Below, in pieces: positions 1 through 32,332 of a stretch of 32,332 nucleotides of DNA. How positions within the stretch are numbered: position 1 is the stretch's first letter; each line of letters begins with the position of its first letter. The notes under the pieces are model-generated. The model was not told the DNA's origin and ran no database searches. It saw only the letters and a program-made list of their open reading frames with translations. The stretch covers positions 1 through 32,332 of the forward strand of contig JAISZM010000069.1 of the NCBI GenBank assembly GCA_031269205.1. Direction: 5' to 3'. The position numbers and the translations under genes are program-made. This DNA comes from Eubacteriales Family XIII. Incertae Sedis bacterium (GTDB lineage: Bacteria > Bacillota > Clostridia > Peptostreptococcales > Anaerovoracaceae).

Positions 1-2
1 GT

Positions 3-365
3 CTGCGCCGTTACGACGGGCACGAGACGGCGTCCGCCCTCATCGCAAAGGCCATAGAACTCGCGCTCGGCGGCAAGCCCGCCTTGAAAGCCATGGAGAA
101 GATCGGCGAGGGCTACACGGCCGAGGAAGCCGCCGCGCTCGCGATCTTCGTCTGCCTCAGATACCGGGACGATTTTGACGGCGCGGTGCTCGCGGCCACT
201 ACCTTCAGCGGCAACACGGACAGCATCGCTCCGATCGTGGGACACGCGCTCGGCGCCTGCTATGGGACAAGCGTCATCCCGCAAAAGTGGATAACGACGC
301 TCGAACTGCAGGATCTGTTGTCTCACGGCGCGGATATGCTGCTCGGTCGCGTGGATATCGAGTGA
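3..365 (+). CDS. ADP-ribosylglycohydrolase family protein, C-terminal part (5' truncated by window edge)
   Basis: Frame is open from the window edge; C-terminal 'DFDGAVLAATTFSGNTDSIAPIVGHALGACYG' resembles the NxGGDTD..A...G.L.GA..G motif of the family. Confidence 0.7.
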   Translation: MRRYDGHETASALIAKAIELALGGKPALKAMEKIGEGYTAEEAAALAIFVCLRYRDDFDGAVLAATTFSGNTDSIAPIVGHALGACYGTSVIPQKWITTLELQDLLSHGADMLLGRVDIE

Positions 366-456
366 GTAACGTGTGTGGGGCGGTAATGCTCCCGCGTCGC
401 GTCGCGGCGGTGAGTGATGTCGGTTTCGATGAGATAACAGAAGTGAGGAGTCGGGA

Positions 457-1719
457 ATGAACGAATATGAAATAAGGGATATCGCTCTCGCGCCTTCAGG
501 GCGTCAGCGAATCGAATGGGTCAGGCATAACATGCCTCTGCTGACAGGGCTGAAGGAAAAGTATGGATCGCTGCCCGAGTCCGAAAAGCCTTTCCGCGGC
601 GTGCGGATCAGTCTTTCGATACACCTCGAACCCAAGACGGCCTATCTCTGCGAAACACTCGCCGCCGCCGGCGCGTCCATGTCCGTGACGGGTTGCAATC
701 CGCTGTCCACGCAAGACGACACGGCGGCCGCGCTCGCGGATGAGGGTATGCGCGTGTACGCGATTCACGGTGAGGACGAAGCGGACTATTTCAGGCACAT
801 CGAGATGGCGCTTGAACACAGGCCGCACATCGTCATAGACGACGGTGGCGATCTCGCCGCCTGCCTACACGGCAAGCGCCCCGACCTTGCGGAGGAAGTA
901 CGCGGCGGCGGGGAGGAAACGACGACGGGTATCCTCCGCCTGAGAGCCCTCGCGGCTGACGGCCGGCTCAAATACCCCGTAGTCGCCGTGAATGACGCGC
1001 GGTGCAAGCACCTGTTCGACAACAGATACGGCACGGGTCAGTCCGTATGGGACAGCATACTGCGCAACACGAACCTCATAGTGGCGTCGAAGACCGTCGT
1101 GGTCGCGGGATACGGCTGGTGCGGCAGGGGCATAGCCCTGCGGGCATCGGCTCTCGGCGCGTCCGTCGTCGTGACGGAGATCGATCCCGTGAAGGCTATC
1201 GAGGCGCGCATGGACGGCTATCAGGTCATGACGATGTATGCGGCCGCGCCGCTCGGCGATATCTTCATCTCGGCGACGGGTTGCAAGGATGTGATCATGC
1301 TGGAGCATATGGCGCTCATGAAGGATCGCGTCATCCTCGCGAACGCGGGACACTTCAACGTCGAGGTGGATGTCAAGGGGCTCGAGGAGAAAGCGGAGCG
1401 TTCGTATGAGGCGCGGGGGAATATCATGGCCTATGTGCTTCCCGGCGGCAAGACCGTACACGTGATGGCCGAGGGCAGACTCGTGAACATAGCGGCGGCC
1501 GACGGCCACCCCGCCGAGATCATGGATATGAGCTTCGCCGTCCAGTTCCTGTCGGCTCTGTACATCCAGCGTCACCACAGGGAACTGCCGAAAAACGTCG
1601 TCGACGTCTCCGCCGAGATAGACACGCTCATAGCGGAGCATAAGCTCGCCGCGTGGGGCGTCGAGATAGACAAACTCACCCCCGAGCAGGAGAGATACCT
1701 CTCGAGCTGGGAACTGTGA
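457..1719 (+). CDS. ahcY: Adenosylhomocysteinase (S-adenosyl-L-homocysteine hydrolase)
   Basis: 420 aa; 'SLSIHLEPKTAYLCETLAAAGASMSVTGCNPLSTQDD', 'EETTTGILRLRAL', 'VVVAGYGWCGRGIALRASALGASVVVTEIDP', 'SFAVQFLSALYI' are typical SAHH motifs. Confidence 0.95.
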   Translation: MNEYEIRDIALAPSGRQRIEWVRHNMPLLTGLKEKYGSLPESEKPFRGVRISLSIHLEPKTAYLCETLAAAGASMSVTGCNPLSTQDDTAAALADEGMRVYAIHGEDEADYFRHIEMALEHRPHIVIDDGGDLAACLHGKRPDLAEEVRGGGEETTTGILRLRALAADGRLKYPVVAVNDARCKHLFDNRYGTGQSVWDSILRNTNLIVASKTVVVAGYGWCGRGIALRASALGASVVVTEIDPVKAIEARMDGYQVMTMYAAAPLGDIFISATGCKDVIMLEHMALMKDRVILANAGHFNVEVDVKGLEEKAERSYEARGNIMAYVLPGGKTVHVMAEGRLVNIAAADGHPAEIMDMSFAVQFLSALYIQRHHRELPKNVVDVSAEIDTLIAEHKLAAWGVEIDKLTPEQERYLSSWEL

Positions 1720-1842
1720 GCAGGAACAAAATATCACTCATTTTCCGCGAAAAGTTGACTTCACGTTTCTTTGTGCTACAATTTGCGTATAGTTGTATAG
1801 GGTATTTTTTTATTCTTATTTTTTGACAGGAGGAGGTTCGTT

Positions 1843-3201
1843 ATGGGTGATACATTGAACACCGGGGGCAAGCAGGCTTTGAAAAGGGACATCGGCCTGT
1901 TCTCGGCGATCGCCATCGTCGTGGGCTCGATGATAGGGTCGGGCATATTCATGGCGCCGCAGGGACTCGCGGAATACGCCAATCCTACAGCCGGGCTTAT
2001 CGCAATGGCCTTGACGGGAATAGGCTCGTTGCTCCTGGCGCTGTGCTTCGTCAAGATGAGCACGATGGACGGTGAACTCGTTTCCCCGATCATGGCGACG
2101 CAACGAGCGTTCGGCGAGCTGCCGGCGTTCTTCTCGGGGTGGGCGTACTGGTGCGGCTGTTGGGTCGCAAACGGCACGATCATCCTCGGCGGGCTGAATT
2201 ATCTCTCCTATTTCTTCCCGTCCCTGCAGGGCAACAGTCTCGCCAAGTACACGCTCTCGATCGCGATCATCTGGTTCTACACGCTGCTGAACATCAGGGG
2301 AGTCAAGGAGTCGTCACGCTTCAATCTCGTGATGACGATAGTCAAACTCGCTCCCATTGCCCTGATACTTATTGTAGCGCCGATGAGGTTCAGCTCCGCA
2401 AATTTCGCGAGCGTCTCGAGCGAGGACGTCGTCGGCATGGGCGTCATCCCGATAGCGATGACCTACACGCTCTGGTCCTTCCTCGGCTTCGAGGGCATCG
2501 TCGTCAACGCCGCGGAGATCAAGAACATCAACATGGTCAAGAAGGGCACCGTTATCGGCACATGTATCGTCATCGTGATATACCTGCTCCTGACGGTCTT
2601 CGCGGCCGGTAATCTGCCGCAGACCGATCTCGTGGCTTCCGAGTCGCCGTTTGCGGACATCCTGCAGCACTCGACCGGCGTGTACTGGGCAGGGGGATTC
2701 ATCGCGCTCGCCGTAGCCCTCTCGGCTTTCGGCTGCATCGGCGCGTGGATCATATCGGCCGCCAGCGCCGCGTACTCGCTCGGCGAACAAGGACTCATGC
2801 CGCAGAAACTCGCGACGGTACATCCGAAGCTGCGCACGCCCGTCACGGCGTTGCTGGTGAACGGCATTCTCATGACCTTCATCATGCTGCTCGCCTTCTT
2901 CACGCAGGAAGGCAGCGTGTACAACTTCTTCCTGATGCTTTCGACGCTTGCGCTGCTCGTGTTCTACGTGCTCGGCGCCGCGGCGGAGATAGCTCTTTCG
3001 GGCAGAGGAATCAAGAAGTTCAACGTGTGGAATTTCATCAAGTGTTCGTTTGTCAGCTTGATCGCGTTCGCCTATGCGGTCTTCACCGTGTACGGCTCGG
3101 GCGCCGAATACGTGATGTACGGGTTCATGCTCCTGCTCATAGGTATCCCGATCTACACGTATGTAAAACTCAAAAGGTATCATGACGGAGAGATAACGTA
3201 G
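1843..3201 (+). CDS. APC-family amino acid/amine permease
   Basis: 452 aa, many hydrophobic segments, N-terminal 'GLFSAIAIVVGSMIGSGIFMAPQGLAEYA' APC signature; RBS aggaggtt; terminates with TAG. Confidence 0.85.
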   Translation: MGDTLNTGGKQALKRDIGLFSAIAIVVGSMIGSGIFMAPQGLAEYANPTAGLIAMALTGIGSLLLALCFVKMSTMDGELVSPIMATQRAFGELPAFFSGWAYWCGCWVANGTIILGGLNYLSYFFPSLQGNSLAKYTLSIAIIWFYTLLNIRGVKESSRFNLVMTIVKLAPIALILIVAPMRFSSANFASVSSEDVVGMGVIPIAMTYTLWSFLGFEGIVVNAAEIKNINMVKKGTVIGTCIVIVIYLLLTVFAAGNLPQTDLVASESPFADILQHSTGVYWAGGFIALAVALSAFGCIGAWIISAASAAYSLGEQGLMPQKLATVHPKLRTPVTALLVNGILMTFIMLLAFFTQEGSVYNFFLMLSTLALLVFYVLGAAAEIALSGRGIKKFNVWNFIKCSFVSLIAFAYAVFTVYGSGAEYVMYGFMLLLIGIPIYTYVKLKRYHDGEIT

Positions 3202-3263
3202 TTGCTGTTCAGGAAATTTGTCTTATGGCGATAGAGCGGCATAGTAAAAGAGAGGAGACCACC

Positions 3264-3908
3264 ATGACTGACAAAGACATACTGTTCAAGCAAGCGGCGG
3301 ACGCTATCATCGAATCGGACGAGGACGCGGCGCTCGCCATCCTCCGGGAGGCCGAGGCCGACGGCGCGGATCTGATAGACCTGCTTTCGAACGGCTTCAG
3401 TGCCGGAATGCGCGAGGTCGGAGACAGATTCGGGATGGGAGAGCTGTTCCTGCCGGAACTCATCTTCGCGAGCGAAGTCATGAAGGCGGTCACGAACGAG
3501 ATAGAGTCGAAGATGGAGGACGGCGCCATACAGAAGAAGGGAGTCATGGTACTCGGCACGGTCGCGGGCGACGTCCACGACATAGGCAAGGGCATCGTCG
3601 CTTCGTTGCTCAAGACGAGCGGCGTTGAGGTCTACGACATCGGCCGCGAGGTTCCCGCCGAGGAATTCATCAAGAAGGCGAAGGAACTGAACGCGGACTT
3701 CATCGGCAGTAGCGCCCTTTTGACGACAACGATGACGGAGCAGGAGACCATCGAAAAACTCGTGGTCAAGGAAGGGATGAAGGACAAGGTCAAGACGCTC
3801 GTCGGCGGCGCGCCTGTCACCCAGCGCTGGGCCGACAAGATAGGAGCGGACGCCTACTGCGAGGACGCCGCGGTCACGGTCAGGTACATCAACAGCCTGT
3901 TCGAGTAG
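3264..3908 (+). CDS. B12-binding corrinoid protein of a methyltransferase system (MtbC/MttC/MtmC-like)
   Basis: N-terminal cap domain followed by the cobalamin-binding motif 'GDVHDIGKGIVASLLKTSGVEVYDIGREVP' and 'GSSALLTTTM', 'VGGAPVTQRWADKIGADAYCEDA'. Start chosen at 3264 (RBS gaggag) rather than ORF start 3225. Ends in TAG. Confidence 0.93.
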   Translation: MTDKDILFKQAADAIIESDEDAALAILREAEADGADLIDLLSNGFSAGMREVGDRFGMGELFLPELIFASEVMKAVTNEIESKMEDGAIQKKGVMVLGTVAGDVHDIGKGIVASLLKTSGVEVYDIGREVPAEEFIKKAKELNADFIGSSALLTTTMTEQETIEKLVVKEGMKDKVKTLVGGAPVTQRWADKIGADAYCEDAAVTVRYINSLFE

Positions 3909-3935
3909 CGTCCGGCCGGATGTATTCAAGGCGAC

Positions 3936-4688
3936 ATGATGAACGCATCTGCAACGGACGAAACGCGGGCTTCGGAATATTTTTCGATTCCCGAGAATGA
4001 AGTGTTCCCTTTGGCCGAGCGGTTCTTTTTGAGAGCCGCCGGCTTTGATTTGGGTACGGAAAAGCATAGCCGTATGTATGCGGACGCTCTCGCCGTGAGG
4101 GACGAAGGCATTCAGGGTGTCCGCGTGGAAGGCTTTGTCGCGGAGTACGGCGCGGAAGTCTACGATGGTGAAGCGGTCGCGGTCGGCGTCGAGCGCGTGT
4201 CCGCGGTCGTGTTCGAGAGGATCCCGCCGGAATCCGTGGAGCGCGTCGTCCTCTATGTGATAACGGCCGGTGAATGCTCCTGCGACAAGGACGACGACAT
4301 CATGTCGCGACTCTACGCCCATATGTGGGGGACGGCCTACGTCGACGCGGGTCGCGTGATCCTCGAGGGCAGGATCAGGGAGCGCGTTCTCGCGGAACTC
4401 AAGGCGGAAGGCGTGCCCGGGTCACGCCTCAGCCCCGCTTTCAGCCCCGGTTTCTACGGCATGGACAACAGAGACAGTCGCGCCATCGTGAATCTGCTCG
4501 GCGCGGACGAGATAGGCGTCAGCTGCGTGGAGACGGGCGTGATGCTGCCCGTCAAGACCTGCTCGGGCGTCTTCCTCGTAACCTACGGCAGCGTGGATTT
4601 GCCGGGTGAGGAGTGCCTTGTCTGCTCGGGCAATCGGTCGGGCTGCGCTCACTGCATGGTCGCGAACCGATCGATCCTGAACGTCTGA
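3936..4688 (+). CDS. Vitamin B12-dependent methionine synthase activation-domain-like protein (putative corrinoid protein reactivation factor)
   Basis: 'LSPAFSPGFYGMDNRDSRAIVNLLGADEIGVSCVETGVMLPVKTCSGVFLVTYG' resembles the MetH activation fold; Cys-rich C-terminus 'CLVCSGNRSGCAHCMV'; directly follows the corrinoid protein. Confidence 0.7.
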   Translation: MMNASATDETRASEYFSIPENEVFPLAERFFLRAAGFDLGTEKHSRMYADALAVRDEGIQGVRVEGFVAEYGAEVYDGEAVAVGVERVSAVVFERIPPESVERVVLYVITAGECSCDKDDDIMSRLYAHMWGTAYVDAGRVILEGRIRERVLAELKAEGVPGSRLSPAFSPGFYGMDNRDSRAIVNLLGADEIGVSCVETGVMLPVKTCSGVFLVTYGSVDLPGEECLVCSGNRSGCAHCMVANRSILNV

Positions 4689-4744
4689 CGACGGCCGGCG
4701 CGGGCGCGAGATATGTATTCACAGGTTTTTTGGAGTGCAATAAT

Positions 4745-5788
4745 ATGGAGTTGTCGGAACTGATAAGAGAGGGATCGTTCTCGCCGTCTCCCGCGGCGGT
4801 GGAGGTTTTGCTCGGATCCGATGCGGAGGCGCGGGAGGCGCTGTTCGCGCGCGCGCGCCGCGCGCGTGCGGAGACGACGGGCGACAAAATTTTTCTCTAC
4901 GGTTTCGTCTACTTCTCCACTTGGTGCCGCAACGACTGCAACTTCTGTTATTATCGCAGGGACAACGATATAGCCCGCTACCGCAAAGGGCCTGATGAGG
5001 TGGTGGACGCCGCGGAGCGCCTCGTCGCGTCGGGGGTCAACCTCGTCGACCTGACGATGGGCGAGGATCCCGAATATCTGCGCGAGGGTCACCGCACGGC
5101 GACGGCCATCATCCGTGAGATAAAGGAACGCACTGGCTCGCCCGTCATGGTATCGTCCGGCGTCGTTCCGGCGCGAACGATACGGGAGTTCGCGGAGGCG
5201 GGAGCGGAATTCTTCGCCCTGTACCAGGAGACTCACAACCGGGAGCTGTTCGCGCGGCTGCGCGCGGGGCAGGATTACAACGGGCGTATGGAGAGTAAAC
5301 TCGCCGCGAAGGCGGCGGGTATGTTCATCGAGGAAGGGGTGCTGACGGGCGTCGGCGAAACGCCCTCCGACCTCTGCGATTCGCTGATTGAAATGGGGCG
5401 CGTCGGCGCGGCGCAGATGCGCGCGATGAGTTTCGTGCCACAGTCGGGCAGCCCGATGGAAGGGCGCGCGGAAAGTGACCGCGTCACGGAACTCGTCTTC
5501 ATCGCCCTGATGCGCGTACTCTATCCTCACGCGCTGATTCCCGCGTCCCTGGACGTCGATGGACTCTCAGGACTCGCCCCGCGCATCATGGCCGGCGCGA
5601 ATGTCGTGACGTCAATAGTCCCTCCGCGCCTGGGGCTGCGCGGTGTCGCGCAGGCTGACCTTGACATTGACGAAGGCGCTCGCACGGTCGCGGGCGTTTC
5701 CGAGGCGCTGAAAACTCTCGGCCTGCGACCTGCGACGACGGCGGAGTACCGGGAGCGGCTCGCCGAAATTTCCCGATTGATCCCGTGA
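4745..5788 (+). CDS. pylB: Methylornithine synthase PylB (radical SAM)
   Basis: Radical SAM 'CRNDCNFCYYRRDN' (CX3CX2C), 'LVDLTMGEDPEYL', 'LIPASLDVDGLSGLAPRIMAGANVVTSIVPP'; sits next to the other pyl genes. Start at 4745 after TGGAG RBS. Confidence 0.95.
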   Translation: MELSELIREGSFSPSPAAVEVLLGSDAEAREALFARARRARAETTGDKIFLYGFVYFSTWCRNDCNFCYYRRDNDIARYRKGPDEVVDAAERLVASGVNLVDLTMGEDPEYLREGHRTATAIIREIKERTGSPVMVSSGVVPARTIREFAEAGAEFFALYQETHNRELFARLRAGQDYNGRMESKLAAKAAGMFIEEGVLTGVGETPSDLCDSLIEMGRVGAAQMRAMSFVPQSGSPMEGRAESDRVTELVFIALMRVLYPHALIPASLDVDGLSGLAPRIMAGANVVTSIVPPRLGLRGVAQADLDIDEGARTVAGVSEALKTLGLRPATTAEYRERLAEISRLIP

Positions 5789-7086
5789 AGAAGGTCGTCG
5801 TCATAGGAGGGAAACTTCAGGGTACGGAAGCGTGCTACCTCGCGCGCAAGGCGGGATACGTGAGCGCTCTCATAGACAAGCGCGCGAACGCGCCCGCGTC
5901 GGGGGTGGCCGACGAGACCCTGGTCTGCGATGTGTGTTGCGATCCCTCCGATGAGGGCGGCGCGTTGGCGACACTGCTGCGTTCGGCCGACCTCGTCCTG
6001 CCCGCGCTCGAGGATGCGGACGCGCTCAAAGCGATAGCGCGTCTGGCGAAACGCTACGATCTGCCGCTTGCCTTCGACGCGGACGCTTACAAAGTCACGT
6101 CGTCAAAATCTCTCTCCGACGCGCTCATTCATCGGCTCGGCGTACCGTCGCCCGGCCGCGCGGGGAACGGCGCGGGGAACGGCGCCAGCATACAGGGCGG
6201 GGTGGATTCCCCCCGCGCGGATCGGGGCGAAGCGGAGATGAACAGCGACGGGTGGATCGTGAAACCGTCGCGCGGCAGCGGGAGCGCGGGCGTGAGGCGG
6301 TTCGCGACGCTCGGCGAGGCGCGCGTCTACGCCGCGAGCCGTGCGGACGGCGACGCCAACAGAGCAGGCATGGCGAGCCGTGCGGATGGTGACGCCGGCA
6401 GCGTAAGCATGACGGGCCATGCGGACGCGGAGGATTTCATCATACAGAGGTATCTCGAAGGCCCGTCGTATTCGGTGGAAGTCGTCGGCCGCCCCGGCAA
6501 TTACCGCAGTTACGAGGTAACGGAAATACACGTGGACGACGTATGGGACTGCAAGCTCGTGACGGCGCCGTGCGCCCTTGACCCCGCTGTCGAGGCGAGC
6601 TTTCGTGACGCGTCGGTACGCCTCGCCGAGAGCCTGGGACTCCGCGGGATCATGGACGCGGAGGCCATACTGCACGACGGCGAGATGAAGATGCTCGAGA
6701 TAGACGCGCGCATTCCGAGTCAGACGCCGGCCGTCGTGCTCGCCTCGACGGGCGTCAATCTGCTGACGGAACTCATGGAACTCACGGAAGGGAATTTCGG
6801 CGACGGCGGCCGGCGTCTGACTCGCGAGCGCCGTTTCGTCGCGTACGAGAACATCATTGCCACACGGGACGGCGTCTTTTCAAGGGGAGAGCACATCATG
6901 GGGAAGGCTGGACCGTTGACCCTGCGTGAAGGTTTCTTCGGCGCGGATGAGTCTTTGACCGACTACCGCGAAGGCTGCGCGGACTTCCGCGGCATCTTCA
7001 TCAACTCGGCCGACACGGAAAAAACGCTCGCGGAAAAGCGCGCGAAGCTCTACGAAAACATCCGTGGACTCATGGTCGGCGGATGA
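5785..7086 (+). CDS. pylC: 3-methylornithine-L-lysine ligase PylC (ATP-grasp)
   Basis: N-terminal 'VVVIGGKLQGTEACYLARKAGY', ATP-grasp 'EAILHDGEMKMLEIDARIPSQTPAVV'; GTG start overlaps the pylB stop (GTGA). Confidence 0.95.
   Translation: MKKVVVIGGKLQGTEACYLARKAGYVSALIDKRANAPASGVADETLVCDVCCDPSDEGGALATLLRSADLVLPALEDADALKAIARLAKRYDLPLAFDADAYKVTSSKSLSDALIHRLGVPSPGRAGNGAGNGASIQGGVDSPRADRGEAEMNSDGWIVKPSRGSGSAGVRRFATLGEARVYAASRADGDANRAGMASRADGDAGSVSMTGHADAEDFIIQRYLEGPSYSVEVVGRPGNYRSYEVTEIHVDDVWDCKLVTAPCALDPAVEASFRDASVRLAESLGLRGIMDAEAILHDGEMKMLEIDARIPSQTPAVVLASTGVNLLTELMELTEGNFGDGGRRLTRERRFVAYENIIATRDGVFSRGEHIMGKAGPLTLREGFFGADESLTDYREGCADFRGIFINSADTEKTLAEKRAKLYENIRGLMVGG
6159..6182 (+). repeat. 12-bp tandem duplication inside pylC
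   Basis: CGCGGGGAACGG x2, perfect. Confidence 0.9.
6334..6435 (+). repeat. 39-bp period degenerate repeat inside pylC
   Basis: GCGAGCCGTGCGGACGGCGACGCC (6334) and GCGAGCCGTGCGGATGGTGACGCC (6373), degenerate third copy from 6412; encodes ASRADGDANRAGM/ASRADGDAGSVSM/TGHADAED. Confidence 0.85.
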
Positions 7087-7111
7087 AGCCGCGCGGGGAA
7101 GAGGCAAAGGC

Positions 7112-8065
7112 ATGTGCGTAGAGTTTTTAGAGGTTCCCATGTATAATAGTGGTATGAACACAGCGTTCACGACGACACAAAGGGAGAGGCTTCTCGAACT
7201 CGGCGCCGACGACGCGGCGGTTGACGCCGTCTTCGCCGGCGTCGGGGATCGCGACGCGGCGTTTCGCGCAGCGGAAAAGAGGCTCGTCGCGGAAAACCGC
7301 GGGAAGATCGCGGCTCTGCTGCGCGAGAAGCATATGCCCGAGACCGCGCTCGTGATACGCGATCTGGAGACGTGGCTCACCGATGTTGAGGGCTTTACAA
7401 AGGTGACGACGCCGACCATCATATCGACGGAATCGCTCGACCGCATGACGCTGACGGAGGACGAACCTCTGCGGGATCAGATTTTCTACGTGGGGAAAAA
7501 CCGTTGCCTGCGCCCGATGCTCGCGCCGAACCTGTACATCGTGATGCGGGAGCTCGGGCGGATCACGAAGAGCTCCGTGCGTATCTTCGAGACGGGCTCC
7601 TGCTTCCGCAGGGAGTCGCGCGGCGCGCGCCACCTCAGCGAGTTTACGATGCTGAACTGCGTCGAGTACGGCGTGGCGTACGATCCGGATGGCGCGGACG
7701 CTGAAAGAACGCGCGTTGATGACAGCGCGGACGGACGGACGCGATCCGATGGCGCGGGTCAGATGGATCGGCTCGAGGCGCTCGCGCACGCGGCGATGCG
7801 AGCCGTCGGCATAGAGGACTTTACTCTGGAACGTGAACCCTCCGTCGTCTACGGTGAGACCATCGATATCGTCGCGGACGGCGTTGAACTCGCTTCGGGT
7901 TCCTACGGACCCTGCGCCCTCGACGCGAATTGGGGAGTGTTCGCGCCGTGGGTCGGGATAGGTTTTGGCGTTGAGCGTACAGCGATGGTCAGAGGCGGCC
8001 ACAAGACCGTTTCGAGGGTGGGTGGAAGCCTGGCCTTCGTCGACGGCGTACCGCTGAATATATGA
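7112..8065 (+). CDS. pylSc: Pyrrolysyl-tRNA synthetase catalytic (C-terminal) domain, PylSc
   Basis: Class II aaRS motifs 'LRPMLAPNLYIVMRELGR', 'RIFETGSCFRRESRGARHLSEFTMLNCVEYG', 'SVVYGETIDIVADGVELASGSYGP', 'PWVGIGFGVERTAMVRGG'. Start uncertain (7112 or 7154). Confidence 0.95.
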   Translation: MCVEFLEVPMYNSGMNTAFTTTQRERLLELGADDAAVDAVFAGVGDRDAAFRAAEKRLVAENRGKIAALLREKHMPETALVIRDLETWLTDVEGFTKVTTPTIISTESLDRMTLTEDEPLRDQIFYVGKNRCLRPMLAPNLYIVMRELGRITKSSVRIFETGSCFRRESRGARHLSEFTMLNCVEYGVAYDPDGADAERTRVDDSADGRTRSDGAGQMDRLEALAHAAMRAVGIEDFTLEREPSVVYGETIDIVADGVELASGSYGPCALDANWGVFAPWVGIGFGVERTAMVRGGHKTVSRVGGSLAFVDGVPLNI

Positions 8066-8118
8066 GGCGCCCACAAGGCGTTCTGTTGCTTGCTGATGGG
8101 TTTTAGAGAACGGTAATA

Positions 8119-8991
8119 ATGACGAGAGTTGTGACGGAATGGCTCGATACGAGCCGTGAAGATATGGAGAGATACGGAGCGTCCGTGGAGGCTCTGACGG
8201 GGTTTGCGCCCGCGCGGCTCGCCGCCCGCGCGGCGGCGCGGCTTGCGGGAGCGGGGTGCGCCTCCGGCGCGGAGGGATCGTTCGCTTCGCTCTCGAGCCG
8301 CCGCGCCGCCTTTGAGGACTCTGCCCCCGACGTATCCGCGGTAAGGGCGGGCGTCGTGCGCGTGACGTCGGGACTCGGCGTGATCGGCGGATTTGCGGAT
8401 TCCCTGACCGCGCTGCTTTCGTGGCTCGGAGCGGACGCGTTTGCTCCGAAGGAGACGGATGTGGACGGATTCTACGCCGCGGCGAAATCGGGAGCCGACG
8501 TCGTTTTCCTCGCGGACGACGACAGGTTCGTCTGCGTGAACCTCGCGAGCGGCGTCATAGCGGAGAACGACGAGGCGACGTCCTACGGTTACGCGGTGGC
8601 GCTGGATCTGATGGCGGGCGGACTTCGCGGCAGGGATGTTCTGCTCATCGGCTACGGGCGCGTGGGGAGATTGGCGCTGCGCGCGTTGAAAGGCTTCGGC
8701 GCGTCAGTCTTTGTCTTCGACAAGGATCTGGACGCGCGCGTGGCCGCCGCCTTCGACTCCGATGGCATCTCCGAACGCGGGGATATAAAGGACTTCAGCC
8801 TCATCTTCGACGCCACGGATGAGGGCGGCTGGCTCTGGCCGGAGGAACTTCGCGACGGCGTCCTTATCGCGGCGCCCGGCCTGCCTCCGTCCCTGCATGA
8901 ACAGGCGTCCGGGCGCTTCGACGGCAGGATTTTCAGCGATGCCCTGCAGACGGGCGCGGCGGTGATGCTGTATCGCGCGCTTCTGCCGTAG
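8119..8991 (+). CDS. pylD: Pyrrolysine synthase PylD (Rossmann-fold dehydrogenase)
   Basis: 'VTSGLGVIGGFADSLTALLSWLGADAF', 'DVLLIGYGRVGRLALRALKGFGASVFVFDKD'; in the pyl cluster; ends in TAG. Confidence 0.93.
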   Translation: MTRVVTEWLDTSREDMERYGASVEALTGFAPARLAARAAARLAGAGCASGAEGSFASLSSRRAAFEDSAPDVSAVRAGVVRVTSGLGVIGGFADSLTALLSWLGADAFAPKETDVDGFYAAAKSGADVVFLADDDRFVCVNLASGVIAENDEATSYGYAVALDLMAGGLRGRDVLLIGYGRVGRLALRALKGFGASVFVFDKDLDARVAAAFDSDGISERGDIKDFSLIFDATDEGGWLWPEELRDGVLIAAPGLPPSLHEQASGRFDGRIFSDALQTGAAVMLYRALLP

Positions 8992-9014
8992 CGACGGTGC
9001 GGGCGGAATTATCT

Positions 9015-9086
9015 GGGGAGCGGATCGGAAGGATCACATGGACTCTAAATCCATGCAGCCGGGTGTAACTCCCGGGCTTCCCGCCA
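9015..9086 (+). tRNA. pylT: tRNA-Pyl, anticodon CTA (9045-9047), genomically encoded CCA
   Basis: Acceptor GGGGAGC/GCTTCCC (9015-9021/9076-9082), D stem GATC/GATC with 5-nt loop, 6-bp anticodon stem CATGGA/TCCATG (9037-9042/9050-9055), loop CTCTAAA, 3-nt variable region CAG, T arm CCGGG-TGTAACT-CCCGG, discriminator G (9083), CCA 9084-9086. Confidence 0.97.
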
Positions 9087-9093
9087 AGGAAAC

Positions 9094-9146
9094 GGCGCCG
9101 CGCGGACGCGCGGCGCCCCGGAAACGGGGAAAGGCGGTGGAACCGC
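9094..9146 (+). other. Three consecutive RNA hairpins between pylT and pylSn
   Basis: GGCGCCGCGC-GGAC-GCGCGGCGCC (9094-9117); CCCCG-GAAA-CGGGG (9116-9129); GCGGT-GGA-ACCGC (9134-9146), ending 1 nt before the pylSn ATG (9148). Confidence 0.75.
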
Positions 9147-9147
9147 G

Positions 9148-9507
9148 ATGGCGGACAAGGTATATTATCGAAAAAACGTGGAGCTGTACCTCCTGCTTGA
9201 CAAGATCAGACTCTGGCCGTCAAAAAGCGGCGCGTTGCACGGCGTCAAGGAGGTCAAAGCGGAGGGAAAGTTTATCGAGGTCACGACGCACTGCGGCAAG
9301 CGTTTTCGCGTCTACAATTCGCGCACGTCGCGCGCGGCGCGGTGGCTGAGGAACAAGTGGGTGGCCAAGCCCTGCCCCGACTGTAAGGTGCCTGAGTGGA
9401 AGCTCGAAAAGTACAGCAAGACTTTCTTTGAGTCTTACGGCAGCGATCTGCGCGTGCAGTCGTCCGTACGGGGCGGCGAGCGGGAGGATGCGGTTCGCGA
9501 TGTGTGA
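9148..9507 (+). CDS. pylSn: Pyrrolysyl-tRNA synthetase N-terminal tRNA-binding protein, PylSn
   Basis: 'KVYYRKNVELYLLLDKIRLWPSKSGALHGVKEVKAEGKFIEVTTHCGKRFRVYNSRTSRAARWLRNKWVAKPCPDCKVPEWKLEKYSK' is highly characteristic of bacterial PylSn. Confidence 0.96.
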   Translation: MADKVYYRKNVELYLLLDKIRLWPSKSGALHGVKEVKAEGKFIEVTTHCGKRFRVYNSRTSRAARWLRNKWVAKPCPDCKVPEWKLEKYSKTFFESYGSDLRVQSSVRGGEREDAVRDV

Positions 9508-9538
9508 AGGCCGTGAGCGCGGCCGAACGGAGGTAAGT

Positions 9539-10945
9539 ATGAGCAAAGACAAAAGATATTTTACTAGGAGAGGCGACGGCAGCATCGTCTACCTGACGGA
9601 GCGGGAGATAAGGGACGACATCGTCGATGGCGTGGCGGACGCCGTGAAACGCGGTAAGATACCTCCGCTGACGCAGGATGAGATGGATCACATCTTCGGG
9701 ATCGTGACCATGCCCGGCGGCGTGGTCGGCGTCGCGCCCGAGGACACGGTCGTTTCGACGAGCGACTCGGGTTCCTCCAAGTTTACCACCAAATGCGGCA
9801 TCCCGATCGAACGCGTCGCCGGCGCCATGATACACGAGCGCGTACTCGGCGCGGACAGCGTCGACATCGGCGGCGACGACTACAACTACAAGACGGCCAA
9901 GGGTATTGCGAAGCGAGAGGCGAGCGTGCTGAAAAGAGCTTTGGACGTGACGACCATGCCGTTGTTCTACGGCGCCATGCCCGATCTCGGATTTTACACG
10001 AAGCCCGATGGCCCCGTCGACAACTGGGCCGAACTCCTGCCGCTCGGCAAGGTCGACGAAGCGCTGGCCGCGCAGGAGGAGGCCGTCGGGCATTCCGTCC
10101 ACGACATAGTCTACGTAGCGCAGCAGGTCGACGCGGTCGGCGCCGACGGCATTCACATAGACACGGCCGGGGCGGCGGGCGACGGCGATTTTCTCGCCGC
10201 GTTGGAAGCCACGGAGATCATCAAGGAAAAATTTCCGAACCTCGCCGTATCCATAGGTATGTCCGGCGAGTTCGTCCTCGGTATGCACGGGCGGCTGAAG
10301 TACAAGGACAAGCGCCTCGCTGGCCTGTACGCCCACGACCAGGTGAAGCTCGCGGAGGAGGCCGGCGCGTCCGTCTTCGGACCCGTGGTGAACACGAACA
10401 GCGACAAGTCTTTCCCTTGGAACATCTCACGCGTCTGCACGTTCATGAAGGCGTGCAGCGAGGTCGCGAATATCCCGATACACGCGAACGCGGGCATGGG
10501 CGTCTGCGGCGTCCCGATGGCGGAGAACATGACGGCGGATGTGGTATCGCGTGTCGACAAATGCCTCATCGAGATATGCAAGATAGACGGGTTGTAGATA
10601 GGCGTCGGAGACCCCCTCGCCATGGAGGCTACGCACGCGATAGCCGCGGGAATGGGAGGGATACGCACGGCCGGAGATCTGGTCATGCGCGTCCAGCTCG
10701 CGAAAAAACTGCGGATAGCCGAAGCGAAGAAGTACGTGGCAGAAAAATTGGACGTGACGATAGATGAACTCTGCGACGTCATATCCATGACAGAAGTCAG
10801 AGAGAAACGCGGATTTGGGATACCTCATTTCGAACCCGACGCGAACGTCAATATCGGCATGGAAGCGAAGTTCCGCATAGCTGAGGCGCTTGGACTCAGA
10901 ATCAATTCCGTGGAACGCTTTAAGAGATTGGCGGGCATAAAATGA
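9539..10945 (+). CDS. mtbB: Dimethylamine:corrinoid methyltransferase MtbB, with in-frame UAG (pyrrolysine) at codon 353 (10595-10597)
   Basis: Two track ORFs (9428-10597 and 10622-10945) share a frame across TAG: '...KCLIEICKIDGL-O-IGVGDPLAMEATHAIAAGMGGIRTAGDLVMRVQ...', matching MtbB around its Pyl residue. 468 aa total; GGAGGT RBS before ATG 9539; ends with TGA. Confidence 0.95.
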
Positions 10946-10947
10946 GA

Positions 10948-10961
10948 TTCCCCCGGGGGAA
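10948..10961. terminator. Palindrome between convergent mtbB and mttB, candidate bidirectional terminator
   Basis: TTCCCCCGGGGGAA, extending imperfectly to GAG...CTC; no U-tract. Confidence 0.3.
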
Positions 10962-10973
10962 CCTCTGAAAGCT

Positions 10974-12467
10974 TTATGCGCCCGCCTTCCGGTTTGCCGC
11001 GAAAGCCTTCTTCTCCCGCAACTCGCCCTCGGCGTCCTCGATGATGGAGCGTATCGCCTTCGCCGTGCTCTCGGGCAGCGGCGTCGGCTTGTGGTTTTCG
11101 AGCACTTTCAGCGCCTCCTCGTGCGCGCGAGCGTTCACGTCCCTCGAGCCGTGCGTAACCCAGTTTTCGTACATATCGCGGTCGAACAACGTTGACGTCG
11201 ACGTCTCCCGGCGCAGATGCTTCAGCGTGTGTCGTTGGTTCAGGAAGGTTCCGGCGGGTCCTACCGCCTCGATCACCTCCACGGCGAGCGTGTCGTCGTC
11301 GAACCTGATGCCGTCCATGATCCGCCGCGTCATCTTGACGATCTCCGAGTCTATGATCAGCTGGTCGTAACTCATCACCATTCCCAGTTCGGTCATGCCC
11401 ATTCCGTAGATGACGCTGGACCCTGCCAACGCCGGTAGCAATGCGCTCAAGGTTTTCTCATGGCCGATCTGTGCGTCGATCAGCTTGCTGTCCCCCTATG
11501 TCCCGCCTACGTAGGTGGGTATGCCGTAGTATTTCCCGATGGCCGCGACCGCGGCGCCGATCATCGCGTGTTCGGGCGCTCCGACGGGCGACGTCATGCG
11601 CTTCATGTCCATGATGGTCGTGGAACTCCCGTAGAATACGGGCGCCCCCTTATGCGCGAGTTGCGAGAGGACGACGCCGGCGAGCACCTCGCAGTTGCAG
11701 GTGAGTATCGTGCCCGCGAGCGTGACGGGCGTCGTGCCGCCGCACAGCCCCATCGAGAGGATGTTGCACGGTAGCCCGTGCCGCGCCGCCTCGATGATCT
11801 GCTCGCCGCCGTCGCTCGTTATCTCCAGAGGACTCGTCGGGCAGCACCCGCCCGAGATGATGGGCCGCTCCCTGAGCTTGTCGTACCCGCCCGCGACCTC
11901 GGCCGCCATTTTGAAGACGAGCCGCGTCTTCTCCCGGCCGTCCGCGTCGTGCGCGAAATGCTTCGTCGTGTTCGAGAAGAGCGCCTCGGCCTCGTAGAGT
12001 TCCTTTATCTCCGCGGGCGCGTCCGTCGCGATGACGGGCAGCGTCAGCCGATCGACGTAGGGAAGTCCGTCAAGGAAGCGCACGACGGAGCGCAGGTCTT
12101 CGAGCGTCGTAGCCCGCCGCTCCCCCGTGTACGGGTCGTCGATCTCCACGCCCGCGCTGAAGTTCGTGAATATGACGTTCCGGCCGCCCGCTACCACCTC
12201 GTAGTCCGGATCCCTGCCGTACATGCTGAACACCGTCGGCGCCGACTCGATGGCGTCCTCAACGACGGCCGCGGGGAATTTTATCATGTCCGTCTCCGCG
12301 TCCACCGCGCAGCCCGCCTCGCGGTACAGTTCCTGGGCTTCGTCGCCCGCGACGCGAACACCGAACTCGCCCATGATTTTCAGCGTCGCCTCGTGCATGG
12401 CGACGACATCGTCGCGCGTCACGTTCATATACCCGAACGTAAGGTCATCGATAGCATCTCTCAACAA
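10974..12467 (-). CDS. mttB: Trimethylamine:corrinoid methyltransferase MttB, with in-frame UAG (pyrrolysine) at 11498-11496
   Basis: Minus-strand ORFs 11496-12512 and 10974-11450 share a frame: '...[48 protein letters not shown]...', the MttB Pyl context. Probable TTG start at 12467 preceded by GGAGGT; TAA stop. Confidence 0.94.
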
Positions 12468-12667
12468 GGCGCACCTCCATCGCTCTCTTCCACTGTAATA
12501 ACGGTAGAACAACCCTCGCCCCGATAACCGTCACAACGGCATCAGGCGTCAGGTCACCCCCCGCGTATGCCGCAAGTAGATTATACACCAAAATCATATG
12601 GTTATTGCCGCGCTTATCAAAACGTCCGTCCGCTCATCTTTGCTGGCGTTACACTCCATCGGCGCGG

Positions 12668-12673
12668 TATAAT
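12668..12673 (+). promoter_or_regulatory. Candidate -10 box (TATAAT) upstream of the MttB-like gene
   Basis: Exact TATAAT 24 nt upstream of ATG 12697, inside the divergent intergenic region. No clean -35 at optimal spacing. Confidence 0.35.
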
Positions 12674-12696
12674 AGAGGTGAAAACGAGGCGGTAGA

Positions 12697-14169
12697 ATGG
12701 AGGCAAGCATGAAACGGTATTCTTTTGATACGCAGCCCAAAATAAGATATCTCAGCGACGATGAGATCGTGCGCGTTCACGAGGGTGCGCTTCGGATACT
12801 CGAGGGAACGGGCGTCCTCTTCGAGGGCGCTGAGGCGCTGTCGATCCTTGCGGACGCCGGCTGTGATGTCGACCGCGACACGCGCATAGTTCGCATACCC
12901 GCGGACCGCGCGGAGGACGCCATACGGAAAATTCCCGGATCTTTCGAGCTGTGGAACAGACCGGGCACGGAGAGCCTGACCGTCGGGGGTGAGAACTATT
13001 ACTTTGACCCGGGGTCGTCGGGGCTGAATTTCCTCGAGAGCGACGGGAAGACCGTGCGCCCCGCCGTGACGGACGACATGGTGCGCCTGTACCGGCTTGC
13101 CGACGCGCTGCCGCATCTGAAGCTGCAGTCCACGGCGCTCTCGGTGTCGGACGTGCCGGAGGATATTGTGGATTGTTATCGCGTGTGGCTGCTGCTGAAG
13201 AACACCACGAAGCCCTTCGTGTCCGGCGCGTATGAGGCGATCGGGGCGCGGCGCATAACGGATATTCTGTCCGCCGTCAGGGGGAGCGAGGAGGCGCTGA
13301 GGGAGAAGCCTCTCGCGGTGATGGACATCTGCTCGCAGCCTCCGCTCAAATGGGGTGAGACGAGCTGCAGCAATATTATCGACTTCGCGCGCTTTGGGAT
13401 TCCCATTGAGACGATATCCGTGCCCATGCCGGGAACGGCGTCGCCCGCGACGCTTGCGGGTTCGCTCGTAATACACCTGGCGGAATCGATCAGCGGGATG
13501 GCGCTCGCGCAGGCGGCTGGCCCGGGTACGCCGATGGTCATGGGGGGCGCGCCGATGACCTTCGATATGAGGTACAGCACGACGTCCCTGAACGCGGTCG
13601 AGACGAGCATCATCAGTACGGCCTACGCGCAGATCGCGCGGTACTACGGGATTCCATCGCACAACTACGCCTGCCTCGCGGATCCGAAGGTCGTCGACGC
13701 GCAGGCCGGACTCGAGTCCGGCGTCAGCGCGGTCATGGCGACGCTCGGCGGGGTCAACATCATCTCCGGCCCCGGTATGATAGACTTCGTGAACACGTTC
13801 AGTCTCGAAAAACTCGTGATCGACCACGAGATAATCGCTATGGCGGATCGCCTGTACCGCGGCATGGAGGTGAACGATGAGACGCTGGCGCTGGACCTGA
13901 TCGAAGAGATGGGTTCGTCGGGCGACTATCTGAAGACGAAGCATACGCGGAAGTTCTACCGCTCGGAGACCTATGTTCCGTCGGTCGTGATAGACAAGAT
14001 GAACCGCGCCAGATGGACGTCCGAAGGCGAGACCGACGTGTTCGAACGCGCGCGCGCCTTCGTGGATAAAACGCTTGAGAGCCACGTCCCCGAGCCGCTT
14101 CCCCCGGATACGGAGGCTGCGCTCGACGCGATCATGGCCGATATCAGAGCTTCATCGGAAAACGGCTGA
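12697..14169 (+). CDS. MttB-superfamily methyltransferase without pyrrolysine (glycine-betaine/quaternary-amine-methyltransferase-like)
   Basis: 490 aa collinear with MttB ('YLSDDEIVRVHEGALRILEGTGVLFEG', 'LLLKNTTKPFVSGAY', 'TPATLAGS'-like 'SPATLAGSLV'). Pyl site region reads 'YACLADPKVVDAQAGLESG' with no UAG. Confidence 0.9.
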   Translation: MEASMKRYSFDTQPKIRYLSDDEIVRVHEGALRILEGTGVLFEGAEALSILADAGCDVDRDTRIVRIPADRAEDAIRKIPGSFELWNRPGTESLTVGGENYYFDPGSSGLNFLESDGKTVRPAVTDDMVRLYRLADALPHLKLQSTALSVSDVPEDIVDCYRVWLLLKNTTKPFVSGAYEAIGARRITDILSAVRGSEEALREKPLAVMDICSQPPLKWGETSCSNIIDFARFGIPIETISVPMPGTASPATLAGSLVIHLAESISGMALAQAAGPGTPMVMGGAPMTFDMRYSTTSLNAVETSIISTAYAQIARYYGIPSHNYACLADPKVVDAQAGLESGVSAVMATLGGVNIISGPGMIDFVNTFSLEKLVIDHEIIAMADRLYRGMEVNDETLALDLIEEMGSSGDYLKTKHTRKFYRSETYVPSVVIDKMNRARWTSEGETDVFERARAFVDKTLESHVPEPLPPDTEAALDAIMADIRASSENG

Positions 14170-15036
14170 GCGGCTGTTGCCTCTCTCAAAATCGTACGCG
14201 GACAGCGCGAGCATCGTTTGCGCGGGCAGATAGAACGTCCACATGAGGACGTAGGTCTGTTCGGGTATCCCTGTCAGTCCCGCGTCGTTGCGCAGATTCC
14301 ACAGCAGAACGTTGACGTCACAGAGCAGGAACAGCGTCATGCCGAGGCGTGACAGGATGTTGTTCATGTGGGCTTGGCGGCGTTTGAAGGCGTAGACCGT
14401 GGCGGTGGTTATGAGCAGGGTGTAGGACGCGGCGGCCGCGTAACTCCAAGGAATTGTCTCCTCGCCGCCGAACGATAAGGTGGAGAGATTGTCACGCACG
14501 ACAGAACCGGCCGGCGACGTCATGAAGGCGATAGCCGCGGCGGCTGCCGCGACCGCAAGCGCGATGAGCGCCATCGCCTTTGCCCGTTTGGCCCCCGCGT
14601 ACCTGACTAGTGCCGTCAGGTGCGCGCCGCAGAATACCGCGATTCCCACGGTGAAGTTCGGGGTGAAAAGGATGAGGAAGTCGGCCGCGAGCGTGAACGC
14701 GAATATGACGACCTGCAGCCGCGCGTCCCTGATGTGGGGGAAATCCTCCGCTGTTTTTTTAGACGGGAACTTGCCGCTCGCTTGTGAATACCTTCCGTGC
14801 GAAACGCTCCGCGTGACGAGAGCGGACACCGTAAGACACACGCAGATAGACGCGTACTTCAGCAGTTCCGTGAGTGTCGCCGTGATCTCTGGCGCGCTAC
14901 CGTCCGCTCCGGGCAGCGTTCCGAGCGCATAGCGGATATCGCATACGTCCGCGACCGTGAAGAGCGCGTAGAGCGCGGCGTTCACGACGACAAGCCAAAA
15001 GATAACAGGCCCTAAGCTGTGGTACAATGTTCGCAT
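14152..15036 (-). CDS. Integral membrane protein of unknown function
   Basis: 294 aa with multiple hydrophobic helices; convergent 18-nt overlap with the upstream gene. No family identified confidently. Confidence 0.6.
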   Translation of the reverse strand: MRTLYHSLGPVIFWLVVVNAALYALFTVADVCDIRYALGTLPGADGSAPEITATLTELLKYASICVCLTVSALVTRSVSHGRYSQASGKFPSKKTAEDFPHIRDARLQVVIFAFTLAADFLILFTPNFTVGIAVFCGAHLTALVRYAGAKRAKAMALIALAVAAAAAAIAFMTSPAGSVVRDNLSTLSFGGEETIPWSYAAAASYTLLITTATVYAFKRRQAHMNNILSRLGMTLFLLCDVNVLLWNLRNDAGLTGIPEQTYVLMWTFYLPAQTMLALSAYDFERGNSRSAVFR

Positions 15037-15053
15037 GGCGATATTGTATCAGT

Positions 15054-15797
15054 ATGCGGGGTCGGGTTCAAACAACGGGAGCGCTATTATTGAGCGAAGG
15101 GAAAACGGGTAAACTCGAAGGGAATCAGGCGCTGTCCGATGTGGGGGTGGCCTTCGCCACGCTCGTCTTCATCTACTCGTTTGCCGTCGTGTTGACGCTG
15201 AATTTTCGTCCGCTCTATTACCTCTACCTCTCAGCGGTCGGTTGGCCGGAGTTGAATATGTCTCCGTCCGAAATCATGGCCAACTACGAGGCGCTGATAG
15301 CGTACAACTCGATTTTCTTCGTCGGACCCTTGGATTTTCCGACGCTGGATATGTCGTCGAACGGACGCGTCCACTACGAGGAAGTCAAGCGGATATTCGT
15401 CGTCTTTCAGATAGCCCTCGCCGCGTCGGTCGCGTGTCTGATACCGACGCTCAGAGCGAAACTGCGCCGGTGTCGGACGGTATGCCTGACCATAGGCGGG
15501 TTTGCCGCGATCATCCTCGCGGCGACCATCGTCGTCTATCTCGGATTGGACTGGGAGCGCTTCTTCGTGAGGTTCCACGAAACCTTCTTCAATAATGATT
15601 ACTGGATGTTCGACGCCGTCGTCGACCCGAGCATACTGATTCTGCCGAACGGCTACTTCATGGCCTGTGCCGTCATGATATTCTGCCTAGTGCTTGGGCT
15701 GTCCGTGGTTTCGATCATTGTCGCCCGCCGCGGGCGAACCCGTCGGCATATCGCTGGACATTTCGAGGGGCATAATATCTCGAAGAGATTGAACTGA
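15054..15797 (+). CDS. TIGR01906/DUF1461-like integral membrane protein
   Basis: 'MSPSEIMANYEALIAYNSIFFVGPLDFPTLDMSSNGRVHYEEVKRIFVVFQIAL' resembles the DUF1461 pattern plus four hydrophobic segments. Start uncertain. Confidence 0.65.
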   Translation: MRGRVQTTGALLLSEGKTGKLEGNQALSDVGVAFATLVFIYSFAVVLTLNFRPLYYLYLSAVGWPELNMSPSEIMANYEALIAYNSIFFVGPLDFPTLDMSSNGRVHYEEVKRIFVVFQIALAASVACLIPTLRAKLRRCRTVCLTIGGFAAIILAATIVVYLGLDWERFFVRFHETFFNNDYWMFDAVVDPSILILPNGYFMACAVMIFCLVLGLSVVSIIVARRGRTRRHIAGHFEGHNISKRLN

Positions 15798-15864
15798 ACG
15801 GCAATTTATTATAAAATACTCTATAAGGAAGCACTGATTAATTCCGTTTGCCAGCTGAGCCGAT

Positions 15865-15905
15865 GGATTAGCTGCGAGCCGTAGGCGAGTCTCATCCTAA
15901 GCGTT
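15865..15905. repeat. 41-bp direct repeat, copy 1 (inside MITE)
   Basis: GGATTAGCTGCGAGCCGTAGGCGAGTCTCATCCTAAGCGTT, repeated at 15951-15991 with 2 substitutions. Confidence 0.9.
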
Positions 15906-15950
15906 CGCCTGACACAGGCAAAAAACGCAGGGATACTGGTGGTATCGCGA

Positions 15951-15991
15951 GGATTAGCTGCGAGGCGTAGCCGAGTCTCATCCTAAGCGTT
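15951..15991. repeat. 41-bp direct repeat, copy 2 (inside MITE)
   Basis: GGATTAGCTGCGAGGCGTAGCCGAGTCTCATCCTAAGCGTT. Confidence 0.9.
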
Positions 15992-16172
15992 GCCGAAGTC
16001 AGGCGGAAAATCGGCGGCTCAGATGGTGGACATGAATTAATCAGCGTTTCCATAATGTAAGGTGCGGCGTCGGAATCATCGGACAAGGGGGTTTCACATT
16101 TATTACAATCTCGCATCGGGAAACGAGCCTCGATGATAGTGCCGTGGAGAAAGACATAGGGAGAGGAACGAA

Positions 16173-17924
16173 ATGCCGACTCATGCCATCGACCATGAAC
16201 AGATTATTACCCAAACTCCTCACGGAGTCGTCACTACGGATAGTGACTTCATAGTTCGTTACATCAACGCGTCAGCCGAGAGGCTGACCGACGTACGGAA
16301 ACAGGATGTTCTCGAAAAGAATCTCTTCGAAGCCATACCGCAGATGAGGAAAATAAAAGACAGGCTGGACGACAGCGTGCTGAACCGCGTTGAGTCAGGC
16401 GGGAAGACCATTGTCATCAGACATTTTAAGAATATGGAGTCTGACGAGGAAGAACAACGCTCAATGACGTACGTGTTCCTCATCAACGATTACAACGAGA
16501 TCATGTCGCTCACCACGGAGTTTGAACGAACCCAGCAGTTTATAGACGAGCTGCAGGAGATAATAGAAGCCTCCTTTGACGGGATACTTGTCACGGACGG
16601 CGATGGTAACGTGCTGCTTGTAAACCAGTCGTACGTGCGCAATACCAGCCTTCAAAAGGAAGAGATGATCGGCCATAATATGCGTGAAATGATCAACCCC
16701 GACTGGATGAAGGACTCCGTGGCGCTGCTCGTTATCGAGCAGCGCAAGCCAGCGACCCTGCATCACACGACCCGGCACGGCCGCAACATCATAGCGACCG
16801 GCACGCCCATTTTCGACAAAAAAGGCGATATCAAGATGGTCGTGATCAACACGAGGGACATCTCCGAGATATACGAGCTGCGCGACGAGCTGTCAAAGTC
16901 CAAGGAGATGGAAAAACTGTACTTTCGCCAGATTACGGACGAGAACGCCGGCGGCGATTCCCCAAAGATCGTCATCGCGGATTCGAAGATGCAGGACATT
17001 TTCTCCTTGGCGAAGAAGATAGCGGACTTCAACACGAGCGTCCTCATCACCGGGGAGTCCGGAGTCGGCAAGGATGTTCTCGCGAACTACATACACGAGC
17101 ACAGCAGCCTGCGCAAAGATCATCGCTTTGTCGCCGTGAATTGCGGCGCCATACCCGAGAATCTGCTTGAGTCGGAACTCTTCGGATATGACGAAGGAGC
17201 CTTTACCGGAGCGGTCAAGGGCGGCAAGCCCGGACTCATCGAGGCGGCCAACGGCGGGACGCTGTTCCTAGACGAGATCAGCGAGATGAGCCTGCCCCTG
17301 CAGGTCAAGCTCCTGAGGGTGATCGAGTCGCCGACGATCACGCCGGTCGGCTCCCAGCGCAAGATATCGGTTGAATTCAGACTGCTGGCGGCCACCAACA
17401 AGGATCTCGAAAAAGCGGTGGAGAAGGGCGCGTTCCGAAAGGATCTCTACTATCGGCTCAATGTCGTCACGATGAAGATTCCGCCGCTGAGGGAGCGCCG
17501 CGATGAGATATCCGCCTTGGCTCTGCGCTTTCTGCATATGTTCAACAAGCAGTACGGATTGGACAAGAAGATCACACGGGAAGTCATGAAAGAGCTGGAG
17601 GACTATCAATGGGAGGGTAACGTCCGGCAGTTGAAGAACACGGTCGAATACATGGTCGTCGTCAGCAACAACGAATACCTGCAAATCAACGACCTGCCCT
17701 GGATCCAGCAGAGCGGCTCGTCGATGGACGCGGATAAGGGCGATACGGCATCGTACAAGGTGCAGGTCGAAGCCTTCGAGCGCAGACTGTTGACCGATGC
17801 CCTGCGAAAATACGGTTCGTGCAGGAAAGCGGCCGCGGCGTTGAAGATAGATCCGTCCAACGTCGTTAGGAAGATGCAAAAATTCAAGATAAACGCCGAG
17901 AGAGGACGTATCAATGCGGAATGA
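16173..17924 (+). CDS. Sigma-54-dependent transcriptional activator (PAS-AAA+-Fis HTH)
   Basis: Walker A 'GESGVGKD', 'GAFTGA' in 'YDEGAFTGAVKGGKPGLIEAANGGTLFLDEISEM', N-terminal PAS-like regions, C-terminal Fis HTH 'KYGSCRKAAAALKIDPSNVVRKMQKF'. Confidence 0.96.
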   Translation: MPTHAIDHEQIITQTPHGVVTTDSDFIVRYINASAERLTDVRKQDVLEKNLFEAIPQMRKIKDRLDDSVLNRVESGGKTIVIRHFKNMESDEEEQRSMTYVFLINDYNEIMSLTTEFERTQQFIDELQEIIEASFDGILVTDGDGNVLLVNQSYVRNTSLQKEEMIGHNMREMINPDWMKDSVALLVIEQRKPATLHHTTRHGRNIIATGTPIFDKKGDIKMVVINTRDISEIYELRDELSKSKEMEKLYFRQITDENAGGDSPKIVIADSKMQDIFSLAKKIADFNTSVLITGESGVGKDVLANYIHEHSSLRKDHRFVAVNCGAIPENLLESELFGYDEGAFTGAVKGGKPGLIEAANGGTLFLDEISEMSLPLQVKLLRVIESPTITPVGSQRKISVEFRLLAATNKDLEKAVEKGAFRKDLYYRLNVVTMKIPPLRERRDEISALALRFLHMFNKQYGLDKKITREVMKELEDYQWEGNVRQLKNTVEYMVVVSNNEYLQINDLPWIQQSGSSMDADKGDTASYKVQVEAFERRLLTDALRKYGSCRKAAAALKIDPSNVVRKMQKFKINAERGRINAE

Positions 17925-17949
17925 ACCCGTAGCGAGGTCGAACAAAACT

Positions 17950-17986
17950 GTTGTGTTTTCGCATCGCTTCATTGCTGTAACGCAAC
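17950..17986. promoter_or_regulatory. Long dyad, candidate enhancer/UAS for the adjacent sigma-54 activator
   Basis: GTTGTG-TTTT-CGCAT (17950-17964) and reverse-complement half GTTGCG-TTAC-AGCAA (17986-17972), 7-nt spacer; similar dyad at 20421-20456. Confidence 0.6.
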
Positions 17987-18141
17987 GCCGGCGCTGCTTA
18001 GGGAGAGACTGCCTCTAGCGTTCCGTCCCGTACCAAATTTTTTTCTTAAAAAAAACGATGGCCGAAAATCGCGAAATACCAACAACGGAGTACATTTTGC
18101 AAATAAAAATTTTCAGAAGATTCACTTGATTGTGCAAAGTA

Positions 18142-18155
18142 GGAATAAGACTTGC
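18142..18155 (+). promoter_or_regulatory. Weak candidate sigma-54 -24/-12 promoter (GG-N10-GC)
   Basis: aGGaataagactTGCg: GG (18142-18143) and TTGC (18152-18155) with N10; the -24 box is otherwise poor. Confidence 0.35.
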
Positions 18156-18342
18156 GTAAACAGTAATAAGGTGTCATTGAGTATGAGATGAGATTCGTTT
18201 TTTGTTTTTTCGTTGCGTCATGATGAGGAAAGGAGGTTTTTTCTGACGTATTATACGCCATTTTATTCATTGTTTATCAAAAATGAGTGTGACCGGCGCC
18301 AATATACCTCATATGCGCCGGGAGTCAATGGAGGAGACACAA

Positions 18343-19521
18343 ATGGAAGAAAAGAAAAAGTTTCAGATGCCGGTATTTCTGATGATAGCGGGCGCGTACT
18401 CGTCGTATACCATCGGCGCGGGCTTCGCGTCGGGCAACGAGGTCATGCAGTTCTTCGGATCGTGGGGCGTGCCGACCGCTTTCGTGGCGGCTCTCTGTAC
18501 GCTCGTAATGACCGCGTATTTCTGCGCGAGCGCCTACAGGGCGGGGCAGTCGAATACGTTTGAAAAGCCGCATGACGTGTACGTCTATTTCTGCGGCAAA
18601 TACGTCGGCTGGGTATTTGAAGTCTTCGTCATCATCTTCGTGCTCGGCATATTTGCGACGATGTTCTCGGGCGCGGGTTCGATGCTGAACCAGTTCCTCG
18701 GGCTGAATCAGTACGTCGGCTCGATCATCATCGGTATCATAGCGTCGGTCGTCGTCTTCGGCGGTTTCAAGAGAGTGGCTGCGGTACTCGGATACGCGGG
18801 CATCCTAATCATCGCTTTCGTCGTGGTCGTCGGCATCATCACGCTTGCCAGCCCGAACGCCAGCCTTGACCAGTCCGCGAATGTCGCGCAGATGGTCGCT
18901 GACGGGAAGATATGGCAGGCCAACCTCATGGAACTCCCGCCGCTCAGCTTCATACCGGGATTCGCGGGACTGAACGGACCTGTTCTTGAAGGCTTCTGCT
19001 ACGCGGGCGTCTGCCTGATCGTGAGTATCCCCTTCATCGTGGCTCAGGGTCGTCAGACGAAGAACATGAAAGAGGCTTTAGGCAGCGGCATCTTCGCCGG
19101 CATATTCTTCTCGGTCGGCATGATCCTCGTCATCTGCATCCTGCTCGGCAATTTCCAGTACATCACGGACGCGAATGGCGACATGCAGCCGATACCGGCG
19201 CTCGCGGCTGTCGAAGGACTTCTCGGCAGGGGCACGGGAGCGGTCTACATGATCATACTGATCGCGGGCATCTTCACGACAATCACGGGTTATCTGTGGC
19301 TGCTCACGGATCGCGTGTTCGGCGAAGTCAAGAATAAGAAGAGCAACATATTCACGGCTATACTCATGATCATCGGCGTGGTGCTCGGCGGCGTGCTGCC
19401 GTTCAGCGCGGTTGTGAACTTCCTCTGGCCGCTCTCAGGTTTCGCGGGCATCATCTTTGTCATCTTCATGATCGTCAAGGATATCCGCGCAAGCGGCGCG
19501 AAGAAAGATCAGGCAGCCTGA
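18343..19521 (+). CDS. YkvI-like membrane transport protein
   Basis: Multiple hydrophobic segments, 'AGAYSSYTIGAGFASGNEVMQFFGSWG' typical of the YkvI/COG3949 group; RBS ggagg upstream of 18343. Confidence 0.8.
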   Translation: MEEKKKFQMPVFLMIAGAYSSYTIGAGFASGNEVMQFFGSWGVPTAFVAALCTLVMTAYFCASAYRAGQSNTFEKPHDVYVYFCGKYVGWVFEVFVIIFVLGIFATMFSGAGSMLNQFLGLNQYVGSIIIGIIASVVVFGGFKRVAAVLGYAGILIIAFVVVVGIITLASPNASLDQSANVAQMVADGKIWQANLMELPPLSFIPGFAGLNGPVLEGFCYAGVCLIVSIPFIVAQGRQTKNMKEALGSGIFAGIFFSVGMILVICILLGNFQYITDANGDMQPIPALAAVEGLLGRGTGAVYMIILIAGIFTTITGYLWLLTDRVFGEVKNKKSNIFTAILMIIGVVLGGVLPFSAVVNFLWPLSGFAGIIFVIFMIVKDIRASGAKKDQAA

Positions 19522-19529
19522 TCGTAGAT

Positions 19530-19571
19530 TAAAAAGCTCCGCGCGGTCTGTGGTTCCGCGCGGGGCTTTGT
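19530..19571 (+). terminator. Rho-independent terminator after the transporter gene
   Basis: aaaaAGCTCCGCGCGG-tctgtggtt-CCGCGCGGGGCTttgtttt, GC-rich stem followed by a T-rich tract. Confidence 0.8.
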
Positions 19572-19612
19572 TTTATATTAGGTTTCCGGGGTGGATTTTA
19601 GAGGAAAGAAAT

Positions 19613-20401
19613 ATGGATCACCGAAAGACAAACAGACAATATGGCTATCTGTCGCCTGAAAACAACGGGGTGGTCGTCAGGACGCTGGATTACCAGCAGG
19701 TAGCCGGATACGGCGTGGGTATCATATATATAGGGAGCTTGAATTACCCCTATTTGCCGGGGAACGTCGTCAACGCGTACACCTACGATTTTCCGGTGCG
19801 CCTGCAACCGGTGCCGACGGATATACCGCGTCTTTTCGCGGCGGATCCGACGATAGCGGACGACATCATAGCCGTATGCAGACATATGATAGACTTCGAA
19901 GGCGTGCGCGCCATCTGCGCGGCATGTGGTTTCTTCGGAAATTTCCACCAGCAGGTGGCCGAGGCGCTTGAGGTGCCGGTCGCTCTGTCGAGTCTCACGC
20001 AGGTGCCGTTCATCAGGAATCTCATCAAGCCCAGCCAGAAGATCGGCGTCTTGACAGCGGACAAGTCCTCGCTCACGCCCAAGCTTTTGGATAATTGTTT
20101 CATCACCGACCATGACCAGCTCGTAGTGAAGGATTTGCGCCACGCGCCCGAGTTCTCCTGCATTCTTGAATACCGCGGCGAATTTGACAACGGAGAGGTG
20201 AGGAACGAGGTCGTTTCGGCGGCTCTGGAGCTTCTGGAGGAGGACGCTGACATCGGCGCCATTGTACTTGAGTGCAGCGATATGCCGCCGTACGCCTATG
20301 CCGTACAGCAGGCGACCCAGTTGCCAGTCTTCGATTTTATCACGCTGATCAAATGGCTGCATAGCGGAGTCCATTATGGTCCGTACAGCGGATGGATATA
20401 G
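19613..20401 (+). CDS. Asp/Glu/hydantoin racemase family protein
   Basis: 'RAICAACGFFGNFHQQVAEALEVPVALSSL' and 'IGAIVLECSDMPPYAYAVQQATQLPVFDFITLI' give the paired-Cys racemase architecture; RBS gaggaaag; ends in TAG. Confidence 0.85.
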   Translation: MDHRKTNRQYGYLSPENNGVVVRTLDYQQVAGYGVGIIYIGSLNYPYLPGNVVNAYTYDFPVRLQPVPTDIPRLFAADPTIADDIIAVCRHMIDFEGVRAICAACGFFGNFHQQVAEALEVPVALSSLTQVPFIRNLIKPSQKIGVLTADKSSLTPKLLDNCFITDHDQLVVKDLRHAPEFSCILEYRGEFDNGEVRNEVVSAALELLEEDADIGAIVLECSDMPPYAYAVQQATQLPVFDFITLIKWLHSGVHYGPYSGWI

Positions 20402-20420
20402 ACTGATCTTCGGACAAAGC

Positions 20421-20456
20421 GTTGCGCTATTGCACTATTTGGTGCGGTGACGCAAC
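20421..20456. promoter_or_regulatory. Long dyad, candidate enhancer/UAS for a sigma-54 activator
   Basis: GTTGCG-CTAT-TGCAC (20421-20435), 6-nt spacer, reverse-complement half GTTGCG-TCAC-CGCAC (20456-20442). Confidence 0.65.
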
Positions 20457-20664
20457 ACTTGGCGGTCGGCTCTGCGCCGGCGCAACGAGAACAAGAGAGT
20501 CGGAGCCTCTCCCGCAGGAGTCGAAGACGGTTGCGTCGGCGTAGATCCAATGAAAATCATACCGACGTTTTCCTTAGAAATTTGCGGTTTTCTAGCGATT
20601 CGGCTCAGGTAGCGTGCCTGTTCGCCGCGCGTCGTGAAATAATAGTTGCCGCCATAGCCTTCAT

Positions 20665-20680
20665 AGGCACGATCCTTGCA
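20665..20680 (+). promoter_or_regulatory. Sigma-54 (-24/-12) promoter
   Basis: AGGCACGATCCTTGCA against consensus TGGCACGNNNNTTGCA: one mismatch, GG-N10-GC spacing correct; about 110 nt upstream of the dehydratase start and 209 bp downstream of the dyad. Confidence 0.85.
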
Positions 20681-20788
20681 TTATAATCAAGCGTATGGTC
20701 ATTGTTCTTTCCGGCGAAGTCCTTTTTAGTGAGCGGGGTCTTCGGTCGGCTGACAAAAAATAATGTTCAATCTAGTGAGGAGAGTGAG

Positions 20789-21994
20789 TTGAGCGAACAA
20801 AAAACATCGAAGGAGCTTTTGAATGAGCTTCTGGAGACGCATTACGACAATGCGATGAAGGTCCAGAGCGAAGGCAAACTTTTGGCGTGGTGTACTTCTA
20901 TCTCGCCGCAGGAATTGCTTGAGACGATGGATATCTATGCGGTCTATCCGGAAAATCACGCCGCCGCGATCGGAGCGCGCAAGCAGGCGCCGGACTTTAT
21001 CAACTATTCGGAGAGCAACGGTTATTCCTCCGACCTGTGTTCGTATGCGCGGGTCAACCTCGCCTATATGGATATCCTGCAAAGCGAGGCCGGCAATATA
21101 CCGCGGCCCGATCTGATCTTTTGTTGCAGCAATATCTGCAACACGGTCTTGAAATGGTACGAGAACATTTCGAAAGAGCTGAATATCCCGTTGATCGTCT
21201 TCGATACGCCGTTCAATCACCAGTACGAGGTGAATGACCAGTGTACTCAATATATCAAGGGTCAGCTCCTTGAAGCGATCGGGAAGCTCGAGCAGATTAC
21301 TGGCAGGAAGTTCGATCACGATCGCTTCCGGGAGGTCATGAAGATCTCATCGGAAACGTCCAAGTGGTGGAAAAAGGCTTCGCTGGAAGCGGCGGCAAAG
21401 CCATCCCCGTTGAACGGGTTTGAACTGTTCAACTACATGGCGGCGATCGTCTGCGCGCGCGGAACCGTCGCGGGTCGGGATCTCTACAAACTCTGGTATG
21501 AAGAACTTCGGGACAAGGCCGCGAAGGGTCTCGGTCCCTGGAAGGACGAAGATGAGAAATACCGCGTCATGTGGGACGGCATCGCCTGCTGGCCCTATCT
21601 CGGTCTCACGTACAAAACGCTGAAGAAATACGGAATCAATATGGTCACGTCCACCTATCCGGACTCATGGTATATCGTCTATGATGTGGACGACCTCGAT
21701 GGAATGGCTCGTTGCTACAGTTCGAATTACGTCAACAGGAATCTTTCTTTCGGCGCGGACAACATCGTGGATATCGTGAACAAATTCTCTCTGGACGGTA
21801 TCGTCTTCCACTCCAACAGAAGCTGCAAGCTCATGGATTTTCGGCAATTTGAGATACAGCGTCAGGTTGAAGCCCGCACGGGCGTCCCGTCGATCATCTT
21901 CGACGGCGACCAAACCGATCCGAGAGCGTTCAATCCGTCTCAGTTTGAGAACAGGATTCAGGCCCTTGTTGAGATGATGGAATCAAGAAGGTAA
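20789..21994 (+). CDS. 2-hydroxyacyl-CoA dehydratase subunit (HgdA/FldB-like)
   Basis: 'LLAWCTSISPQELLETMDIYAVYPENHAAAIGAR', 'LIFCCSNICNTVLKWYENISKELNIPLIVFDTPF', 'HSNRSCKLMDFRQFEIQRQVEARTGVPSIIFDGDQTDPR'. TTG start proposed at 20789 after gaggagagtgag. Confidence 0.92.
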   Translation: MSEQKTSKELLNELLETHYDNAMKVQSEGKLLAWCTSISPQELLETMDIYAVYPENHAAAIGARKQAPDFINYSESNGYSSDLCSYARVNLAYMDILQSEAGNIPRPDLIFCCSNICNTVLKWYENISKELNIPLIVFDTPFNHQYEVNDQCTQYIKGQLLEAIGKLEQITGRKFDHDRFREVMKISSETSKWWKKASLEAAAKPSPLNGFELFNYMAAIVCARGTVAGRDLYKLWYEELRDKAAKGLGPWKDEDEKYRVMWDGIACWPYLGLTYKTLKKYGINMVTSTYPDSWYIVYDVDDLDGMARCYSSNYVNRNLSFGADNIVDIVNKFSLDGIVFHSNRSCKLMDFRQFEIQRQVEARTGVPSIIFDGDQTDPRAFNPSQFENRIQALVEMMESRR

Positions 21995-22009
21995 AGGGGG
22001 CGTAACACG

Positions 22010-23143
22010 ATGAATGGAATCAATGACAAGATAAATGAACTGAAAGCAATCTCACAGAATCCCGGACAATCGGTAGCTCAGGCGATCAAGGACACGGGCA
22101 AAAAGGCGGTTGGCTGTTTCCCGATATATACGCCGGACGAGGTCGTGTACGCCCTCGGTCTCCTGCCTGTCGGCATGTGGGGCGGTCCTTCGAAGGGAAA
22201 CAAGTCCAGCAAATACCTCCAGACATTCTGCTGTTCGATCATGAAGGCTAATACGGAGCAGGCTCTTGGCGGAGACTATGATATGCTCAGCGCGGTGATA
22301 GTCACGTCGTTTTGTGACACGCTGAAATGTATCATCGAAGATTGGAAAATCGCCGTTCCCCATCTGAACATCGTCCCCATCGTCTATCCGCAAAACCGCA
22401 AATCAAACTCTGGCAAGACATATTTCAAAGCGGAGTTGAAGAGGGTCGCCGACGAACTCGCGGAGATTACGGACACGTCGTACACGGACGAAAGCCTCGC
22501 CGCCGCCGTCGACCTCTATGACGAATACCGCCGAACGCTTCAGGATTTCGTGAAAAGTGTCGCCGAAAAGCCGGGTCTCATCACTCCGCTTGAACGGCAT
22601 CACGTCGTCAAGGCCGGTTATTTTATCGACAAAAAAGATTATGTACCCAAGGTGAAAGCCCTCACCGAGGACATTAGAGCGGCGGAAGTTCCCTCAGACA
22701 GACAAGGTCTCAACCCGATCGTGATATCCGGAATCATCGGGGAACCCGACGGTTTGCTCGAGGTCTTTGACGAGTGCGGATTCACCGTCGTCGGCGACGA
22801 TCTTGCGCAGGAATCGCGCCAGTTCAGGACGATCGCGCCGAATGTCGGCGATGGATTTGATCGTATGGTCGAGCGCATAGCAATGCAGGATGGTTGCGCG
22901 TTCCTGTATGACGAAGAGAAAAGGCGAGGCCGGATGATCGTTGATCTGGCCAAAGAGACCGGAGCGGTCGGCGTCATTTTCAATCAGCTCAAGTTTTGCG
23001 ATCCGGAGGAATTCGATTGGCCCCTCGTCAAGAAGGAGTTCAACGCGGCGGAATTGCCGTACCTCTACATAGAGACCGAGCAGCAGATGGATTCGCTTGA
23101 ACAGGTGAGAACCAGCATTCAAACCTTTGGAGAGTTGCTCTGA
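22010..23143 (+). CDS. 2-hydroxyacyl-CoA dehydratase subunit (HgdB/FldC-like)
   Basis: 'KKAVGCFPIYTPDEVVYALGLLPVGMWGG', 'FCCSIMKANTEQ', 'SFCDTLKCIIEDWK', 'DEEKRRGRMIVDLAKETGAVGVIFNQLKFCDPEEFD', typical second subunit. Confidence 0.92.
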   Translation: MNGINDKINELKAISQNPGQSVAQAIKDTGKKAVGCFPIYTPDEVVYALGLLPVGMWGGPSKGNKSSKYLQTFCCSIMKANTEQALGGDYDMLSAVIVTSFCDTLKCIIEDWKIAVPHLNIVPIVYPQNRKSNSGKTYFKAELKRVADELAEITDTSYTDESLAAAVDLYDEYRRTLQDFVKSVAEKPGLITPLERHHVVKAGYFIDKKDYVPKVKALTEDIRAAEVPSDRQGLNPIVISGIIGEPDGLLEVFDECGFTVVGDDLAQESRQFRTIAPNVGDGFDRMVERIAMQDGCAFLYDEEKRRGRMIVDLAKETGAVGVIFNQLKFCDPEEFDWPLVKKEFNAAELPYLYIETEQQMDSLEQVRTSIQTFGELL

Positions 23144-23919
23144 TGCCCGAACGCGCCTATATGGGAATCGACATAGGCTCGTCCTCGTCGAAGGCGGTGA
23201 TTATCGACAGGGACGCCGCTATCAGAGGTGAACACATCATCAATCTCGGTACGGGTAGCCGTGGACCCGCCGATGCGATTGCGAAGGCCTTTGAACAGGC
23301 CGGTATTACGAAGGTCGACAGGACTGTCGCGACAGGGTACGGGCGCATTCTCTTCAAGGAGGCAGACAAGCAGATCACGGAGATCAGCTGTCACGCGCGC
23401 GGCGTCAAACAACTTGTTCCGACGGCGGAAACCGTCGTCGACATAGGAGGGCAGGACGCGAAAGTCATCCGGGTCAAGCCGGATGGCAGAGTTGAAAATT
23501 TCGTCATGAACGACAAGTGCGCAGCCGGCACCGGCAGGTTTCTCGAGGTGATGTCGCGGGTTCTAGGTGTGGGGATCGACCAGCTCTCGGAACTCGCCGA
23601 CAAAGGCAAGCCGGGCGTCAATATCAGCAGCACCTGTACGGTGTTCGCGGAGTCGGAGGTGATCTCGCAGTTGTCCTCCGGCAGCAGCATAGAGGATGTA
23701 GCGCTCGGCGCGCATCGGTCTATCGCCGAGAGGATCGTGGGCCTTGCCGGGCGCGTCGGCATTGAGGACGATGTCGTCATGACCGGAGGCGTAGCGTTGA
23801 ACGATAGTGTCGTGCAGGCGGTGGAGGATGTTTCCGGCCACAAGATAACACGACTCAAGGATCCTCAGGGTATGGGCGCCTTCGGGGCGGCTCTCTACGC
23901 AAGGGATCTGGACAATTAG
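23143..23919 (+). CDS. 2-hydroxyacyl-CoA dehydratase activator ATPase (HgdC/BadF-like)
   Basis: 'MGIDIGSSSSKAVIIDRD', 'NDKCAAGTGRFLEVM', 'STCTVFAESEVISQLSSG', 'VMTGGVALNDSVV'; start overlaps the upstream stop (TGATG); ends TAG TGA. Confidence 0.95.
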   Translation: MPERAYMGIDIGSSSSKAVIIDRDAAIRGEHIINLGTGSRGPADAIAKAFEQAGITKVDRTVATGYGRILFKEADKQITEISCHARGVKQLVPTAETVVDIGGQDAKVIRVKPDGRVENFVMNDKCAAGTGRFLEVMSRVLGVGIDQLSELADKGKPGVNISSTCTVFAESEVISQLSSGSSIEDVALGAHRSIAERIVGLAGRVGIEDDVVMTGGVALNDSVVQAVEDVSGHKITRLKDPQGMGAFGAALYARDLDN

Positions 23920-23967
23920 TGATTTGCCATAGAGTTTACAGGAAGAATAAAAAGGAGGTACTAAACT

Positions 23968-24825
23968 ATGGACATCAAGAAGGTAGCTATGGTAGGCGGT
24001 GGTACAATGGGCAATCAAATTGCCATACAGGTCGCGATCTCGGGCTATGAGACACGCCTTTACTCGCGCAGTCAGAGTACCGTCGATAAGGCGAAGTCTT
24101 TCGCGGACGGTTGGTTTGCGAAGCAGGTCTCAAAGGAGAAATTGACGCAGGCGGACGCCGATGCGCATAAAGCGCGTCTCAGTTTCACGACGGATCTCGC
24201 CGACGCGGTCAAAGATGTGGATCTCGTGATCGAAGCTGTTGTGGATGTGCTCGATACAAAACGGAAAGTTCTCGCGCAGATTGACGCATTGACACCCGAT
24301 ACTACTATCTTTGCAAGCAACAGCTCATACATCGTCGCCTCACGGTTTGCGGATGCCGTGAAAGACCCGAGCAAGGTGATGAATCTGCATTTCTTCAATC
24401 CCGCCCTCATCATGAAGCTCGTCGAAGTCGTCCGGGGTCCGCACGTTTCCGACGACACGATCGACACGATGATCGAGTTCGTCAAGTCGATAGGCAAGAT
24501 ACCGGCCGTCGTCAACAAGGAGATATACGGGTTCATCGTGAACCGGGTATTCAGCGCCATCACAAAGGAAGCCTGCTATATGTACGATCAGGGCGTCGCG
24601 TCCTATGAGGATATCGACAACGCCGTGAAGTACGGGCTTTCCCACCCGATGGGGCCGTTTGAGCTGCTTGACCTGACCGGCATAGATCTCGAGTACGACG
24701 TGTTGACCGAGAAGTACAAGACGACGGGTGACCTGGCCGACAAGCCGAGCGTAACCCTCGTCGAACACCACGCGAGGGGCGAGTACGGAAGAAAGACGAA
24801 GAAGGGCTTCTACAGTTACGAATAG
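23968..24825 (+). CDS. 3-hydroxyacyl-CoA (3-hydroxybutyryl-CoA) dehydrogenase
   Basis: 'KKVAMVGGGTMGNQIAIQVAISGYETRLYSRS', 'LHFFNPALIMKLVEVVRG', 'GFIVNRVFSAITKEA', 'GLSHPMGPFELLDLTGID'. Confidence 0.93.
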   Translation: MDIKKVAMVGGGTMGNQIAIQVAISGYETRLYSRSQSTVDKAKSFADGWFAKQVSKEKLTQADADAHKARLSFTTDLADAVKDVDLVIEAVVDVLDTKRKVLAQIDALTPDTTIFASNSSYIVASRFADAVKDPSKVMNLHFFNPALIMKLVEVVRGPHVSDDTIDTMIEFVKSIGKIPAVVNKEIYGFIVNRVFSAITKEACYMYDQGVASYEDIDNAVKYGLSHPMGPFELLDLTGIDLEYDVLTEKYKTTGDLADKPSVTLVEHHARGEYGRKTKKGFYSYE

Positions 24826-24863
24826 GGGCAGTTAGCGCTAGTTTCAAAGGAGGAAAAGTTATC

Positions 24864-26048
24864 ATGAGTGAAAAAAATGTAGTGATTTGCGCGGGTGTAA
24901 GGACTCCGATCGGTACGATTGGCGGACAGTTCAAGACGATAACGTCGTTGGATCTGTCGATCCCCGTGCTTCAGGAACTGGTAAAGCGTTCGGGCATCGA
25001 TCCGGAGAAGATCGCGGACGTGATCTGGGGATGTAATTATCAGAGAACTTATAAGGAGAACAACCTCGCCAGAGTGGCGCTTGTGAAGGCAGGTCTGCCC
25101 ACCTCAGTGCCGGGCATCACGATACACCGGAATTGTACCTCGTCGATGTCGTCCATGCAGATCGGTTTTTATCAGATCAAAGCGGGCGAGGCCGACGCTA
25201 TTATCGCGGGCGGCGCGGACAGCATGAGCACGGCGCCTCATATGAATTTTGACTTCCGCTACGGAAAGAAGTTCGGCCACAGCGATCTGCGTGATTCCAT
25301 GTGGGATTCGCTGACGAATCTAGGTATCGGCCCCGCGATGGGCATTACCGCCGAGAACGTAGCCGAGAGATTCGGCGTCACGCGCGAGGAGCAGGATGAG
25401 TACGCCCTTCTGAGCCAGCAGCGCGCGGTGGCCGCGCAGGACGCGGGCAAATTCAAAGATGAGATCACTCCTGTTACGGTACCCGGGCGGAAGGGCGACA
25501 CGACGTTCGATACGGACGAGTATCCCAAGCGCGACGCCACGATCGAAAGTCTGCAAAGACTGAAGGCGACGTTCAAGGACGGCGGTACGGTAACGCCCGG
25601 CAACGCGTCTGGCATGAATGACGCGGCTTCAGGAGTCCTCCTCGTCGAGGAGTCGAAGGCGAAGGAATGGGGTCTTCCCATCCTCGCTCGAGTGCTTGCG
25701 ACCGCGACGACGGGCGTCGATCCGGAGATCATGGGCATAGGTCCGGTCAGTTCATCCAACGTCGCGCTTGAAAAAGCGGGTCTCACATTGGACGACATCG
25801 AACTCGCCGAAATCAACGAGGCTTTTGCCGCGCAGTATCTGGCGGTGGAGAAAGAACTCGGCCTGAAGCGTGAGATCACAAATGTGAATGGCGGCGGCAT
25901 CTCACTCGGACATCCCGTCGGAGCCACCGGATCCAGAATAGTGATTACGTTGATCTATGAAATGAAGCGCCGCGGTCTTCGCTACGGTCTTGCCGGGCTG
26001 TGCGCTGGTGGCGGTATGGGTGTTTCAATCGTTGTGGAGGTCCTGTGA
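24864..26048 (+). CDS. Acetyl-CoA acetyltransferase/thiolase
   Basis: Nucleophile region 'HRNCTSSMSS', 'NVNGGGISLGHPVGATGSRI', C-terminal 'LAGLCAGGGMGVSIVVE'. Confidence 0.94.
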   Translation: MSEKNVVICAGVRTPIGTIGGQFKTITSLDLSIPVLQELVKRSGIDPEKIADVIWGCNYQRTYKENNLARVALVKAGLPTSVPGITIHRNCTSSMSSMQIGFYQIKAGEADAIIAGGADSMSTAPHMNFDFRYGKKFGHSDLRDSMWDSLTNLGIGPAMGITAENVAERFGVTREEQDEYALLSQQRAVAAQDAGKFKDEITPVTVPGRKGDTTFDTDEYPKRDATIESLQRLKATFKDGGTVTPGNASGMNDAASGVLLVEESKAKEWGLPILARVLATATTGVDPEIMGIGPVSSSNVALEKAGLTLDDIELAEINEAFAAQYLAVEKELGLKREITNVNGGGISLGHPVGATGSRIVITLIYEMKRRGLRYGLAGLCAGGGMGVSIVVEVL

Positions 26049-26083
26049 CGCGATAGCGCGGGCATGGAAGGAGAGATAATTCA

Positions 26084-27466
26084 ATGAGCAAAATTTTCGT
26101 ACCCAGATTCTGCACCTTGAGCGAAGTTCAGAGCGAATACAAGAACAAGCTGAAGACTGCGGACGATGCGGTTCAAATCGTCAAGACCGGAGATCGCGTC
26201 CACTACGGGCTGTTCTGCGGGATTATTCAGGATCTCGACAAGGCGCTCGCGAAGCGTGTCGATGAGTTGGAGGACGTTACGGTATACGATTCCATCTGGG
26301 CCTACAGCGAACCTCCGGCCATCGTTCAGGCGGATCCGGAGTCGAAGCATTTCAAGTATATCAGCACCCATATGAGCGGCCTGGATCGTTCGATGAACAA
26401 GCAAGGGGCTTGCTGGTTCTTCCCCGTGCAGTTCCGCGAGAACACGAAGCTCTGGGCGGAGAACGTGGAGAAGATAGATGTCGCGATGATGCAGGTCGGC
26501 CCGATGGACAAGAACGGGTATTTCAATATCGGCCCGCAGGTCGCGGAGGCTTGGGGCGTCATGGGGCGGGCGGACAAGATCATCGTCGAGGTGAACGAAA
26601 AACAGCCCCAGACGCACGGCATCCAGACGACGCTGCATATCTCTCAGATCGATATCATCACGGAGAGTTCGAACAACGAATTGCCGCAGCTCATCGCCAA
26701 AGACGCCACCGAAACGGAAAAGAAGATAGCCGCGCACATCGTGGAACGCATCGAGAGCGGTACGGCGCTGCAGCTCGGGATTGGCGGTATGCCGAACTAT
26801 GTCGGAAGCATGATCAAGGATTCCGACATCAACGACCTGAGTGTGCACACCGAGATGTTCGTGGACGCCTACGTCGAATTGTTCAAGGCCGGCAAGATCA
26901 CCGGCAACAAGAATACGCACAAAGGCAAGATGGTATTCACCTTCGCGATGGGTTCAAAACAGGTATACGACTTCATCGACGATAACCCCATCATCTGCTG
27001 TGGCCCCGTGGACTACGTGAACGCGCTCGAGGTCATCGCGGCGAACGACAAGGTCGTTTCGATCAACAGTTGTCTGCAGGTGGATCTCTTCGGGCAGGTC
27101 AACTCGGAATCGGCGGGCATCCAGCATATCGGCGGTACGGGCGGACAGCTTGATTACGTCATGGGCGCCTTCAAATCCCGTGGCGGCAAGAGCTTTCTCT
27201 GTACGCCGTCGGTTCGCAAGAACAAAGACGGCTCGCTCGTCTCACTGATAACGCCGCGTCTGCCGGAAGGTTCTATCGTATCCACCCCGAGGAGCGCCAC
27301 GCACTACGTGGTGACGGAGTTCGGTGCGGTCAACCTGAAGGGCAAGACGACCTACGAGAGAGCTGAGTTGCTCATCTCCATCGCGCATCCCGATTTCAGG
27401 GAGCAGCTTGAGGAGGAGGCGTTCAACATGGGTCTCACGCGCAAGAGCAGCAAGGTTCTGGTTTAA
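26084..27466 (+). CDS. Acetyl-CoA hydrolase/CoA-transferase family (4-hydroxybutyrate or acyl-CoA:acetate CoA-transferase type)
   Basis: 'LQLGIGGMPNYVGSMI', 'VHTEMFVDAYVELF', 'NSESAGIQHIGGTGGQLDYVMGAF', 'ITPRLPEGSIVSTPRSATHYVVTEFGAVNLKGKTTYERAELLISIAHPDFREQL'. Confidence 0.93.
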   Translation: MSKIFVPRFCTLSEVQSEYKNKLKTADDAVQIVKTGDRVHYGLFCGIIQDLDKALAKRVDELEDVTVYDSIWAYSEPPAIVQADPESKHFKYISTHMSGLDRSMNKQGACWFFPVQFRENTKLWAENVEKIDVAMMQVGPMDKNGYFNIGPQVAEAWGVMGRADKIIVEVNEKQPQTHGIQTTLHISQIDIITESSNNELPQLIAKDATETEKKIAAHIVERIESGTALQLGIGGMPNYVGSMIKDSDINDLSVHTEMFVDAYVELFKAGKITGNKNTHKGKMVFTFAMGSKQVYDFIDDNPIICCGPVDYVNALEVIAANDKVVSINSCLQVDLFGQVNSESAGIQHIGGTGGQLDYVMGAFKSRGGKSFLCTPSVRKNKDGSLVSLITPRLPEGSIVSTPRSATHYVVTEFGAVNLKGKTTYERAELLISIAHPDFREQLEEEAFNMGLTRKSSKVLV

Positions 27467-27552
27467 GGACAGTTGATAAAAATTAAGTATAGTTTGGTTA
27501 AGTATAATTTTAGTTAGTGAAAGAAGAATATTGCTTTAAGGAGGAATGAGTT

Positions 27553-28836
27553 ATGAAATTTGCAGATTACAAACCGTATTTGAGCCCGGCTCTCGCCAAG
27601 ACGACGGATCTCGTCATGGACAGCGCCAAAGGTTTCTATATCACCGATCTGAACGGGGATAAGTATATAGACCTCGTCCAAGGGATCGCGGTCAACGCGC
27701 TGGGACACTGCCACCCGAATATCGTCAAGGCGATTCAGGATCAGGCGGCGAAGCTCATCGACGCGTCGTTCAACCTCGTGAGCTACCCGACGACGCTGGA
27801 GTTGGCGAAGCGCATCTCGGAACTCGCCCCTGGAGACCTGAGCACGGTGTTCTTTTCAAACGGCGGTTCAGAGGCAAACGACGGCGCCATCAAGTTGGCG
27901 AAGGCCGTGACGGGAAGACCTTGCATCATCGCTTACCGCGGTTCGTTCCACGGTCGGAGCATCGGCGCCACGAGCATCACCGGCTCGAACTCCAAGTACA
28001 GGAAGCATTATGAGCCTCTGATGGGCGGCGTGTATTTTGCCCCCTATCCGAATCCCTACCGTTGGGGTACGAGCGGAGAGGCCGCGTCGGAGGAAGTGAC
28101 GACGAGGGAAGCGCTCAACGAACTCCAGATCATGTTCGATCAGCTCGTCTATCCCGAAGATGTCGCCGCCATCATCATAGAGCCGGTCCTCGGCGAGGGT
28201 GGCTATGTGGTACCGCCGAAAGCGTATCTGGAAGCGCTGCGCGGCATCTGCGACAAGTACGGCATCCTGTTGATCTTCGACGAGATTCAGTCCGGCTACG
28301 GCAGGACGGGCAAGATGTTCGCGAGCGAGCACTTCGGCGTTGTGCCGGATGTCATGACGCTCGGTAAGGCGATCGCCGGCGGTCTGCCCATGTCCGCCAT
28401 CGTCTCGACGGAGGAGATCATGAGCAAATGGCTTCCGGGTATGCACGGGACCACGTTCGGCGGTCACCCTGTCTGCGCCGCTGCCGCGCTCGCCGTACTC
28501 GACACGTTCAAGGAGGAAAATATCCTTGAGAATTGCACGAAGGTGGGCGAGTACCTGAAGTCGCGTCTCTTCGAACTCAAGGAGAAATATCCGGTTATCG
28601 GCGATGTCAGAGGTCTGGGACTCATGTTGGCTATGGAGTTCATCAATCCCGAAGACCGCTCGCCCAACGCCGAAGCTTTCAACAAGGTTCGGCAGTATTG
28701 CCTCGACAACAAGATGTTGATTCTCGGCTGCGGGGTCTATGGCAACGGTTTCCGCATCGCCACGCCGCTGAACGTTACCAAGGACGAGGTGGATCAGGTG
28801 CTTTCGATCGTAGACAAGGCTCTGGCGGCGCTGTAA
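27553..28836 (+). CDS. Class III PLP aminotransferase (4-aminobutyrate aminotransferase-like)
   Basis: '[18 protein letters not shown]', '[18 protein letters not shown]', '[51 protein letters not shown]', '[20 protein letters not shown]'. Confidence 0.94.
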
Positions 28837-28884
28837 GCTGACCGGACGACGTAGTATTGTCTTGGCTGAAAGATGGAGGTTGTT

Positions 28885-30045
28885 ATGAAAAATTTTATTT
28901 TCAAAATGCCGACGCGAGTACACTTTGGCAGCGGCATAGTGAGCAATTTGAGCGAGTTGGTGAAAGAATACGGCGGTACCAAGGTATTCATCATCAGCGA
29001 TCCCGTTATCGCGTCCACTCCGATAATGGACGCGGTCAAGGCCGGGCTTGGCGATATCCCGTATATCGTGTACAGCGATACCAAGCCTGATCCGACCATC
29101 GAAATGGTCGACGAGGGCACGGCCGCGCTGAAGGCCACCGACTGCGACCTGGTGGTTTCCGTCGGCGGTGGCAGCCCTATCGATCTGGCAAAGGGCATCA
29201 CGATTCTTCAGACGAACGAAGGCTCCGCAAGAGACTATATGTTTGGAGGTTCCAAGACCGTCACGAACAAATCCGTCCCGCATATCGCCATTCCGACGAC
29301 AGCGGGGACGGGCAGCGAGGTCACGGGCGCTACGGTCATCACGGACGTGCAGAACAATATCAAGCTTTCCATCACGCATGACTACGTGATACCCACCGTC
29401 GCCTTGGTGGATCCGCAGCTGCATCTCGGTATGCCGACGCTTATCACGGCTTCGACGGGGTTGGACGCGTTGACTCACGCCATAGAGTCATACGTTTCGC
29501 TCAACGCGAGTCCGGTCAGCGACGCGATGGGATTGCAGGCGATACGTCTCATCGGCGCGAATCTGAGAACAGCCGTCGCGGATGGCTCGAATATCGAAGC
29601 GCGTTCATCCATGGCTGTCGCGAGCACGATCGCGAGCGTGGCGTTTATGAACGGCGGTTTGGGCGTCATTCACGGCATCGCTCAGTCGATGGGAGGGCTT
29701 CACCACACGCCGCACGGCATCGCGAACGGACTGTTGCTTCCTTACGCCATGCACCGAAATTACATCGGCAATCTGAAAAAATTCCGTGAGATTGCCATTG
29801 CGTTGGGCGAGGACGTGTCCGGGCTTTCCGAGCGCGAAGGCGCCTACCGGGCGGTGGAGGCGGTGTTCGATCTGCAGTCTGATGTACGCGTACCGAATAC
29901 GTTACCCGATGTGGAGGTTTTCGAAAAGGATTTCGGACCGATCATCGAAGGGACGATGGCGTACCGTATGCTTGCGATCAATCCGGTCAAACTCACCGAC
30001 AAGGACGTGCGAGGGATATTGGATCACGCGTCGGCGGGCAGATAG
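28885..30045 (+). CDS. Iron-containing (group III) alcohol dehydrogenase (possibly 4-hydroxybutyrate dehydrogenase-like)
   Basis: 'VSVGGGSPIDLAKGI', 'IPTTAGTGSEVTGATVITD', 'DALTHAIESYVS', 'GVIHGIAQSMGGLHHTPHGIANGLLLPYAM'. Start ATG 28885 (28873 also possible). Confidence 0.92.
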   Translation: MKNFIFKMPTRVHFGSGIVSNLSELVKEYGGTKVFIISDPVIASTPIMDAVKAGLGDIPYIVYSDTKPDPTIEMVDEGTAALKATDCDLVVSVGGGSPIDLAKGITILQTNEGSARDYMFGGSKTVTNKSVPHIAIPTTAGTGSEVTGATVITDVQNNIKLSITHDYVIPTVALVDPQLHLGMPTLITASTGLDALTHAIESYVSLNASPVSDAMGLQAIRLIGANLRTAVADGSNIEARSSMAVASTIASVAFMNGGLGVIHGIAQSMGGLHHTPHGIANGLLLPYAMHRNYIGNLKKFREIAIALGEDVSGLSEREGAYRAVEAVFDLQSDVRVPNTLPDVEVFEKDFGPIIEGTMAYRMLAINPVKLTDKDVRGILDHASAGR

Positions 30046-30080
30046 ATATAACGACGTATTGATAATAGGAGGAGACAGAC

Positions 30081-31085
30081 ATGAAACACAAGGCAGTATA
30101 TTATAATATCGATGATACGCTCGATTTTGAAAACAGTCTCCTGAGGGAGTGGGGCGTTGACGACATCGAACTCGTTGAAGTCAAGAATGGAGAACTCCGT
30201 GACGATCCCGAGGCGTTCTACGACGCGGTCAAGGACGCGGAGGGCGTCGCCGTGGAGTATTACAACATCACCCGGGACGATATTGCGCGCATGAAGAATA
30301 CGACATGTATCTCGTTGCAGGCCATCGGATACAGCAACGTCGATATCGACGCGGCCACGGAACATGGTATCTGCGTGACGAACGCTCCGGGCTTTTGCAC
30401 GGAGGAAGTCGCCGTCCACACCATAGGGATGATGATCGACTGCGTGCGCAAGATCACTTTTCTCGATAAGAGCATCCGCGCCGGTTCGTGGGATCCGCTT
30501 CTCGGAGGCAAAACTTTCAGGATGTCGGGCAAGACGGTGGGGCTTGTGTTCTTCGGCAGTATCCCCAAATACATGATACCGATACTGAAAGCGTTGGAGA
30601 TGAATGTTCAGGCATATGCGCCGACGAAGACGGTGGAGTTCCTTGCCGACTACGGGTGCGGCAAATGCGACACCCTCGAGGAGTTGCTGAAGACGTCGGA
30701 CTTCATATCCATGCACACGCCGCTGATTCCCGATGTAACCTATCACATGATGGGAGAGGAACAATTCCGCATGATGAAAGACAGCGCGTATTTCATCAAC
30801 ACGGCCCGCGGCGGCGTGGTGGATGAACCCGCTCTCGTGAAGGCGCTCCGCGAGGGTTGGATCAAAGGCGCCGCGGTAGATGTCATCGAGGACGAGGCCA
30901 ACGAGAAGAGCGACCTGTTCGAGATAGACAACTGCATCATCACGCCTCACGCGGCGTTCGTTTCAGAAGATTCTTTCGCTCAGGCGAGGGTAATGGCTCT
31001 GAACAATCTTAAGATGCGGTTACACGACAACGTCATACCGGAGAACTTGGTCAACAAGGCTGTGGCGGAGAAGTTGGGACTTTGA
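30081..31085 (+). CDS. D-isomer-specific 2-hydroxyacid dehydrogenase family protein
   Basis: 'SLQAIGYSNVDIDAATEHGICVTNAPGFCTEEVAVHTIGMM', 'INTARGGVVDEPALVKALREGWIKGAAVDVIEDE', catalytic 'ITPHAAFVSEDS'; RBS aggagg. Confidence 0.9.
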   Translation: MKHKAVYYNIDDTLDFENSLLREWGVDDIELVEVKNGELRDDPEAFYDAVKDAEGVAVEYYNITRDDIARMKNTTCISLQAIGYSNVDIDAATEHGICVTNAPGFCTEEVAVHTIGMMIDCVRKITFLDKSIRAGSWDPLLGGKTFRMSGKTVGLVFFGSIPKYMIPILKALEMNVQAYAPTKTVEFLADYGCGKCDTLEELLKTSDFISMHTPLIPDVTYHMMGEEQFRMMKDSAYFINTARGGVVDEPALVKALREGWIKGAAVDVIEDEANEKSDLFEIDNCIITPHAAFVSEDSFAQARVMALNNLKMRLHDNVIPENLVNKAVAEKLGL

Positions 31086-31097
31086 CGTACTGAAAAG

Positions 31098-31135
31098 GAT
31101 CGGGCCGCAACGTTCGATATCGAAGCGGCCCGGTC
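31098..31135 (+). other. Strong intergenic hairpin (processing, attenuator or terminator candidate)
   Basis: GATCGGGCCGC ... GCGGCCCGGTC with the palindrome TTCGATATCGAA in the loop; no clear T-tract. Confidence 0.55.
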
Positions 31136-31155
31136 GATGTTCTATCGGTCATAAT

Positions 31156-31175
31156 CGGAGAGAATCTGCTCTCCG
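31156..31175 (+). other. Intergenic hairpin CGGAGAG-AATCTG-CTCTCCG
   Basis: Perfect 7-bp stem, 6-nt loop, upstream of the RidA gene. Confidence 0.5.
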
Positions 31176-31206
31176 TAGTGGTGTATATTTGTGGAGGGTA
31201 TTCAAA

Positions 31207-31593
31207 ATGAAACAAACAGCTATTTTCAATCAACAAACGCTCGGAGAGGTTCATGGCCCCTACGTGCAAGGTACGAAGTATCGTGATCTGTTCTTCACGA
31301 CGCAGATAGCTACTCTCGCTAACGGCGACATCATCAGCGCCGATCCCTACGAGCAGACGCTGCAGACGCTGAAGAACGCGGAACTCGCACTCAAAGAAGT
31401 CGGAGGGACCCTGGCGGATGTTCTCACTTGCCGCATCTATCTCACGGACATGAACGACTACGGCGTCGTCAACAAGGCGTACAAAGAACTTATGCCCAGC
31501 GATCCGTTCCCGACGCGCGCCTGTGTACAGGTCGCCGGCATGATCCCTGAAGTTAAAGTCGAGATGGAATTCATCGCCAGCGTTCCCGAGTAA
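31207..31593 (+). CDS. RidA family (reactive intermediate/imine deaminase) protein
   Basis: 'QTLKNAELALKEVGGTLADVLTCRIYLTDMNDYGVVNKAYKELMPSDPFPTRACVQVAGMIPEVKVEMEFIA', canonical RidA signature with catalytic Arg. Confidence 0.93.
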   Translation: MKQTAIFNQQTLGEVHGPYVQGTKYRDLFFTTQIATLANGDIISADPYEQTLQTLKNAELALKEVGGTLADVLTCRIYLTDMNDYGVVNKAYKELMPSDPFPTRACVQVAGMIPEVKVEMEFIASVPE

Positions 31594-31640
31594 CAGCGCT
31601 TGGATCTATCAACTTTGTTACAGAGAAAGGGTGTCAAGTT

Positions 31641-31961
31641 ATGAATATGAGAATTAAGGATCATGTGATTCTCGGTGAAGAGGCGGATGCGCCGATGATT
31701 GAGATCACCTTTGACGGAAAACCCATTAAAGCAAAAGAAGGTGAGCCCATCCTCGCGGCGCTGCTCTCGGAAGGGGTCATCATAAGCCGCTATACGGTGA
31801 ATAAAAAAGAGCCGCGCGGATTGTTTTGCGGCATCGGGCAATGCACAGATTGCGCGATGATCGTCAACGGTCAGGCTAATGTCAGAACCTGCATCACTCC
31901 TGTTGAAAGAGGCATGGTCGTGGAGACGCAGTATGGGATTGGAGGCAAAGACGATGATTGA
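31641..31961 (+). CDS. (2Fe-2S)-binding protein, amino/imino-acid dehydrogenase small subunit-like
   Basis: 'GEPILAALLSEGVIISRYTVNKKEPRGLFCGIGQCTDCAMIVNGQANVRTCITPVERGM' is a [2Fe-2S] motif typical of HcnA/sarcosine-oxidase-alpha-like N-terminal modules. Confidence 0.88.
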   Translation: MNMRIKDHVILGEEADAPMIEITFDGKPIKAKEGEPILAALLSEGVIISRYTVNKKEPRGLFCGIGQCTDCAMIVNGQANVRTCITPVERGMVVETQYGIGGKDDD

Positions 31962-32332
31962 CAAGAATATTGTCGTAATCGGCGCCGGGCCAGCGGGTCT
32001 CGGAGCCGCTATTGAGGCCGCGAAACATGGCGTCAAGGACGTACTCGTCATTGATATCAACATGAAGGCGGGGGGTCAGTTATTTAAGCAGATACACAAA
32101 TTTTTCGGATCGGCGGCCCACCGGGCCGGCGTTCGCGGCATCGCTATCTGTGAGGACATGCTCACGGAAGCCGCCGGGTTGGGGGTCGAAATATGGCTGA
32201 ACAGCACGGCGCTCGGCATCTTTGACGACAAGGTCGTCCAGATCGAGAAAAAGGTGAACAATATTCCGGAGATAGTGAACGTGAAAGCTCAGAAGATCAT
32301 TATCTCGACAGGCGCTTCCGAGAACGCCATCC
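31954..32332 (+). CDS. FAD-dependent oxidoreductase (truncated by window end)
   Basis: 'NIVVIGAGPAGLGAAIEAAKHGVKDVLVIDINMKAGGQLFKQIHKFFG' dinucleotide-binding fold; overlaps the 2Fe-2S gene; open to the end of the window. Confidence 0.9.
   Translation, partial: MIDKNIVVIGAGPAGLGAAIEAAKHGVKDVLVIDINMKAGGQLFKQIHKFFGSAAHRAGVRGIAICEDMLTEAAGLGVEIWLNSTALGIFDDKVVQIEKKVNNIPEIVNVKAQKIIISTGASENAI

Follow-up and report, generated by a model that had tools for sequence, protein, structure and literature searches.

The contig JAISZM010000069.1, analysed as one window of 32,332 nucleotides, carries a complete set of pyrrolysine genes beside their predicted targets. All six components lie at positions 4745-9507, on the + strand throughout, in the order pylB-pylC-pylSc-pylD-pylT-pylSn, as the original prediction had described. 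We consider it very likely, on the strength of the sequence, that the bacterial cassette is functional and is linked to the genes it serves, and that its gene order is a derived arrangement of a clade of the Anaerovoracaceae. Pyrrolysine is the rare 22nd amino acid, inserted at UAG stop codons. The host genome is an Anaerovoracaceae metagenome-assembled genome (MAG) of 1.63 Mb in 205 contigs, 78% complete, and belongs to the genus of Cf509_bin47; the contig has a GC content of 57.7%, in line with other contigs of the genome. A placement in the Synergistetes was dropped, as the relatives belong to Family XIII/Anaerovoracaceae. Bin names beginning with Cf, Nt or Md presumably denote termite-gut samples. 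The features of the region are:

3225-3908, + strand: mtbC/mttC-like cognate corrinoid protein (PF02607 and PF02310)
3936-4688, + strand: stand-alone protein resembling the MetH reactivation domain (fold match; model pLDDT 84)
4745-5788, + strand: pylB, (3R)-3-methyl-D-ornithine synthase, radical SAM (TIGR03910, 418.7 bits; cut-off 348.2)
5785-7086, + strand: pylC, methylornithine-lysine ligase, ATP-grasp (TIGR03909, 289.1 bits; cut-off 248.3)
7154-8065, + strand: pylSc, catalytic half of pyrrolysyl-tRNA synthetase (TIGR02367, 253.8 bits; cut-off 178.15)
8119-8991, + strand: pylD, pyrrolysine synthase (TIGR03911, 201.3 bits; cut-off 150.05; PF21455 PylD_N)
9015-9086, + strand: pylT, tRNA-Pyl(CUA) (ARAGORN, single call, anticodon CTA)
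9148-9507, + strand: pylSn, small tRNA-binding synthetase subunit (TIGR03912, 121.5 bits; cut-off 51.15)
9539-10945, + strand: mtbB, dimethylamine:corrinoid methyltransferase, 468 aa (TIGR02368, 435 bits with the TAG read through)
10974-12512, - strand: mttB, trimethylamine:corrinoid methyltransferase (TIGR02369, 626.7 bits; start possibly 12428)
12697-14169, + strand: MttB-superfamily paralogue without pyrrolysine, MtgB/MtxB-like (PF06253, 290 bits)

Genes were identified with NCBIfam equivalog profiles, Pfam, ARAGORN, Rfam, sequence matches in the PDB, and AlphaFold2 and Foldseek. PylB, PylC, PylSc, PylD and PylSn each score above the curated NCBIfam equivalog cut-off, and profiles of other radical SAM, ATP-grasp and aminoacyl-tRNA synthetase families score far lower: the best rival for PylB, HydE, reaches 104 bits against 419. 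The closest structures are Pyl proteins. PylB has PylB 3t7v as its best PDB match (E 5e-81) and carries the CxxxCxxC motif inside WCRNDCNFCYY; PylC, whose gene overlaps pylB by 4 nt, matches PylC 4ffl in two stretches, one on either side of an insertion; and PylD matches PylD 4j43/4q39. The sequence matches of PylSc are 2zni/3dsq, the motifs conserved in its family are intact, and its AlphaFold2 model aligns with Desulfitobacterium PylSc 2zni at a TM of 0.81. In PylSn, which is homologous to 5ud5, the N-terminal domain of PylRS (E 1e-9), candidate zinc ligands lie in GALHG (the H), THCG (the C) and CPDC; the protein is encoded in an open reading frame separate from that of PylSc, as in other split synthetases. 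pylT has the CUA anticodon and compact cloverleaf of bacterial split-synthetase systems, as judged from ARAGORN and from comparison with other pylT genes: the anticodon stem is CATGGA/TCCATG, the D-loop is short, the variable loop is 3 nt, and CCA is encoded right after the discriminator G. Near-identical genes occur in relatives. The six-gene run is not chance: it is the complete split-synthetase system that had been proposed, and is probably functional. An in-frame GTG is also present upstream of the assigned pylSc start, at 7064.

What makes the pyl system meaningful is the presence, immediately downstream, of mtbB and mttB with in-frame TAGs, a pair of genes of which the original prediction made no mention. 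mtbB starts 31 nt past pylSn and contains a single in-frame TAG at 10595-10597 (Pyl353); mttB contains one at 11498-11496 on the - strand. In both genes the reading frame is intact on either side of the TAG, full length is reached only by reading through it, and both products then exceed their equivalog cut-offs. Among homologs taken from pyl loci the TAG column is kept in 55/55 for mtbB and 40/43 for mttB, that is, the codon stands at the conserved site of the methylamine methyltransferases that are targets of bacterial split-synthetase systems. Rfam matches are found at both codons (PYLIS_2 in mtbB, PYLIS_3 in mttB); because these sit in conserved coding sequence we take them as a homology signal only and not as a required RNA element.

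The paralogue at 12697-14169 is not a Pyl-type MttB: it reaches 419 bits against a TIGR02369 cut-off of 525 and has no internal TAG or other stop. Besides this gene and mttB, no further MttB-family gene was found in the 78% complete MAG. On the other side of the cassette, the corrinoid protein scores below the cut-offs of both NF041607 (220 bits; 350) and TIGR02370 (210.6 bits; 215.3). The protein at 3936-4688 has no Pfam match; its best Foldseek hit is 1j6r (TMt 0.75), with MetH activation domains next, and orthologs are conserved beside pyl and mtbC in Anaerovoracaceae pyl loci.

In the proposed pathway pyrrolysine would be made from two lysines by PylB, PylC and PylD, and tRNA-Pyl(CUA) would be bound by PylSn and charged by PylSc. 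The charged tRNA would then decode the single UAG of mtbB and of mttB, yielding full-length di- and trimethylamine methyltransferases, from which methyl groups would pass to the corrinoid protein encoded at 3225-3908 and on into C1 metabolism. We infer in the same way that the genes are expressed and co-transcribed, that the tRNA is charged and pyrrolysine inserted, and that methylamines are the substrates. Since no mtmB was found in the genome, the predicted route runs from TMA through DMA to MMA; this absence is weak evidence, because the genome is an incomplete MAG.

The genes, the tRNA, the conserved TAGs and a retained RF1 (518.6 bits) can all be read from the assembly. TAG is the stop codon of 150/607 open reading frames of at least 120 aa (∼25%) in the 776 kb scanned, about half of the 1.63-Mb genome. 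With RF1 present and TAG ending so many long reading frames, UAG is therefore predicted to be decoded ambiguously, with two meanings. pylD itself terminates in TAG; autoregulation by this codon was considered and rejected, the stops of pyl genes in relatives being a mixture of TAA, TGA and TAG with no preference.

That TAG ends pylD and a quarter of the long reading frames could also mean that UAG is solely a stop, and that the pyl genes are a decaying, non-functional remnant in which biosynthesis and synthetase are drifting. Low-complexity insertions in two of the proteins point the same way. In PylC these fall at ∼residues 125-155 and 195-215 (a 39-nt tandem repeat occupies 6334-6427 of the gene); in PylSc a genus-specific insertion of ∼25 aa follows motif 2, the site being 30-32 aa long in the genus versus 6-7 in 30 relatives. 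The insertions could affect the activity of PylC and PylSc. Against decay, however, all six components are intact and in frame with conserved motifs, PylSn is 83% identical to that of the genus-mate Cf509_bin47, and mtbB and mttB are intact on either side of their TAGs; we regard a remnant as improbable. The PylSc insertion is best treated as a disordered loop: residues 180-197 of the model have pLDDT <50 and the sequence differs between two members of the genus, for which reasons an additional domain was rejected.

The order B-C-Sc-D-T-Sn is neither of those described for bacterial clusters, pylTScBCDSn or pylSnScBCD, nor the archaeal pylTSBCD (PMC3941956); the expectation that it would differ from Methanosarcina and Desulfitobacterium thus holds. 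PylSc is encoded in 44/352 genomes of the family, in 19/93 genera, and the order recurs in at least eight of these genera (the source genus, g111, g112, g5, g56, g67, g97 and g100, which is Emergencia), including cultured members such as Emergencia timonensis and single-contig genomes. A gene of ∼300 codons, a CobW-like GTPase by sequence, separates pylT from pylSn in Emergencia, g67 and part of g56. In genus g20 the order is C-Sc-D-T-Sn, two genomes having pylB after Sn, and other family members have Sc-D-T-B-C-Sn or Sc-Sn-D-T-B-C. Desulfosporosinus and Sporomusa have T-Sc-B-C-D-Sn in most loci seen. The suggestion that the order may be lineage-specific is correct at the level of a clade and fails for anything narrower: the order is widespread within the Anaerovoracaceae, and none of the loci sampled from outside the family showed it. 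Pyl-type mttB has already been reported from Emergencia and a novel Anaerovoracaceae genus in a 2023 gut survey (PMC10653893); a search of the literature, mostly without subscription journals, found no paper describing the order.

In a tree of concatenated PylB/C/Sc/D/Sn the source locus stands beside Cf509_bin47 (support 1.0), and the two share a supported clade with g111, g2 and g112. The source locus belongs to a group in which B-C-Sc-D-T-Sn predominates and which sits inside a set of Anaerovoracaceae and relatives whose order is Sc-D-T-B-C-Sn or Sc-Sn-D-T-B-C. The arrangement is thus probably derived within one Anaerovoracaceae clade from an Sc-D-T-B-C-Sn ancestor, most simply if the pylBC block left its place between pylT and pylSn and came to stand before pylSc: a single step suffices to link the two orders. 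A single origin is likely rather than proven, since the node joining the two B-C-Sc-D-T-Sn sub-clades has a support of 0.14 (0.98 when g83, with variable orders, is included). Within this one family the pyl order varies from clade to clade, with Sc-D-T-B-C-Sn, Sc-Sn-D-T-B-C and B-C-Sc-D-T-Sn all represented.

These comparisons also bear on two other accounts of the order. Because the MAG is fragmented into 205 contigs, unrelated pieces might have been joined in assembly or binning; but the order recurs in independent assemblies, the isolate Emergencia timonensis SN18 and genomes in a single contig among them, and in the tree the source locus has its closest neighbour in the same genus, which leaves an artefact with a negligible probability. 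An innovation of this one species, to which the difference from the bacterial orders of Borrel 2014 (PMC3941956) might have pointed, is refuted by the presence of the order in other genera and is just as remote. The derived arrangement of a clade is the reading that we retain: the system is of a known kind, at a new locus in the family and with a clade-specific arrangement.

Emergencia timonensis SN18 (NZ_FLKM01000008, L056) and other Emergencia resemble the source locus in having, near the cassette, mttB and mtbB with in-frame TAGs, mtbC and the MetH-reactivation-like gene. They differ in carrying two genes that are absent from the source locus, the CobW-like GTPase and, between pylB and the reactivation-like gene, a RACo-like activator; their PylSc lacks the long insertion. 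Clostridiales Family XIII bacterium Cf509_bin47 (JAIRPQ010000135, L032) has the identical order, a near-identical pylT, a PylSc 68% identical to ours and the PylSc insertion at the same place. Unlike the source locus, it has a ∼530-aa minus-strand open reading frame between pylC and pylSc, and its mtbB is not directly after pylSn. The Desulfitobacterium/Desulfosporosinus-type cluster has the same six components and a split synthetase, with 2zni the fold match of our PylSc, but is ordered T-Sc-B-C-D-Sn, which we take to be the order in Desulfitobacterium. Methanosarcina shares the pathway and the amber suppressor tRNA, whereas its PylS is one fused protein (PMC3941956). With this locus, a little-studied genus of the Anaerovoracaceae joins the pyrrolysine-encoding bacteria, and such loci can supply divergent split PylRS/tRNA pairs. 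The stretch between pylT and pylSn was examined for a conserved RNA structure, which was rejected: relatives in other genera have too little space there or no significant fold.

Of the candidates from a scan of the same 776 kb for interrupted reading frames, ten were TAG, ten TGA and four TAA. Recognisable proteins are interrupted by four of the TAGs: mtbB, mttB, acsV and glgB. No TGA or TAA in the scanned sequence was comparable to the TAGs inside conserved domains; judged by eye, the candidates with those two codons were adjacent genes or antisense noise. In acsV, a corrinoid activator (NCBIfam) on contig C9, where a CODH/ACS subunit was recognised by eye, the TAG is at residue 514/665 and is spanned by RACo_C_ter; read through, the protein aligns with NF040756 along almost its whole length (785 bits versus a cut-off of 800). 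The corresponding codon of Cf509_bin47 is ATG. Between the two genes dN is 0.18 and dS 1.70 after the TAG (0.22 and 0.97 over the preceding 250 columns), from which it follows that the part after the TAG is under constraint. In-frame stop counts in RACo across the family appear to be mostly terminal stops and were set aside as uninformative. In glgB (glycogen branching enzyme, contig C3) the TAG is at residue 590/723, spanned by PF02806, and the frame is uninterrupted in two genus-mates (G001, G002), in neither of which PylSc was detected.

These two TAGs, too few for statistics, could reflect incidental use of pyrrolysine, a recent nonsense mutation or loss, polymorphism or an error of assembly. 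That UAG also encodes pyrrolysine outside the methylamine methyltransferases, the acsV and glgB TAGs being incidental or regulatory codons and synthesis of the corrinoid activator being tied to pyrrolysine supply, is a tentative proposal that we think somewhat unlikely. Should both ambers really be read through, pyrrolysine would have spread to ordinary proteins in this bacterium.

Beyond the methylamine genes beside the pyl cluster, single in-frame TAG codons are found in two genes on other contigs (C9 and C3) of the same genome:

L207:304-2301 (acsV locus; contig C9, about 38158-40155), acsV-like corrinoid activator, one in-frame TAG
L215:1516-3687 (glgB locus; contig C3), minus strand, glgB, one in-frame TAG

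The acsV codon is residue 514 and lies within the RACo_C_ter domain; at this position the genus-mate Cf509_bin47 has ATG, and the part of acsV downstream of the TAG is under purifying selection. In glgB the TAG is residue 590, within the C-terminal beta domain, and genus-mates without a detected PylSc have no stop at this position.

Low-complexity insertions rich in Ala, Gly, Asp and Arg interrupt the otherwise conserved glgB, and likewise pylC and pylSc of the window, the PylSc insertion being confined to two genus members (of 32 aligned). Features in and around the pyl cluster are as follows (window coordinates):

3936-4688, stand-alone protein with a MetH-reactivation-domain fold
6334-6427, pylC insertion, including a 39-nt tandem repeat
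about 7680-7765, pylSc insertion
9094-9117, hairpin of 10 pairs, all GC, in the pylT-pylSn gap just 3′ of pylT

The hairpin is possibly a processing or attenuation signal. Cf509_bin47 carries a strong hairpin (z -2.8) at the same position, unrelated in sequence. In that genome the pyl cluster is split, between pylC and pylSc, by an ORF on the minus strand that is about 530 aa long and has a lipoprotein-like start.

A Pfam search with the stand-alone protein returned no family. It carries C-terminal cysteine pairs, and its gene is kept next to mtbC and pyl in Anaerovoracaceae; it is possibly a corrinoid reactivation helper.

Elsewhere in the window, an operon-like run (20702-30045) probably specifies a fermentation route from an amino acid to a short-chain acid. 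It encodes:

two 2-hydroxyacyl-CoA dehydratase subunits and an activator ATPase
3-hydroxyacyl-CoA dehydrogenase, thiolase and CoA-transferase
an aminotransferase and an iron alcohol dehydrogenase
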